From: Nitrospira sp.
GTDB taxonomy: Bacteria; Nitrospirota; Nitrospiria; Nitrospirales; Nitrospiraceae
Assembly: GCA_016873395.1 (NCBI GenBank)
Contig: VGXG01000003.1
Span: forward strand, 1-64,000
Length of the DNA stretch: 64,000 bases
Reading direction: 5' to 3'
This document shows, in pieces, positions 1-64,000 of this stretch. Both the position numbers and the translations under genes were made by a program. The notes under the pieces were generated by a model. It was given only the letters and a program-made list of their open reading frames with translations. It did not search any database and was not told where the DNA came from. Every line of letters begins with the position of its first letter. The stretch's first letter is position 1.

Positions 1-1
1 G

Positions 2-157
2 ATCCTCCCCTTGCAGGACGTCGAGAAGGAATACATCCTCCGCATTTTGGAGAAAACGGGCGGGAACAAGTACCAGGCCGCCCAGACCCTGGGGATCGAC
101 CGGAAGACCCTCTATCGAAAATTAGCGGAGATCGAAGAACACCAAAAGCAACGCTGA
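2..157 (+). CDS. C-terminal end of an NtrC-type sigma-54 response regulator (partial)
   Basis: The gene is cut by the window edge; 51 codons and a TGA stop remain. The visible part is a Fis-type helix-turn-helix: a first helix with [17 protein letters not shown], then DRKTLYRKL as recognition helix. This is the usual C-terminal DNA-binding domain of sigma-54 enhancer-binding proteins. The AAA+ and any receiver domain lie outside the window. It probably forms a two-component pair with the histidine kinase that starts at 322 on the same strand, although a repeat element lies between them. The family call rests on the HTH alone, so a PAS- or GAF-linked activator is equally possible. Confidence 0.8.
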
Positions 158-185
158 ACGATGACTGCCGAATGATGAATTTGAG

Positions 186-278
186 TCGTCAGTCATCTTT
201 TAGTTGTCAGTTCTCAGTTTGCAGTTATCAGTTTCCGAAGTCTCCGGAACTGAAAACTGACAACTGATGACTGATGAC
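186..278. repeat. Heptad-period twin-arm intergenic repeat (ACTGANN word)
   Basis: The right arm (249-276) is four 7-bp words of the form ACTGANN. The left arm (about 186-234) carries the same word in reverse complement (TCAGT every seven bases). The arms face each other around a centre near 235-245, so the whole element can fold into a long imperfect hairpin. It fills the gap between the partial regulator and the histidine kinase. Similar copies lie at 9967-10033, 25006-25072 and 34949-35043. Confidence 0.75.
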
Positions 279-321
279 CCTGAGAACTGTTCACTGTTCT
301 GCGTTCATCATTGGTCTAGAG

Positions 322-1563
322 ATGGACGACTGGCAAATCCGCAAGGAGTACCTCAAGCTCACAGAGGAGGAAGAGGCCGGCCTCAGGTCTCTTCACCCGT
401 TGATGGCTCAGCATGTGGATGAGCTGGTGGATGCGTTCTACCGTCACCTGCTGAGCTTTGAAGAAACGAGGCGGCTCCTCACGGACGAGCTGATCTCGAC
501 CCGGCTCAAGGAGGCCCAGAAACGGTACCTGCTTTCCCTGGTCGCCGGCCCCTACGACCGGGCCTATATGGAGGGCCGGATCAAGATCGGCGAAGTCCAC
601 GATCGCATCGGCCTGACGCCCCAGTGGTACCTGGGCGCCTACGCCCTTTATCTCAACCTGCTACATCCCCTCATCTTCAAAGAATTCCGGGACAAGCCGG
701 CCCAGTGCCAGTTCCTTCGGATCGCGATGACCAAGGTGATCTTCCTGGACATTCAGCTTGCGATCGAGGCTTACATCAGAAAATCCTCGGAGAAACTGGA
801 GTTCGCCAACCGCCAATTAGCCGAGCTCAGCCGCGAACTCGAAAGGGGCCTCAATAAGGAAAAGAAAGGCCGCCAACAGGCGCAGGAGCAGCTCCGCCAG
901 ACCGAGCGGCTGGCCGAGTTGGGCACTCTGGCCTCCGGCATGGCCCATGAGATCGGCACGCCGATGAACGTCATCCTGGGCCGGGCCGAGTACCTGATGC
1001 AACGGACGCAGGAGGAGCAGACCAAGAAGGGATTGGAGACGATCGTCACGCAAGTGGAGCGTATTACGAAGATCATGAACCAGTTGCTGACCTTCGCACG
1101 GCGGCGCCCGAGCGAGCGGCGGCCGATGGACCTGAAGCAGACGGTTCGAGACTGTCTGGAGATCCTGAGCGAACGGATCATGCGACACCGGATCCAGGTC
1201 GAGACCGACTTTGCGGCGGCCCTCCCGCCGGTTCACGCCGACCAAGACCACCTGAGCCAGGTCCTGCTCAATCTCCTCATCAACGCCGTCCAGGCGATGC
1301 CGGAGGGAGGCCGGCTGCGCGTCGGACTGGCCGGGGCCGACGGCCGCGTCACGATCACGGTCGCGGACAGCGGCCACGGCATCTCCTCGGAGCACCTTCC
1401 GAAAATCTTCGATCCCTTTTTCACGACCAAAGAGGTCGGCAAAGGAACCGGGCTGGGGCTCACGGTGGTGCATGGCATCATCCAGGAACATGGTGGAAGC
1501 ATCACGGCGAAGAGCGAGCCTGGCAAGGGAACCGCCTTCACTATTACCTTACCTTGCCGATAG
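322..1563 (+). CDS. Globin-coupled sensor histidine kinase
   Basis: Predicted soluble oxygen or redox-sensing histidine kinase of 413 residues. The N-terminal ~150 residues resemble a protoglobin sensor domain: helical, with a candidate proximal haem histidine at residue 93 in GEVHDRIGLTPQWYLGAY. A coiled-coil linker (about 155-195) follows. The transmitter module has the H box GMAHEIGTPMN with phospho-acceptor His209, an N box around residue 317 (NLLINAVQAM), a G1 box DSGHGI near 350 and a G2 box GKGTGLGL near 375. No membrane segments are seen. I chose the ATG at 322 because the longer frame from 274 starts inside the upstream repeat and its extra 16 residues look non-coding. Likely partners are the receiver protein at 1845 and the sigma-54 activators on either side. 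Haem binding is inferred from the family. Confidence 0.85.
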   Translation: MDDWQIRKEYLKLTEEEEAGLRSLHPLMAQHVDELVDAFYRHLLSFEETRRLLTDELISTRLKEAQKRYLLSLVAGPYDRAYMEGRIKIGEVHDRIGLTPQWYLGAYALYLNLLHPLIFKEFRDKPAQCQFLRIAMTKVIFLDIQLAIEAYIRKSSEKLEFANRQLAELSRELERGLNKEKKGRQQAQEQLRQTERLAELGTLASGMAHEIGTPMNVILGRAEYLMQRTQEEQTKKGLETIVTQVERITKIMNQLLTFARRRPSERRPMDLKQTVRDCLEILSERIMRHRIQVETDFAAALPPVHADQDHLSQVLLNLLINAVQAMPEGGRLRVGLAGADGRVTITVADSGHGISSEHLPKIFDPFFTTKEVGKGTGLGLTVVHGIIQEHGGSITAKSEPGKGTAFTITLPCR

Positions 1564-1637
1564 CAAATAGCGAATAGCCAATGGTCCTGAGGCAGTGACT
1601 CTCTGCTACTTGCCATCGGCCATAAGCTATACGCTCC
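1563..1637. repeat. Heptad-period twin-arm intergenic repeat (GCCATNN word)
   Basis: The left arm (GCGAATAGCCAATGG region) and the right arm (GCCATCG, GCCATAA, GCTATAC, GCTCC, about 1612-1637) are opposite-strand versions of the same degenerate 7-bp word. The element begins at the stop codon of the histidine kinase gene. Relatives lie at 4701-4798, 30667-30770 and 39766-39858. Confidence 0.65.
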
Positions 1638-1844
1638 TTTCCCCTTACTGGGGCATCTTGCGCCACCTTGCTTCTGGTCCTGTGGTCTTTCTCGCCAATT
1701 CTCCGTTCTTGCTCAATTCTAACCCCGCAAAATGCTTGTGAACCTTCACCGCCGGCAAGGCCATCAAGGCATGTACAGAAATTGCAGGAGAGACCCATAC
1801 AGTCACTGTGGGTACCATCTCGAGCCAGGATGATGAGGTCCCCC

Positions 1845-2249
1845 ATGCAGCGAAAGGAGCCGGTTGTGTTGTTGGTCGTCGAAGATGATCGAGCGATGAG
1901 GAGCCTCCTGTGCGACGAATTGTATGGCTTAGGAGCGAGGATCGTGGAGGCGGGCGATGGGGATGAGGCCCTGCAGATGGTCATGGATGCACCGCCTGAT
2001 CTGATCCTGACCGACCTTCGGATGCCTGCCGGAGGATTGGACCATGTCTTGCGGCTGCGAACCTTTGCCCCCCACTGCCCGATCATCGTCATGACCGCCT
2101 TTGGGGACGCCACGACGAAGGAGACGGCGTTGAAATGCGGCGCCGCCGCCTATTTCGACAAACCCGTGCGGATGGCGGACCTCAAGGCGACCGTGAAGCA
2201 ATTGCTGGGGAACCACAAGGGTACAAGCGAGTCACAAGCTGACAGGTAA
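1845..2249 (+). CDS. Single-domain response regulator (receiver)
   Basis: Stand-alone CheY-like receiver domain of about 134 residues. Features seen: acidic pair in LVVEDDRAM, phospho-acceptor Asp57 in LILTDLRMP, conserved Thr in VMTAFGD and Lys106 in FDKPVRM. There is no output domain, so it probably relays phosphate or acts by protein contact. Several starts are possible (ATG at 1830, 1833 and 1845). I prefer 1845 because GAGG at 1835-1838 gives good spacing. The last residues (GTSESQADR) are encoded by the repeat element that begins at about 2219, so the natural C-terminus may have been replaced or extended by it. It lies between a histidine kinase and a sigma-54 activator that lacks its own receiver. 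Confidence 0.85.
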   Translation: MQRKEPVVLLVVEDDRAMRSLLCDELYGLGARIVEAGDGDEALQMVMDAPPDLILTDLRMPAGGLDHVLRLRTFAPHCPIIVMTAFGDATTKETALKCGAAAYFDKPVRMADLKATVKQLLGNHKGTSESQADR

Positions 2250-2306
2250 ACAAGCTGACAAGGATCGGACGTATTTGCACCTTGCTCACTTGCAACTTGT
2301 GAGCTC
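2219..2306. repeat. Intergenic repeat with opposed arms (ACAAGCTG / CAACTTGTG words)
   Basis: The left arm repeats ACAAGCTGACA; the right arm is CTTGCTCA, CTTGCAA, CTTGTGA. The arms are roughly inverted around 2262-2275. The element supplies the stop codon of the receiver gene (TAA at 2247-2249) and ends just before the activator at 2323. Confidence 0.5.
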
Positions 2307-2322
2307 TTCGTAGGAAAACGAG

Positions 2323-3696
2323 ATGGCCGGATCTCACATCATATCTCCCCTATCACCCCCTTCCGGTTCACTGCGCGACCCGGTCCTTTCGGCTCGGCTG
2401 GACGCGCTCAAGCTGCTGGCCGACCGCACCACCGACCGGGTCATGGTCGTCGATCGGGACGGAACGATCATCTACGCCAACCACTCAGTCGGGTCCGGCG
2501 ACGCGACCGACGGTCGGCCGGCCAAGTGCTACCAAGCCATCCTGCACCGCCAGGACCCCTGCGCGCACTGCGGCGCGATGGAGGCCTTCCACGCCGGCGA
2601 GGTCCGCTCCGTGTCATGCGGCAGTCCCAAGAAACCGAGCGACTGCGGCATGATCCAGGCCTACTCGCTGCTCTCTGCCCGGGGGACCACGGAAGCGGTC
2701 TTGGTGATTCTCGGCCAGGGTGAGGCGGCCGGTCCCGGCCATTCGCCTTCCGAGGAGACTCGGCTGGGGTCCCTGATCGGCCGAAGCGCGCCGATGCGCC
2801 AGCTCTTCGAAATGATCCGGCTGGTCGCCGACAGCCAGGCGACGGTCCTGCTCCAGGGTGAAAGCGGAACCGGCAAAGAGTTGGCGGCGCGCACAATCCA
2901 TGAGCTGAGCTACCGGCGTGAGAAGCCCTTCGTCGCCGTGGACTGCGCCTCGCTGCCGGAGACCTTGCTAGAAAGTGAGTTGTTTGGGCATGTCAAGGGA
3001 GCCTTTACTGGCGCCGTGGCCCCCAAGAAAGGTCTGTTCGAGGAAGCCGAAGGCGGGACGATCTTTCTTGATGAGATCGCAGACACGAGCCCGCAGTTTC
3101 AGGCCAAGCTGCTGCGGGTGTTGCAGGAAGGAGAAATCAAGCCGGTCGGCAGCACTCGCCAGATCAAAGTGGATGCGCGGGTCATTTCGGCGACCAACAA
3201 GCATCTGTCGGATTTGATCAAGGCCAAAGCGTTTCGTGAAGACCTCTATTATCGGCTGGCGGTCCTTCCGTTGATCCTGCCGCCGTTGCGGGACCGGAGG
3301 GAGGACATCCCGTGCCTGGTCCGACATTTCGTGGCCGCCTCCTGTCAGCGGCATCGCAAGCCGGTGATCGAGGCGACCGACGAGGCCCTGCAGGCGCTCA
3401 CGGCGGCGCCCTGGCCCGGGAACGTCCGGGAGCTGCAGCATCGGATCGAGCGAGCCGTCGTGACGGCCAAGGGGGCCAGGCTTGTGTCGGAGGACTTCTT
3501 CGAACCGACTGCGACGGCCACGCCTGCGGAGACGGACTTGCGCAGCGTGGGGCGCGGCGCAGCGCAGCAAGCCGAACGGGCGCGCATTCTCGAAGTCCTC
3601 CTCCAGGCATCAGGCAACCGGGTGAAAGCCGCGCGGCTGCTGAAGATCAGCCGGGCGAGCCTCTACAACAAGCTGCGCGCCTACCGGATCGAATAG
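2323..3696 (+). CDS. PAS-domain sigma-54-dependent transcriptional activator
   Basis: Enhancer-binding protein of 457 residues. A PAS-like sensor comes first (about 25-140) and contains an unusual cysteine set: [20 protein letters not shown]. The AAA+ domain follows, with Walker A GESGTGKE near 179-186, the sigma-54 contact loop GAFTGA at 226-231, Walker B TIFLDEI and an arginine-finger region [11 protein letters not shown] Fis-type HTH ends the protein (about 415-455). There is no receiver domain, so it is probably gated by its PAS cysteines, a ligand or partner proteins. It is a candidate activator for the sigma-54-like promoters at 4581 and 39873. It ends 14 bp from the convergent msrA gene. 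Confidence 0.9.
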
Positions 3697-3710
3697 ACCC
3701 GCCCGCCGGC

Positions 3711-4274
3711 CTACTTCCTGAGCTTCTCTGCAAACTGCTTGCGCAGCTTGGCGACTTTCGGATTGACAACGTAGACACAGTAGGGCTGGGAGGGATTGCG
3801 GGCGGCATACTCCTGGTGATAGTCCTCGGCGACATAGAACGGGCCGGCTGGAGCAACCTCCGTGACGATGGACCGGTTGAACGCCTGCTCCTTCGTGAGC
3901 GCGGCGATCACGTCTTCGGCCGCCGCTTTCTGCTCCGGCGAGTGGTAGAAGATCGCCGAGCGGTATTGGGTGCCGACATCGTTCCCCTGCCGGTTGAGCG
4001 TTGTCGGATCGTGGATGGCGAAGAAGACCTCTAAAATTTCTCGATAGGAGACGACCTGAGGGTCGAACGTGAGTTGGACGACCTCGGCATGGCCGGTCCG
4101 TCCGGTGCACACGGCCTCGTAGGAGGGGTTGGCCACCTGCCCACCCATGTAGCCGGACTCCACTGATTCAACGCCTTTCATCTGGTCATAGACCGCCTCC
4201 AGGCACCAGAAACACCCACCCGCCAGGGTAATTCGCTCCTTCCCGTCCGGCACCACTGTCTGCGTGATCGTCAT
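3711..4274 (-). CDS. msrA: Peptide-methionine (S)-S-oxide reductase MsrA
   Basis: Reduces methionine-S-sulfoxide in proteins, a repair function under oxidative stress. The 187-residue length is typical. The catalytic motif GGCFWC places the nucleophile at Cys21. Other MsrA hallmarks are SGYMGG, GHAEVVQLTFDP, FFAIHDPTTLNRQGNDVGTQYRS and VAEDYHQEY. No signal peptide is evident, so it is cytosolic. The gene has an AGGGAG ribosome-binding site and a perfect TATAAT hexamer about 27 bp upstream of its ATG. It stands alone and converges on the sigma-54 activator. Confidence 0.97.
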   Translation of the reverse strand: MTITQTVVPDGKERITLAGGCFWCLEAVYDQMKGVESVESGYMGGQVANPSYEAVCTGRTGHAEVVQLTFDPQVVSYREILEVFFAIHDPTTLNRQGNDVGTQYRSAIFYHSPEQKAAAEDVIAALTKEQAFNRSIVTEVAPAGPFYVAEDYHQEYAARNPSQPYCVYVVNPKVAKLRKQFAEKLRK

Positions 4275-4300
4275 GATTTTCTCCCTGAAACGGTTGGCCG

Positions 4301-4306
4301 ATTATA
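4301..4306 (-). promoter_or_regulatory. Candidate -10 element of the msrA promoter
   Basis: On the minus strand this reads TATAAT, about 27 bp upstream of the msrA ATG at 4274, leaving a short leader with an AGGGAG ribosome-binding site. I see no convincing -35 hexamer at normal spacing, so this is a partial match. Confidence 0.35.
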
Positions 4307-4580
4307 GTCCAAGTCGGTGCCTCCGCGCTCAGCGCTTGGAATCCAAGACAAGCACCGTCCCCTCATGCCCCATCCTGCCCCATTTCTCTCTAAGCTCCGT
4401 CCATTTCTTTGGACAGTGCAAGGTTATGATTTTACGAGAAAAGCGCTGCCGGCCTTTTCCTTGCTGTACAGCCCTGTGGAAATCCGACGCCAGGGCCGCC
4501 AACCCCCTGCTACGGAGGCAATGAAGGAAGCCGTTGATGAACCAAGGAATCTTGCCAATTCAACAGCCGCAGCAGCGGCA

Positions 4581-4596
4581 TGGCATGGGGGTTGCG
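4581..4596 (+). promoter_or_regulatory. Candidate sigma-54 (-24/-12) promoter for the multicopper oxidase
   Basis: TGGCAT, five bases, TTGCG: close to the TGGCAC-N5-TTGCA consensus with the invariant GG and GC dinucleotides at correct spacing. It points toward the oxidase gene and implies a leader of about 220 nt. The rest of the gap 4307-4825 holds no convincing gene. It contains this site and the heptad repeat at 4701-4798. Confidence 0.5.
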
Positions 4597-4700
4597 CTAC
4601 AAGGCCGCGCTGGCGGAGCGCGGGGTAGCTAGGACCGGCCTCCGAATGACCCTGACCTGTCTCACGATAGGGCCCTCCGCCAGCTCTTTTACAAGCCCGG

Positions 4701-4798
4701 AGCGAATGGCGAATGGCTGATCGCCAGGAGCAAGAGGCCGGAAGCCAGTCGTGACGATCAGGACCATGTTTGAGCGATAAGCCATCAGCTATTCGCTC
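4701..4798. repeat. Heptad-period twin-arm repeat in the multicopper oxidase leader
   Basis: Left arm GCGAATG, GCGAATG, GCTGATC (4702-4722); right arm GCGATAA, GCCATCA, GCTATTC, GCTC (4774-4798). The right arm is approximately the reverse complement of the left. If the sigma-54 site at 4581 is used, the element is transcribed in the leader and could form a stem just upstream of the ribosome-binding site (AAAGGAGG, 4811-4818). Confidence 0.65.
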
Positions 4799-4825
4799 TT
4801 TATTTATTTGAAAGGAGGCCGTGTT

Positions 4826-7800
4826 ATGAGGTTGTTGAAGTCTAACCGCAGACGGCAAGCCGCTCGCGTGGCGGTCGGTCTGCAAGCAGTGCTTCTGGCG
4901 AGTAGCCTGGTGGCCCTGCCGGGAGTGTTTGCCGCAGGTAGCGCGGAGAAGGGACAGCATGTTCACGCCGTCCCCGTCGCCGGGCCCGCCGCAGGGATCA
5001 ACTGGCAGGAGGCCTTGAAGGGCCAGACGAGGGTGGAGGAGGCCATCGAGGGGCGTGCCGGGCGTTCCGAAGTGGTTGAGATGCAGCACAATCGGCTCAT
5101 GCGCAAACTGGATGAGCAGATGGCGCAGGACGCCCAGGCGCATCAGACCTCCGGCATGTTCAACGGCATGTCCACGATGCACCAGTACATGGGCCAGGAC
5201 GGGTCCAGCTTCCTGCTGATGTCGGACAACAAGGCCGAGCCGGTCTCGATGGCCGGCGGCAAGTGTCCGGCCGGCGCACCGGCCAAGTCCTACGACGTGT
5301 CGATGATCAACGTCGAGATCACGCTGAACCGGTGGCTGGACTACTATCCCGGCTACATGTACGTCCTGACCGAGAATATCGACAAGGTCCGGGCGGAAGA
5401 AGCCAAGAACAAGGCCGCGCGTGAGAAGGAAGGGTTCGACCCCGGAGCGGTCAACACCGGCCTCCAGGGCGATATCATTCAGCCGCTGGCGATCCGGGGC
5501 AATCAGGGCGATTGCGTCAAGATCACCCTGCGCAACAAAATGGCTGATGAAGCGGGCAGCCTGCATATCCAGTCCGCCGCTATGGTCATCAGCGCCTCCG
5601 GGAAAGCGGCGACAACCACCAATCCGGATTCCGTCGTGGAACCAGGCAAGTCGGTCGAGCTGGAGTGGTATATCCACCCCAACACGCAGGAAGGCGTGCG
5701 GCAGTTTCACTCCTACAGCCACGATCGTGAGCTCACGGTGCTGGGCCTGTTCGGCGCGTTCGTGGTCGAACCGAAGGGGTCCACATACCTGGAACCGCTC
5801 GGCACCGGCCCGGCGACTGAAGCCAAGAGCGGCTGGCAAGTGATGATCGACAACGGGTCCGGGCCCGACTTCCGCGAACACGTGATCTTCTATCACGAGA
5901 TCGGGGACGAGGCCTTCCGTCCGTTGAACAAGAAGGGTGACTTCCTGCCCCAGCGCGATCCGCTGACCGACGCCTATCGGCCTGGCGGGCGCGCGCTGAA
6001 CTACCGCAGCGAGCCCTTCGGCATCGACCAGATGCACTTGCAGCATGAATACTTCGGCTTCGAGGACGAGTCGATGGCGTACAGCGCCTATACCTTCGGC
6101 GATCCACCGACGACGATTCCCCGCGCCTACCTGGGTGATCCGACCAAATGGCGCATCGTGCACGGGGGATCCGAGGTGTTCCACTCCCACCATCCGCACA
6201 GCGGGTCCATCCGCTGGGTCCGCAGCCCGCGCGCGGAACCGCAGGACTTCTGGGCGGCGGCGGCAGACGGACCGATCAAGTACCCGGTCGTCCGGACCAA
6301 GTCCGATCGCGTGGACGTGGAAGTGATCGGGCCCTCTGAGGCGCTCGATCTGGAAGCCGAGGGCGGTGCGGGGCAGTCTCAGCACCTCGCGGGAGAATTC
6401 CTGTTCCACTGCCACGTGGCGCACCACTACGTCGCGGGCATGTGGGGCTATGGCCGCGTCTACAATACGTTGCAGGTCGGCCAGTACCACACCGACACGA
6501 TGCCGGACATGCGGGAGCTGCCGGATCGGCAGGGCCGCATGAAAGTCGGCGTGACCTCCGATAAGTTGATCGGCACGACCGTGGACTGGTTCGGGAAGAA
6601 GTTCAAGATCGTGGCCCGGAATCAGAAGACCAACTGGAAGGCGGACCCGGCCATCGTGAACATCAAGGACTGGGTCGAAATGTTCCTGCCGGCGCAGGGC
6701 AAGCCTGGTCACACGGATGACGAGAAGGGCCAGATCATGTCCTACGACGCGACCGTGTGGGACTGGAAGTGGGACGGCGATGTCGCCAAGGGCGAGCGGG
6801 AAAGCACGGCGAAATATCCGAAGTATCCCGCTGCCGCCAAGTGGGACGACAGCACCAGGCCGGCGATTCTCTTTGAACCGCTGACGGGCAAGATGTCCTG
6901 GCCGCTGTTGAAGCCGCACTTCGGCAAGCGCAATCCGTTCTCGGCGAACCACAGCGGAGCGCCGTGGCTGGAGCCGATCCACCAGGATGAGAACGGCGAG
7001 CGAACCAGCGAGCCGGCCAAGCCGGGCGAGCAGGGCCGTTGGAGCCTCTGCCCGGACAATGCGAACCAGAAGTTCTACAACATCAAGTTCATCCGGCTCC
7101 CCATCACCCTCTCGAAGAAGCAGGGGAAGGAGCCACCGATCGTCGACAAGGACGGCCTGATTTACGTGTTGGCCGAGGAAGAAAAGTTGGTCCGAGCCAA
7201 CGACGATCTCAAGTACCCGCTCGTGATCCGCGCGAACGTGTATGATTGCGTGGACTCGATCCTCACCAGCGAGTGGGATGACGACGAATTCACGAACTTC
7301 CAGGCGTCCAAGATCAACATCCATCCCCACTTCTTCCAGTTCGACACGGGGAATTCGGATGGCGTGATCTCGGGCTTCGAGTACGAGATGTCGGTCCGGC
7401 CGTACACCATGCATGAGAAGAAGAACAAGCATGGGTTGCCGGTGCCGATGAATTCCAAGCTCACGGAAGCCGCGAAGGCAGGGGCTCGGTCCATCAAGAT
7501 CAAGATGGCGACCGGCGCCACGAAGTATCATGTGAACACGGAGCTGCAGGTCGGTGCGGATTGCTTGATTCCAAGCAAGGATGCCACCGCCTCGCTCAAG
7601 CGGGAAGATAGTTGCGCGGAAGTTGCCCGAATCAAGGAGATCAAGGGCGATGAGATCACGTTCTTTAAGCCGCTGAAGCACAACCACCCGGTGGGCGACA
7701 TTGTCACGCCGGAGTTCGTGCGGTATCGGTGGTGGGTGGACGTGGACCTGGGGACCGTGTTCTGGCATGACCATGCCTTCGGCGCGACGACCTGGCCTCA

Positions 7801-9781
7801 CGGCGGGTTCGGCGTGACGCTCGTGGAGCCCTTCGGGTCCACCTATCACGACCCGAAGAACGGCAAGCTGGTCTGGAGCGGTCCGATCGCGGACATCCAC
7901 AGCACCGAGCCGATCGGGTACGGGGTCACCGGCAGTTTCCGCGAGCTGATGGTCTCGATCCACGACACGGTGCCTCATACCGTGAACGTGATCCAGGCGG
8001 GCAACCCGCCCGGCCAGCCGGTCGAAGTGGCGTTGGAAGCGGGAAAGACCGTCTCGTTCCAGATGCCGGAGAAGATCCTCAATACGCCCAACCCCTTCAT
8101 CAATGGGGGGACGCACACGACGGGAAGCGGCTTGAATTTCCGGGCCGAACCCTTCGCGCAACGGCTGGCGAACAACCCGGACACCTCGGCGCTCTTCAGC
8201 AGCGCCATCCACGGTGATCCGGACACCCCGCTCCTGCGGGCCTACACCGGCGACACGGTGGTGTTCCGCCTGCTGCATCAGTTGATGAACGAATCGCACG
8301 TCTGGACTCTGTCAGGCCATACCTTCCTGACCGAGCGGTACGCCGGGGATGCCAATCGGAAGTACTCGATCCACGTCGGGATCGCCGAACGGTACGACCT
8401 GGTGACGAAGGCGGGCGGCTTCCAAGGCATGCCGGGCGACTACATCCACTTCAACGGCCGGAGCTCGCACTTCGCCGAAGGTGGATGGGGGGTTTTCCGG
8501 GTGCTCGGCAAGGAAGTCGCCGACCTGCAGAAGCTGCCGTCCGGGACCAGACCCGGCGACATCCCGGCGGCGCCGTCTTCGGTCTGCCCGGCCGACGCGC
8601 CGGTGAAGACCTTCAACGTGGTGGCGCTGGACCGCCCGCTGAAACTGAACCCGAAGTCGCCTGACGCGATTGAGGTGGACTTCGAGCGGAAGATCGAGAT
8701 GACGGTCCCGGAGGGCAAGATTTTCGCCCTCGAGGAGGAAGCGACGAAGGTCGGGGGGACGGTGATGCCGAACCCGTTGACGCTGCGCGTGAACCTTGGG
8801 GACTGTGTCAAGGTCAACCTGAAGAACAAGATGGCCAAGAGCAAGGCGTCCTTCTTTGCGCCGGGCCTGGCCTTCGATCCGAAAGATTCCCAGGGTCTGA
8901 ACGTCGGCAACAACGGCGGCGATCAGACGATCGGCCCGGGCCAGGGCCGCACTTACACCTACTACGCGCATCCTGCCAACAAGGAGACGACGTCGTTGGT
9001 GTGGGACGGCGGGAACATCGTCACCAATCCGCGCAATGGCCTCTACGGCGCGGTCATCGTCGGGCCTCGAGGATCGCAGTACCGCGATCCGGTGACCGGC
9101 GAGGATCTCTCGCAGAAGAACGCCTGGCGCGCGGACGTGATCGTGGACCGAAGCCTGTCGGAGAATGCTGGGAAGGTCAACTACCGGGATGTGGCCCTCT
9201 TCTTCCAGGATGAGGACAACATCATCGGGACGGCGTTCATGCCCTACGTCCAGAACGTGGCGGGTCTGACGTCGGTCAACTACCGGTCGGAACCGTACAA
9301 GTTCCGGGAGGAGCAGGGCTGCTCGCTGAGCAAGGTGTTCATGCCCTGCAAAGTGGACGCCCCCGAAGATCCCGTGACGCCGCTCATCGAGGCGCACGCG
9401 GGTGACCCGGTCCGGATCCACGTGATCGGCGCCAACAACGAGCAGAACGGCATGTTCTCGGTGGAAGGCCACGAGTGGCCCATCGAGCCCTACATGCCGG
9501 GTGCCGACATGATCAGCGTGGTGGAGTACTCCGGGTCCGAGACCCTGGATGTCTTCCTGCGCCAGGGTGCGGGCGGCCCGGCTCGGTTGGCCGGCGACTA
9601 CGTCTGGTCCAACCAGCGGCTGCCTTACACGCAGTCCGGACAGTGGGGCTACTTCCGGGTGCTGCCGGCCGGCGATCAGCGGGTCCTTCCGCTGTCGAGC
9701 GGCGCAGTGGGCACCAAGAGCGCGGAGGCTCAGCCGAGCCAGCCCGGAGTCGCACAGGCGATTCCGACCGCGATGAAGTAA
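4826..9781 (+). CDS. Giant MofA-like multicopper oxidase with permuted copper motifs
   Basis: Secreted multicopper oxidase of 1651 residues, three times the size of a laccase and close to the Leptothrix MofA length I recall (about 1660). The N-terminus is arginine-rich then hydrophobic, ending near VFAAGS, consistent with export. All four trinuclear-centre motifs are visible but in the order L3, L4, L1, L2. They are HxxHxH at 453-458 (HSHHPH), HCHxxxHxxxGM at 528-539, HPH at 833-835 and HDH at 981-983. Further cupredoxin-like modules follow (SGHTFLTERY, VEGHEWPIEPY). Start ATG 4826 is set by AAAGGAGG at 4811-4818; an upstream TTG at 4808 is in frame but lies before that site. Downstream are cupredoxin and FGE-fold genes. 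Known relatives include proposed Mn(II) oxidases; the substrate here is inferred, not shown. Confidence 0.85.
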   Translation: MRLLKSNRRRQAARVAVGLQAVLLASSLVALPGVFAAGSAEKGQHVHAVPVAGPAAGINWQEALKGQTRVEEAIEGRAGRSEVVEMQHNRLMRKLDEQMAQDAQAHQTSGMFNGMSTMHQYMGQDGSSFLLMSDNKAEPVSMAGGKCPAGAPAKSYDVSMINVEITLNRWLDYYPGYMYVLTENIDKVRAEEAKNKAAREKEGFDPGAVNTGLQGDIIQPLAIRGNQGDCVKITLRNKMADEAGSLHIQSAAMVISASGKAATTTNPDSVVEPGKSVELEWYIHPNTQEGVRQFHSYSHDRELTVLGLFGAFVVEPKGSTYLEPLGTGPATEAKSGWQVMIDNGSGPDFREHVIFYHEIGDEAFRPLNKKGDFLPQRDPLTDAYRPGGRALNYRSEPFGIDQMHLQHEYFGFEDESMAYSAYTFGDPPTTIPRAYLGDPTKWRIVHGGSEVFHSHHPHSGSIRWVRSPRAEPQDFWAAAADGPIKYPVVRTKSDRVDVEVIGPSEALDLEAEGGAGQSQHLAGEFLFHCHVAHHYVAGMWGYGRVYNTLQVGQYHTDTMPDMRELPDRQGRMKVGVTSDKLIGTTVDWFGKKFKIVARNQKTNWKADPAIVNIKDWVEMFLPAQGKPGHTDDEKGQIMSYDATVWDWKWDGDVAKGERESTAKYPKYPAAAKWDDSTRPAILFEPLTGKMSWPLLKPHFGKRNPFSANHSGAPWLEPIHQDENGERTSEPAKPGEQGRWSLCPDNANQKFYNIKFIRLPITLSKKQGKEPPIVDKDGLIYVLAEEEKLVRANDDLKYPLVIRANVYDCVDSILTSEWDDDEFTNFQASKINIHPHFFQFDTGNSDGVISGFEYEMSVRPYTMHEKKNKHGLPVPMNSKLTEAAKAGARSIKIKMATGATKYHVNTELQVGADCLIPSKDATASLKREDSCAEVARIKEIKGDEITFFKPLKHNHPVGDIVTPEFVRYRWWVDVDLGTVFWHDHAFGATTWPHGGFGVTLVEPFGSTYHDPKNGKLVWSGPIADIHSTEPIGYGVTGSFRELMVSIHDTVPHTVNVIQAGNPPGQPVEVALEAGKTVSFQMPEKILNTPNPFINGGTHTTGSGLNFRAEPFAQRLANNPDTSALFSSAIHGDPDTPLLRAYTGDTVVFRLLHQLMNESHVWTLSGHTFLTERYAGDANRKYSIHVGIAERYDLVTKAGGFQGMPGDYIHFNGRSSHFAEGGWGVFRVLGKEVADLQKLPSGTRPGDIPAAPSSVCPADAPVKTFNVVALDRPLKLNPKSPDAIEVDFERKIEMTVPEGKIFALEEEATKVGGTVMPNPLTLRVNLGDCVKVNLKNKMAKSKASFFAPGLAFDPKDSQGLNVGNNGGDQTIGPGQGRTYTYYAHPANKETTSLVWDGGNIVTNPRNGLYGAVIVGPRGSQYRDPVTGEDLSQKNAWRADVIVDRSLSENAGKVNYRDVALFFQDEDNIIGTAFMPYVQNVAGLTSVNYRSEPYKFREEQGCSLSKVFMPCKVDAPEDPVTPLIEAHAGDPVRIHVIGANNEQNGMFSVEGHEWPIEPYMPGADMISVVEYSGSETLDVFLRQGAGGPARLAGDYVWSNQRLPYTQSGQWGYFRVLPAGDQRVLPLSSGAVGTKSAEAQPSQPGVAQAIPTAMK

Positions 9782-9805
9782 GTCGCTCTGTCAGCGTAAC
9801 CAACG

Positions 9806-9841
9806 AACGGGGGAGCTGCAGAACAACGCGGCTCCCCCGTT
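9806..9841 (+). terminator. Intrinsic terminator after the multicopper oxidase
   Basis: Perfect 11-bp stem: AACGGGGGAGC at 9806-9816 with GCTCCCCCGTT at 9831-9841, a 14-base loop, then TTTCGTTTCG. It lies 25 bp past the oxidase stop. The T-tract is interrupted, but stem strength and position support termination, separating the oxidase from the cupredoxin genes. Confidence 0.75.
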
Positions 9842-9887
9842 TCGTTTCGTCAGGAAACCGTTAGCCAGGCGCACGCAAGCTCGGTAT

Positions 9888-10047
9888 AATCGAAGGGCGC
9901 GGTTCAAGCGAAGAATCTACGCCTACTGGAGGCAAAGTAACTATCCGCTCACAGTAAAGGAAAAGTTATCAGTCCTCAGTGTTCGGTTCGCAGTTTCATG
10001 ACTGAAGACTGATGACTGAAAACTGACGACTCCCCAGCAAGGTTGGT
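9888..10047 (+). promoter_or_regulatory. Leader region shared with the CBS-protein gene, including heptad repeat
   Basis: The region carries an ATCGAAGGGCGCGGTTCAA block (also found near 26237), then GGCAAAGTAAC, a CACAGTAAAG block, an ACTGANN twin-arm heptad repeat (9967-10033) and a CCCCAGCAAGGTTGGTATGGAGG run up to the start codon. The same series GGCAAAA, CACTGTAAAG, repeat, CCCTTAGCAAGTTTGGTATGGAGG occurs at about 24966-25095 before the CBS gene. It is a duplicated 5' leader, perhaps with a promoter or translational function. Confidence 0.5.
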
Positions 10048-10059
10048 ATGGAGGCCGGA

Positions 10060-10995
10060 ATGAAACAACCACTCAGAGTGCTGGCCGGAATGCTTGCAAC
10101 GCTGCTGGCGAGCGCCATGGCGGCGTGGGCCTACGAGGAGACCACGGTGATGGACGGCGGGACCCTCACCGGGAAGGTGACGCTCGCAGGCGAAGTGCCG
10201 AAGCCGAAGGGCTACAACCTGACCACCTTGCCCGACGCGATTTATTGCGGGCGGATTTCGGACGGACGAGGCTGGCGACTCCTCCAGCCCTTCCACGTCG
10301 GGTCGAACGGGGCGTTTCAGGATGTCGTCGTGCTCATCGAGGGCATCGAGAAGGGCAAGCCCTTCCTCGACTTCAAGACCCCGCGTATCGAAGCGCTCGA
10401 TTGCCGTTTCATGCCATTCACCACCATCGTGCGCGATCAGCATGACGTGGCGGTGGTGAACATGGACCCGGCCATGCATGACATCCAGGCCTACGAGACC
10501 TCCCACCTGGGCCCACGGGTGCTGTTCAACGTGCCGCTGCCGATCAGCCAGCGGTATCCGCATGAAGCCGGGCTGAGCGCTCATTTCCAGAAGCATTACG
10601 AAGGCACGCCGATGACCCAGACCGTCAAAATGACCAAGGGGCGGCGCGTGTTCGTCATGCAGTGCGGATTTCACGCCTACATGGAAAGCTGGGCGTTGAC
10701 GGTGGATGATCCATACTATGCGATCACGGACAAAGAGGGCCGTTTCACAATCGGCGATGTGCCGTCAGGAACATACAGGGTCTTGGTGTGGCATCCCTAT
10801 ATCGCCGGAGGCGGCGCCAGGGAATTCACGGTGACGATCCAGCCGAAGGTCCAGACGACCCTGGACGTGCAGATCCCGGCGCCGACCGGGCGGCTCTACG
10901 CCAATCAGATGGTCGAGAACCCGTTTGTCCGCTACAACATCACCGAGGACGTGCAGAGTCAGATCGTGCCATCGCTGGAAAAGCAAGCATATTGA
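10060..10995 (+). CDS. Exported cupredoxin-like protein with carboxypeptidase-regulatory domain (paralogue 1)
   Basis: Secreted protein of about 311 residues with a clear signal peptide (ending AMAAWA). A candidate type-1 copper site is formed by His140 in AMHDIQ and by Cys202, His205 and Met208 in CGFHAYM, the C-x2-H-x2-M pattern of blue copper proteins. The C-terminal part has ITDKEGRFTIGDVPSGTY, typical of carboxypeptidase-regulatory-like beta domains. I use ATG 10060 because its GGAGGCCGGAATG context is identical to that of the next gene; an in-frame ATG at 10048 lies before the ribosome-binding site. The next gene is a close tandem paralogue. Its position behind the multicopper oxidase suggests it carries electrons or copper for that enzyme. 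Function is inferred. Confidence 0.8.
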   Translation: MKQPLRVLAGMLATLLASAMAAWAYEETTVMDGGTLTGKVTLAGEVPKPKGYNLTTLPDAIYCGRISDGRGWRLLQPFHVGSNGAFQDVVVLIEGIEKGKPFLDFKTPRIEALDCRFMPFTTIVRDQHDVAVVNMDPAMHDIQAYETSHLGPRVLFNVPLPISQRYPHEAGLSAHFQKHYEGTPMTQTVKMTKGRRVFVMQCGFHAYMESWALTVDDPYYAITDKEGRFTIGDVPSGTYRVLVWHPYIAGGGAREFTVTIQPKVQTTLDVQIPAPTGRLYANQMVENPFVRYNITEDVQSQIVPSLEKQAY

Positions 10996-11059
10996 GAGGG
11001 CTCTCAGGGCCTGAAGGGGTGGACATACCAGTAGCAGCACAGAGCGAGAGGAGGCCGGA

Positions 11060-12004
11060 ATGTGGACATGGAGCAAGATGGTCATGGGAGCGCTGGTCGG
11101 AGCTGCGCTCCTGCTCGGCCTCGGCGAGGCCGAGGCTTACGAGGAAGTCGCGGTCACTGACGGAGGGACAATCACCGGCACGGTGACCCTGGCCGGCCAG
11201 GTTCCGAAGCCGAAGGGCTACAACCTGACCACCCTCCCCGACCAGGTCTATTGCGGGCGGATTTCAGATGGACAAGGCTGGCGCATCCTGCAACCGTTCC
11301 AGGTCGGGCCGGGAGGCGAGTTTCGCGAGGTGGTGGTCTATCTGGACGGGATCGGCAAGGGCAAACCCTTCGACAAAGGGAGCCTCCCGCAAATCGAAGC
11401 GAAAGATTGCCTCTTCGTCCCGTTCACGACTGCCGTGCGGGACGATCAATCGGTGACGGTGGTCAACATGGACCCGGTCATGCATGACATCCAGGCCTAT
11501 GAGACGTCCGAACTCGGCCCACGAGTTCTGTTCAACGTGCCCCTGCCGATGAATCCGCAGCACCCGCGCAACTTCAAGGATCGCAGCGAAGCCGCGATGT
11601 ACCACAAACACATGGCCGGCGCACCGTCGAAGCAATTGGTCAATCTCAGCAAGAACCGCCGGATCTTCGTCATGCAATGCGGCTTCCACGCGTACATGGA
11701 GAGCTGGGGCGTGGCCGTCACCAATCCGTACTTCGCCAAGACAGACGAGCAAGGCCGGTTCTCCATGACCGATGTGCCGCCGGGCACCTATACGCTGGCC
11801 GTCTGGCATCCGTATATCCGTAGCAGGATCGAGCAAACCGTCACGATCGGCCCGCAGGGAACAGTGGAGGCAAATATCGTGGTCCCGGCCCCGACAGGGC
11901 GGCTCTATGCCAACGAGGTGTTGGATCATGCGTACATTCGCTACAACGTGCCCGAGGAAACGAAGAGGGAAATCGATCCGATGATCAAAAAGCAGGATCA
12001 CTGA
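11060..12004 (+). CDS. Exported cupredoxin-like protein with carboxypeptidase-regulatory domain (paralogue 2)
   Basis: Second copy of the preceding gene, 314 residues, with its own signal peptide (ending GLGEAEA) and AGGAGG ribosome-binding site. Long identical stretches remain (VPKPKGYNLTTLPD, YCGRISDG), showing tandem duplication. The copper ligands are conserved: His142 in VMHDIQ, and Cys207, His210 and Met213 in CGFHAYM. The carboxypeptidase-regulatory segment TDEQGRFSMTDVPPGTY and the ending IPAPTGRLYAN or VPAPTGRLYAN are shared. The 64-bp spacing suggests co-transcription. The two copies could have different redox potentials or bind different partners, but the sequence cannot decide this. 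Confidence 0.8.
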   Translation: MWTWSKMVMGALVGAALLLGLGEAEAYEEVAVTDGGTITGTVTLAGQVPKPKGYNLTTLPDQVYCGRISDGQGWRILQPFQVGPGGEFREVVVYLDGIGKGKPFDKGSLPQIEAKDCLFVPFTTAVRDDQSVTVVNMDPVMHDIQAYETSELGPRVLFNVPLPMNPQHPRNFKDRSEAAMYHKHMAGAPSKQLVNLSKNRRIFVMQCGFHAYMESWGVAVTNPYFAKTDEQGRFSMTDVPPGTYTLAVWHPYIRSRIEQTVTIGPQGTVEANIVVPAPTGRLYANEVLDHAYIRYNVPEETKREIDPMIKKQDH

Positions 12005-12045
12005 AGCCGATCAAACCGACGCGGGATCGACAGACGCGGTGAACC

Positions 12046-12999
12046 ATGAAGCGTGAAGCGGTTGGAATCGCATGCGCAACGGCGCTGATCGTGTCGGCGA
12101 TCGCGGCCGCTGCGTGGGCCGATCACGATCAGCCGAAGTGGCGACCGACCGGCGAAGCGGTTGAAGCCACGCGGTTAGCAGGCCTGCCGGTGCCGGATGG
12201 CATGGTTCGGATTCCGTCCGGATGGTTCCTGATGGGCAGCGATCCCGCGGCTGACGAAGACGCAGGGCCGCAGGAGCAACCGCAGCGGTGGATTTACCTG
12301 GACGAGTTTGAAATCGATCGCTATGAAGTGTCGAACGCGCATTACCTCCGGTTCGTGTTGGCGACAGACCGGGTCGGACCGCCGTACTGGCGCGTCGATC
12401 CGTTTCCCGACAAGATGGCGATGCATCCGGTCATCGGCGTGAGCTGGAGCGATGCGGATGCCTACTGCCGCTGGGCGGACAAGCGGCTGCCGACCGAAGC
12501 CGAGTGGGAGAAAGCCGCCAGGGGAACGGATGGACGAAGGTTTCCGTGGGGCGACGAACCGGCCGGATGGCTGAAAAGCAACATCGCGCATCCGGGATCG
12601 AAACGAGGGGTCAAATATCCCCCGCTCGCCAACGTCAACCGCTACGACCGCGGCGCCAGTCCCTACGGGGTCTATCAAATGGCAGGGAACGTGGGCGAAT
12701 GGGTTGCCGACTGGTTCGACCCGGAATACTACCAGTATGGAACCAGCTTCAACCCGACCGGCCCGGAGTTCGGCGAAGATCGGGTGCATCGAGGAGGGTC
12801 CTGGAACGAAGATCCGGAAGTGGCCCGCTCCGCCGGGCGCGGTGCCGGCGCCCCCGATCACCGCTCCTATCTCATCGGATTTCGTTGCGCGAAATCAACA
12901 ACGAAAGCTGTCAGCCCTCAGCTATCAGCCGTCAGCTCTACCCCCTCCTTTTTCCTCCCCCTTCAAGGGGGAGGGTGGGGTGGGGGTGCTGATCGCTGA
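12046..12999 (+). CDS. Exported FGE/SUMF1-fold protein lacking catalytic cysteines (copy 1)
   Basis: Sulfatase-modifying-factor (formylglycine-generating enzyme) fold, 317 residues, with signal peptide (ending AAAWA). Family marks are GWFLMGSD, FEIDRYEVSNAHY, HPVIGVSWSDADAYCRWADKRLPTEAEWEKAARG, YGVYQMAGNVGEWVADWF and GGSW. In active FGEs two cysteines follow GGS at a fixed spacing; here those positions are Glu and Ala in GGSWNEDPEVAR. It is therefore unlikely to make formylglycine and is more likely a structural, binding or assembly protein. The final ~30 residues (from about AVSPQLSAVSS on) are encoded by the heptad repeat at 12904-13015, so the natural protein probably ended near GFRCAKS. 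A tandem relative follows. Confidence 0.85.
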   Translation: MKREAVGIACATALIVSAIAAAAWADHDQPKWRPTGEAVEATRLAGLPVPDGMVRIPSGWFLMGSDPAADEDAGPQEQPQRWIYLDEFEIDRYEVSNAHYLRFVLATDRVGPPYWRVDPFPDKMAMHPVIGVSWSDADAYCRWADKRLPTEAEWEKAARGTDGRRFPWGDEPAGWLKSNIAHPGSKRGVKYPPLANVNRYDRGASPYGVYQMAGNVGEWVADWFDPEYYQYGTSFNPTGPEFGEDRVHRGGSWNEDPEVARSAGRGAGAPDHRSYLIGFRCAKSTTKAVSPQLSAVSSTPSFFLPLQGGGWGGGADR

Positions 13000-13015
13000 A
13001 TGCTGAACGCTATTC
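12904..13015. repeat. Heptad twin-arm repeat with G/C-tract hairpin, overlapping a gene end
   Basis: The left arm (12904-12938) repeats CAGCNNT-type words (TCAGC every seven bases). The right arm (12990-13015) is GCTGATC, GCTGAAT, GCTGAAC, GCT. Between them sits a strong hairpin, CCTCCCCCTTCAAGGGGGAGG at about 12955-12975, followed by G-rich sequence. The element encodes the tail and stop codon of the first FGE-fold protein. Confidence 0.75.
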
Positions 13016-13032
13016 AAAGAAGGAGGTCGGTC

Positions 13033-14022
13033 ATGGTTTCCCCGCAGACAGCACACCCCTCAACGCTCAATAGGGTCGTCAACGTCCTGCTCGCCGGCGC
13101 AGCCGTGCTCGCCCTGATCAGCGCCGCCTGGGGCCTGGACACGCAGGATATCGCCGTGGAGTGGACGACGGAAGGCAAGAAGATTGCGATGGATCGTGCC
13201 CAGACCTGGCCCGCCAAGGACGATATGGTTTTGGTCCCCGTCGGAGAATTCCTCATGGGCAGCGACAAAAAAATGGACCGGAATGCCTATGCAGCCGAGC
13301 GCCCCCAGCGGAAGATCCATCTCGACGCCTTCGAGATCGACAAGTACGAGGTCACCGCGCTCCAGTACCTCAAGTTCGTGTTGGCCACGAACCGGCCGCC
13401 GCAGCTCGACTGGCGGTACGACGGCGGGAACTTCCAGGAAAGCATGGCGCATCATCCGATCATGCACGTGAGTTGGTATGACGCGGATGCGTACTGCAAG
13501 TGGGCCGGGAAGCGTCTCCCGACGGAAGCCGAGTGGGAGAAGGCCGCGCGGGGTGCAGACGGACGGATCAACCCCTGGGGCAATCAGACGGCCGGCCTGA
13601 GCCGGGCGAACTTTGGTCGCTCGGGGCTCTCCGGCCCCGTGCGGGACCGTCCTGAACGGCTCCTCCTGTATCCGCCCCTCATCTCAGTGGACAAGTACGA
13701 GAACGCCGTGAGCCCTTATGGCGTGTACCAGCAGATCGGCAACGTGGCGGAGTGGGTGGCGGACTGGTACGACTCTGAGTATTACAAAAACTCGCCGGAC
13801 CGCAATCCTAAAGGCCCCGACCAGGGCAAGCACAAGGCCTTCCGGGGAGCAAGCTGGATCGACAGCACCACCACGGCGCGGGCCGCCCAGCGGAACGGCG
13901 CAGACCCGAACACCAAGATGAACTGGCTGGGCATCCGTTGCGCCCGCGACGCGCAGGAACCGCAGGGCCGGCAGGTCTCCCTAGCCGACCCGCCGCAGGA
14001 CCCGGCACAGGGCTTGCCGTAA
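13033..14022 (+). CDS. Exported FGE/SUMF1-fold protein lacking catalytic cysteines (copy 2)
   Basis: Second FGE-fold protein, about 329 residues. ATG 13033 has AGGAGG at 13021-13026; the longer frame from 13000 lies in the repeat. A hydrophobic N-terminal stretch (VVNVLLAGAAVLALISAAWG) indicates export. Motifs: GEFLMGSD, FEIDKYEVTALQYLKF, HPIMHVSWYDADAYCKWAGKRLPTEAEWEKAARG, YGVYQQIGNVAEWVADWY. The active-site segment reads GASWIDSTTTAR, with Asp and Ala at the two cysteine positions, so oxidase activity is not expected. The same loss in both tandem copies argues for a selected non-catalytic role, perhaps as a partner of the copper proteins upstream. Confidence 0.85.
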   Translation: MVSPQTAHPSTLNRVVNVLLAGAAVLALISAAWGLDTQDIAVEWTTEGKKIAMDRAQTWPAKDDMVLVPVGEFLMGSDKKMDRNAYAAERPQRKIHLDAFEIDKYEVTALQYLKFVLATNRPPQLDWRYDGGNFQESMAHHPIMHVSWYDADAYCKWAGKRLPTEAEWEKAARGADGRINPWGNQTAGLSRANFGRSGLSGPVRDRPERLLLYPPLISVDKYENAVSPYGVYQQIGNVAEWVADWYDSEYYKNSPDRNPKGPDQGKHKAFRGASWIDSTTTARAAQRNGADPNTKMNWLGIRCARDAQEPQGRQVSLADPPQDPAQGLP

Positions 14023-14043
14023 AAGACGGCACCCGAGCGGATC

Positions 14044-14568
14044 ATGCCCCTGACCGTCTGGATTCCAGAGTCAAGCGCGGCGACGGCGACGCTCGCGCTG
14101 GGTCTTGCCCGCATGGCTCCGACGTTCGACTCCGTCCAGTCCGAGGACGGCACCCGAGTCTACTTCGCGGCTTTTGCCGATATCTCGCAGACCCTGGACC
14201 TCGCCGTCCGGCTGATCGGAGAGGTCATCAACATTCCGGGAGTCCATGCCACCATCAACGGCCGCCACGTCAGGAACTTCAATCTGTTCTGGAGCGCGCT
14301 TCTCTGTTATCGGGATAGCCTCCGCGAGCCTGACCCTGTAGCCTACTGCGCACAGGTCTCCACCAGGCTGGGCGACTTGTCCGGGTGTCCCGATCGCGGC
14401 TGCCTCTCCCACTGCCAATTCATCTGCACCCGCTGCCTCGGCGTCGTTCGCGAGACCGGCGCCCCGCCGATCTCGACCCAACTCCGGGAGATCGCCGTGC
14501 AAGCGGAAGTGGACTGGTGTCCCAACCTCACGCTCCCGCCTGTCCGACGCGAAACGTCAGGCGCCTGA
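14044..14568 (+). CDS. Cysteine-rich protein of unknown function
   Basis: I do not recognise this 174-residue protein. The N-terminal two thirds look like a compact alpha/beta domain (TVWIPESSAATATLALGLARM, TLDLAVRLIGEVINIPGVHATINGRHV). The C-terminal part has a dense cysteine cluster, CPDRGCLSHCQFICTRC, plus two further cysteines, suggesting a zinc or iron-sulfur site. There is no signal peptide. It starts 21 bp after the FGE-fold gene on the same strand and is probably co-transcribed, which ties it loosely to the copper-protein block. Confidence 0.65.
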   Translation: MPLTVWIPESSAATATLALGLARMAPTFDSVQSEDGTRVYFAAFADISQTLDLAVRLIGEVINIPGVHATINGRHVRNFNLFWSALLCYRDSLREPDPVAYCAQVSTRLGDLSGCPDRGCLSHCQFICTRCLGVVRETGAPPISTQLREIAVQAEVDWCPNLTLPPVRRETSGA

Positions 14569-14607
14569 GGAGTCAGGCGATGTTGCATGTGTGTTAGACT
14601 GCGCACG

Positions 14608-15198
14608 ATGAACCGGCTCGTGATCATGCTCGTCGCGGCGCTCTGGACGCTGGCTCCCGCCGGCGCCTGGGCCTTGGAGTTCTCGGCCGACCAGATCACG
14701 CGGATCAACGGGCGCAGCCACAAAGCCAACATCTACTACCGGGATGAGATGTGGCGGCTGGAACACCAGGCATTGGGTCCCGTCAACGTCACGATCGTCC
14801 GGAAAGACAAGCGGGTGATGTGGTTGCTGCTCTCCCGCATGAAGCACTTTAAGACCGTGCCCTACGATCCCGAGCAGGCCCCCCAGGTGAGCGAACGGAT
14901 CGAGGGAGAGGTCGCGCGGGAGGAGATCGGGAGCGAGACGCTGGATGGCCATCCCACGACCCTCTACCAGGTGACCGTGCGGAGGGGCAGCCGGGAAGAG
15001 GTCTATTACCAGTGGCTGGCGACCGACATCAAGTTTCCGCTCAAGTTGGCGAAGAAAGACGGAAGCTGGGTGGTGGAATACCGGCATGTGAAGTTGCGTC
15101 GCTTGTCCGACTATTTGTTTCAACTGCCGGTCAATTTTCAGCCGCTGGAGGAGTTTGATCAGAAGCCGAAGGCAGGGCAAGAGGGCCGGGCGATGTAA
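14608..15198 (+). CDS. Exported LolA-like / DUF4412-like protein
   Basis: About 196 residues starting at ATG 14608, with a signal peptide ending PAGAWA. The mature part (FSADQITRINGR, IYYRDEMWRLEH, RKDKRVMWLLLSRMKHF, GEVAREEIGSETLDGHPTTLYQVTV) has the beta-strand pattern and the export-linked phrase of outer-membrane lipoprotein-sorting-like proteins, where a lipid-exposed sheet is typical. A specific function is not evident. It is the last gene of the plus-strand block that begins with the multicopper oxidase. Confidence 0.6.
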   Translation: MNRLVIMLVAALWTLAPAGAWALEFSADQITRINGRSHKANIYYRDEMWRLEHQALGPVNVTIVRKDKRVMWLLLSRMKHFKTVPYDPEQAPQVSERIEGEVAREEIGSETLDGHPTTLYQVTVRRGSREEVYYQWLATDIKFPLKLAKKDGSWVVEYRHVKLRRLSDYLFQLPVNFQPLEEFDQKPKAGQEGRAM

Positions 15199-15441
15199 CC
15201 CCATTCGTAACCCGGCGCAGGCCTCGCCACGTTCTGAACCACCTCGCTCCGTCCCCCCGCTCACGTCTCAAGCCTGAAGCCAACCGCCTCACTTTCTCAT
15301 GGTTTCTGATTAGGCCGAACGCCCTAGGCCGAGGCATGACAACCATCATGTTTCCGACCGGCACCGGTCAAGGAGACTGACACAGGCCTTCGTTACAGTG
15401 CCCCCATTCACATCCTTCACTCGTCTTGAAAGGGGGGCACT

Positions 15442-16140
15442 ATGAATAGTTACAGAAAGAGCAGGGCCGGCTTGGGGGCCGCGGCGCTCTTGGCCGCCGC
15501 GGCGATGTTGGGAACCATCCAGCCGCCGTCCGCATCGGCCGAAGAAAACCAGGTGTTCTTCCGGGGCGGCTTCGCCAGCTTGTTCAGTAACCGGGCGAAC
15601 GAGGTTTTCACCGATGTCTACGGCCGGAACAACCTGCGCAACGACTCGCAAATCGGGTACTACGTCGGTGCCGGGCTTGATCTCGGCATGCACAAGAACT
15701 TCCTCGGAGTCCAGGGGATGTCGCTGGTGGGAGAACTCGGGCTGGAATTGAAGCGGTTTGATTCTCAGACAGTGACGCAAGCCGTGCCAGCCACCTGCGC
15801 CGGCGCGCTGGGTGCTGCGGCTCCGGGCTGCTCCGTTCGGAACGACAAGGTCCAGCTCACAATGCTGACGGTCGATGTGGCGCCGAAGCTCAAATTCCGG
15901 GAAGGTCACAAGCTCCGGCCCTGGATCATCCCGATCGGGATGGATTTTCATGTGATCAGCCCTCCATCCAATGCGAGCAACTATCTGGACGTGGGCGCGC
16001 AGTGGGGGGCCGGAGCTGAATACAATTTCTGGGGACCGCTCAACCTCGGGATTGATGCACGCTATCACCTTGCGGCCAACATGACGCAGACCACGAACAA
16101 CTTCTACACGGCGGGCTTTTATTTGGGGCTCCTGTATTAG
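15442..16140 (+). CDS. Outer-membrane beta-barrel protein
   Basis: 232 residues with a signal peptide (to about ASAEEN) followed by alternating hydrophobic strands. It has glycine-rich turns (YYVGAGLDLGMHKNFLGVQGM, GAQWGAGAEYNFWG, NLGIDARYHLAA) and ends in an aromatic-hydrophobic strand (FYLGLLY), as in small OmpA-type or porin-like barrels. The ribosome-binding site is AAAGGGGGG. It stands alone; the flanking gaps hold no genes. Ligand and function cannot be read from the sequence. Confidence 0.6.
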   Translation: MNSYRKSRAGLGAAALLAAAAMLGTIQPPSASAEENQVFFRGGFASLFSNRANEVFTDVYGRNNLRNDSQIGYYVGAGLDLGMHKNFLGVQGMSLVGELGLELKRFDSQTVTQAVPATCAGALGAAAPGCSVRNDKVQLTMLTVDVAPKLKFREGHKLRPWIIPIGMDFHVISPPSNASNYLDVGAQWGAGAEYNFWGPLNLGIDARYHLAANMTQTTNNFYTAGFYLGLLY

Positions 16141-16204
16141 GGCCTCACGGACGACGCCTTCTTCAGCCTGACGCGGCCTCAGGGGGAGGGATGTGCCGCC
16201 CTCC

Positions 16205-16239
16205 GGACGAGGTGGTGTACACCTCCCGCCACCTCGTCC
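16205..16239. other. Inverted repeat downstream of the barrel-protein gene
   Basis: Perfect 11-bp arms, GGACGAGGTGG (16205-16215) and CCACCTCGTCC (16229-16239), with a 13-base loop that contains GGTGTACACC. No T-tract follows, so it may be a factor-binding or RNA-stabilising site rather than a classical terminator. It lies in the 390-bp gap 16141-16532, which also has the palindrome at 16276 and no convincing gene. Confidence 0.5.
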
Positions 16240-16275
16240 ATCCCTGCTCACGGCTGGTTCCGCGCCTTCCATTTC

Positions 16276-16293
16276 TGTCCAGCCGGCTGGACA
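16276..16293. promoter_or_regulatory. 18-bp perfect palindrome upstream of the Crp/Fnr gene
   Basis: TGTCCAGCCGGCTGGACA is a perfect inverted repeat, echoed by a half site (TGTCC) eight bases later. It lies 240 bp upstream of the Crp/Fnr gene. Symmetry suggests a dimeric regulator operator; it does not look like a Crp (TGTGA) or Fnr (TTGAT) box. Confidence 0.35.
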
Positions 16294-16532
16294 GTTGTGT
16301 CCGGTTTCTGTAGCGCTCTTCCACAATCCCCCTGCCCGGCTTGCCCAGCAGGATCTTCCAGCCAATCTGCACATCCGCATTCAACCGCTATCCTGTTGGA
16401 ATTAAAGCCATTATCTTGATCGAAATCTTTGCGGCTGCGCCAAGGGGAAAGGTTCCTGACTTGCACCCTGTTCCTGCGTCTTACGCGGCGCGGCGGGCAG
16501 CAGATGCTCGCCGGGAGAGAAAAAGTCGGCGC

Positions 16533-17243
16533 ATGAAACGAAAACCGAGTCTCTTGCAGAATTGCGATTGTTGCGAGTTGCGCGCCAAGTCCGTCGTCTG
16601 TGACCTGGAGGGCGACGACCTGGCTTCCTTCCAGCAGGTCAAACACTCCTTCGAGTACGAGCCGCACAGGACCGTCTTCTATGAGGGCCACGCCTGCCTG
16701 GGCCTGTACCTGCTGTGCGCAGGGAAGGTCAAGCTGACACGCTCCTCGGCCCGAGGTCAGCGACAGATCGTGCGCATTCTGGATGCGGGCCAGTTGATTG
16801 AAAAACACGCGTTCCGGGACGGAGCCCTCCACGAAGTGACCTGCGAGACCATCGAACCTTCCCAAATCTGCCTGATCGAAAAAGAGGCCTACTTGGGGCT
16901 ACTCCGGCACAACCCGCAACTGGCGATCAAGCTCATCCAATTGTTGAGTTGCGAGCTGAGCGTGAACATGGATCAGCTCGACCAGTTCACCTTCAAGACC
17001 GCGCGCGAGCGGCTGGCCGGGCTGCTCCTGGAGCTGGGCAACCGCTTCGGCAAAAACGGCGGCAGCGGAGTCCAGGTCGGGATCTCCTTGAAGCGCGAGG
17101 AGATCGCCGAGATGGCCGGCGTCACCGTCGAAACCGCCGTGCGGCTCCTTGGGACCTTCCGCGACGAGGGGTTGATCGGCATTGATGGGCGAACCCTTAC
17201 GCTGCTGAACCAGGACCGCCTGACCAGAATTGCTCGCCTGTAG
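16533..17243 (+). CDS. Crp/Fnr-family transcriptional regulator with N-terminal cysteine cluster
   Basis: 236 residues from ATG 16533; the longer frame upstream lacks coding character. A cyclic-nucleotide-binding fold (about 30-145) is followed by a winged HTH whose recognition region is LKREEIAEMAGVTVETAVRLL (about 186-206). The N-terminus carries Cys11, Cys13, Cys14 and Cys23, and more cysteines follow in the sensor core. This resembles, but does not match, the spacing of FNR iron-sulfur ligands. A redox- or oxygen-sensing role is therefore plausible but unproven. It is monocistronic. Confidence 0.85.
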   Translation: MKRKPSLLQNCDCCELRAKSVVCDLEGDDLASFQQVKHSFEYEPHRTVFYEGHACLGLYLLCAGKVKLTRSSARGQRQIVRILDAGQLIEKHAFRDGALHEVTCETIEPSQICLIEKEAYLGLLRHNPQLAIKLIQLLSCELSVNMDQLDQFTFKTARERLAGLLLELGNRFGKNGGSGVQVGISLKREEIAEMAGVTVETAVRLLGTFRDEGLIGIDGRTLTLLNQDRLTRIARL

Positions 17244-17403
17244 GGAAACCTGCCCCCCGTTGGCTTCTGCAGCTCTCGGCTGTCCACTTCTTGCCTAGGT
17301 CTAACGCCCCATGCAGGTCTTTGACATCCATCATGAGACGACTTGGCCGACTCGCGTGTCATGCTCCTGCCTCCTCCCTTAGAGTGGCGGCCTGAGTGGA
17401 GCC

Positions 17404-17525
17404 CCACGGCTTTACAGCCGTGGTCCCTCTGGGTTTCTTCGGCGAAACCCGCCGAAGCATGTCCTCCTTCGCCAAGGCTTCGGAGGACACCCGCTGCGCA
17501 TTCCTCCACGGCTGTAAAGCCGTGG
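17404..17525. repeat. 122-bp element of nested hairpins
   Basis: Two 20-bp hairpins bound the element: CCACGGCTTTACAGCCGTGG at 17404-17423 and its exact reverse complement at 17506-17525. Between them are hairpins GGGTTTC-N6-GAAACCC (17431-17450) and TGTCCTCC-N14-GGAGGACA (17460-17489). The outer hairpins can fold alone or pair with each other. This is a MITE- or REP-like element or a structured RNA. No gene is seen in the gap 17244-17584. Confidence 0.7.
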
Positions 17526-17584
17526 CTTCCTGCGTAGGCGGGTGAACAGCCTGCTGCATCGCCTGTGCGCTCCTGCAACAAAGG

Positions 17585-18100
17585 ATGGGCCATCCGATGG
17601 TGCCTGACCCCATTCTTCTTCTCAAGCGAGAACACGAGATGATTCTGGACCGCCTTCGCATGATCGAGACCGCCATCGCGCCGCGCGCCGGCGGTCCGTT
17701 GCTCCGGGGAATGCAACGGGTGCGCCGCGCGACCACGGAACCGGACCGGCCCACCCTCCGCGAACTTCTCCGCTTCTTCACGGAAAGCACGGAGGTTCAT
17801 TTCAAGCGCGAGGCGGTTCTGATCACAGCCCTCAACCGTGCTCTCGGCCGGACACAGAAAGACCGTAACCGATTCGAAAACCTTCTGTGCGAACACCGAA
17901 CGCTGAAGACAGACGCAGCCGGGATTGCCAAGACGCTCGGCAAGTCCACCGCCGACGCCGACCCGCTTCGGATTCGGTCTTTCATCGAGCTGTTCCGCGC
18001 GCACCTCTCCTGCGAGGAGCGCATTCTGTTCGTCCTGGCCGGGACACGGCTGACCGCTGAGCAGCGGCTGAGGATGAGCCGCCGCATGCTGCAGGTCTAG
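17585..18100 (+). CDS. Hemerythrin HHE-domain protein
   Basis: 171-residue four-helix protein with the spaced His/Glu ligands of bacterial hemerythrin-like domains: LKREHEMILDRL, TEVHFKREAVLITAL, LLCEHRTLKTD, FRAHLSCEERILF. It probably binds a di-iron centre for oxygen or nitric oxide sensing, storage or iron repair. The start could be 17585 or the ATG at 17600, where the homology begins. It is soluble, with no partner domain. It follows the nested-hairpin element. Confidence 0.8.
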   Translation: MGHPMVPDPILLLKREHEMILDRLRMIETAIAPRAGGPLLRGMQRVRRATTEPDRPTLRELLRFFTESTEVHFKREAVLITALNRALGRTQKDRNRFENLLCEHRTLKTDAAGIAKTLGKSTADADPLRIRSFIELFRAHLSCEERILFVLAGTRLTAEQRLRMSRRMLQV

Positions 18101-18221
18101 CAGGCTGTTGAAAAAGTCCGCCAGAGGAAGACGGGAGAACAACGCGGCGGCAAAACGGCGAGTCGACAAACCGATGAACCGCGCGCTCCAGCTACGGATG
18201 GATCGCGCAAAGGAGGGACAC

Positions 18222-18410
18222 ATGAAGCAACTGGAACCATCCACATTCTCGATCATGGCGGCGGGCCTGCTCTGGCCGGCGGCGGCGTTGGCCGAAGAAG
18301 CGGCCAAGGCCCCTGCGGGAGGGTACGCGGCAGGCGATTACGTCTGGTTCACCCTGATCGGGCTGATCTTGGTTTACGGGGTGTACGACTCGTTTTTCAA
18401 AGCGTCCTGA
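18222..18410 (+). CDS. Small exported or membrane protein (62 aa)
   Basis: ATG 18222 is preceded by AAAGGAGGGA at ideal spacing. The product has a signal-like hydrophobic N-terminus ending ALAEEAA, then a glycine/alanine linker and one transmembrane helix (WFTLIGLILVYGVYDSFF). Such small single-span proteins often accompany respiratory complexes, but nothing specific is recognised. The region before it (18100-18125) carries a CTAGCAGGCTGTTGAAAAAG fragment resembling one end of the 55.2-kb mobile element. Confidence 0.6.
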   Translation: MKQLEPSTFSIMAAGLLWPAAALAEEAAKAPAGGYAAGDYVWFTLIGLILVYGVYDSFFKAS

Positions 18411-18553
18411 CACCGTATCAAGGACATCGCCCGCCCGCTGAGCCGAGCACAAAGGCGCGAAGGCCAGGCGCCCGAACCGGGCCGGTGCGGTGTGGCTGAC
18501 CGTCTCGTGCGGCGAACTGACGTATGCCATCGTCGTCTTCAAGATCATGTCCA

Positions 18554-18582
18554 TTCACAAACGTCGATGAATTCTGTATGAT
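18554..18582 (+). promoter_or_regulatory. Sigma-70-type promoter for the PSP1 gene
   Basis: TTCACA (18554-18559), a 17-base spacer, then TATGAT (18577-18582); the predicted start is about 18589, shortly before the coding region. Five of six -35 bases and five of six -10 bases match consensus. Confidence 0.55.
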
Positions 18583-18615
18583 GGCCTGACGCAGACTGAA
18601 CAGCCAGTGGAAACT

Positions 18616-19383
18616 ATGCCTTTATCGGAGCTTCAAGAGACCTTCCCGGCCACGATCCGCATCGCCGGGATCAAGATCCGGGACCGCGGCGAGGTCAAGA
18701 AAATGGGCGTCGGCGCGGCGTCCCTCCGCATCGGGGATCGCGTCATGCTGGAGGTCGAGCGGGATCTCACCTACGGGGTGGTCTACCAGGAGCCCTATTC
18801 CACGCCCTTCATCCCCCCCATGCGCGTCATGACCTCCATCCTACGCCCCGCGACCGAGGCGGAAACGGCCGCCATTGTCCAGCATCAGCGCACCGCCCGG
18901 GAAGGGATGACCCACTGTCGGGAGCGGGCTGGGGCGTTGGGATTGGACATGAAGTTGGTGGAAGTCTACTGCTCCTTCCGAAGGCGGGAGACCACCTTCG
19001 TCTACACGTCCGAGGAACGGATCGATTTCCGCCAGTTGGTCAGGGATCTTGCCCGCCGCTTCGGCGGCCGGATCGAGATGCGACACATCGGGGTCCGGGA
19101 GGAGGCGAGACGCCTGGGCGGCGTGGATTCCTGCGGCCTCACGCTCTGCTGCGCCGCCTTCCTGTCGGACTTCAGGCCGGTCAGCGTCAGGAAAGCCAGG
19201 AGCGACGACCCGTCCGCCAGTGAAAGCCGGCTCATCGGGCTCTGCGGTCGCCTGAAATGCTGTTTGATGTTCGAAGCCCAGCAGGAGGCCGCAGGCGCCG
19301 GACCCCATCCCGTGCCCTTACTCAATCCAACCCGTCCAATAGAGCCGTCGGCAGTCAGCCGTCAGCAATCCGCCAAAAACTGA
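18616..19383 (+). CDS. PSP1-domain protein (RicT/YaaT-like)
   Basis: About 255 residues; ATG 18616 is preferred, with a GTG at 18607 as the alternative. The C-terminal half has the PSP1/RicT signature, including GGVDSCGLTLCCAAFL and GLCGRLKCCLMFE, whose cysteines in Bacillus RicT help bind iron-sulfur clusters in a complex affecting RNase Y and development. No ricA or ricF partner is visible here. The last ~12 residues (EPSAVSRQQSAKN) are encoded by the heptad repeat at 19344-19406, which also supplies the stop codon. Confidence 0.85.
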   Translation: MPLSELQETFPATIRIAGIKIRDRGEVKKMGVGAASLRIGDRVMLEVERDLTYGVVYQEPYSTPFIPPMRVMTSILRPATEAETAAIVQHQRTAREGMTHCRERAGALGLDMKLVEVYCSFRRRETTFVYTSEERIDFRQLVRDLARRFGGRIEMRHIGVREEARRLGGVDSCGLTLCCAAFLSDFRPVSVRKARSDDPSASESRLIGLCGRLKCCLMFEAQQEAAGAGPHPVPLLNPTRPIEPSAVSRQQSAKN

Positions 19384-19406
19384 GCGCTGATGGCTGAGAG
19401 CGCTCC
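19344..19406. repeat. Heptad twin-arm repeat (GCTGANN word) overlapping the PSP1 gene end
   Basis: The left arm has GTCAGCC and GTCAGCA words; the right arm reads GCGCTGA, TGGCTGA, GAGCGCT. It spans the PSP1 stop codon (19381-19383) and ends 3 bp before the next start. Confidence 0.65.
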
Positions 19407-19409
19407 TCT

Positions 19410-19886
19410 ATGATGATCGTCCTAGCCTGGCTTCACATCCTGTCGGCTGTCACCTGGATCGGCGGCTCGCTGTTTTTGTCGGCGGTCCTGGTCCCGGTTC
19501 TGAAGGACGAGCCCTTTGCTGCTCAGCGCGGAACTCTGTTCAAGGCCATCGCGGGCCGCTTCCGGATGATGGTGTGGGCCTCGGTCGGACTGTTGTTTGC
19601 CACGGGCGTCCCGCTGCTGAGCCGGCGGGTCGACTCGCTGCTGGCCCCCTCGGGTTGGCCGGCCGTTCTCAAGGCGAAGCTGGTTCTCGTCATCGTGCTG
19701 ATCGGGATGACGGCGCTGCATGATTTCTGGATCGGGCCGAAGGTGGGGCGCTGGATGAGAGCGTCCCAAGAGTCTCGGACTCCGTTCGAATCCGGGATGA
19801 TCCGGCTCGCCCCCTGGGTCGCACGGCTGGGGTTGGGGCTGGCACTGGCGGTGTTGCTGCTGGCGGCGGCGCTGGTGCGACTCTGA
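19410..19886 (+). CDS. CopD-like integral membrane protein
   Basis: 158 residues with four predicted membrane helices. Histidines sit in the first helix (WLHILSAVTWIGGSLFL) and third helix (GMTALHDFWIGPKVGR), the pattern of CopD/DUF2269-type proteins linked to copper uptake or haem-like ligands. A role in copper handling would fit the many cupredoxins in this window, but CopC is not adjacent. Start ATG 19410 or 19413. Confidence 0.65.
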   Translation: MMIVLAWLHILSAVTWIGGSLFLSAVLVPVLKDEPFAAQRGTLFKAIAGRFRMMVWASVGLLFATGVPLLSRRVDSLLAPSGWPAVLKAKLVLVIVLIGMTALHDFWIGPKVGRWMRASQESRTPFESGMIRLAPWVARLGLGLALAVLLLAAALVRL

Positions 19887-20055
19887 CGCGGCGGCGCGGA
19901 GCCCGAAGGCCCGATCAACGGGCGCGCGGAACTGCTTTCGTCTAGCTGCCGATCCTGATTCGGGCGTCCGCGATCAGACAGCCCTTGCCGGGCGGGCGCG
20001 CAAAGACCAAGAAGCCTTGAGTCAACCTGGACCGTAACCACAAGGAGGATGTATC

Positions 20056-20526
20056 ATGGGAACGCTGATGCGGTGGGAACCAACGACTCGATGGGATCCG
20101 TTCAAGGAGTTGGAAGACATGCAGAGCCGGCTGGGGACGCTGTTCGGTCGGCTGCCGGTGCGCAAAGAGGGCGGCAAGGAGGCCATGACGGTGGCCGAAT
20201 GGGCGCCCCTCGTGGACATCGTGGAGGATGAGAAGGAATATCTCATCAAGGCCGAACTGCCCGAGGTCAAGAAAGAGGATGTCAAGGTGACGGTCGAGGA
20301 CGATGTCCTCACGATCACCGGAGAGCGAAAGTACGAGAAGGAAGAAAAGGGCAAGAAGTATCACCGCGTCGAGCGGGCCTACGGCAGCTTTGAGCGCAGC
20401 TTCACCTTGCCGGAAGATGCGGACGGGTCCAAGGTGAATGCGGAGTTCAAGGACGGCATCCTGAAGGTCCGCCTGCCGAAGTCGGAAAAGGCGAAGCCCA
20501 AGGCCGTCGAGGTCAAAGTCGGCTGA
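20056..20526 (+). CDS. Hsp20 / alpha-crystallin small heat-shock protein
   Basis: 156 residues with the alpha-crystallin domain (about 45-150): EWAPLVDIVEDEKEYLIKAELP, VKVTVEDDVLTITGER, SFERSFTLPEDAD, AEFKDGILKVRLPKSE. The C-terminal ILKVRLPK strand is the family hallmark. AAGGAGGATG serves as ribosome-binding site. It is an ATP-independent holdase chaperone in the cytosol; a 52-residue membrane-protein gene follows directly. Confidence 0.95.
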   Translation: MGTLMRWEPTTRWDPFKELEDMQSRLGTLFGRLPVRKEGGKEAMTVAEWAPLVDIVEDEKEYLIKAELPEVKKEDVKVTVEDDVLTITGERKYEKEEKGKKYHRVERAYGSFERSFTLPEDADGSKVNAEFKDGILKVRLPKSEKAKPKAVEVKVG

Positions 20527-20567
20527 CGGATCGGCGGGGCTTGTCGGCTCGGAACAGGAGGCCTCCT

Positions 20568-20726
20568 ATGGACCGAAGGCTGCAGTTTCTCCACGTGCCC
20601 CTTCACCCTGATGAACCGGCGCTGGATCCCGCTGCAACCAGACGGCGGCTCTGGTGGCTGATTGCGGTGGTGACCGTGCTGTCGTTGTTTCTTCTGAGCA
20701 CGGGATTGGGCGGCGGGTTCAAGTAG
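20568..20726 (+). CDS. Small membrane protein (52 aa)
   Basis: ATG 20568 with AGGAGG at 20556-20561. The product has a charged N-terminal half (RRLQFLHVPLHPDEPALDP) and one C-terminal transmembrane helix (LWWLIAVVTVLSLFLLS). It lies 41 bp after hsp20 and is probably co-transcribed. I do not recognise the family. Confidence 0.55.
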   Translation: MDRRLQFLHVPLHPDEPALDPAATRRRLWWLIAVVTVLSLFLLSTGLGGGFK

Positions 20727-20821
20727 GACGGGAAGGAATCGGGTATAAGCTTCCTGGTCCGTGAAGAGCCAACGGAGCGTCGGCCTTCAACGTGCCTCAG
20801 GACCGAGGAGGGGAACGGCCT

Positions 20822-21493
20822 GTGTTCCAAGATCGCGAGGAGGCCGGGCAGCTGCTGGCCGAACGGTTGAAGGCCTACCGGGGCGATCCAAACACCCTGA
20901 TCCTGGCCCTGCCCAGAGGCGGGGTGGCGGTGGGCTATACGCTCAGCCTGACCCTCCACCTTCCCCTGGATGTCTTGATCACCCGCAAGATCGGGGCGCC
21001 GGGCAACCCGGAATATGCTCTGGGGGCGATTGCGGAAACCGGCGCCCTCGTCCTCAATCAGGAGGCGATGCGGGCGTTCAGCTTGTCGAAGGAGGATCTC
21101 GACAAGCCGATTCGTGCTCAGCAGGAAGAGATCGCCAGGCGCCAGGCCCTGTACCGAAGCGGGCGTCCCCTGCCGCCGCTTAAGGGTCGCACCGTCTTGC
21201 TGGTGGATGACGGGATCGCCACGGGCTCGACGTTCTTTGCCTCAGTTGACGCGCTCACGAGACTCCATCCGATGCGCCTGGTCGGGGCGATCCCGGTCGG
21301 GCCACGCGACACGCTCATCCGGCTCGGACAGCAGGTGGACGAGCTGATCGTGCTCATGATGCCGGAGTTCTTCTACGCGGTCGGCAATCACTATGCGGAC
21401 TTCACGCAAGTGGAGGATGCAACCGTGGTCCGCTATCTGGCTGAGGCGGCCTCAGCCTTGCGGGCCGCGCACCGTCCTTCTCCCGCCTCATGA
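20822..21493 (+). CDS. Phosphoribosyltransferase-family protein
   Basis: 223 residues from GTG 20822, supported by GAGGAGGGG at 20805-20813 and by the typical opening FQDREEAGQLLAERL. Type I PRTase fold with the PRPP-binding loop VLLVDDGIATGST around residue 125, and LALPRGGVAVGY near the N-terminus. This subfamily is often found with dienelactone-hydrolase-like proteins (one lies at 36803) and has no firmly known substrate. Its stop overlaps the next start by 4 bp, so the two are translationally coupled. Confidence 0.8.
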   Translation: MFQDREEAGQLLAERLKAYRGDPNTLILALPRGGVAVGYTLSLTLHLPLDVLITRKIGAPGNPEYALGAIAETGALVLNQEAMRAFSLSKEDLDKPIRAQQEEIARRQALYRSGRPLPPLKGRTVLLVDDGIATGSTFFASVDALTRLHPMRLVGAIPVGPRDTLIRLGQQVDELIVLMMPEFFYAVGNHYADFTQVEDATVVRYLAEAASALRAAHRPSPAS

Positions 21494-22503
21494 GCGGTGC
21501 GGTGGAGTGCCGATTGGGGGGAGGCCGGGTGAAGGAGCCGATGCGTCTGATCATCGGCGACCGGGCGACGCCGGGCATCACAGGCAAGATCGTGCCGGTG
21601 GCCGAGATCGCCGTGGACACCGCCCGTGAATGGTTCAAACACAACCTCCGCCACCTCGATCCCGATCGGCATATCCGCTACCAGGTTGAATTGAAGCCCG
21701 CCTCGCCGGAGCTGGGCGCTATCTTCGAGCCACGCAAGAGCCTGCTCGTGGCCAACGACACGTCGGCGGCGGTCGGTTACGCGCCCCTCAGCCCGACCGA
21801 GCGACTGGTCATGGATCTGGAGCGATTTTTAAACGGCCCGCTCTTCAAGAGCCAGTTCCCGGAGACCGGCGAAGATGTCAAGGTCATGGCTGTCCGCTTG
21901 GACCGGGACCTCTCTCTGACCGTCGCCATGCCGTTGCTGGCCGACGCGATCCGCTCCGAGGCTGTCTATTTCAAGCGCAAGGGACAGATTCTCGGAGCGA
22001 TCCGGAGCTACGCGCAGAGCCAGCCCCACGGGTGCAAGCGGGTCCGGGTGACGCTGAACGCCCTCGACCGGCGGGGCGCGGGGCTGGCCGGGATGTACCT
22101 GTCCCTCCTCGGCACGTCGGCGGAGCAGGGCGATTCCGGCCAAGTGGGCCGGGGCAACCGCGTCTGCGGCGTGATCGCGTTGAACCGGCCCATGAGCGGG
22201 GAAGCGGCGGCCGGCAAGAACCCGCTCAGCCATGTCGGGAAGATCTACAACGTCCTGGCGCATGAACTGGCGATGCAGATCCATCGTCAGGTGCCAGGCG
22301 TGCGGGACGTGACGGTGTGGCTCTGCAGCACGATCGGCCGGCGGATCGACCGTCCCAGCATGGTGGCGGCCCATGTCAGCCTGGCTCACGGGGTGTCGCT
22401 GCGCCGCGTCCAGCCGGCGATCCGGACGGTCATCCGGAGCGGCCTCGATGAGCTGGGCTCGTTCTGTGAAGCGCTGGCCCTGGGCAAATACCCGGTCTGC
22501 TGA
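21490..22503 (+). CDS. N-terminally truncated archaeal-type AdoMet synthetase homologue
   Basis: 337 residues that I match, from memory of the Methanocaldococcus enzyme, to the archaeal-type methionine adenosyltransferase. Matching blocks are NDTSAAVGYAPLSPTERLV, GEDVKVMAVR, GTSAEQGDSGQVGRGNR, AAAGKNPLSHVGKIYN and IGRRIDRP. The match begins only near GGGRVKEPMRLIIGDRAT. The ~70-90 residue N-terminus with the GHPD active-site motif is absent and the upstream sequence belongs to the PRTase gene. The RIGQGS catalytic segment is also replaced (ELKPAS). It may be inactive, regulatory or act on another substrate. It is coupled to the PRTase and followed by a radical SAM gene. Confidence 0.75.
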   Translation: MSGAVECRLGGGRVKEPMRLIIGDRATPGITGKIVPVAEIAVDTAREWFKHNLRHLDPDRHIRYQVELKPASPELGAIFEPRKSLLVANDTSAAVGYAPLSPTERLVMDLERFLNGPLFKSQFPETGEDVKVMAVRLDRDLSLTVAMPLLADAIRSEAVYFKRKGQILGAIRSYAQSQPHGCKRVRVTLNALDRRGAGLAGMYLSLLGTSAEQGDSGQVGRGNRVCGVIALNRPMSGEAAAGKNPLSHVGKIYNVLAHELAMQIHRQVPGVRDVTVWLCSTIGRRIDRPSMVAAHVSLAHGVSLRRVQPAIRTVIRSGLDELGSFCEALALGKYPVC

Positions 22504-22532
22504 AACCAGCGACGATGAATGAACACAACGCG

Positions 22533-22590
22533 ACACGGGGACGCGGAGATCGCCCCATCACCGCGTCGCCCTTTCACCGCGTCGGCAGTT
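22533..22590. repeat. Heptad-type repeat of the GACGCGG / CGCGTC word before the radical SAM gene
   Basis: CACGGGGACGCGGAGAT is followed by CACCGCGTCGCCCTTTCACCGCGTC in opposite sense. It lies where a longer in-frame N-terminus of the radical SAM protein would be (from 22515). That frame stays open, so a repeat-encoded extension is possible. Same word family as 33615-33716, 43004-43099, 51104-51141 and 51522-51566. Confidence 0.55.
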
Positions 22591-22622
22591 CTCCTCGTAA
22601 GGTCGCCACGGCGGGGGTCGTG

Positions 22623-23687
22623 ATGCAAGAAGCCCTGTTCTACGAGGTAGAGGAGCATCAGCGGGTCCGCTGCACCCTCTGTCCCCATTTCTGCACGATT
22701 ACGCCGGGACATCGCGGGGCCTGCGGGGTGCGGATCAATCGCGACGGCAAGCTTTACACGCTGGTGGCGGACCGCGTGATCTCCGAGGAAGTGGACCCGA
22801 TCGAAAAGAAGCCGCTCTTCCATTTTCTCCCAGGTTCCCATGCCTACTCGATCGCCACCGTCGGCTGCAATCTACGTTGCCTCTTCTGTCAAAACTGGGA
22901 GATCTCGCAGGCCCCCAAAGGCAAACCGGCCGAGACACCCGACTTTCTCTGCCTGCCCATGGCCGAACCCCCGGCCGAGTGGGGAGCAGGCCGGCCCACG
23001 ACGCCCAAGGACATCGTGGCGGAGGCGCTGTCCCATCGTTGCGCGAGCATCGCCTACACCTATACGGAGCCGACGATCTTCTTCGAGCTGGCCTTTGAGA
23101 CGGCGCAGGCCGCCCGTGCGGCCGGCCTGAGAAACCTCTTCGTCACGAACGGGTTCATCGCGCTCGACGCCTTGCGGAGGATTGCGCCGTACCTCGACGC
23201 CGCCAATATCGATCTCAAGGGTTTCAGCGACCGGTTCTACAAGCGCGTCTGCGGAGCTCCGCTCCAGCCGATCCTGGACGCGATCCGCCTGTACAAGGAC
23301 CTGGGCATCTGGATTGAGCTGACCACCCTGTTGATCCAGGGACGGAACGACGACGAGGGCGAGCTCCGCGACCTGGCCCGGTTCATCAAGTCCGATCTGG
23401 GGGAGGAGGTCCCGTGGCACCTCAGCCGCTTCTTTCCGGCCTACAAGATGCGTGACGCGCCGATCACGCCGATCGAGACGCTCCGGCGGGCTCAGCGGAT
23501 CGGGCACGAGGCCGGCCTTCGACACGTGTATCTCGGCAATGTCTTCGAGGAAGAGGAAGAAGATACGCATTGCCCCGGCTGCAAGGCCCTGCTGATCCGT
23601 CGGTCCGGCCTCACGCTGATCGAGAACCGGGTGAAGGATGCAGCCTGTCCGGCATGTCGGAGGCCCGTGGCCGGCGTCTGGAAATAA
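22623..23687 (+). CDS. amrS: AmmeMemoRadiSam-system radical SAM enzyme (AmrS)
   Basis: About 354 residues from ATG 22623. The N-terminal cysteine block VRCTLCPHFCTITPGHRGACGVR is followed by the radical SAM cluster motif CNLRCLFC (C-x3-C-x2-C) and WEISQAPKG, then TYTEPTIFFE and the TIM-barrel strands (NIDLKGFSDRFYK, IELTTLLIQGRND). A C-terminal CPGC/CPACRR pair may bind zinc. The usual AMMECR1 and MEMO partners are not in the window. An alternative start at 22515 would add 36 residues, partly repeat-encoded. The substrate of this family is not firmly established. Confidence 0.88.
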   Translation: MQEALFYEVEEHQRVRCTLCPHFCTITPGHRGACGVRINRDGKLYTLVADRVISEEVDPIEKKPLFHFLPGSHAYSIATVGCNLRCLFCQNWEISQAPKGKPAETPDFLCLPMAEPPAEWGAGRPTTPKDIVAEALSHRCASIAYTYTEPTIFFELAFETAQAARAAGLRNLFVTNGFIALDALRRIAPYLDAANIDLKGFSDRFYKRVCGAPLQPILDAIRLYKDLGIWIELTTLLIQGRNDDEGELRDLARFIKSDLGEEVPWHLSRFFPAYKMRDAPITPIETLRRAQRIGHEAGLRHVYLGNVFEEEEEDTHCPGCKALLIRRSGLTLIENRVKDAACPACRRPVAGVWK

Positions 23688-23691
23688 GAAC

Positions 23692-23779
23692 AGTGAGGAG
23701 TTAGAAGTGAGGTGATGGTGGAGAAGAAGGACGGCAGCTCGTCGCTCACCTTACTCCTTACACCTCACTCCTAACTAAG
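23692..23779. repeat. Heptad twin-arm repeat (GTGAGGA / CACCTTA word)
   Basis: Right arm CACCTTA, CTCCTTA, CACCTCA, CTCCTAA (23747-23774); left arm GTGAGGA, GTTAGAA, GTGAGGT. The arms are reverse complements around a 30-bp centre. It fills the whole gap between amrS and dnaJ. Confidence 0.7.
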
Positions 23780-23785
23780 AGGACT

Positions 23786-24892
23786 ATGGCGACCACTGAG
23801 CAGAAACGCGACTATTACGAAGTGCTGGGCGTGGACCGGTCCGCCACGCGCGACCAGATCAAGCAGGCCTATCGGAAACTGGCGCTGCAGCATCATCCAG
23901 ACCGCAATAAGGCGCCCGATGCGACGGCTAAGTTCCGCGAGATTGCCGAAGCCTACGCCGTCCTCTCCGACGACACCAAGCGACGGGAATACGACGCCAC
24001 CGGCCATGCCGGGGTCAGCCAACGTTGGTCGGCCGATGACCTCATGCGGGATTTCCAGTTCGGCGACTTTTTCGGCGGCCGGTTTGGGGATCTCTTCGGC
24101 ACCTTCGGCGACGTGTTCGGCCGGCGCATAAGCCGGGACCAAGGGATGGCCAGAGGCGCGGACCTGCGATACGACTTGGAGCTGACGCTCGAGGAAGCGG
24201 CGAGAGGAGGCGACCGCCTCATTCAGATCACCCGATCCGAAAAGTGCCGGGACTGCAAGGGGAGCGGAGCCAAAGCAGGCACCAACCCGGTGTCGTGCCC
24301 CGACTGCGGCGGGACCGGGCAGAAGCAACACGTGCAGACCGGCAAGGGAGTTCGGATGGTGACCCTCACGAGCTGCGCCAAATGTCATGGGCGAGGTCTC
24401 TTCATCGAGATCCCCTGTCCGCTCTGTCAGGGTCACGGCGTTGAGTTCACCCCCCACAGTCTCAAGGCCCAGATCCCCCCGGGGGTCGATGACGGGATGG
24501 TGGTCCGCCTGGCCGGCCAGGGCGAGCCGACTGTCAGCGGCGCCACATCCGGTGACCTGCTGATCCGCATCCACCTCCGCCCGCACCGGTCTTTTCAACG
24601 GCAGGGGGACGATCTCTACACGGCCGTCTCCATCTCCTTCGCCGAGGCTGCGCTCGGCACCAAGACGTCCGTGCCCTGTCTGGACGGAGAGGCCGTCAAG
24701 GCCGCGGTGCCCCCCGGCACGCAGAGCGGGACCGCCCTGCGGCTGAGCGGGAAAGGGATGCCGAGGCTCGGGGGAAAAGGCAAGGGGAACCTGTTCATGA
24801 TCGTGGAGGTTCGGACGCCGACCGACCTCACCCCTCGGCAGCGGGAGCTGTTGGAGGAATTGGCTAAGCTGGAGGCCAAGCGCAGTCAATGA
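23786..24892 (+). CDS. dnaJ: DnaJ-type co-chaperone
   Basis: 368 residues, full-length type I J-protein. The J domain (about 8-72) has the HPD motif in [12 protein letters not shown] glycine/phenylalanine-rich region ([18 protein letters not shown]) follows. Four zinc-binding CxxCxGxG repeats are present: [24 protein letters not shown] and CPLCQGHG. Two C-terminal beta domains with [10 protein letters not shown] complete the protein. It stimulates DnaK ATPase and delivers substrates. No dnaK or grpE is adjacent, so this may be a second, non-operonic copy. Confidence 0.92.
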
Positions 24893-24944
24893 TGAACGGA
24901 CTGTGCAGAACGCAGTATTCCCGTTGAAGCGGCAACTCGGGCAA

Positions 24945-25095
24945 CAAATTGTGGAGAGGAGAATCACTGGCGGCAAAAGAACTCTTTGTTCACTGTAAAG
25001 AAGAAGTTGTCGGTCTTCAGTTCTCGGTTCTCAGTTTCATAGCTGAAAACTGACGACTGAAAACTGACTACCCCTTAGCAAGTTTGGTATGGAGG
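24945..25095 (+). promoter_or_regulatory. Leader of the CBS gene, similar to the cupredoxin leader at 9.9 kb
   Basis: Contains GGCGGCAAAAGAACT, CACTGTAAAG, an ACTGANN heptad twin-arm repeat (25006-25072) and TTAGCAAGTTTGGTATGGAGG. The same elements in the same order precede the cupredoxin gene at 10060. See the 9888-10047 entry. Confidence 0.45.
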
Positions 25096-25100
25096 AAAGC

Positions 25101-25547
25101 ATGCCCACACACAAGAGCGACAGCCCCGATCGGCAACTGGCGGCGTTCAGCCGCCTGACGGTAGCCCGGTTCATGGAAAAAGACGTGCAGGTCGGCCATG
25201 CGCGGACGAAGGCCGACGTGTTGGCGTCCCAGATGATCGAGGGGTTCGGCTCGGTCCCGATTGTGGACGAGCAGCAACGGCTCATCGGGATCGTCAGCGA
25301 GCACGATCTGCTGGCTGCGCTCGAGAAGGGACACAAATGGAGCCTCCTGGAGGCCGGGGACATCATGTCCCTCAACCCCTACTCGGTGCGACCGGAAACG
25401 GAGCTGGGCACCTTGATCCACGTGCTCCGGGTCAGCCAGCTCATCCGGGTGCCGGTCGTGGATGCGGACGGAAAGCTCGTGGGGATCGTGGCACGGCGCG
25501 ACATTTTACGCGGCTATCTGAATTACGGGCTCGCGCCAGGGGCGTAG
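25101..25547 (+). CDS. CBS-domain pair protein
   Basis: About 148 residues from ATG 25101 (GGAGG at 25091-25095). Two CBS motifs: VARFMEKDVQVGHARTKAD through GSVPIVDEQQRLIGIVSEHDLL, and AGDIMSLNPYSVRPETEL through RVPVVDADGKLVGIVARRDIL. Stand-alone CBS pairs bind adenine nucleotides and modulate partner proteins. The MlaC-like gene follows after 3 bp and is probably co-translated. Confidence 0.9.
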   Translation: MPTHKSDSPDRQLAAFSRLTVARFMEKDVQVGHARTKADVLASQMIEGFGSVPIVDEQQRLIGIVSEHDLLAALEKGHKWSLLEAGDIMSLNPYSVRPETELGTLIHVLRVSQLIRVPVVDADGKLVGIVARRDILRGYLNYGLAPGA

Positions 25548-25550
25548 GCG

Positions 25551-26201
25551 GTGGCTGGCTCGTGCCGGATAATCGGGCGCCCGCTGCGAAGGGCCGTACG
25601 GGGGATCGCAGCCCTGCTCCTGCTCGCGGGAGGGGCGGCAGCGGCTGCCTCCACGTCTCCCACCGAGGTGGTCAAAGCCACCATCAACGAGGTGATCCAC
25701 ATCCTTTCCGACGAGGCCATGAAGCAGCCGGGGCGGCTCAAGGAGCGTCGCAAGCTGCTCGAAGACGTGATCGGGCGTCGATTCGACTACGAGGAAATGT
25801 CGAAGCGTTCCCTCGCCTCCCATTGGAAAAACCTGAGCGAGGTGGAACGGCAGGAGTTCGTCGAGGTGTTCCGCGCCTTTCTCTCTCATACGTATGGAGG
25901 CAAAATCGAGGGCTATTCCGGAGAGCAGGTGCAGTATCTTCAAGAACGTCTCGAAGGGGCCTACGCCGAAGTCCGGACGAAGATCGTCTCGAACAAGGTT
26001 TCGCTGCCGATGGATTACCGCTTGATCGGCAAGGCCGACGACTGGCGCGTGTATGACGTCGTCGCGGACGGCATCAGCCTGGTGAGGAACTACCGGGGAC
26101 AGTTCGATAAAATTATCCGCGAGTCCTCGTACGCCGATCTGGTCGAGAAGCTGCGGAAGAAGTCGGAAGACATCAAGGCGCCCAAAACCGGAATGAGATA
26201 A
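25551..26201 (+). CDS. MlaC/Ttg2D-family periplasmic phospholipid-binding protein
   Basis: 216 residues with GTG start and a signal peptide (GIAALLLLAGGAAAAAS). The mature protein matches the MlaC/Ttg2D family: VVKATINEVIHILSDE, RRKLLEDVIGRRFDYEEMSKRSL, FVEVFRAFLSHTYGGKI, VYDVVADGISLVRNYRGQF. It shuttles phospholipids between membranes in the Mla pathway. The MlaD, MlaE and MlaF genes are not here, so this is an orphan component. Confidence 0.85.
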   Translation: MAGSCRIIGRPLRRAVRGIAALLLLAGGAAAAASTSPTEVVKATINEVIHILSDEAMKQPGRLKERRKLLEDVIGRRFDYEEMSKRSLASHWKNLSEVERQEFVEVFRAFLSHTYGGKIEGYSGEQVQYLQERLEGAYAEVRTKIVSNKVSLPMDYRLIGKADDWRVYDVVADGISLVRNYRGQFDKIIRESSYADLVEKLRKKSEDIKAPKTGMR

Positions 26202-26522
26202 TGAGCTGGAGGCAAAAAACCTCTCCGCGCCCGTTTGATCGAAGGGCGCGGTTCAACCGAAGGTTGGCATGGCGGAGGGTGGATCGGGAGAGCTTGACGG
26301 CTATGGTGGGAATCTTGGAGAGGCTTTAGGCTTCCCGGCCGACCGGGCCTGCACACCACCCCTTCACCCGATTCCCTTCTTCCAGAATGTTCCTCTCACC
26401 AGCACCTCCGCCTATATTTAGGATAAGCCTGCTTCATAGAGGGTCAAGGAGGGGAAAGCCGACAGGTTGGACAGGGTCGAGCGAGGACAGGCCACTGAAC
26501 GATCATAGAGGAGAGCCCGGCT
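26202..26522. other. Intergenic region, no gene seen
   Basis: 321 bp without a supported gene. It contains a copy (about 26237-26263) of the ATCGAAGGGCGCGGTTCAA block also present at 9888, and an AT-rich stretch, CCTATATTTAGGATAAG (about 26411-26427), that could hold a -10 element for the next gene. Confidence 0.5.
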
Positions 26523-26840
26523 ATGACGGCCTTGGATGAGCATGAACGGCTGGCGTTGGACCAATTTCTGGGCCTGATGGAGGAGGCATCCTTTGAGCCG
26601 AGGCCTCAGGTGGACCAGCGTCGAATTTTCCGCAGTCCCGACGGGCAAATCATTGTCCCGGTCACCTTGTCCGCCCAAGAACCCTCCCTCCACATGGCGA
26701 TGCTCATGGCCAAGAAGGCGGAGCAGCTTTGCAAGCAGTCCGGCTGTCGGTTTGTTCTCGCGCAGCGGCCGGAGAAAGACCCGAAGGGGCGGACTTATGT
26801 GTGGGCGGATGAAGCCTGGCAAACCCTCTCAAGGAATTGA
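26523..26840 (+). CDS. Small protein of unknown function (105 aa)
   Basis: ATG 26523 with GAGGAGAG upstream. The product is soluble and mixed alpha/beta (HERLALDQFLGLMEEASFEP, GQIIVPVTLSAQEPSLHMAMLMAKKAEQLCKQSGCRFVL), with two cysteines. I do not recognise the family. The stop lies at the edge of the repeat at 26838. Confidence 0.6.
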   Translation: MTALDEHERLALDQFLGLMEEASFEPRPQVDQRRIFRSPDGQIIVPVTLSAQEPSLHMAMLMAKKAEQLCKQSGCRFVLAQRPEKDPKGRTYVWADEAWQTLSRN

Positions 26841-26935
26841 CAATTGACGATTGGTCTGAAGAATTTACGATTGTTTCATCGGAAGGCTCCGCAAATCGTC
26901 AATAACCCCATGAATCAATCGTCCATTCTTCGCTA
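26838..26935. repeat. Heptad-type repeat (GACNATT word) between convergent genes
   Basis: The left arm has TTGACAA, TTGACGA, TTGG; the right arm has AAATCGTCAATAA and AATCAATCGTCC in the opposite sense. It fills the gap between convergent genes and may serve both as a hairpin terminator. Confidence 0.5.
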
Positions 26936-27331
26936 CCGGCCGCGCTGGCCCAGCAGACGGAGGTAGGCCAGCACATCCTGCATCTCCTGTTCAGTAAGCC
27001 GACCCCGCCAGGCATGCATGGGGGTCAGCACCAGCCCGAACTCGATGCTGGTCAGCAACTGTTCATCCGATTTCATCTTCACGGCGGGACCGTGGAAGTT
27101 GGCCGGTGGCACCCTCAGCTCGTTCGCTTGCGGCCCGTCGCCCCATCCGCCGGCGCCGTGGCAGCGGACGCAGTGCCATTCGTAGAGCATCTTCCCGTCC
27201 AGCGCCAAGCCGGCCGGCCCCTGAGCCAGTATCGGTGGCTGCATAGCCGACATGCCGAGAAAGGTGAGCGAGCAAGCGAGCAGGACCGCGCATCCCTTGC
27301 CGGCGCATGGTCCTGAATCGAATCGGCTCAT
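26933..27331 (-). CDS. Exported class I cytochrome c
   Basis: 132 residues with a signal peptide (LLACSLTFLGMSAM). One haem site, CVRCH, near residue 55, and a likely distal Met in LTPMHAWRGRLTEQEM, followed by the closing helix DVLAYLRLL. Size and motif order fit small periplasmic electron carriers. It resembles the cytochrome at 37566. The next gene on the same strand is the FmdB-type zinc ribbon. Confidence 0.88.
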   Translation of the reverse strand: MSRFDSGPCAGKGCAVLLACSLTFLGMSAMQPPILAQGPAGLALDGKMLYEWHCVRCHGAGGWGDGPQANELRVPPANFHGPAVKMKSDEQLLTSIEFGLVLTPMHAWRGRLTEQEMQDVLAYLRLLGQRGR

Positions 27332-27349
27332 GTTCCTCCGTTGAGCGTG

Positions 27350-27508
27350 TCAGCTCTTCTTGCTCGTTCTGGCGATGAAGCTGGTGATCATCTGCTCCAG
27401 TTTTTTGCTTCCACAGTGGGGGCAGGTCGCAGCCCCGCTCTCATGTTCCTTGAGGGTCAAGGCCAGAAGGGATTCCTTACCGCAATCCAGACATTTGTAG
27501 TCGTACAT
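27350..27508 (-). CDS. FmdB-family zinc-ribbon protein (52 aa)
   Basis: Short gene read directly from the minus strand: begins MYDYKCLDCGKES, has a second pair CPHCGS and ends in a basic tail RTSKKS. The two CxxC pairs form a zinc ribbon of the FmdB regulatory/putative type. It lies 18 bp upstream of the cytochrome c gene and is probably co-transcribed. Confidence 0.8.
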   Translation of the reverse strand: MYDYKCLDCGKESLLALTLKEHESGAATCPHCGSKKLEQMITSFIARTSKKS

Positions 27509-27539
27509 GGGCACGGCGGTTTCCTCAAAGACAGTCTCG

Positions 27540-27606
27540 GCTAACAGCCGTCAGCAATCAGCCTTCAGTCAGAAGCTGACTGCTGATCGCTGAATGCTGA
27601 AGGCTG
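27540..27606. repeat. Heptad twin-arm repeat (GCTGANN word) overlapping a gene end
   Basis: The left arm repeats CAGCNNT words (CCGTCAGCAATCAGCC); the right arm is GCTGACT, GCTGATC, GCTGAAT, GCTGAAG, GCTGC. It encodes the last ~12 residues and stop of the protease gene on the minus strand. Confidence 0.7.
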
Positions 27607-29994
27607 CTTCTCGCCCCACTCCGTCACGATCTGGGCCAACTCGGCCAGGCGTTGAGCCACCTTGCCGAAGAGGGTGCCTTCCGGGTAGTGCCCGTCAGGC
27701 CCTCGTTCTCCCGCCGGCAGGCCGGTTAAGAGCTCCAACGCCTCCTCCACTGTGTTGACGGCATAGACCGAAAACATTCCCGACGTGACCGCTTCCACGA
27801 CTTCTCGGCGCAAGGCAAGATGCCTGGTGTTGCGGACCGGGATGATCACCCCCTGCTCGCCCGTCAACCCGCGCTGCGCGCAGGATTCAAAAAACCCTTC
27901 GATCTTCTCGTTCACCCCGCCGATCGGCTGGACCTCTCCGAGTTGGTTGACGGAGCCGGTGACGGCCAACCGCTGCCGCACCGGCGCTTCCGCGAGGCTG
28001 GAAAGGATCGCGGCCAGTTCGGCCAGAGCGGCGCTGTCCCCTTCGACCTCCGAATAGGTCTGCTCGAACGTCAGCGTGGCGCTGAGGGCAAACGGATGGG
28101 CGCCGGCGAACTTGCCGGCTAAGTACCCGCCCAGGGTCATGACCCCCTTGCTGTGGGCATGGCCGGCCAGGTCGGCTTCCCGTTGGATGTCGATCACCCC
28201 TTTGGTGCCGACGAAGGTTCTGGCCGTGATCCGGCAGGGACGTCCGAAAGCATAGTCTCCCAGGAGATGCACCGAGAGCCCATTGACTTGCCCGACGACC
28301 TCCCCCTCCAGCGCGACGATCAGGCCGCCCTCCTTGATCTCGTCCTGGATCCACTGTTCGGGCAGGTTGGCGCGATGCCGCTTCTTGGCAACGGTCATCT
28401 CCACATCCGCCTGCGACACCACCGTCCGGCCCTCGCGGCGGGCCCAGAAGGCCGCTTCCCTGACCACGTCGCCCAACAGGCTCAGCCGGAGTGAGAGTCG
28501 GTCATGGCGCTCGGCCAGCCGAGCCCCCTGCCGGATCAACTCGGCAACCGCGTCGGCGCCGAAGGGCGGCAACCCCTCGTCCCGGCAGAATTTGGCGACG
28601 AACCGGCCGTAGAGCCGGTCCTGATCCTCGTCGCGGGTCACGTCCATGTCGAAGTCGGCCTTCACCTTGAAGATTTTCTGGAAATCCTCTTCATAGGCCT
28701 GGAGGAGGTGATACACGATCGGGGGACCGACCATGATGACCTTGACATCGACGGGCACCGGTTGGGGGCGCAGGCCGGTCGTCGAGAAACCGAAAAACTC
28801 GCCGGGGTCCTCAATCGTCACTTCGCGCGTCTTGATCACCCGCTTGAGCGCGTCCCAGGCAAAGGGCTGCCGCAGCAGATCCATGGCGCTCAAAATCAGA
28901 TAGCCTCCGCTGGCCTGCAGCACCGAGCCGGCCTTGATCTCGGTAAAATCCGTGTAGACCACGCCCAGGTGGGCTTTCCGCTCGATCTTGCCGATCAGGT
29001 TGGCATAGGTCGGATGCGATTCATCCACGACCGGCGCCCCCTTGTCCGCGCCGTGCTCCACGACCGGGTTCACCTGATACCGCACGAGATCAGGATGACG
29101 ACCTGACAATCCTAGGCCCAGAATCGGCAGGGACGGGGATTCTCGAGGGAGGAAATCCTTGTAGGTCGACAGGATGTCTTCGTGGACCGCCTGCAAGTAG
29201 TCAAGGACCGACGGGAGGGCCTCGTACGCCTGGCGGAGCGCCTCGAATCGGGACTCCAGCACGTTCCTGACCACCTGACGATCCATGTCGCGCACACGCC
29301 CTTCGGCTTCACGGTCCAGCGCATGCACGCGTATGTGAAATTCCCTGATCTCGCTCTCCAGCGCCCTCCGCCGCTCGGCGATCTCCTTACGCTCCTCGTC
29401 CGACAGCGCGGTCAGCTCTTCCTCCGTCATAGGGTTCCCGGCCTTCAGCGGCATGAGCCCGAATCCCATCGGCGTCTCTTCAAAGCCGAAGCCCCTGATA
29501 CGACCCAGCTCGGCCAGTTCTTTGAAGAGCGATTTTTTCTTGCCTTCTGCCTCCTCGACGATCTTGGCCTTGGCTTCCAGGTAGGTGGTGCTTTCGAAGA
29601 TCTTGGGGAGATCGCGGCGCAACCCTTCGATCAGCGCAGCCATCGCCACCTGGAAGGCCCGGCCCTGGGAGGCCGGGAATGACAGACACTTGGGCCTGGA
29701 GGAGTCCTGAAAATTATTGACGTAGCACCAGTCCGACGGCGCGGGAGCCGACCGGGCAAGGCGCTGGACCATTTCCTTGGCCAGCGACCACTTACCGGAC
29801 CCAATCGGACCGGACACGTAGATGTTAAAGCCCGGGCTCTGCATGCGTAGGCCGAACTCCAGCGCCTCCACGGCCCGTTCCTGCCCGATCGGCTCTTCCA
29901 GAGGGGGCAACTCGCTGGTGTCGGTAAAGCCAAGCCGGTTCGCGTCGACGCTCGGCGTCAACGCTTCGGCGGGCAACTTGAGTTTCTCATTCAT
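27565..29994 (-). CDS. Lon-related ATP-dependent protease (AAA_32 type)
   Basis: 809 residues. The N-terminal AAA part has a Walker A-like GPIGSGKWS near residue 62, and the central region is long and helical. The C-terminal S16 protease domain has the catalytic Ser in VEGDSAALAEL and Lys in GGVNEKIEGFF. This LonB-like, non-classical family occurs beside ordinary Lon in many bacteria. The C-terminal residues SAFSDQQSASD are repeat-encoded. The start overlaps the HPF-type gene by 4 bp, so the ribosome-associated factor and the protease are made together. Confidence 0.88.
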   Translation of the reverse strand: MNEKLKLPAEALTPSVDANRLGFTDTSELPPLEEPIGQERAVEALEFGLRMQSPGFNIYVSGPIGSGKWSLAKEMVQRLARSAPAPSDWCYVNNFQDSSRPKCLSFPASQGRAFQVAMAALIEGLRRDLPKIFESTTYLEAKAKIVEEAEGKKKSLFKELAELGRIRGFGFEETPMGFGLMPLKAGNPMTEEELTALSDEERKEIAERRRALESEIREFHIRVHALDREAEGRVRDMDRQVVRNVLESRFEALRQAYEALPSVLDYLQAVHEDILSTYKDFLPRESPSLPILGLGLSGRHPDLVRYQVNPVVEHGADKGAPVVDESHPTYANLIGKIERKAHLGVVYTDFTEIKAGSVLQASGGYLILSAMDLLRQPFAWDALKRVIKTREVTIEDPGEFFGFSTTGLRPQPVPVDVKVIMVGPPIVYHLLQAYEEDFQKIFKVKADFDMDVTRDEDQDRLYGRFVAKFCRDEGLPPFGADAVAELIRQGARLAERHDRLSLRLSLLGDVVREAAFWARREGRTVVSQADVEMTVAKKRHRANLPEQWIQDEIKEGGLIVALEGEVVGQVNGLSVHLLGDYAFGRPCRITARTFVGTKGVIDIQREADLAGHAHSKGVMTLGGYLAGKFAGAHPFALSATLTFEQTYSEVEGDSAALAELAAILSSLAEAPVRQRLAVTGSVNQLGEVQPIGGVNEKIEGFFESCAQRGLTGEQGVIIPVRNTRHLALRREVVEAVTSGMFSVYAVNTVEEALELLTGLPAGERGPDGHYPEGTLFGKVAQRLAELAQIVTEWGEKQPSAFSDQQSASD

Positions 29995-30533
29995 GGAGCG
30001 ACCGCAGGCACCGGGTTGACGGTGGTGGCTTGCGGGCCTTTTTCGCCGGCCTCGACGTTAAACGCCACTTCCAGGCCGTCTTCCAGTTCCTCGAACTTCA
30101 GCCCATGCAGGGCATTCTTGTGAAAATACACTTCCCCCCCGCCTTCCTGCAGGATAAAGCCGTAGCCTTCTTGGGGAAACAGTTTGCAGATGACGCCGCG
30201 CAAAGGGATCGGCGGCAGCCGGACTTCTTTCGACGCCCGTTTCTCCCGGTATTTCCGCAGCTCGATCTCCACGGCGGCAAAGGCAGTCCGGATCGCCTCC
30301 TCGAACGTCTTGTCTCCCTTTCTGGCCGTGAAGGTGTGCCGGCCCGGCAGCGTCACCACCACCAGGGCTTCGGCGACGTTCTTGATTTTCTTGTGGTGCT
30401 TATTCTTGGTCAGCGTCACCCGCCCGTGCAGGATATCCTCATGGCCGGCATTCAAATCCTCCATTCGCCGCTCGATCTCGCTCCTCCACCTGGGCGTCAT
30501 CGCCACATTCCGGCTCTCGGCATGCAGTTCCAT
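29991..30533 (-). CDS. HPF/RaiA ribosome-associated domain fused to a cold-shock domain
   Basis: 180 residues. The N-terminal ~105 residues match the HPF/RaiA (sigma-54 modulation) fold: MELHAESRNVAMTPRW, GRVTLTKNKHHKK, VVVTLPGRHTFTARKGDKTFEEAIRTAF. After a basic linker, residues ~115-175 are a cold-shock RNA-binding domain (GVICKLFPQEGYGFI, EVYFHKNALHG). The fusion suggests ribosome hibernation or stress-time RNA binding. It overlaps the Lon-like gene by 4 bp. Two operator-like repeats lie directly upstream. Confidence 0.9.
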   Translation of the reverse strand: MELHAESRNVAMTPRWRSEIERRMEDLNAGHEDILHGRVTLTKNKHHKKIKNVAEALVVVTLPGRHTFTARKGDKTFEEAIRTAFAAVEIELRKYREKRASKEVRLPPIPLRGVICKLFPQEGYGFILQEGGGEVYFHKNALHGLKFEELEDGLEVAFNVEAGEKGPQATTVNPVPAVAP

Positions 30534-30550
30534 GGACCCCCCTCTTCAGA

Positions 30551-30586
30551 ATTGACTCATTGAGCGGAGATTGACTCATTGAGTCA
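30551..30586 (-). promoter_or_regulatory. Operator-like direct repeats upstream of the HPF-type gene
   Basis: ATTGACTCATTGAG occurs twice with a 19-bp period (30551-30564, 30570-30583). The second copy extends to a 15-bp palindrome, TGACTCATTGAGTCA (30572-30586). On the minus strand a TACAAT hexamer lies just upstream, so the sites would cover the transcription start, the position expected of a repressor. Confidence 0.45.
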
Positions 30587-30666
30587 GTCCTTTATTGTAC
30601 AGACACCAACATGCGACTTTCCCCTACCAAAGCCAACGCAAGGGCCATGCCATAGCAAGAATGAAG

Positions 30667-30770
30667 AGCCGATGGCTGATGGCAAATGGCTGATGGCTCG
30701 GATTCGGGCATAAGCTAGTCCCTATCAGGCCATTTGCTATCGGCCATAAGCTCTTAGCCATTCCAGGACT
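30667..30770. repeat. Heptad twin-arm repeat (GCCATNN word)
   Basis: The left arm has GATGGCT, GATGGCA, AATGGCT, GATGGCT; the right arm has GGCCATTTGCTATCGGCCATAAGC. Same word family as 1563, 4701 and 39766. With the element at 30837 it fills the 530-bp gap 30534-31065, where I see no gene. Confidence 0.65.
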
Positions 30771-30836
30771 GGTGCATAATTCCTCAGTCGCGGGCGTCCA
30801 GGTGGAGACGAATGCTCCAGTCTCCCGAAAAATAGC

Positions 30837-31048
30837 CGTCAGCTATCAGCCGTCAGCAGTCAGCTATTACGCCGAAAAGTCGTAAAGTCTGAAAGTCATC
30901 AAGTCGAAAGTCGAGAAAGACGACACTCCAGGGCGACTCCTCGACTTGACGACTTTATAAACTTTTGGACTTTCAGACTCATTGCTAGAAGCGGATGGAA
31001 TAGGACTTGCCTCTCTCTTTGAAAGCTGATAGCTGAATGCTGATAGCT
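30837..31048 (-). repeat. 212-bp composite repeat, inverted copy of 36582-36797
   Basis: GCTGATA-type heptad arms flank a core built of AAGTC words about 8 bp apart, itself an imperfect hairpin. The reverse complement is almost identical to 36582-36797, and the core recurs at 44701-44838. The two long copies face each other and bracket five genes (31066-36367). Confidence 0.85.
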
Positions 31049-31065
31049 AACAGCTCCCGTCCCCC

Positions 31066-32154
31066 ATGACGACCTTACACCGACGGAAACTCGAAGACTA
31101 CCTGCGCCAGCGGTTCGGCCGGCAGGCGGAATTGCTGGCTTTCGGCCCCATCGGGCAGGAGACCTCCGGCCGCGCGCTCAAAAAGTACGGCTATGGAGCG
31201 CCGATCCGGCTGACCTTCCGGGTTGGGAAGGTCACGAAACGGGCGGTCATTGAGACCATGCGCCCGGGTCCGTTCGGCCATGAACATCCGGCCGACCGCG
31301 CGCAAGCCTTGCTCTGGGATTATGACTCCTACGGCCGCCTGCCGCGTCACGTGCCCGCCCTCGACGTCGGCGCCTTCACCGATGCCGGCTCGCTTTTCTC
31401 CGTCGCACCAGCCAGGGAGTTCTTTGTCCTGACGGAATGGGCAGACGGTGCCAGCTACCATCTGGACCTGGAGCGTCTGGCCCGGACCGGACGTGCCACG
31501 AAGCTGGATCGCGATCGGACCACGGCCCTGGCCCGATACCTCGCCCGAATCCACCGGGTGAAGAAGCGGGATCCGGACCTCTACCGGCGTCGCCTGCGCG
31601 AGCTGATCGGCCACGGCGAGTGCATCATGGGCCTCACCGACAGCTATCCCCGCCGGTTCAACTTCATCACAGCGGATCTGCTGCGCTCCATCGAAGAGGC
31701 CTGCAATCGCTGGCGCTGGCGGCTGCGGCACAGAGCCAGCCGCCTGTCGTCTGTCCACGGAGACTTTCATCCCTGGAACGTGCTCTTTCGCCACGGCACG
31801 GACTTCACGGTGCTGGACCGCTCCAGGGGCGAATGGGGCGAGCCGGCCGACGACGTAACCGCAATGACGATCAACTATCTCTTCTTCTCGTTGCGCTGCT
31901 GGGGAGAGTTGCGGGGACCGTTCGAGACGCTGTTCCGGGAATTCTGGGAGCGCTATATGACGGAGAGCCGCGACCAGGGCGTGACGGAGTGCGCCGCGCC
32001 CTTCTTTGCGTTTCGCGGACTCGTGATCGCCAGCCCGCTCTGGTATCCGAACCTGTCCCTCGGCGTCCGCCGTTCGATCTTTCGATTCATTCAAAATGTT
32101 CTGGAGGCTGAGCGCTTCGAGCCTGATCGCGTCAATAGCTATCTGAAGAATTGA
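31066..32154 (+). CDS. Aminoglycoside-phosphotransferase-family kinase
   Basis: 362 residues of APH/choline-kinase fold. The catalytic loop is VHGDFHPWNVL (about 227-237). The usual DFG-like metal motif is replaced by VLDRSRGEWGEP, which keeps the Asp. N-lobe features are less clear. It is unlikely to be a dedicated antibiotic-resistance gene; such enzymes often phosphorylate sugars or other small molecules. The APS-kinase-like gene follows after 7 bp, so they may act together. Confidence 0.75.
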   Translation: MTTLHRRKLEDYLRQRFGRQAELLAFGPIGQETSGRALKKYGYGAPIRLTFRVGKVTKRAVIETMRPGPFGHEHPADRAQALLWDYDSYGRLPRHVPALDVGAFTDAGSLFSVAPAREFFVLTEWADGASYHLDLERLARTGRATKLDRDRTTALARYLARIHRVKKRDPDLYRRRLRELIGHGECIMGLTDSYPRRFNFITADLLRSIEEACNRWRWRLRHRASRLSSVHGDFHPWNVLFRHGTDFTVLDRSRGEWGEPADDVTAMTINYLFFSLRCWGELRGPFETLFREFWERYMTESRDQGVTECAAPFFAFRGLVIASPLWYPNLSLGVRRSIFRFIQNVLEAERFEPDRVNSYLKN

Positions 32155-32161
32155 GTGACGG

Positions 32162-32704
32162 ATGCCCTCGCCGACGCCCATCGCCTTCGCAGTATGGTTA
32201 ACTGGATTACCTGCATCGGGAAAGAGCGCGATCACAGCGGCGCTGAAGTCCAAGCTCGAAGCGCTGGGCCTGCGCGTGGAGGTGCTGGAGTCCGACGAGC
32301 TGCGCCTGGCGCTGACGCCCTCTCCGACCTATTCCCGCGAGGAACGCGATCTGTTCTACCGGTCGATGGCCTTCACGGGAAGCCGTTTGGTCGCCCATGG
32401 CGTGACCGTGATCTTCGACGCGACGGCCAACCGCCGGACCTATCGGGATTTCGCCAGGACGTTGATTCCCCATTTCATGGAGGTGGCAGTGGAGTGTCCG
32501 CTGGAAGTTTGTATGGCGCGGGACCAGAAGGGAACGTACAAGAAAGGTCTGGCTGGAAAGTCGGCCACCGTGCCGGGGCTTCAAGACACCTACGAGGCCC
32601 CGTTGAAACCCGAGATCAAGATAGACAGCGCCCACATCGCGCCGGAGGCGGCAGCCGACCTGATCCTGGTTGCAATACGGAAACGATTCCTTTCCTCCTC
32701 CTAA
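32162..32704 (+). CDS. Adenylyl-sulfate-kinase-like P-loop kinase
   Basis: 180 residues. Walker A GLPASGKS near residue 15, then LESDELRLAL, YSREERDLFYRSMAFTGSRL, VIFDATANRRTYRD and YEAPLKPEIKIDS, which mirror the CysC layout. The P-loop and the DELR variant differ from classical APS kinases (GLSGSGKST, DGDNVR). The substrate may therefore be another small molecule supplied with the neighbouring kinase. Sulfate-assimilation partners are absent. Confidence 0.72.
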   Translation: MPSPTPIAFAVWLTGLPASGKSAITAALKSKLEALGLRVEVLESDELRLALTPSPTYSREERDLFYRSMAFTGSRLVAHGVTVIFDATANRRTYRDFARTLIPHFMEVAVECPLEVCMARDQKGTYKKGLAGKSATVPGLQDTYEAPLKPEIKIDSAHIAPEAAADLILVAIRKRFLSSS

Positions 32705-32711
32705 CCCTTCC

Positions 32712-33575
32712 TCACCGGAACACCAGCACCGGGCAGGGTGCGCGGTGCAGCACGGCGTGCGAGGCGCTGCCCAGCAGGAACCGCGTGGCTCCGTGGCGGC
32801 CACGGGACCCCATCATGATGAGGTCCGGCTTGGTGGTTTCCGCCCACCCGAGAATGGCATGGCCCGGATCGCCCAGCGTGACCGCGCCGGAGGCCTGGTA
32901 GCCGATCTTGCCGAGCTTGGCCGCCACATCATCGACGAACTCCCGCGCGCTCTTGACCGCCTTTTCTTTGAGGGCCTCCGACTCGGCAATCCCCACGGGC
33001 CATAGGGGCGAGGCAAAGGGCAGGATCGTCAACACGCTGATCTGGACCGGCTCCTTGAAAGGCCTGGCGGCCAGGAACTTCCGGGCCGCGTCCGCATCCC
33101 ACTCCCCTTCGACCGCCAGCAGGACCTGTTTCAGCGTCCGCATGTGCCGGTTGACCACCAGCGTCGGGCACGCCGCCTGCGTGATGACACGGTGGGAGAC
33201 GCTCCCCAAGAGGACTTCCTGCACCGGGCCGAGTCCGCGCGCACCCAGCACGATCAAATCCACCCGCTCACGCTCGGCGACGGACAGGATCGTGTCCGTC
33301 GGCATCCCGACCTCCAGCCGCTTGGTCGTCGACCCCGTATGGAACGGCAGGATCGAGACGGTCCGGTTGAGCAGGCGTTCGCCGTCGTCCCGCATCCCCC
33401 GCTCCACCGTCGCGTAGAGTTCTTGCGCGACCTCGGGCATCATCATCGGATAGGCCGGCTTGGGCACGTTCATCGCGTGCAGGATGAAGAGGTGCTGCAC
33501 GGGAGACAGGTGCGCCAGCGCCCGCGCCGCCTCGTACGATTGGTCCGATCCGTCCACCGCCAGTAGAATTCTCAT
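32712..33575 (-). CDS. Tandem universal stress protein (two UspA domains)
   Basis: 287 residues in two UspA halves. The first begins MRILLAVDGSDQSYEAARAL and ends in the ATP-binding signature GARGLGPVQEVLLGSVSHRV. The second begins with KQVLLAVEGEWDADAARKF and ends in GSRGRHGATRFLLGSASHAVL. The G-x2-G-x9-G-S/T motif predicts ATP binding in both. It converges on the APS-kinase-like gene. One of four UspA-type genes in this window. Confidence 0.9.
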   Translation of the reverse strand: MRILLAVDGSDQSYEAARALAHLSPVQHLFILHAMNVPKPAYPMMMPEVAQELYATVERGMRDDGERLLNRTVSILPFHTGSTTKRLEVGMPTDTILSVAERERVDLIVLGARGLGPVQEVLLGSVSHRVITQAACPTLVVNRHMRTLKQVLLAVEGEWDADAARKFLAARPFKEPVQISVLTILPFASPLWPVGIAESEALKEKAVKSAREFVDDVAAKLGKIGYQASGAVTLGDPGHAILGWAETTKPDLIMMGSRGRHGATRFLLGSASHAVLHRAPCPVLVFR

Positions 33576-33587
33576 AAGACCTCCCTG

Positions 33588-33716
33588 GAAAGCTGTCAGC
33601 GCTCAGCCGTTAACCCGTTTGACTCGACGCGGAGAAGGGGTGACGGGGCGACCCGGCGATCTCCGTTTCGCCCTGTCGCCCTGTCTCCGCGTCCCCCCTT
33701 CGCCCCGTCCCCTCCG
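33588..33716. repeat. Heptad repeats (GCTGANN half and GACGCGG/CGCGTCC twin arm)
   Basis: A short TCAGC-word arm (33594-33610) is followed by GACGCGGAGAAGGGGTGACGGGGCGACCCGG-type words and, in opposite sense, GCCCTGTCGCCCTGTCTCCGCGTCCCC. It fills the gap between the UspA and permease genes. Confidence 0.6.
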
Positions 33717-33718
33717 CG

Positions 33719-34951
33719 TTATTCATACCGCAGCGCGTCGATCGGGTTGAGCCGCGAGGCCTTATTGGCCGGGTACAGGCCGAAGAAGATCCCGACCACG
33801 ACCGAGAACAGAAACGCGATCACCACGGCCTGCGGCGACACGATCGCGGGCCATCCGGCCACGGTGGTGACCAGGCGCGCGCCCACGATGCCCGCCAGGA
33901 CGCCGGCGACGCCGCCCACGGTGCTCAGGATGACCGCCTCCACCAAAAACTGCAACAGGATGTGTCTGCGCTTGGCCCCCACGGCCATCCGGATGCCGAT
34001 CTCATGCGTCCGCTCGGTCACCGACACCAGGAGGATGTTCATGATGCCGATGCCGCCCACGATCAACGAGATCGAGGCGATGCTCAGCAGCATCAGCATC
34101 ATCGTGCGGCTGGCGCCGGCCGAGGCCTTGGCGATGTCCTCCATGGTGCGGATCGTGAAGTCGTCTTCCTCGGACGGCTGCAGATGATGGCGCATCCGCA
34201 AGAGTTCCTTGATCTCCGGCACCACCTGCTGGACCTGCTCCCGCAACGTGGTGGCCACCAGGACGATGCCCACCGTGCCGAGGAATTTCGTGCCGAGTAC
34301 CTTGCGCTCAGCGGTCGTGAAAGGGATGTGGATGACATCGTCCTGATCCTGTCCTAAGAGGCTCTGGCCCTTGGGCGCCATCACCCCCAGCACGCGCAAG
34401 GGGACGTTCTTGATCCGAATCTGCGCCCCGACCACTTCCTCACCCCGCTCGAAAAGATTCTCCGCAGCGGTTTTCCCGAGCACCGCCACCTTCGCCGCGC
34501 TATCCTCATCCGACTGGGTGAAGAATGTGCCCTGGGCCATCGGCCAGTCTCGGATGTCCGGGTAGACGGACGTGGTGCCGACGATCGCCGTACTCCAGTT
34601 CTTGTTCTCGTGCACCGTCTGGAGCACCGCGCGTGTGACGTAGGTCACGGCGGAAACCCCGTCGATCTTGCGCTCGATCTCCCGCGCATCCTCGACGGTC
34701 AGCGTGGAGACGCCGCCGGACCCGGTCCGCACGCCGCTCACCGTGGTGGCGCCGGGAATGACGAGGAGCACGTTCGTCCCCAGGCTGGCGATCTGGGCCT
34801 GGACCGAGATACTGGCCCCCTGCCCCAAACTCACCATCGCCACCACCGCCCCCACCCCGATGATGATGCCGAGCATCGTGAGCCCGGCCCGCAGGGGATT
34901 TCGCCCCAGCACGCGGAAGGCCAGTTGGATGGTCATGAATAAAAAGTTCAT
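33719..34951 (-). CDS. MacB-type ABC transporter permease (no ATPase domain)
   Basis: 410 residues. An N-terminal membrane helix follows ALGxxxLRAGLTMLGIIIGVGAVVAM-like sequence. Next come a MacB periplasmic core domain (~45-240) and a C-terminal FtsX domain with three helices (IASISLIVGGIGIMNILLVSV, ILLQFLVEAVILSTVGG, VIAFLFSVVVGIFFGLYPA). It works with the adaptor encoded upstream. In related operons an ATP-binding protein gene lies between or beside them; none is present in the window, so the ATPase must come from elsewhere or has been lost. Confidence 0.88.
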   Translation of the reverse strand: MNFLFMTIQLAFRVLGRNPLRAGLTMLGIIIGVGAVVAMVSLGQGASISVQAQIASLGTNVLLVIPGATTVSGVRTGSGGVSTLTVEDAREIERKIDGVSAVTYVTRAVLQTVHENKNWSTAIVGTTSVYPDIRDWPMAQGTFFTQSDEDSAAKVAVLGKTAAENLFERGEEVVGAQIRIKNVPLRVLGVMAPKGQSLLGQDQDDVIHIPFTTAERKVLGTKFLGTVGIVLVATTLREQVQQVVPEIKELLRMRHHLQPSEEDDFTIRTMEDIAKASAGASRTMMLMLLSIASISLIVGGIGIMNILLVSVTERTHEIGIRMAVGAKRRHILLQFLVEAVILSTVGGVAGVLAGIVGARLVTTVAGWPAIVSPQAVVIAFLFSVVVGIFFGLYPANKASRLNPIDALRYE

Positions 34952-35043
34952 GGTTTTCAGTTGTCAGTTTTCAGTTTTAGACTTCGGAAATGAGGCTCTC
35001 TTCCTCCCCAGCTGACCACTGACAACTGTAAACTGACAACTCC
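34949..35043. repeat. Heptad twin-arm repeat (ACTGANN word)
   Basis: Left arm TCAGTTG, TCAGTTT, TCAGTTT; right arm GCTGACC, ACTGACA, ACTGTAA, ACTGACA, ACTCC. It occupies the space between permease and adaptor genes, where an ATPase gene is usual in such operons. Confidence 0.7.
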
Positions 35044-35044
35044 T

Positions 35045-36367
35045 TCAGCGGAGCTTCGGGATTCCGCCGAAGCCGGGCGGCAGATTCTTCTGATCCGGCT
35101 CTTCCGCTGTCGCCAGGCCGACAATCACCCGATCTCCCTCACGGACCGGTCCTTCCAGCACTTCGGTGAACTGCGCGTCCGCGATCCCGGCTTTGATATG
35201 CGCGGCCTGGGGAGGCCCCTCTCCGCCGAGCGTCCACACCGTCGTTTTTTTCTTTTCGATGGGCGCGGCCGGCGGCTTGAACCGCAGCGCCGCATTCGGC
35301 ACGCGCAGAGCTTGGTCCTTCCGGGCTGTCACGATCGAGACGTTGGCGGTCATGCCCGGCTTGAGCTTGAGGCCGCGGTTGTCCACGCCGACCACCACGT
35401 CGTAGGTGACCACGTTCTGGATGCTGATCGGCGCGTTGCGCACCTGGACCACCGTCCCCTTGAACGGTTCTTTCGGGTAGGCATCCACCGTGAACTCGGC
35501 CTCCTTGCCCTCGCCGACGCCCCCGATGTCCGACTCGCTCACGTTCGCATTCACCTGCATCTTGGTAAGGTCCTGCGCGATCACGAACAGCGTGGGGGCC
35601 TGCAGGCTGGCCGCGACGGTCTGCCCGACATCCACGTTGCGGGACACGACGATACCGTTGACCGGCGAGGAGATCGTGGTGTAACCGAGGTCCAACTCCG
35701 CATTGGACAGGGCGGCCTGGGCCTGATCCACCTGAGCCTGGACGACCTCCACCTGGGCCGCCGCGTCACGGAAATTGGTCCGGGCCAGGTCTAAATCCGC
35801 CTGCGCCACAAACTCCTGCCGCCGCAGTTGGTCGATCCGGTCCAATTCGAGCTTGCGCTGAGCCAGGGCGGCCTGGGCCTTGACCAGAGAGCCTTGGGCG
35901 TTTCTGAGGGACGCGCGGGCCTGATTCACTCGCGATTGGAAGAGCGCTGGGTCGATCTGCGCGATGACTTGCCCTTGGGTGACCACCGAGTTGAAATCCG
36001 CGTACAGGGCCTTGATCTTCCCGGTGACCTGGCTGCCCACCAGCACGGAGATCACAGGATTGACGGTGCCGGTGGCGGTCACGGTCGCGGTAATCTGTCC
36101 CCGATCCACGAGCGCTGTCTTGTAACCAAGTGGCGGCGCGCTCGGCGCCAGCCAGAGCCACAGAGCCCCTCCGGCCAGAACTGCTGCGACCAAGGCGGCG
36201 ATCACGAATCCGGGGCGCGGGCGCTTGCGGAGCGCCGGCTCGTGAGAAGGCAGCTCTGCAAGGGGACGGAGCGGCTCCGCTGACAGGACAAGGGCCGACT
36301 CCCGCAGGTCACCCTGCTGGATATCCTGGACTGGAGAGTCCTTCATCTCTTGCCGACCGGTGTCCAT
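35045..36367 (-). CDS. MacA/HlyD-type periplasmic adaptor subunit
   Basis: 440 residues. A cytoplasmic tail of ~45 residues precedes one membrane anchor (GFVIAALVAAVLAGGALWLWLA). Then come a biotinyl-lipoyl-like domain split by a long coiled-coil hairpin (LFQSRVNQARASLRNAQGSLVKAQAALAQRKLELDRIDQL), a beta-barrel domain and a membrane-proximal domain. It links an inner-membrane ABC permease to an outer-membrane channel for export. It pairs with the permease downstream. A shorter start at 36346 is possible. Confidence 0.88.
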   Translation of the reverse strand: MDTGRQEMKDSPVQDIQQGDLRESALVLSAEPLRPLAELPSHEPALRKRPRPGFVIAALVAAVLAGGALWLWLAPSAPPLGYKTALVDRGQITATVTATGTVNPVISVLVGSQVTGKIKALYADFNSVVTQGQVIAQIDPALFQSRVNQARASLRNAQGSLVKAQAALAQRKLELDRIDQLRRQEFVAQADLDLARTNFRDAAAQVEVVQAQVDQAQAALSNAELDLGYTTISSPVNGIVVSRNVDVGQTVAASLQAPTLFVIAQDLTKMQVNANVSESDIGGVGEGKEAEFTVDAYPKEPFKGTVVQVRNAPISIQNVVTYDVVVGVDNRGLKLKPGMTANVSIVTARKDQALRVPNAALRFKPPAAPIEKKKTTVWTLGGEGPPQAAHIKAGIADAQFTEVLEGPVREGDRVIVGLATAEEPDQKNLPPGFGGIPKLR

Positions 36368-36581
36368 CTTCGTGCCATGCTCCGGTGCTGAATTGATGCC
36401 TATTTCAAGGAGAGCAAGAGAAGTGCCGCTTCAACGCCTGACCCTTGCAAAAGACCGCTGGAATATTAACGGTTTAGATGACCGCTGGACTGCGCCTGTT
36501 GAACGGCGCACGAAATTGGGGAGAATTTCCCCAGGAGTGAATGAAGGATTGCGGCGAGAGGGGGCAGCGGAAAGAGCTTTC

Positions 36582-36797
36582 AGCTATCAGCATTCAGCTA
36601 TCAGCTTTCAAAGAGAGAGGCAAGTCCTATTCCATCCGCTTCTAGCAATGAGTCTGAAAGTCCAAAAGTTTATAAAGTCGTCAAGTCGAGGAGTCGCCCT
36701 GGAGTGTCGTCTTTCTCGACTTTCGACTTGATGACTTTCAGACTTTACGACTTTTCGGCGTAATAGCTGACTGCTGACGGCTGAAAGCTGACGGCTG
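36582..36797 (+). repeat. 216-bp composite repeat, inverted copy of 30837-31048
   Basis: Same sequence as the 30.8-kb element in opposite orientation, with only a few differences, mainly at the ends. Outer parts are GCTGATA-type heptads; the core has AAGTC words and can form a long hairpin. It lies in the 435-bp gap 36368-36802, which has no gene that I can support. Confidence 0.85.
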
Positions 36798-36802
36798 ATT
36801 GC

Positions 36803-37450
36803 TCAAGGCTTCAGGTATTTCAGGAACCACCGTCCGGCGAGAGCGGCCACCTGCTCCAAAGTGCCTGGCTCCTCGAACAGATGCGTGGCCCCCGGCACAA
36901 TCACCAATTCCTTGGGGCAGGCCAGCAGGGCCAGAGCTTCCTGATTCATCTCGATCACCGGCTCGTCGTGGCCGCCAACAATCAAAAGCGTCGGAGCGAT
37001 GACTTGCGGCAGGTACGGAGCGGCCAGATCAGGTCGTCCCCCTCGCGAGACGACCGCGGCCACCGAGGCAGGCGACCGAGCCGCAGCCTGCAGGGCCGCG
37101 CCGGCCCCGGTGCTGGCCCCGAAATAGCCGACCGTGAGCCCTTTCGTCGACGGATGTCGCAACAGCCAGTCGGTGGCAGTCAGCAGCCGGTCGGCCAGCA
37201 GATCGATGTCAAAGACCTTGCGCCGGTCTTCCGCTTCCCGCTCCTCCAACAGGTCCAGTAACAGCGTGGCCAGGCCTCCCTCCAGAAGCGTCCGCGCGAC
37301 GAAACGGTTGCGCGGGCTCAGCCGTCCGCTGCCGCTGCCGTGCGCGAACAGGACCACCCCGGCGGGTTGCTCCGGGAGGCCCAGGTCACCTAGAAGCCTG
37401 ACCCCATCTGCTGCTAAAACGACAGGCTGAATCGCAAACAACTGTTTCAA
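36803..37450 (-). CDS. Dienelactone-hydrolase-like alpha/beta hydrolase
   Basis: 215 residues. Oxyanion-side motif VVLFAHGSGSGRLSPRN, nucleophile elbow GYFGASTGAGAAL (Ser), acid in IVGGHDEPV and catalytic His in VPGATHLFEEPG complete the triad. Related proteins are often fused to, or encoded beside, the PRTase family seen here at 20822, but the two genes lie 15 kb apart. The substrate is unknown. Cytosolic. Confidence 0.85.
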   Translation of the reverse strand: MKQLFAIQPVVLAADGVRLLGDLGLPEQPAGVVLFAHGSGSGRLSPRNRFVARTLLEGGLATLLLDLLEEREAEDRRKVFDIDLLADRLLTATDWLLRHPSTKGLTVGYFGASTGAGAALQAAARSPASVAAVVSRGGRPDLAAPYLPQVIAPTLLIVGGHDEPVIEMNQEALALLACPKELVIVPGATHLFEEPGTLEQVAALAGRWFLKYLKP

Positions 37451-37565
37451 AAAGGCACCTTCTTATTACCGGCCTTGTCCTTATTCGCTGCCTCAACACG
37501 GATCATTCCATTCGTGAGCGGGCTCAATGAAAGACGGATATGGGTCCTCCCTGCACCTGGAGAAT

Positions 37566-37925
37566 CTAGGGCTTCGCATGGGGAACGATCGTTCGGATAT
37601 ACGAAACAACATCCTTGATTTGATCATCGGTGAGGGTCGCGTTCCAGTTGTGCATCGCTGAAAAACTTCTGCCCCGCTGGACGGTCATCCAGAACTCTAG
37701 ATTATCCTTAATCCGGGATGCGTAAGAGTGAAAGTTGGTGGGAGAAATCTTGAGCGCGGCCGCATCAGGTCCCTTGCCATCCAACGCCTCTCCGTGACAA
37801 CGAAGACAATGTCGTTGATAAAGGGCTTGGCCGTTCTTGGGATCGCCGGGACTGGTCTGGGCCAGACCCCATGAACCGCTCCAGAGCAGGGCGCACAGTC
37901 CAATGATGGCCATTGTGATTTTCAA
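37566..37925 (-). CDS. Exported class I cytochrome c
   Basis: About 119 residues. I chose TTG 37925 because AAGGAGG at 37931-37937 gives 5-base spacing; an ATG at 37949 precedes that site and an ATG at 37913 is too far. Signal peptide (MAIIGLCALLWSGSWGLAQ), haem motif CLRCH and distal Met candidate in SFSAMHNWNATLTDDQI. It is related to the cytochrome at 26933; both may feed a terminal oxidase. Confidence 0.87.
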   Translation of the reverse strand: MKITMAIIGLCALLWSGSWGLAQTSPGDPKNGQALYQRHCLRCHGEALDGKGPDAAALKISPTNFHSYASRIKDNLEFWMTVQRGRSFSAMHNWNATLTDDQIKDVVSYIRTIVPHAKP

Positions 37926-38013
37926 AGCCCCCTCCTTCCTCAATCCCATCAGGGAGCACTGCGGGAGTCGGTGACCGGTTTAGCATCAACGATTAGCTTC
38001 GGACTTCGCCCCT

Positions 38014-38043
38014 GGCTGACGGCTGAACGCTGAGCGCTGAGAA
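38014..38043. repeat. Single heptad arm (GCTGANN word)
   Basis: GGCTGAC, GGCTGAA, CGCTGAG, CGCTGAG in one orientation, without an obvious opposing arm nearby. Located between the cytochrome and mgtE genes. Confidence 0.55.
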
Positions 38044-38061
38044 CTCCTATCCGTTGCTCTT

Positions 38062-39006
38062 TTACAGCAGCGCGGTGGCGATGCCCAGGTACACCGCCAC
38101 GCTCAGGATATCCTGGAGGACCGTGGCGATCGGACCGCTGGCGAGGGCCGGGTCCGCGCCCAGCTTGGCGAGCCCAAGGGGAAGCAGGCTGGCCACCAGG
38201 GTGGCGATGACAGCCGTCACGGCCAGCGTGAGCCCCACGACTGCCGCCAATAACCCACGTCCATCAAAGAACAGCAATCCAGCCGCCGCCACCCCGCCGA
38301 TCGCCCCCCCGATGAGCAAACCCAGGAGCCCCTCCCGCAGCAGTTGGCCGGCGAGCGGCACCTTGCCGTAGGCCAGGGCGCGAACCAAGATCGTTTCGGT
38401 CTGGGTCCCGACCGCATCAGCCATGTAGACCACGAGCGGCAGAAAGAACGCGAGCACGATCTCCCGCTCCAGGGCCGCCTCGAAGAGGCTTGCCACCCCG
38501 GCTGCCAGCCAGCCTCCCGCCAATCCCATGAGCAGCCACGGCATCCGCGCCTTGAACGAGTCGAAGGCGCCGTCCTGCTTGGGCGGAAGAGGATGGGCCG
38601 GGTCGATCCCTCCCATACGCAACCAATCGTCCACGTGCTCCTCGTGGAGCAGCGCCAGCAAATGTCCGATGGGGATGGCTCCGAGGAGTCTGCGCTGGGC
38701 ATCGACTATGGCGACGTCCGCATCGTGCCGCTCCACCGCGGCCAGAGCCACGGCTTCCGCATCGTCCTCCGGGTGGACTTCCACCGGCGGGTCGCCGCGC
38801 AAGCCGTCGAGCCGGGCGGCGGGATCGGCAAGAATCAGCGATTCGAGAGGGACCTGTCCGACCAGCCGCGATCCCTCATCGACCAGATAGAGATGGCCGG
38901 CTTCCTCGGGGCGGGACCGACGAAGAGCCGCCAGCGTCGCGTCGGCCCGGTCCGTGGGAGAAGCTCGGGGCACCGCGCGGGTCATCAGGTCGGCTGCAGT
39001 CGGCAT
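38062..39006 (-). CDS. MgtE-family divalent-cation transporter without N domain
   Basis: 314 residues. Starts directly with the CBS pair (~5-125; HLYLVDEGSRLVGQVPL, VAIVDAQRRLLGAIPI), followed by the plug-type linker and the five-helix MgtE channel domain (MPWLLMGLAGGWLAAG, VYMADAVGTQTETILVRAL, ATLVASLLPLGLAKLGADPALASGP). The cytoplasmic N domain of classical MgtE is missing. The channel motifs for Mg2+ passage appear intact. Gating may differ. Confidence 0.87.
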   Translation of the reverse strand: MPTAADLMTRAVPRASPTDRADATLAALRRSRPEEAGHLYLVDEGSRLVGQVPLESLILADPAARLDGLRGDPPVEVHPEDDAEAVALAAVERHDADVAIVDAQRRLLGAIPIGHLLALLHEEHVDDWLRMGGIDPAHPLPPKQDGAFDSFKARMPWLLMGLAGGWLAAGVASLFEAALEREIVLAFFLPLVVYMADAVGTQTETILVRALAYGKVPLAGQLLREGLLGLLIGGAIGGVAAAGLLFFDGRGLLAAVVGLTLAVTAVIATLVASLLPLGLAKLGADPALASGPIATVLQDILSVAVYLGIATALL

Positions 39007-39060
39007 AGGCGCTTCTGATCGGACCCCTCGCCAAAGACGTAGCGCGGGGGGAGTCCCGCG

Positions 39061-39291
39061 TCACACTCCCAGCGGAACCGACTCTGGAACGTGGGACGAG
39101 CCTTTTTTCAGTCGCGCGACCAACCGGGCCAATCGGGAACGTTGCGCGCGCCGGAGCACGGTGATGCCCGGCTCCACGACCTCACCGCAGTTCACGCAGC
39201 GCCAGGCTCGCAGCCAGAGAGGCCCGCTGTCGGATTGCATATCGGTGAAGTGGTCCACCACCATGAAGCCGCGACAACGTGGGCACCGCAT
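39061..39291 (-). CDS. Small zinc-ribbon-like protein (76 aa)
   Basis: Two CxxC pairs, CPRC at the N-terminus and CVNC in the middle, with an arginine-rich tail (RRAQRSRLARLVARLKK) suited to nucleic-acid contact. A GAGGAGG ribosome-binding site precedes the ATG. It lies 54 bp beyond mgtE's start on the same strand. Function unknown. Confidence 0.65.
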   Translation of the reverse strand: MRCPRCRGFMVVDHFTDMQSDSGPLWLRAWRCVNCGEVVEPGITVLRRAQRSRLARLVARLKKGSSHVPESVPLGV

Positions 39292-39307
39292 CTTCTCAAC
39301 CTCCTCG

Positions 39308-39358
39308 CGTGAAGCGTAAGGGGTTTCACCTCACGTTTCACGTCTCACGCCTCACGGT
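39308..39358. repeat. Heptad twin-arm repeat (TCACGNN word)
   Basis: Right arm TCACGTT, TCACGTC, TCACGCC, TCACGGT (39331-39358), exact period 7. Left arm GCGTGAA, GCGTAAG is the reverse complement. It lies between two small minus-strand genes. Confidence 0.7.
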
Positions 39359-39466
39359 TCAATGACATTCCGTCGGACAGAAGAAGAGGAGGTAGACAAA
39401 AATGGCGATGCCGAGCAGCACCGCGCCAAGCAACCACCACTTCGCCTGCGTCATCGCCAGCTCCAT
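39359..39466 (-). CDS. Possible small single-span membrane protein (35 aa)
   Basis: From the ATG at 39466 the frame encodes a charged start followed by one strongly hydrophobic helix (KWWLLGAVLLGIAIFVYLLFF) and a Cys-containing tail. An in-frame ATG at 39562 would give 67 residues but has no good ribosome-binding site. The hydrophobic segment is the only support. Confidence 0.35.
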   Translation of the reverse strand: MELAMTQAKWWLLGAVLLGIAIFVYLLFFCPTECH

Positions 39467-39539
39467 CTCTCCCCGGCCCCTTTCCGCCACGACGTTCGCA
39501 CTCTTGAAAAGGAGCAAGAGCGGTGCCACTACAAACAGT

Positions 39540-39720
39540 GAGGGGTGAGGCATGAAACACAATGGTCAATACCGCGGCGACGGGGGGAGCGGGCGACGCG
39601 GCGAATAGACGAAGAAACGCTGCGATATCACCTCGTCTCCACATCGCCGTGTCTCCCCGTCCCCGTGTCTTCCACGTCTCACGTTTACCTTTCACCTTTC
39701 ACGGTCTTTGTGGTTTTCCG
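39540..39720. repeat. Mixed heptad repeats (TCACGNN and GACGCGG words)
   Basis: The outer parts are TGAGGCA/TGAAACA and TCACGTT, TACCTTT, CACCTTT, CACGG words. The inner part holds GGCGACGGGGGGAGCGGGCGACGCGG and, inverted, CGTCTCCACATCGCCGTGTCTCCCCGTCCCCGTGTC. One element type seems nested inside another. Confidence 0.55.
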
Positions 39721-39765
39721 CTACAGGCACGGCGCCGCCACTGTAGCAGGACTCCCCCCGTTGGG

Positions 39766-39858
39766 AATGGGCAGAGCGCATGGCGTATGGCCTATGGTTC
39801 GAAAAGGAGTGCAAGTGCGCAGACTATAAGCCATTAGCCATCGGCTATAGGCTCTGCC
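39766..39858. repeat. Heptad twin-arm repeat (GCCATNN word) upstream of uspA
   Basis: Left arm GCAGAGC, GCATGGC, GTATGGC, CTATGG; right arm GCCATTA, GCCATCG, GCTATAG, GCTCTGC (39830-39857). The arms match to their outer ends (GGCAGAG/CTCTGCC). It ends just upstream of the sigma-54 site at 39873. Confidence 0.75.
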
Positions 39859-39872
39859 TGCATTTCCCGGTG

Positions 39873-39888
39873 TGGCATTACCCTTGCT
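39873..39888 (+). promoter_or_regulatory. Candidate sigma-54 (-24/-12) promoter of the uspA-cupredoxin run
   Basis: TGGCAT, five bases (TACCC), TTGCT: invariant GG and GC at correct spacing and close to consensus. It points to the UspA gene, with a predicted start near 39900 and AAGGGAGGA before the ATG at 39933. The similar site at 4581 suggests common control of copper-protein genes by a sigma-54 activator. Confidence 0.55.
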
Positions 39889-39932
39889 CACTCCATAAGC
39901 AATACGCAGGTTTTGAGAAGGGAGGACTGCTG

Positions 39933-40442
39933 ATGTCTGATGTCCTGTTTCCCCGAATCCTCGTCCCGGTGGACTTCTCCCCCTGCTCAGAAGAAGCCTT
40001 CCGGGTGGCTTTGTCGCTGGCCCGCCTGTACCAGTCCGAGGTTCTGTTGCTGCATGTCATCGATACCAAGAGCCTCCAGACGTTAAATGCGCTCGGACTG
40101 GCTCTGCCCTCCGAAGAAGCGAAACAGAAGAAACGGCTGAGCCACCAGGCCCGGTTGAACGCGCGGCGGCTGCTCCGCTCCGAGGAAGCGAAGGGGGTAC
40201 CCATCAGGCGGCTGCTCGCGGAGGGGGCTCCGTTCGTGGAAATCGCGCGCACAGCGCGCGCTGAGAAAGTGAGCCTGGTGGTCATAGGCAGTCACGGAGG
40301 ACACGCAGGCAATGTAGAAAAAATTTTCTTTGGCAGCACCGCCGAAAAAGTGGTACGAACCGCCGGGTGCCCGGTTCTGTGTGTGCCCTTGTCCGGCCCC
40401 CTGTTTCCGCCGCGACGGTCCGCCGAGTCACGTTCATCCTAG
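39933..40442 (+). CDS. Universal stress protein (single UspA domain)
   Basis: 169 residues from ATG 39933. Begins FPRILVPVDFSPCSEEAF; ends with the ATP-site signature VIGSHGGHAGNVEKIFFGSTAEKVV and CPVLCVPL. The longer frame from 39780 lies in the repeat and promoter region. It is the first gene of a run with a cupredoxin and a second UspA, and a sigma-54-type promoter lies directly upstream. Confidence 0.9.
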   Translation: MSDVLFPRILVPVDFSPCSEEAFRVALSLARLYQSEVLLLHVIDTKSLQTLNALGLALPSEEAKQKKRLSHQARLNARRLLRSEEAKGVPIRRLLAEGAPFVEIARTARAEKVSLVVIGSHGGHAGNVEKIFFGSTAEKVVRTAGCPVLCVPLSGPLFPPRRSAESRSS

Positions 40443-40457
40443 CCAGAAGGAGACGCC

Positions 40458-40913
40458 ATGATCATGAGATTCACAGCCAATACCGGTGCAGCGACTCGCG
40501 CGCCGCGGCGCCGGTGGCACCACCGCCTGGCCTGCGTTTTCGCGCTCGCCCTGACCCTCGCCCCACAAGCCGGAGGACAGACCGAGCAGATCGTCGAAGT
40601 GACGATCCGGGACTTCACCTTCATGACCAAGCAGGTGCCGCTCATGCTCAACGTCCCGACGATCATCATGGTCAAGAATGAAGACAACGTGCGGCACGAT
40701 TTCGGATCGGCCGTGTTTCAACGGACCATGACTAAAGCGGAGAGCAACGGCGTCGTGCCCTACGGGCGGGGAATCGAGGGGGTGTACCTGGACCCGAACC
40801 GGAACGTGGTCATCAGCCTCACCATCGAGAACCCGGGGCGCTACGAGTTCCGCTGCTCGATTCATCCGAAGATGAGAGGGGAACTCCTGCTGCTGAACGT
40901 CGGGGCGGTGTGA
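40458..40913 (+). CDS. Exported cupredoxin (blue copper protein)
   Basis: 151 residues with an Arg-rich signal peptide (LACVFALALTLAPQAGGQ). One cupredoxin domain whose ligands are His80 in VRHDFGS, and Cys133, His136 and Met139 in CSIHPKMRG: a type-1 copper set. Probably a periplasmic electron carrier. It lies 15 bp after one UspA gene and 40 bp before another, so it is likely expressed under the same stress-linked control. Confidence 0.88.
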   Translation: MIMRFTANTGAATRAPRRRWHHRLACVFALALTLAPQAGGQTEQIVEVTIRDFTFMTKQVPLMLNVPTIIMVKNEDNVRHDFGSAVFQRTMTKAESNGVVPYGRGIEGVYLDPNRNVVISLTIENPGRYEFRCSIHPKMRGELLLLNVGAV

Positions 40914-40952
40914 AGAGCGCCGAGCAATAGGGAGGGAGGGAAAAGGCTGAAG

Positions 40953-41900
40953 ATGACGCCGCTGGCTAAACGGATTCTGTTGGCGACGGATTTTTCCGAC
41001 TGCGCGGGTCGGGCCCAGGACTATGCCCTGTTCCTGGGCGAGGCCTGCGGGGCCTGCCTGGACATCCTGCACGTGCTGGAGTTCCAGCCGGGCATGGACC
41101 CGGACTATCCGGTCAATCACCTGTACCTGGAACACCTGCAAAAGGAAACCGGCGCCCTGCTTGACGCGCTGGTGAGTCACGCCGCGCATCGCGGATTGAC
41201 TGCCAACGTCCATCAGGTGACCGGCATTCCCAGCCAATGGATCGCGGTGATGGCCAAGGAGAAGGAGGTCGACCTGATCGTGCTCGGCACCCACGGACGG
41301 ACCGGTTTGGAACACATCCTGCTGGGGAGCACGGCGGAGCGGGTCGTCGCGCAGGCCCCCTGCCCGGTGCTGACCGTCCGGTTGGAGCGAGCGCGGCTCA
41401 TGCCGGATGAAGCCCAGGCGGCCATCGCCGCCCCCGCCATCCGGACGATCCTTGTCCCCATCGACTTCTCGGACTGTTCCTTGGACGCGCTGGAGTACGC
41501 CGCGCAGGTCGCCAAGCAGTTCAGCGCGGCGGTGACGATTCTGCACGTCTTGGAGCCGGTCTCGTACAGCCTGGACTTTTCCCTCACCCATGCAGGGAAG
41601 GCCCGCGCGCAGCGGGAACGGCTGGAGGCCCGCTTGGCTGAGATAGCCGCCTCGTTGCGCCGTGCGGGGCTTACCGCCGACCACGTCCTGCGTGGCGGTG
41701 TGCCTGCCGACTCCCTGCTGGACTGGTCGCGCGAACAGGCTTATGATCTGATCGTGATGGGCACACACGGCCGACGGGGTGTCTCGCACCTGGTCAGCGG
41801 AAGCGTCGCGGAAGCGGTTCTGCGGCAAGCTTCCTCTCCCGTGCTGACCGTCAAGAGCCCGAAATTCCGCTCCGGCCACCGACGTATTGTGCAACCTTGA
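40953..41900 (+). CDS. Tandem universal stress protein (two UspA domains)
   Basis: 315 residues with two complete UspA domains. Domain 1: KRILLATDFSDCAGRAQDYAL to GTHGRTGLEHILLGSTAERVV. Domain 2: IRTILVPIDFSDCSLDALEYA to GTHGRRGVSHLVSGSVAEAVL. Both have the ATP-binding G-x2-G-x9-G-S/T pattern. Third gene of the UspA-cupredoxin run; a DUF2934 gene follows after 17 bp. Confidence 0.9.
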   Translation: MTPLAKRILLATDFSDCAGRAQDYALFLGEACGACLDILHVLEFQPGMDPDYPVNHLYLEHLQKETGALLDALVSHAAHRGLTANVHQVTGIPSQWIAVMAKEKEVDLIVLGTHGRTGLEHILLGSTAERVVAQAPCPVLTVRLERARLMPDEAQAAIAAPAIRTILVPIDFSDCSLDALEYAAQVAKQFSAAVTILHVLEPVSYSLDFSLTHAGKARAQRERLEARLAEIAASLRRAGLTADHVLRGGVPADSLLDWSREQAYDLIVMGTHGRRGVSHLVSGSVAEAVLRQASSPVLTVKSPKFRSGHRRIVQP

Positions 41901-41917
41901 TTCATGAAAGGAAGATC

Positions 41918-42181
41918 ATGGCACAGGGCAAGAAAAAGTCAGACAAGCCGGCCGCCAAGGACAGCTCCAAGCGCGCGACAAAGCGGAAGCCGGCTGCGTC
42001 GGGCGCGGCTCGCGCGGCGCAGCAGAACCCGATCGAACTACCCGAGGGGATGTGGGAACGGATCGCCAAGAAAGCCTACGATCTCTGGGTGGAGCGTGGT
42101 CGCCGGGAAGGAGGCGACCTGCAAAACTGGCTGGAAGCGGAGGCGATTGTCATGGAAGAGATCCACGAAGCCCGCGAATGA
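41918..42181 (+). CDS. DUF2934-type small basic protein
   Basis: 87 residues from ATG 41918 (GAAAGGAAGA upstream). The N-terminal ~40 residues are Lys/Ala-rich and probably disordered (histone-H1-like). The rest has the DUF2934 pattern, IAKKAYDLWVERGRREGGDLQNWLEAE. Its stop overlaps the next start by 4 bp. Function of the family is not established. Confidence 0.8.
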   Translation: MAQGKKKSDKPAAKDSSKRATKRKPAASGAARAAQQNPIELPEGMWERIAKKAYDLWVERGRREGGDLQNWLEAEAIVMEEIHEARE

Positions 42182-43605
42182 GTCTTCCGATGAGCGAGAA
42201 CGGCCGGACCCCGCCCATGCACATCGACGCCTCGCTCCAGGCCCTCTACGACAGACTCGAGGCGCTGTCGCTTGAGCCGGGCTTCCTGGCGCAACGCCAG
42301 CTTGCCTTGAGCCGGGCGCTCCGTCCCTATGCCGAGTATCGCCAGCGGCTTCCGCTGCAACCCTTCCCCGAGGAGGCGGCGCTCGCCGTCCTCTACCTCT
42401 ACGCCGACTTCTACCCGGAGGATGGCCAGTTCTCGCTGGTCGAACAGGTCCGGGACTTGATCGAAGTCCATGTGCCGGAACAGGAGCGAGCCTGGCTGGA
42501 CCCCTTGCATCACTCGTATATGGATCTGCTGACGATGACCGCCGCCGACGCGGCCCTCTTGACCTTGCGCTCGCTCGGCGATGGGCGAGAGTTTACAGTG
42601 GCCGCCGGGGCATTCGGCCCGCAGGTGACGGTCGGGCAGGTTCTGCTGACGCGCCTGATCCGCCTGCCGGGCCGGACGGTGCCGGCGGGGGCCGCCGTCG
42701 TCCTCTCGGCCGCTTCCGGACAGGCGATCTACGAAGCGGCGAATGACTGGCGGCGTGAGATGGAGGCGGGGTCCGGCTCGTTCGATCTGGGGGAGTGGCA
42801 GGAATTTGCAAAGCGCTACGGATACACCCTGCTGTGGCAGGTGGCCCAGGCGCGCTTGGCCGCTCTGATCAGAACCGATGACCGCGTGGCCTATTGCGCT
42901 CCCAACGGCCAGCTCTTTCTCTACGCCCTGGCGCTCTACGAACACCATGAGTTTCGCTTCCTGTCCGAGGGCCTCTCCCAGATGGAAGGGATCGAGGCCG
43001 AGAGCGGAGACACGGAGACGGGGGGACGTGGCGACGCGGCGATCCCCGCGTCACCCCTTCGCCCCATCCCCGTGTCGGCTTCGGCCCCCCCGTCTCCGCA
43101 GCCTGCGATTCGGACCTGGGTGCACCGGGCGCAGGGTGGCGCCGTTGTCGCAAGGCTCACCTTGACGCCCAGCGAGTTAGTCGTCGAATGCGATTCGGCG
43201 GAGCGGCTTGATGCCCTCAAGCATCGGCTCGCCTCCTCCTTCGGATACGCTCTGCATTTCAGGGGAGAATCCACCACCGTGCCGGCCCACGACCTCCCCC
43301 TTATGATGGATCTGACGAAGGACGAGGCGGCACCCGCCCCGGTGATCGTCTCGACCGAGGAGGAGCACCGGCTCCTGTCCTCGTTTCTGGAATCGATTTA
43401 CCTGGAATGGACCGACCGGCCCTCGCCGATCCTAGGCGGCCAGACGCCCCGTCACACCGCGGCGTCGCCGAAGACCAGCGGGCAGGTCGCAGACCTCATC
43501 GCCCAATTGGAACGGAACGACCTGGCCCGTCGGCGGACCGGCAAGGCCGGTTATGATTACAATCGCCTCCGCGCCCATGTCGGCCTACAGGAGGTCAGCC
43601 CATGA
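42178..43605 (+). CDS. Protein of unknown function upstream of formate dehydrogenase, with internal repeat
   Basis: About 475 residues; not recognised. It is mostly helical, with no signal peptide or membrane segment. Residues ~276-307 (GDTETGGRGDAAIPASPLRP and following) are encoded by a GACGCGG-type repeat inserted in frame at 43004-43099; the sequences before and after look like normal protein. It overlaps both the DUF2934 gene and the NuoE-like gene by 4 bp. Tight coupling suggests an accessory role for the formate dehydrogenase. Confidence 0.75.
   Translation: MSLPMSENGRTPPMHIDASLQALYDRLEALSLEPGFLAQRQLALSRALRPYAEYRQRLPLQPFPEEAALAVLYLYADFYPEDGQFSLVEQVRDLIEVHVPEQERAWLDPLHHSYMDLLTMTAADAALLTLRSLGDGREFTVAAGAFGPQVTVGQVLLTRLIRLPGRTVPAGAAVVLSAASGQAIYEAANDWRREMEAGSGSFDLGEWQEFAKRYGYTLLWQVAQARLAALIRTDDRVAYCAPNGQLFLYALALYEHHEFRFLSEGLSQMEGIEAESGDTETGGRGDAAIPASPLRPIPVSASAPPSPQPAIRTWVHRAQGGAVVARLTLTPSELVVECDSAERLDALKHRLASSFGYALHFRGESTTVPAHDLPLMMDLTKDEAAPAPVIVSTEEEHRLLSSFLESIYLEWTDRPSPILGGQTPRHTAASPKTSGQVADLIAQLERNDLARRRTGKAGYDYNRLRAHVGLQEVSP
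43004..43099. repeat. In-frame twin-arm repeat (GACGCGG word) inside a coding sequence
   Basis: The left arm (43004-43039) contains GAGACACGGAGACGGGG and GCGACGCGG; the right arm (43046-43099) contains CCGCGTCACC and CCCCCCGTCTCCGC, its reverse complement. The centre is about 6 bp. The 96 bp keep the frame open. Confidence 0.8.
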
Positions 43606-44144
43606 CAACCAAGGGGGGGAGCGATGCGCCGGCCCGTCGGCCAGAGCCTATGGGCGGCGTGCCGGGACTGGCCGAGGCCCTGGCACCCTACCGCATGGAC
43701 CGGCCGAAGGAACCGTCACGGACAGGGACGCCGCACGTTCCGCCAAACATCCTGAGCTGTCTGCTGGCCGTTCAGGAAGCCCTGCGCTGCGTTCCTCCCG
43801 GCACGATTCCCGAGATCGCCCATTCTCTTGAAGCGACGGAGGCGGATGTCGCAGGCGTCCTGTCCTACTACCCGGACCTGCGCACCGGCCGACCGGGCCG
43901 CCATGTGATCCGCGTCTGCACGGGAGAATCCTGCGTGGCCAACCATTGCGCCAAAGGGCTCGCCGCCCTGCAGGATCGCTTGAAGGTTCGCGTCGGCGAG
44001 ACCACGCCGGACGGACGGTTTACGCTGGAGCGGGTGTACTGCGTCGGGAACTGCGCGGTCGGGCCCAGTCTGGCGATCGACGAGGACGTGTACGGCCGGG
44101 TGAGCGATGCCGATGTCGCACGCCTACTAGCTTCGTACCAATGA
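43602..44144 (+). CDS. NuoE-like [2Fe-2S] subunit of NAD-linked formate dehydrogenase (gamma)
   Basis: 180 residues, thioredoxin-like ferredoxin fold. The 2Fe-2S ligands are visible as CTGESC in the first half and YCVGNC in the second. An N-terminal helical part (LLAVQEALRCVPPGTIPEIAHSL) is typical of NuoE/FdsG. It transfers electrons between the flavin subunit and the catalytic subunit. It overlaps the preceding gene by 4 bp; the flavin and alpha subunits follow after a lipoprotein gene. Confidence 0.9.
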   Translation: MTTKGGSDAPARRPEPMGGVPGLAEALAPYRMDRPKEPSRTGTPHVPPNILSCLLAVQEALRCVPPGTIPEIAHSLEATEADVAGVLSYYPDLRTGRPGRHVIRVCTGESCVANHCAKGLAALQDRLKVRVGETTPDGRFTLERVYCVGNCAVGPSLAIDEDVYGRVSDADVARLLASYQ

Positions 44145-44156
44145 ATTGAGGAGACC

Positions 44157-44702
44157 ATGTACCTGATCCATTTCAAATCGGCAGCCGTGCTCCTAGCCGC
44201 GAGCCTGACCGGCTGCACCTACCCGGCGTTGCCGGACGCGGGCAAAGTGCACGTGGAACGGTGGGCGATCGTCCGGGCGGCGGACAAGGATGTCGGCGAG
44301 ATCCTGGCCTCATTCACCGAGGCGGAGGAAGCCATCCAGAGCAAGAACCTGGACGGGATCATGGCCATCTACTCCGACCGATATACGTACCACGGGCTCT
44401 CCAAGGCCGATCTCAGAAAGATGTGGCAGGAGCTGTTTGACCAGTATGACCGGCTCGCGAGCAACCACATCTTCACCAGAGTGCAGGTGACGGTGGCCGG
44501 CACGAGCCCCACGGCCGAGATCGTCTGTACCGGCAATCTCTGGGGAATCTCCAAAGAGGCGGGGTCCCAGACGATCATCGACAGTTGGTTCTATGAAAAT
44601 CACCACCTTGTGTATGAGGAGAGCCGGTGGCGGATTGTTGGACATGGAGGACAAGGACCCACGCCCTTGCGCTGGGGCGGCTCGCCCCATCCGTTTTTTT
44701 AG
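44157..44702 (+). CDS. Lipoprotein with NTF2/SnoaL-like domain
   Basis: 181 residues. The signal peptide ends in a lipobox (AASLTGC), predicting a lipidated periplasmic protein. The body resembles the NTF2-like fold (VGEILASFTEAEEAIQSKNLDGIMAIYSDRYTY, DSWFYENHHLVYEESRWRIVG). It is unusual for such a gene to interrupt a formate dehydrogenase operon; a role in that enzyme is not obvious. The stop lies at the first bases of the repeat at 44701. Confidence 0.7.
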   Translation: MYLIHFKSAAVLLAASLTGCTYPALPDAGKVHVERWAIVRAADKDVGEILASFTEAEEAIQSKNLDGIMAIYSDRYTYHGLSKADLRKMWQELFDQYDRLASNHIFTRVQVTVAGTSPTAEIVCTGNLWGISKEAGSQTIIDSWFYENHHLVYEESRWRIVGHGGQGPTPLRWGGSPHPFF

Positions 44703-44838
44703 CAATGAGTCTGAAAGTCAAAAGTTTATAAAGTCGTCAAGTCGAGGAGTCGCCCTGAGTGTAGTCTTTCTCGGCTTTCGACTTGATGACTTTCAGACTT
44801 TACGACTTTTTGACGTAATAGCTGATCGCTGACAGCTT
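44701..44838 (+). repeat. Third copy of the AAGTC-word hairpin core
   Basis: Matches the core of the 36582-36797 element in the same orientation with scattered changes and a shorter heptad arm (AGCTGATCGCTGACAGCT). The left flank of the long copies is missing. It separates the lipoprotein gene from the NuoF-like gene. Confidence 0.8.
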
Positions 44839-44844
44839 CTTACT

Positions 44845-46332
44845 ATGACTCGTCTCTATCTCGCAACCGATACCTCAGCCCGCGCGGTAGGAGCAAATCG
44901 TCTGGCCGAGGCCTGGGCGAACCGGCCAGGCCTGGAGCTGGTCCGCACGTCCTCGCGCGGCGCCTTCTTCCTGGAGCCGCTGGTCGAGCGGGACTCGCCG
45001 GGCGGCCGCATGGCTTGGTCCAACGTCGGGCCCGACGACCTGCCCCAGATCCTCGCCGGTTCCGGTGGAACGCCTATCGACCGGATTCCCTTCCTGGCGC
45101 AACAGACCCGCATCACCTTCGCAAACTTCGGCGTGACGCAGCCGCTCTCGCTCGACGAGTACGTGGCGCACGGCGGATTCCAAGGCATGAAGCGGGCGCA
45201 GGCGCTTTCACCGGACGCGATTATCGGCGAGTTGAAAACATCCCGGCTCCGAGGGCGGGGCGGGGCGGCCTTCCCGGTCTGGACCAAGTGGCAGGTTGCC
45301 AGGGAGACGCAGGCCGATAGGAAATACGTCGTGGCCAACGCCGACGAGGGTGACGCCGGGACTTACTGCGACCGGATGCTCATGGAAGGTGAGCCCTTCC
45401 GGCTGATCGAGGGCATGCTGATCTGCGCCAGAGCCATCGGGGCGACCCAGGGCTACATCTACTGCCGCCAGGAATATCCATCTGCGGCCCGAACAGTGCG
45501 GGCCGCCGTTCAGAAGGCGGAGCGGAGCGGCCTGCTGATCCTGGACGACAAGCCGTTTCACTTGGAGGTCTTCGTCGGTGCCGGCTCCTACGTCTGCGGC
45601 GAGGAGACCGCGCTGTTGGAATCGCTGGAGGGGCGGCGTGGCGTGGTGCGGGCCAAGCCGCCCTACCCGGCCGTCTCCGGCCTCTACGGAAGACCGACCA
45701 TCGTGAGCAACGTGCTCACCTTCGCCACCGTCCCGAGCATCCTGGCGCGAGGCGGTGACTGGCACGCGTCTATGGGGACGGAGCGGTCCAAGGGGACCAT
45801 CGCCTTGCAAATCGGCGGACGCGTGCAGCATCCGGGCCTGGCCGAGGTGCCGTTCGGGTTGACGCTGGCGGATGTGCTCGAGCGGTTCGGCGGCGGCATG
45901 GCGCCTGGCGCCAAGCTCAAAGCGGTCCAGGTGGGCGGGCCGCTCGGCAGTCTGTTTCCCTCGTCGCGGCTCGACATCACCATTTGCTACGACGCCTTCG
46001 CGGAGGCCGGCGCAATCCTCGGGCACGGCGGGATCGTGGTGTTCGACGACGAGACGGACATGGTCGAGCTGGCCCGCCACTTCATGGCCTTCGCCGCCGA
46101 TGAATCTTGCGGGAAGTGCACGCCCTGCCGCATTGGCACCGTACGGGGACAGGAGATCTTGGAAAAGGTCCAGGCCGGACGGGGCCGGGACGAGGACCTG
46201 GCCCTCCTGGCCGACCTGGGCGAAACGATGAAGACCGCCAGCCTCTGCGCGCTGGGCGGGCGCGCCCCCTATCCGGTGCTGACGGCGATCGAGCACTTTC
46301 CACACGAATTCAGGCAAGGGGTGAGGGGCTAG
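44845..46332 (+). CDS. NuoF-like FMN/NAD subunit of formate dehydrogenase (beta)
   Basis: 495 residues. The FMN/NADH-binding domain shows LRGRGGAAFPVWTKW, VVANADEGDAGTYCDR and GAGSYVCGEETALLESLEG, then the SLBB-like region, and a C-terminal 4Fe-4S cluster (ESCGKCTPCRIGT plus the Cys in SLCALGG). This NADH-dehydrogenase-type module couples formate oxidation to NAD+ reduction, or the reverse. The last few codons (RQGVRG) lie in the heptad repeat at 46319. The alpha subunit follows after 19 bp. Confidence 0.93.
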   Translation: MTRLYLATDTSARAVGANRLAEAWANRPGLELVRTSSRGAFFLEPLVERDSPGGRMAWSNVGPDDLPQILAGSGGTPIDRIPFLAQQTRITFANFGVTQPLSLDEYVAHGGFQGMKRAQALSPDAIIGELKTSRLRGRGGAAFPVWTKWQVARETQADRKYVVANADEGDAGTYCDRMLMEGEPFRLIEGMLICARAIGATQGYIYCRQEYPSAARTVRAAVQKAERSGLLILDDKPFHLEVFVGAGSYVCGEETALLESLEGRRGVVRAKPPYPAVSGLYGRPTIVSNVLTFATVPSILARGGDWHASMGTERSKGTIALQIGGRVQHPGLAEVPFGLTLADVLERFGGGMAPGAKLKAVQVGGPLGSLFPSSRLDITICYDAFAEAGAILGHGGIVVFDDETDMVELARHFMAFAADESCGKCTPCRIGTVRGQEILEKVQAGRGRDEDLALLADLGETMKTASLCALGGRAPYPVLTAIEHFPHEFRQGVRG

Positions 46333-46398
46333 AGGCGAGAGGAAAGAACCGATGAGCGCGCTTCCTACCACTGGCCCCTTGCCGCTTGCCTCTCACCC
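46319..46398. repeat. Heptad twin-arm repeat (GGCGAGA word) spanning a gene junction
   Basis: Left arm GGTGAGG, GGCTAGA, GGCGAGA, GGAAAGA; right arm CCCTTGC, CGCTTGC, CTCTCAC. It contains the beta-subunit stop, the alpha-subunit ATG (46352) and its first ~15 codons (ALPTTGPLPLASHP). Same word family as 49183 and 50067. Confidence 0.75.
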
Positions 46399-49177
46399 AA
46401 TCACGCTGACCATCGACGGCCGGCCCGTGACGGCGGCCACGGGACAGACGGTTTTCACGGTCGCGCAGGAATCCGGGATTGCGATCCCGAGCCTCTGCGC
46501 CTCGCCGCACCTGTCGCCGTTCGGGTCCTGCCGGCTGTGCATTGTCGAGGTCGAGGGGCAGGTCGGCACGCCCGCTTCCTGCACGACGCCGGTGCGACCG
46601 GGGATGGTCGTGCGCACCGAGAGCGACCGGCTCCGTCGGCATCGTCGCAACATCGTGGAACTGTACCTCTCGGAACAACCCCCCTCTCCCCTCCCTCTCC
46701 CCCCCAGGGGGAGAGGTGAAGGTGAGGGGGACTCGGACCCCTTACGGAGTCTGGCTGCAGAGCTTGGGGTCACGACCGTTCGTTACAGCGAGCCCTCCAA
46801 GCGTGCGCCGACCCGCGACGACTCCAACCCCTTCTTCTCCTTCGACAACGGGCTCTGCATCTCCTGCGCCCGGTGCGTCCGCGCCTGCGACGAGATCCAG
46901 GGCACCTTCGCTCTGACGATGATCGGGCGGGGCTTCGAGGCGCGGCCGACGGCCGGTTCGGCGGTGATGATAGGGGATGCGTCCGGCTTCGCTTCCTCCA
47001 ACTGCATCTCCTGCGGGGCCTGCGTGAAGGAGTGTCCGACCGGCGCCCTGTCCGAGAAGCTGATGGCGCGCGCCGGCCGGCCGCTGCACACGGTCCGGAC
47101 CACCTGCGCCTACTGCGGCGTCGGCTGTGCATTCGACGCCGGTGTCCGCGACGGGCGCGTCGTGACGATGCAGCCGGCCGACGACGGCCCCTCGAACCAG
47201 GGACACGCCTGCATGAAGGGCCGCTTCGGCTGGACGTACATTAACGCGCCGGACCGGCTCCGGCGGCCGCTGCTCCGGTGGGGTGACGGATGGCGCGAGT
47301 TGACCTGGCCCGACGCGCTGGATCGGGTCGCCGCGGAGTTCACCCGGCTCACCGGCCGGTACGGGCCTGAGGCGGTCGCGACGATCTCCTCCAGCCGCGG
47401 CACGAACGAAGAGAATTATCTGTTCGCCAAGTTCATGCGCTGCGTGATCGGCACCAATCACATCGACAACTGCGCCCGCGTCTGCCACAGCGCCACCGTC
47501 ACCGGCATGATGGAGACGCTGAGCGCCTCCGCCGCAACCAACTCCATCGACGACCTCGATTGTGCCAAACTGATCATGGTGGTCGGGGCCAATCCGACCG
47601 AATCCCATCCCGTGGTCGGCGCCAGGATCAAGCAGGCCGTCCGCCGCGGCGTGCCGCTCATCGTGATCGAGCCGCGCCGCACGGAGCTGGCGCGCCTGGC
47701 GGACCTGCACCTGCAACTGAAGCCCGGCACCAATGTGGCCTTGCTGAACGGGATGGGGCAGGTCATGGTCCAAGAAGGCCTGCTGGACCGGACGTTCATC
47801 GCGGCCAGGACGGAAGGCGTCGAGGAGTGGATCGAGACCGTGTCGGCGTGCACGCCGGAGCGGACGGAGCAGATCACGGGCGTGCCGGCGACTCTGATCC
47901 GGGAGGCGGCGCGCCGGTATGCGACGAGCGGCGCCTCGCTCTGTGCGCACGGGCTGGGCGTGACCGAGCACCGGTGGGGCAGCCACGGCGTGATCGCGCT
48001 GGTCAACCTCGCCCTGGCCAGCGGCAACATCGGACGGCCGGGCACGGGCATCAATCCGCTGCGCGGGCAGAATAACGTGCAGGGCGCCTCGGATATGGGA
48101 TGCCTGCCGAACTATTTTGCCGGCTATCAGCCGTTCGATGACCCTGAGTTGGTCCGCCGCCACGAAGCCGTCACCGGGCGCCCGCTGCCGACCAAGCGCG
48201 GGATGAAGACCCCGGACATGTGGGAAGCGGCGCTGGAGGGCCGGCTCAAAGGCCTCTGGATCATCGGCTACGACGTGGCGCAGACCGACCCGAACCTCAA
48301 GAAGGTCCACGAGGCGCTCAGCCGGCTGGAGTTCCTCGTGGTGCAGGAGCTGTTTCTCACCGAGACCACCAAGTTCGCCCATCTCGTCATCCCCGGCGCG
48401 TCGTTCCTGGAGAAGGACGGGACCTTCACGAATCTGGAGCGGCGGATCCAGCGGATTCGCAAGGCCGTGGAGCCGCCGGCCAGCATCCTGCCCGACTGGC
48501 AGGTGGTCTGTGAAGTAGCGACGCGGATGGGCTACCCGATGAAGTACGCGCACCCTTCCGACGTCATGGACGAGATCGCAACGCTCGCGCCGATGTTCGC
48601 CGGCGTGTCGTATGAACGCCTGGAGTCGCGCGAGGGGTTGCAGTGGCCGGTGTCCGCTCCGACACATCCCGGGACAGCCTTGATGCACCGCGAACGGTTC
48701 CCGAAGGGAAAGGCGCGCTTCGTCGCCGTGGACTACCTGCCGCCCGGCGAGTCGTCCTCCGAGGCCTATCCGTTCCTGCTCATCACGGGCCGGATTCTCC
48801 AGCACTACGGCTGCGGCGCACAGAGCCGCCGAACCGACATCCTGCAGCTCGTGGACGCCGACGTCCTGGAAATGCACCGGGAAGACGCGGCCGGGCTGGG
48901 CTTGGAGGACGGCGAGTTCGTCCGGCTGGTGAGCGAGCGAGGCGAGGCGGTGCTGCCGGTGGCCGTGAGCGGGCGCGTGCAGCGGGGGCAACTGTTCACG
49001 AGTTTTCATTTCCCGGAAAGCGACACCAACGCCTTGCTGTCCTCCAGCGCGGACGAGAGCTCCAAGTGCCCCGAGTACAAGGTGTCTGCGGTGCGTGTCG
49101 AGAAGCTCGACCCGACGCAGAAGCAGCGACTGGGGGAACGGGCGACGCAGCCGGTACGGGCCAGGCTGATCACATAA
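46352..49177 (+). CDS. Molybdenum/tungsten formate dehydrogenase catalytic subunit (alpha)
   Basis: 941 residues. Order: [2Fe-2S] domain (SLCASPH, GSCRLC, SCTTPV), a linker, two 4Fe-4S motifs (CISCARCVRAC and CISCGACVKEC), then the Mo-bis-PGD domain with its own cluster CAYCGVGC and the metal-ligand region NCARVCHSATVTG. That region has a cysteine (TGC codon, not selenocysteine) followed by His. Oxidises formate to CO2; the reverse reaction is possible. The His/Cys3 cluster normally after the [2Fe-2S] domain is replaced by a repeat-encoded stretch (SPLPLPPRGRGEGEGD). It forms a complex with the NuoE- and NuoF-like subunits; a formate channel follows. Confidence 0.93.
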   Translation: MSALPTTGPLPLASHPITLTIDGRPVTAATGQTVFTVAQESGIAIPSLCASPHLSPFGSCRLCIVEVEGQVGTPASCTTPVRPGMVVRTESDRLRRHRRNIVELYLSEQPPSPLPLPPRGRGEGEGDSDPLRSLAAELGVTTVRYSEPSKRAPTRDDSNPFFSFDNGLCISCARCVRACDEIQGTFALTMIGRGFEARPTAGSAVMIGDASGFASSNCISCGACVKECPTGALSEKLMARAGRPLHTVRTTCAYCGVGCAFDAGVRDGRVVTMQPADDGPSNQGHACMKGRFGWTYINAPDRLRRPLLRWGDGWRELTWPDALDRVAAEFTRLTGRYGPEAVATISSSRGTNEENYLFAKFMRCVIGTNHIDNCARVCHSATVTGMMETLSASAATNSIDDLDCAKLIMVVGANPTESHPVVGARIKQAVRRGVPLIVIEPRRTELARLADLHLQLKPGTNVALLNGMGQVMVQEGLLDRTFIAARTEGVEEWIETVSACTPERTEQITGVPATLIREAARRYATSGASLCAHGLGVTEHRWGSHGVIALVNLALASGNIGRPGTGINPLRGQNNVQGASDMGCLPNYFAGYQPFDDPELVRRHEAVTGRPLPTKRGMKTPDMWEAALEGRLKGLWIIGYDVAQTDPNLKKVHEALSRLEFLVVQELFLTETTKFAHLVIPGASFLEKDGTFTNLERRIQRIRKAVEPPASILPDWQVVCEVATRMGYPMKYAHPSDVMDEIATLAPMFAGVSYERLESREGLQWPVSAPTHPGTALMHRERFPKGKARFVAVDYLPPGESSSEAYPFLLITGRILQHYGCGAQSRRTDILQLVDADVLEMHREDAAGLGLEDGEFVRLVSERGEAVLPVAVSGRVQRGQLFTSFHFPESDTNALLSSSADESSKCPEYKVSAVRVEKLDPTQKQRLGERATQPVRARLIT
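46694..46716. repeat. In-frame inverted repeat inside the formate dehydrogenase alpha gene
   Basis: CCTCTCCCCC (46694-46703) pairs with GGGGGAGAGG (46707-46716), flanked by further C/T- and G/A-rich words from about 46676 to 46730. The same type of hairpin is present at 12955-12975. It stays in frame and occupies the place of a conserved iron-sulfur motif. Confidence 0.75.
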
Positions 49178-49182
49178 CTGAT

Positions 49183-58300: not shown

Positions 58301-58457
58301 CATCGGTCAGCACCTGCACCTGGATATTGGTGACGTCCGGGAAGGCGTCGATGGGGAGCGCTTGCAGCGCGTAGAGGCCGCCCGCAACCAGCAGGCCGGC
58401 TGCCGCCACCACGAGGAGGCGCTGGCGAACCGAGAAGTCGAGCAGGGCGCTGATCAT
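55350..58457 (-). CDS. CusA/CzcA-family heavy-metal RND efflux pump
   Basis: 1035 residues, a full-length RND transporter with 12 helices and two large periplasmic loops. Helix 4 reads GGLAIAIGMMVDSFVVMVEN, the heavy-metal-efflux type with a conserved Asp/Glu but without the DFG seen in Zn/Co/Cd pumps. A monovalent (Cu/Ag) or other metal is thus possible. Other features: PLQLTGLPGLAELRS-like porter region, YLTIEIDRLKIARRGLNVEDIQ. It overlaps the adaptor gene by 4 bp. No outer-membrane channel gene is adjacent. Confidence 0.92.
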   Translation of the reverse strand: MISALLDFSVRQRLLVVAAAGLLVAGGLYALQALPIDAFPDVTNIQVQVLTDAPGLSPVEVERFVTIPLELQLTGLPGLAELRSLSKFALSQITVVFRDETDLYFARQLVLERLIEARKRLPKGIDPSLAPISTGLGEVYQYYLDSPVVSPENSPAFERQGVALRTLQDWVIRPRLKSVPGVIDVNSLGGFVKQYQVLVDPAKLRKYDLAMHEVYDAVARNNANAGGNILERHSEKAIVRGLGLIRTLQDIEHIVVKQVGGTPVFVRDVAEVRIGHAVRHGAAVLNGEREVVAGIVLMLRGANAREVVGGVKRKVEQLHRDGLLPDGVRIVPFYDRGELVRAALRTVGDALLEGAVLVVIVLFAFLGNIRAAVVVTITLVVTPLAAFILMGRLGLSANLMSLGGLAIAIGMMVDSFVVMVENIYRHLSEQHDPAAGREHTVLRAAGEVGRPMVFGILIVAVVFLPLMTLQGMEGKMFAPLAYTIVIALLVALFLTLTLTPALCLIGLKPARETETGLVRWVKRAYRPSLTWALAHRGLVLGGTFLLLAATLALVPFVGTEFIPIMDEGAITPQIVRLPSVSLPESIELEKRAQRAMLELPEVRSVVGKIGRSEIANAPEEANESDPVVNLRPRDTWTTAHRKADLVDAVRRRLAELPGIAVLMSQPIQERVDELISGIKTEIAIKVYGEDLEVLKRTADQIAATMKTVRGVKDLKVEQVAGQPYLTIEIDRLKIARRGLNVEDIQDLIRTAIGGEPATQVLEGERRFALILRFPEEFRNSVRAIGDILIKDPSGAAIPLNDLATIELREGPVRIGREQVRRRIYVGLNVVGRDIGSVVEEGRRKLAAQLPLPPGYTIVWGGAFENMQRANARLMVIVPITIGLIFVLLFSSFVSVRYAVLMLLNLPLSLVGGVWALWATGQYLSVPASVGFITLLGVAVTDGTVLVTLINALRQEDRPGGEAVMTGCLTRMRPVVMTAMMSLLGLLPLAVAQGLGAEVQRPLATVVIGGLLTSTVSTLIVLPVLYRWFEEKREKG

Positions 58458-59644
58458 CGAGCCGGCTCGAGCTGATGCTCCAGGGCTTCAGATTTCAACA
58501 CGAAGGCCCCTTTTGTGACCACGCGGTCGTTCTCCTGGAGGCCGTCCAACACCTTGACCAACTCGCGGCTCTCTTCGCCCAGCTTGACCGGACGCCGCTC
58601 GAACTGTTGGGGATCAAGCTGGACAAAGACCACCGCCTCGCCCCGGTCCCGTTGCACGGCCCCGGCCGGGATCATGAGCGCGGCTTCCGGATCGGCATAG
58701 ACGCGGACGGTGGCGAACATCTCCGGTTTCAGCCGCCGATCCGGATTGAGCACGACCACCCGAGCCTTCATGGTGCGCGTGGCCGGATCCAGCACGTCTC
58801 CCACGTAGGAGATCTTGCCATGAAAGGTCTCGTGCGGATAGGCCGGCAGCAACACCTCGACGACCTGGTCCCGGCGGATGAAGCGCACGTCTTTCTCCGG
58901 AGCGTTCGCGATCACCCAGACATCCGCGAGGTCCGCCACCGTGAACAGCTCATGGGAAGTCTCCACCACCTCGCCCTTGGCGAGGTTGCGGGCGATCACG
59001 CGGCCGGCGAACGGGGCCTGAATCGGCACGTAGGAGCTGATGGTCTGCTCTCGATCGAGGCGCTGGATATCTTCGTCGTGCATGCCCAGCAGCATGAGGC
59101 GGTCCCGGGCTTCCCGCGCTTCCGCCCGCTGGCTCTGTAGCTCGGCCTCGCGTTTTTGAAACTCGGCCTGGCTCACCGCCTTGTCTCTGAACAGGTCCCG
59201 AGCCCGTTCGAAGACCAACTCGGCCTCGCGGAGTTTTGCATTGGCTTTGAGGTACGACGACTGGGCCAGGCCGAGCTCGCTGCTGTAGAGCCGGGCCAGC
59301 AGGTCGCCTCCCTTGACGTCCTGCCCGACATCCACATACACGTCCACCGCCCGCCCACGTACCAGGGTCGTGACTTCGGCAAGCTTGTTCTTGTTGGGCT
59401 GGACCGTGCCGGGGAAATCCCGGTGCATCCGGAACTCGCCGCGGACCACCGGGCTTACCTCGATCCCGGCCGCAGCCGCCGCTTCAGGCTTCAGACGCAC
59501 GATGCCCGCTGATTCAGCGGCCGGTGTTGCGTGAGAGTCCTTGCTCCCCTCCTGCTCCCTGGAACAGCCGGTGACGACGCCGAGACTCAAGACCGCGGCA
59601 AGCAATCCAACCATGCCAGCCGTGAGTCCGATACGCTGCTTCAC
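58454..59644 (-). CDS. CusB/CzcB-family RND periplasmic adaptor (lipoprotein)
   Basis: About 396 residues from GTG 59644 (GGAGGA before it). Lipobox VVTGCSRE. Adaptor domains: VTTLVRGRAVDVYVDVGQDVKGGDLLARLYS (lipoyl-like), coiled coil with AELQSQRAEAREARD, beta barrel VWVIANAPEKDVRFI and the membrane-proximal end. Links the RND pump to an outer-membrane factor. The annotation 59705 start would add 20 Arg-rich residues without support. Confidence 0.9.
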   Translation of the reverse strand: MKQRIGLTAGMVGLLAAVLSLGVVTGCSREQEGSKDSHATPAAESAGIVRLKPEAAAAAGIEVSPVVRGEFRMHRDFPGTVQPNKNKLAEVTTLVRGRAVDVYVDVGQDVKGGDLLARLYSSELGLAQSSYLKANAKLREAELVFERARDLFRDKAVSQAEFQKREAELQSQRAEAREARDRLMLLGMHDEDIQRLDREQTISSYVPIQAPFAGRVIARNLAKGEVVETSHELFTVADLADVWVIANAPEKDVRFIRRDQVVEVLLPAYPHETFHGKISYVGDVLDPATRTMKARVVVLNPDRRLKPEMFATVRVYADPEAALMIPAGAVQRDRGEAVVFVQLDPQQFERRPVKLGEESRELVKVLDGLQENDRVVTKGAFVLKSEALEHQLEPAR

Positions 59645-60080
59645 CCGGTCCTCCGCTCGGCGCCTGCCCCCGCGTCCATCCCGTTCCGGACCAGCCCGGT
59701 CCACACCCGTGCTCCGGTCAGATTATTAAAGGCAATTCGCATGCCGGTCAAACTCCGGGTTATTGCGGTCGAGCGGAAGGGCCCAGAGGAGTTTTGCCCC
59801 TTTTGACGGTCTGTGTCCAGGGCAAAATGCCACGACCGGAAAACCTTTCACAGGGCGGCGGCGAATCAGCTAGGATGGAGCCCCTTGACGGAAGGTGCGC
59901 CGATCAGCGCACGTGGCATCGCACTTGCTTCATCCTTAGCAGAACGTCCCGTGTGAACCGATCCGTGATGAGCGCTCCCGACACCATAAACTGGCACACC
60001 CTCTCTTCCGGCGCCCTCGGCGCGGCCCGACAAGCGCACCGGAGTCCCCCACAGTCATGGGCCTGGAACGAGGTAGAGTG
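59645..60080. other. Divergent intergenic region, no gene seen
   Basis: About 435 bp between the divergent RND operon and the exchanger gene. It contains an 8-bp inverted repeat, TTTTGCCC (59792-59799) and GGGCAAAA (59820-59827). Promoters for both directions probably lie here, but no clear -35/-10 pair was identified. Confidence 0.4.
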
Positions 60081-61094
60081 ATGCCCTGGCTGATGTTTGC
60101 GCTGAGCGCGACCGTGATCGTCCTGGCCGGGACAAAGCTCTCGCAATATGGTGATGACATTGCTGAGCACACCGGCCTGGGACGACTCTGGATTGGGGTC
60201 GTGTTGTTGTCGGCAGCCACGTCGATTCCGGAGATCTTCACGGCCGTCAGCGCAGTGATGATCGATGCGCCGAACATCGCCGTGGGAGACCTGTTAGGAG
60301 CTGGATTGACGAACATGTTCACCCTGGGGTTGATTGACCTCGTATACCGACAGAAACGTGTGTGGCGGCAAGCCGCACTCGAGCAAGCTCTGGTCGCGTC
60401 TCTGGCGATGACGCTGACGGGGTTGGCGGGACTGCTCATCGTGCTGCGGACCTCCATGGCGCTGTGGGCCGTCAGCGTCGGCACCATGCTCATTGCACTC
60501 GCCTTCGTCCTTGGCATGCGCGTGGTGTTCCGGCAGGAGGACATGCGGCGACGGGAAAGGGAACGGGAGAAAGTTGTGGAGGCGGAAGAAGTCCGGCGAA
60601 TGCTCCCGACCGGTGCTCACGCGCTGAGGCGGGCCGCTGTGGGATTTGCCCTCGCCAGCCTGGCGATCTTGTTAGCGGCGCCGTTCTTGGCGGAATCAGC
60701 CAAGGAGATCGCCGAGACCACGGGCATCAGCGCGACGTTCATCGGCACCTCGCTTGTGGCGATCACGACCGCGTTGCCGGAGTTGGTCACGTCGTTGGCG
60801 GCGGTGCGATTGGGCGCGTTTGACCTGGCAGTGGGGAACCTTTACGGGAGCAACGCCTTCAATATGGCAGTCCTGTTCGTTGCCGATGCGGCCTACCGCA
60901 AAGGGCCGCTCCTCAACGCCGTGGATCAGAGCCATGCGGTGACCGCGTGGATCAGCATCCTGCTGATGAACGTCGGATTGATGGGCATTATCTACCGGGC
61001 CGAGAAGCGCTTTCTCCTCATCGAGCCGGACAGTCTCCTGATCATCGCGGGCTACGGGCTGGCGATCTGGGTCTTGTTCCGGCTGGCGGGATGA
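60081..61094 (+). CDS. CaCA-family sodium/calcium exchanger-like protein
   Basis: About 337 residues from ATG 60081. Two alpha repeats: SAATSIPEIFTAVSAVMI with AVGDLLGAGLTNMF, and TTALPELVTSLAAVRLGA with AVGNLYGSNAFNMAV. The second has the full G-N-x-x-G-S-N-x-x-N ion-site pattern; the first is degenerate (GDLLGAGLTN), so stoichiometry or ion may differ. About ten membrane helices. The Ca-type ATPase gene follows after 29 bp, supporting a role in calcium homeostasis. An ATG at 60057 is an alternative start. Confidence 0.85.
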   Translation: MPWLMFALSATVIVLAGTKLSQYGDDIAEHTGLGRLWIGVVLLSAATSIPEIFTAVSAVMIDAPNIAVGDLLGAGLTNMFTLGLIDLVYRQKRVWRQAALEQALVASLAMTLTGLAGLLIVLRTSMALWAVSVGTMLIALAFVLGMRVVFRQEDMRRREREREKVVEAEEVRRMLPTGAHALRRAAVGFALASLAILLAAPFLAESAKEIAETTGISATFIGTSLVAITTALPELVTSLAAVRLGAFDLAVGNLYGSNAFNMAVLFVADAAYRKGPLLNAVDQSHAVTAWISILLMNVGLMGIIYRAEKRFLLIEPDSLLIIAGYGLAIWVLFRLAG

Positions 61095-61123
61095 AGGAAA
61101 CGATGAGCGCGGACTGCTGAACG

Positions 61124-63877
<2,754 letters not shown>

Positions 63878-64000
63878 ATGCCGATAGACTAGAAAATAAA
63901 TGATGCCCGGTTTACCGACTATAGACGACTGGGACCCACTCCATACGCTCAGGTTGAACCTTGCCGGTGGCAACTGATTGGACCCGCTTCAGGGTATGCG

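Follow-up and report, generated by a model that had tools for sequence, protein, structure and literature searches.

A giant multicopper oxidase and its cupredoxin neighbours in Nitrospira: a type A locus of a copper-oxidase module shared across the class Nitrospiria

Introduction

Nitrospira are widespread nitrifiers, and both their MnxG-like multicopper oxidase (MCO) and a possible oxidation of manganese have been described before. PMC3578206, published in 2013, describes a periplasmic MCO, conserved in Ca. N. defluvii, that resembles the Bacillus SG-1 Mn oxidase; in Nitrospina and Nitrospira, its gene clusters with those for NXR and two cupredoxin-like proteins, and a protective role against reactive oxygen via Mn(III) was suggested. 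Mn removal in a sand filter was linked to MnxG in Nitrospira MAGs (PMC12070406). Putative Mn oxidases (MoxA, MnxG, McoA) were reported in almost all the biofilm nitrifier MAGs of PMC11995701, where their function is said to await verification and Mn oxidation to be not yet demonstrated for the nitrifier families listed. Within the same class, Mn lithotrophy is reported in PMC9040806 as shown for Manganitrophus cultures only. Each member of the Manganitrophaceae is stated there to carry “two novel MCOs”; however, MCO-based Mn lithotrophy is considered possible only if a periplasmic carrier takes the electrons, and Cyc2 and PCC_1 are favoured. In papers dating from 2013 to 2025, the role of the Nitrospira MnxG-like oxidase is a matter of guesswork.

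Here, we analyze an MCO locus in the window, i.e., the whole 64-kb stretch of DNA at the start of contig C3 of a Nitrospira MAG (2.34 Mb, 97.8% complete). As in the NXR regions of Nitrospina gracilis and Ca. N. defluvii, an MnxG-like MCO is accompanied by cupredoxin-like genes. Unlike in the available part of the account in PMC3578206, where neither is mentioned, the locus also contains a pair of proteins with the fold of the formylglycine-generating enzyme (FGE) and dedicated regulators. In addition, the MCO of those two organisms lies in NXR regions, whereas the best NxrA-like gene of the window genome (frame of 1149 aa) is located on another contig, C4. The preliminary description of the window held that no system with this gene set had been described. 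This is too broad for the MCO with two cupredoxin-like proteins, which appear in PMC3578206; as for the FGE pair and the regulatory unit, no published account of either with a Nitrospira MCO is among the matches listed for the open-licence literature.

Results

Organization of the locus

All six ORFs of the preliminary description, from the MCO to the Cys-rich gene, are present in the ORF list at the same place and on the same strand, and the conserved unit reaches further upstream, to about position 274 (Table 1). The kinase, receiver protein and sigma-54 activator genes lie upstream of the MCO on its strand. The cupredoxin, FGE-fold, Cys-rich and DUF4412-like genes are separated by gaps of less than 70 bases, judging by ORF positions. 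The description of the locus as one block stands as far as the common strand and the gene order are concerned; however, because of the strong hairpin between them, the MCO and the cupredoxin–FGE genes are not plainly one operon. No family was assigned to the Cys-rich ORF in domain and profile scans, and the Rfam and tRNA scans of the 64-kb window returned no matches. The MsrA gene (3711–4274) was rejected as a member of the unit, being found in 0/39 loci.

Table 1. Features of the MCO locus in the window.
Feature	Position	Strand	Evidence
Globin-coupled histidine kinase (protoglobin sensor + HisKA + HATPase)	274..1563	+	PF11563 (E 1.1e-41), PF00512, PF02518
Response regulator receiver protein	1668..2249	+	PF00072 (E 2.2e-22); true start probably inside the ORF
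Sigma-54-dependent activator (AAA+, Fis-type HTH)	2323..3696	+	PF00158 (E 6.9e-70), PF02954
Sigma-54 -24/-12 promoter-like site TGGCATGGGGGTTGCG	4581..4596	+	Pattern match
Giant, probably exported MCO, 1651 aa, MnxG-like permuted copper site	4826..9781	+	ORF (ATG at 4826 with an AGGAGG-type ribosome site in front, stop at 9781), Pfam, phmmer, ligands
Terminator-like hairpin 3' of the MCO	9802..9846	+	dG -33.7 kcal/mol, z -6.3 (9795–9850 folded)
Cupredoxin copy 1 (C-x2-H-x2-M loop) with C-terminal carboxypeptidase-regulatory-like domain	10048..10995	+	PF13620/PF14686; ligands; model
Cupredoxin copy 2	11060..12004	+	57% identical to copy 1
FGE-fold protein 1, without catalytic cysteines	12046..12999	+	PF03781 (E 1.3e-56)
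FGE-fold protein 2, without catalytic cysteines	13000..14022	+	PF03781 (E 1.1e-58); 47% identical to copy 1
Cys-rich protein, loose locus member	14044..14568	+	ORF; near 12/32 type-A loci
DUF4412-like protein, doubtful locus member	14587..15198	+	PF14371, 18.9 bits (below the cut-off of 21.6)

A second MCO, 71% identical to that of the window, is encoded on contig C32 of the same genome and is followed by two cupredoxins (52–57% identity) and a third one (31%). A PF01077 match in this genome corresponds to a frame of the sulfite/nitrite-reductase type on contig C7.

The multicopper oxidase

The predicted size of about 1650 residues agrees with the ORF, and 12/12 copper ligands are present. The type 1 copper ligands are H453/C529/H534/M539, and those of the trinuclear site are H456/H458/H528/H530/H833/H835/H981/H983. 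The motifs follow one another in the order HxxHxH (453–458), HCHxxxHxxxxM (528–539), HPH (833) and HDH (981). These ligands are invariant in 139/139 aligned proteins, with the exception of the axial Met (138/139). Pfam detects only parts of the MCO domains in the window protein. Its N-terminal sequence suggests that the protein is probably exported. Matches with 80–93% identity were found in named Nitrospira and Nitrospirae records. The predicted model of the MCO core (residues 140–1110) was set aside, with a mean pLDDT of 57 and most of the copper region below 50.

The best solved relative found by phmmer is MnxG (PDB 9bxa), matched over several stretches with an E-value of 2e-85. The resemblance to MnxG noted in the preliminary description is therefore real: the 12/12 copper ligands and the unusual permuted order are identical in the Priestia MnxG, which itself matches 9bxa along its length (1705 bits). 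The level of identity between the window MCO and the Priestia protein is 26–34%, varying by stretch. MnxG of the Bacillus Mnx oxidase (MnxEFG) has a length of 1228 aa, whereas the window MCO has longer inter-motif stretches and cupredoxins, instead of MnxE and MnxF, as neighbours. Two small genes precede the Priestia MnxG gene, and we take them to be MnxE and MnxF; a tblastn search with these presumed MnxE/F queries revealed no relatives in the window or in 176 loci, the only matches being two Priestia loci (E 0.01).

The NCBI MnxG model NF041487 gives the window MCO 117.5 bits, below its cut-off of 3100, but this model is narrow, and the Bacillus-type MnxG of Priestia also fails it with 333 bits. 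The other relatives scored 348 (Rubrobacter), 204 (Haladaptatus), 188 (Hymenobacter) and 150 (Streptomyces).

The phylogeny did not place the enzyme with MnxG. In both trees, which contain long branches among the outgroups and no MofA or McoA, the Nitrospiria MCOs form their own class-wide clade outside the MnxG branch. The mixture-model tree was run because of long-branch warnings from the quick tree; in it, the main Nitrospiria MCOs form one clade (12 rows, support 100/100) with MnxG apart, and this clade joins a Streptomyces protein and a divergent Nitrospirales form (15 rows, 100/100). Judged by its ligand set and order, the window MCO works like MnxG-type MCOs; judged by the tree, it is no MnxG. 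These results argue against mnxG as a name for such genes in MAG annotation.

Distribution of the oxidase

Of the near relatives, 59/61 carry the MCO, and no match was found in G043 (90% complete) or G055 (71%). The MCO is also present in 145 of the 146 sampled genomes of the class Nitrospiria, where the miss is G322 (85% complete). All high-quality class genomes carry it (132/132), as do 33/34 class genomes from other orders. Three MCOs of this family are present in the G029 genome. Among 295 phylum genomes, 116 have an MCO match: 113 belong to the class, and the three matches outside it are all weak. The cupredoxin profile likewise matches 113 class genomes of the phylum sample and, weakly, 30 others. 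The MCO is thus a near-universal marker of the class Nitrospiria, in its own clade.

Outside Nitrospirota, MCO relatives with 24.6–32.3% identity were found in 19 plasmid records (Priestia, Streptomyces, Rubrobacter, haloarchaea and others), and genes for CopC/CopD, CDF proteins or P-type ATPases lie nearby. Relatives of the cupredoxin are also plasmid-borne, but in other genera: there are 50 such records, most of them from Sinorhizobium. Since the plasmid relatives of the two proteins fall in different genera, the MCO–cupredoxin pairing is not general.

Neighbours and paralogue types

The 78 loci contain 85 MCO ORFs with a length of 900 aa or more, which we sorted by identity to the window MCO into type A (at least 77%; 60 ORFs), type B (60–77%; 22) and type C (below 60%; 3); these types broadly agree with the tree clades. 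Neighbours were counted where the downstream flank measured 4.5 kb or more (38 loci of type A, 12 of type B and three of type C). Among the type-A loci, a cupredoxin is found in 31, at least one FGE-fold gene in 35 and two in 33. The type-B loci have a cupredoxin in 12 cases, an FGE-fold gene in one and a DUF4412-like gene in six, and all three type-C loci have a cupredoxin and no same-strand FGE-fold gene. In seven of the 38 type-A loci, there is no cupredoxin within 4.5 kb, and two of these seven lack every counted family. The order of the neighbours is repeated in dozens of loci, more than expected by chance, and the conserved neighbourhood that the preliminary description proposed to look for in other genomes does exist.

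The core of the module is the MCO with a cupredoxin, and the FGE pair marks one MCO paralogue type, type A (33/38 loci with enough flank). The proposal that the genes come in pairs holds for the FGE-fold genes but not, as a rule, for the cupredoxins: in the 30 counted type-A loci with both a cupredoxin and an FGE-fold gene within 4.5 kb, a single cupredoxin precedes the FGE-fold genes. Two cupredoxins each were found in L026 and L042, which are outside this count. The Cys-rich gene, listed as a member in the preliminary description, exists as an ORF but accompanies only 12/32 type-A loci, and the same count was obtained for the DUF4412-like gene.

Of the 11 loci read from the remaining orders of the class (L154–L164), 10, i.e., all but L164, have between one and three cupredoxins after the MCO. 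No cupredoxin was found in L166–L168, which carry the divergent form from one Nitrospirales family, or in L097, L103 and L112, whose MCOs belong to the clade holding the nxr-linked ones. Two MCOs adjoin nxr-like genes. In L103, nxrA and nxrB are followed in line by the genes for a sigma-54 activator, for a small protein with an MCO domain and for the giant MCO; in L105, the order is the giant MCO, cupredoxin and nxrA, with an efflux-type HlyD/OEP/MFS set preceding the MCO.

NxrA-like genes were searched for with TIGR03479, at most five candidates being scored per genome. As its cut-off is reached in 0/146 genomes, we call a gene “NxrA-like” on the basis of its score, its neighbours and a frame of about 1150 aa. 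Many Nitrospirales reach an E-value of 1e-50, and some have weak matches only. In the 33 class genomes from other orders that carry the MCO, none of the candidates scored (up to five per genome) matches better than about 1e-21. NXR as a prerequisite for the MCO was rejected, since these genomes have the MCO but no strong NxrA-like match among the candidates scored.

Regulatory genes and the promoter-like site

Within 4.5 kb upstream of type-A MCOs, homologues of the kinase were found in 20/39 loci, of the response regulator in 21/39 and of the sigma-54 activator in 22/39. Many of these regulator homologues have 55–78% identity, and the long activator matches adjoining type-A MCOs have 57–75%; the lower matches may be other family members, since these families are common. 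The window kinase matches the globin-coupled histidine kinase 5ohe (E 2.7e-18). The homologues near type-A MCOs match it mostly via the kinase core, and the other kinases examined carry different N-termini. Globin sensing as a general trait was rejected, the globin sensor being present in 1/39 loci with flank.

Across the whole window, the sigma-54 pattern occurs at chance level (25 found, 27 expected). Upstream of type-A MCOs, a sigma-54-like site was found in 25/60 cases and the strict pattern is missing in 35/60; the site is present in 11/46 other upstream stretches, and these counts are not independent, since near-identical loci were retained and one locus is represented twice, as L098 and as L023. 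For random 600-bp stretches, which are mostly coding DNA, the value is 1.8%. Seventeen of the 25 type-A sites are located 210–280 bases before the MCO start. The site is also present in 9/9 B-type relatives with an upstream activator (L058, L059, L060, L062, L063, L065, L072, L106 and L107); L097, L103 and L112 have an activator-like match upstream, but the sigma-54 site was not found there. The site pattern and the synteny of the activator suggest that transcription of the MCO may be under sigma-54 control.

Cupredoxins and FGE-fold proteins

The type-1 copper ligands of cupredoxin copy 1 are H144, C206, H209 and M212, so the set described as complete is indeed so. In the alignment of 88 rows, C206, H209 and M212 are present in 81/81 rows with letters at these positions, and H144 in 85/85. 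The full set (His, Cys, His, Met) together with the cupredoxin fold identifies these proteins as type-1 cupredoxins. The C-x2-H-x2-M loop is of the amicyanin type; the locus proteins share it and the fold with amicyanin and related cupredoxins but differ in their extra C-terminal domain and in the conserved Cys pair C67/C119. The predicted model of copy 1 has a mean pLDDT of 78. In a Foldseek search with this model, auracyanin, amicyanin, pseudoazurin and other cupredoxins appear from rank 6 onward with a probability of 1.00; their query TM is low, since the match is limited to one part of the model. The top ranks of that search are taken by antibodies and pilins, for which the rmsd is poor. 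The sequence search of solved structures revealed weak, unrelated matches only.

Both FGE-fold proteins belong by sequence to the family of the formylglycine-generating enzyme (SUMF1) and match solved FGEs with E-values of about 1e-35. The active-site cysteine pair of the enzyme is missing, however, as had been noted earlier: no Cys is present in the catalytic stretch of 89/89 rows having it (90 rows in total). Two other cysteines are invariant, and in the human alignments, cysteines of the solved FGEs align with them.

Discussion

We interpret the locus as the form (type A) that a copper-oxidase module, present throughout the class Nitrospiria, takes in Nitrospiraceae. Our tentative reading, to which we give somewhat less than an even chance, is that the MCO is a cupredoxin-coupled periplasmic O2 reductase. 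The sensor kinase, response regulator and sigma-54 activator would switch on the giant exported enzyme, whose type-1 copper would accept single electrons, with O2 being reduced to water at the trinuclear site. The single-copper cupredoxins would be its redox partners, bringing electrons from periplasmic oxidation reactions. If they carry electrons to the MCO, the pair would act as a soluble, non-pumping O2 reductase or electron sink, which may guard O2-sensitive metabolism and limit reactive oxygen. The FGE-fold pair may serve as a non-enzymatic scaffold or ligand-binding part.

Our choice of this reading rests on the cupredoxin, which accompanies the MCO most steadily across the loci read. 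It is further supported by the invariance of the copper ligands, the class-wide presence of the MCO, the downstream position of the cupredoxin, two MCOs beside nxr-like genes, the sigma-54-like site with its activator, and the gas-sensor-type globin on the window kinase; the ligand motifs, their conservation, the gene order and the sigma-54-like site can be read directly from the sequences. On the other hand, some loci have no cupredoxin, two near relatives have no MCO match, the pairing does not extend to plasmids, the globin sensor is confined to one locus, L097, L103 and L112 lack the sigma-54 site, a hairpin separates the MCO from the cupredoxins, and the similarity to MnxG points to a metal substrate.

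That similarity makes Mn(II) oxidation the first rival: like MnxG, the MCO might oxidise Mn(II) to Mn(III/IV) with O2, for protection from reactive oxygen or as a side activity. Its best solved relative and its permuted ligand order agree with this, as do the proposals for Nitrospina and Nitrospira (PMC3578206) and for sand-filter Nitrospira (PMC12070406) and the two novel MCOs of the same-class Manganitrophaceae (PMC9040806). We consider it possible but rather unlikely, being favoured neither by placement nor by partners: the MCO is outside the MnxG branch, its NF041487 score is below those of the five other relatives scanned, and no MnxE/MnxF relatives were found. The enzyme is also near-universal in a class where, as PMC9040806 has it, Mn lithotrophy was shown in Manganitrophus cultures only, and the demonstration of Mn oxidation in the listed nitrifier families is described as still pending in PMC11995701.

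The metal need not be manganese. A cuprous or ferrous oxidase could keep periplasmic Cu(I) or Fe(II) low, and metal detoxification is a general role of many MCOs. The metal-transport genes around the plasmid relatives, the efflux-type set ahead of the MCO in L105 and a CopD-domain gene about 9.6 kb downstream in the window fit such a role. We nevertheless regard it as unlikely: no copper exporter adjoins the MCO in the annotated parts of the window, L095, L096 and L103, and neither paired cupredoxins nor sigma-54 control is typical of detoxification. Finally, electrons might flow the opposite way, the MCO oxidising Mn(II) or another metal and the cupredoxin passing electrons to the respiratory chain instead of O2, as a class-wide lithotrophic entry. 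A candidate for the periplasmic carrier required in PMC9040806 is encoded beside most MCOs examined, and cupredoxin-adjacent MCOs also occur in orders without strong NxrA-like matches. However, as every ligand of the trinuclear site is kept, O2 reduction is to be expected, and PMC9040806 prefers Cyc2 and PCC_1; this arrangement seems highly improbable. If it were true, Nitrospira would have a second lithotrophy beside nitrite, and the same-class manganese lithotrophs would have inherited it.

What has been a guess about the role of the MCO is now a testable module with a class marker, a candidate redox partner, a control unit and paralogue types. The control unit predicts that MCO expression is inducible. 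The paralogue types differ by their neighbours, namely the FGE pair, cupredoxins with a DUF4412-like gene, or nxr-like genes. The conserved partners and control genes offer a concrete route to the function of the MCO.

Other Features of the Window

Short direct repeats, noted by eye, occupy positions 9975-10035, in the gap 5' of the first cupredoxin gene. Further sigma-54 -24/-12 patterns occur in the window, each either exact or with one mismatch. The molybdopterin gene of the tandem pair listed below probably encodes a formate dehydrogenase-like enzyme, judging by its domains.

Additional features of the window and of two divergent multicopper oxidase (MCO) loci
Feature	Location	Strand	Remark
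Crp/Fnr regulator	window 16341-17243		adjoins hemerythrin-domain gene
Hemerythrin-domain protein	window 17585-18100		adjoins Crp/Fnr regulator
Sigma-54 pattern	window 36413-36428	-	
Sigma-54 pattern	window 39513-39528	-	
Sigma-54 pattern	window 39873-39888	+	
Sigma-54 pattern	window 59914-59929	+	
NuoF-like and molybdopterin formate dehydrogenase-like genes	window 44845-49177		tandem
RND efflux pump	window 55350-58457	-	AcrB-type
Divergent MCO	L166 4246-9420		
Divergent MCO	L167 5960-11134		

Related Multicopper Oxidase Loci

Another MCO locus is present in the same genome as the window (L095, contig C32, 1148-10591); it contains the MCO gene, two cupredoxin genes, a gene encoding a HEAT-repeat protein, and a third, distantly related cupredoxin gene. 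Loci L166, L167, and L168, from one Nitrospirales family, encode a divergent form of the MCO that is about 1725 aa long, with an identity of approximately 33-37%. In L166 and L167, a large ORF (about 913-915 aa) lies downstream of this MCO gene.

One contig assigned to an Opitutales MAG (locus L059) encodes an MCO with 63% identity. Its neighbors are OMP-like and activator-like genes, as in Nitrospirales, and the placement of this contig in Opitutales is perhaps a binning error.
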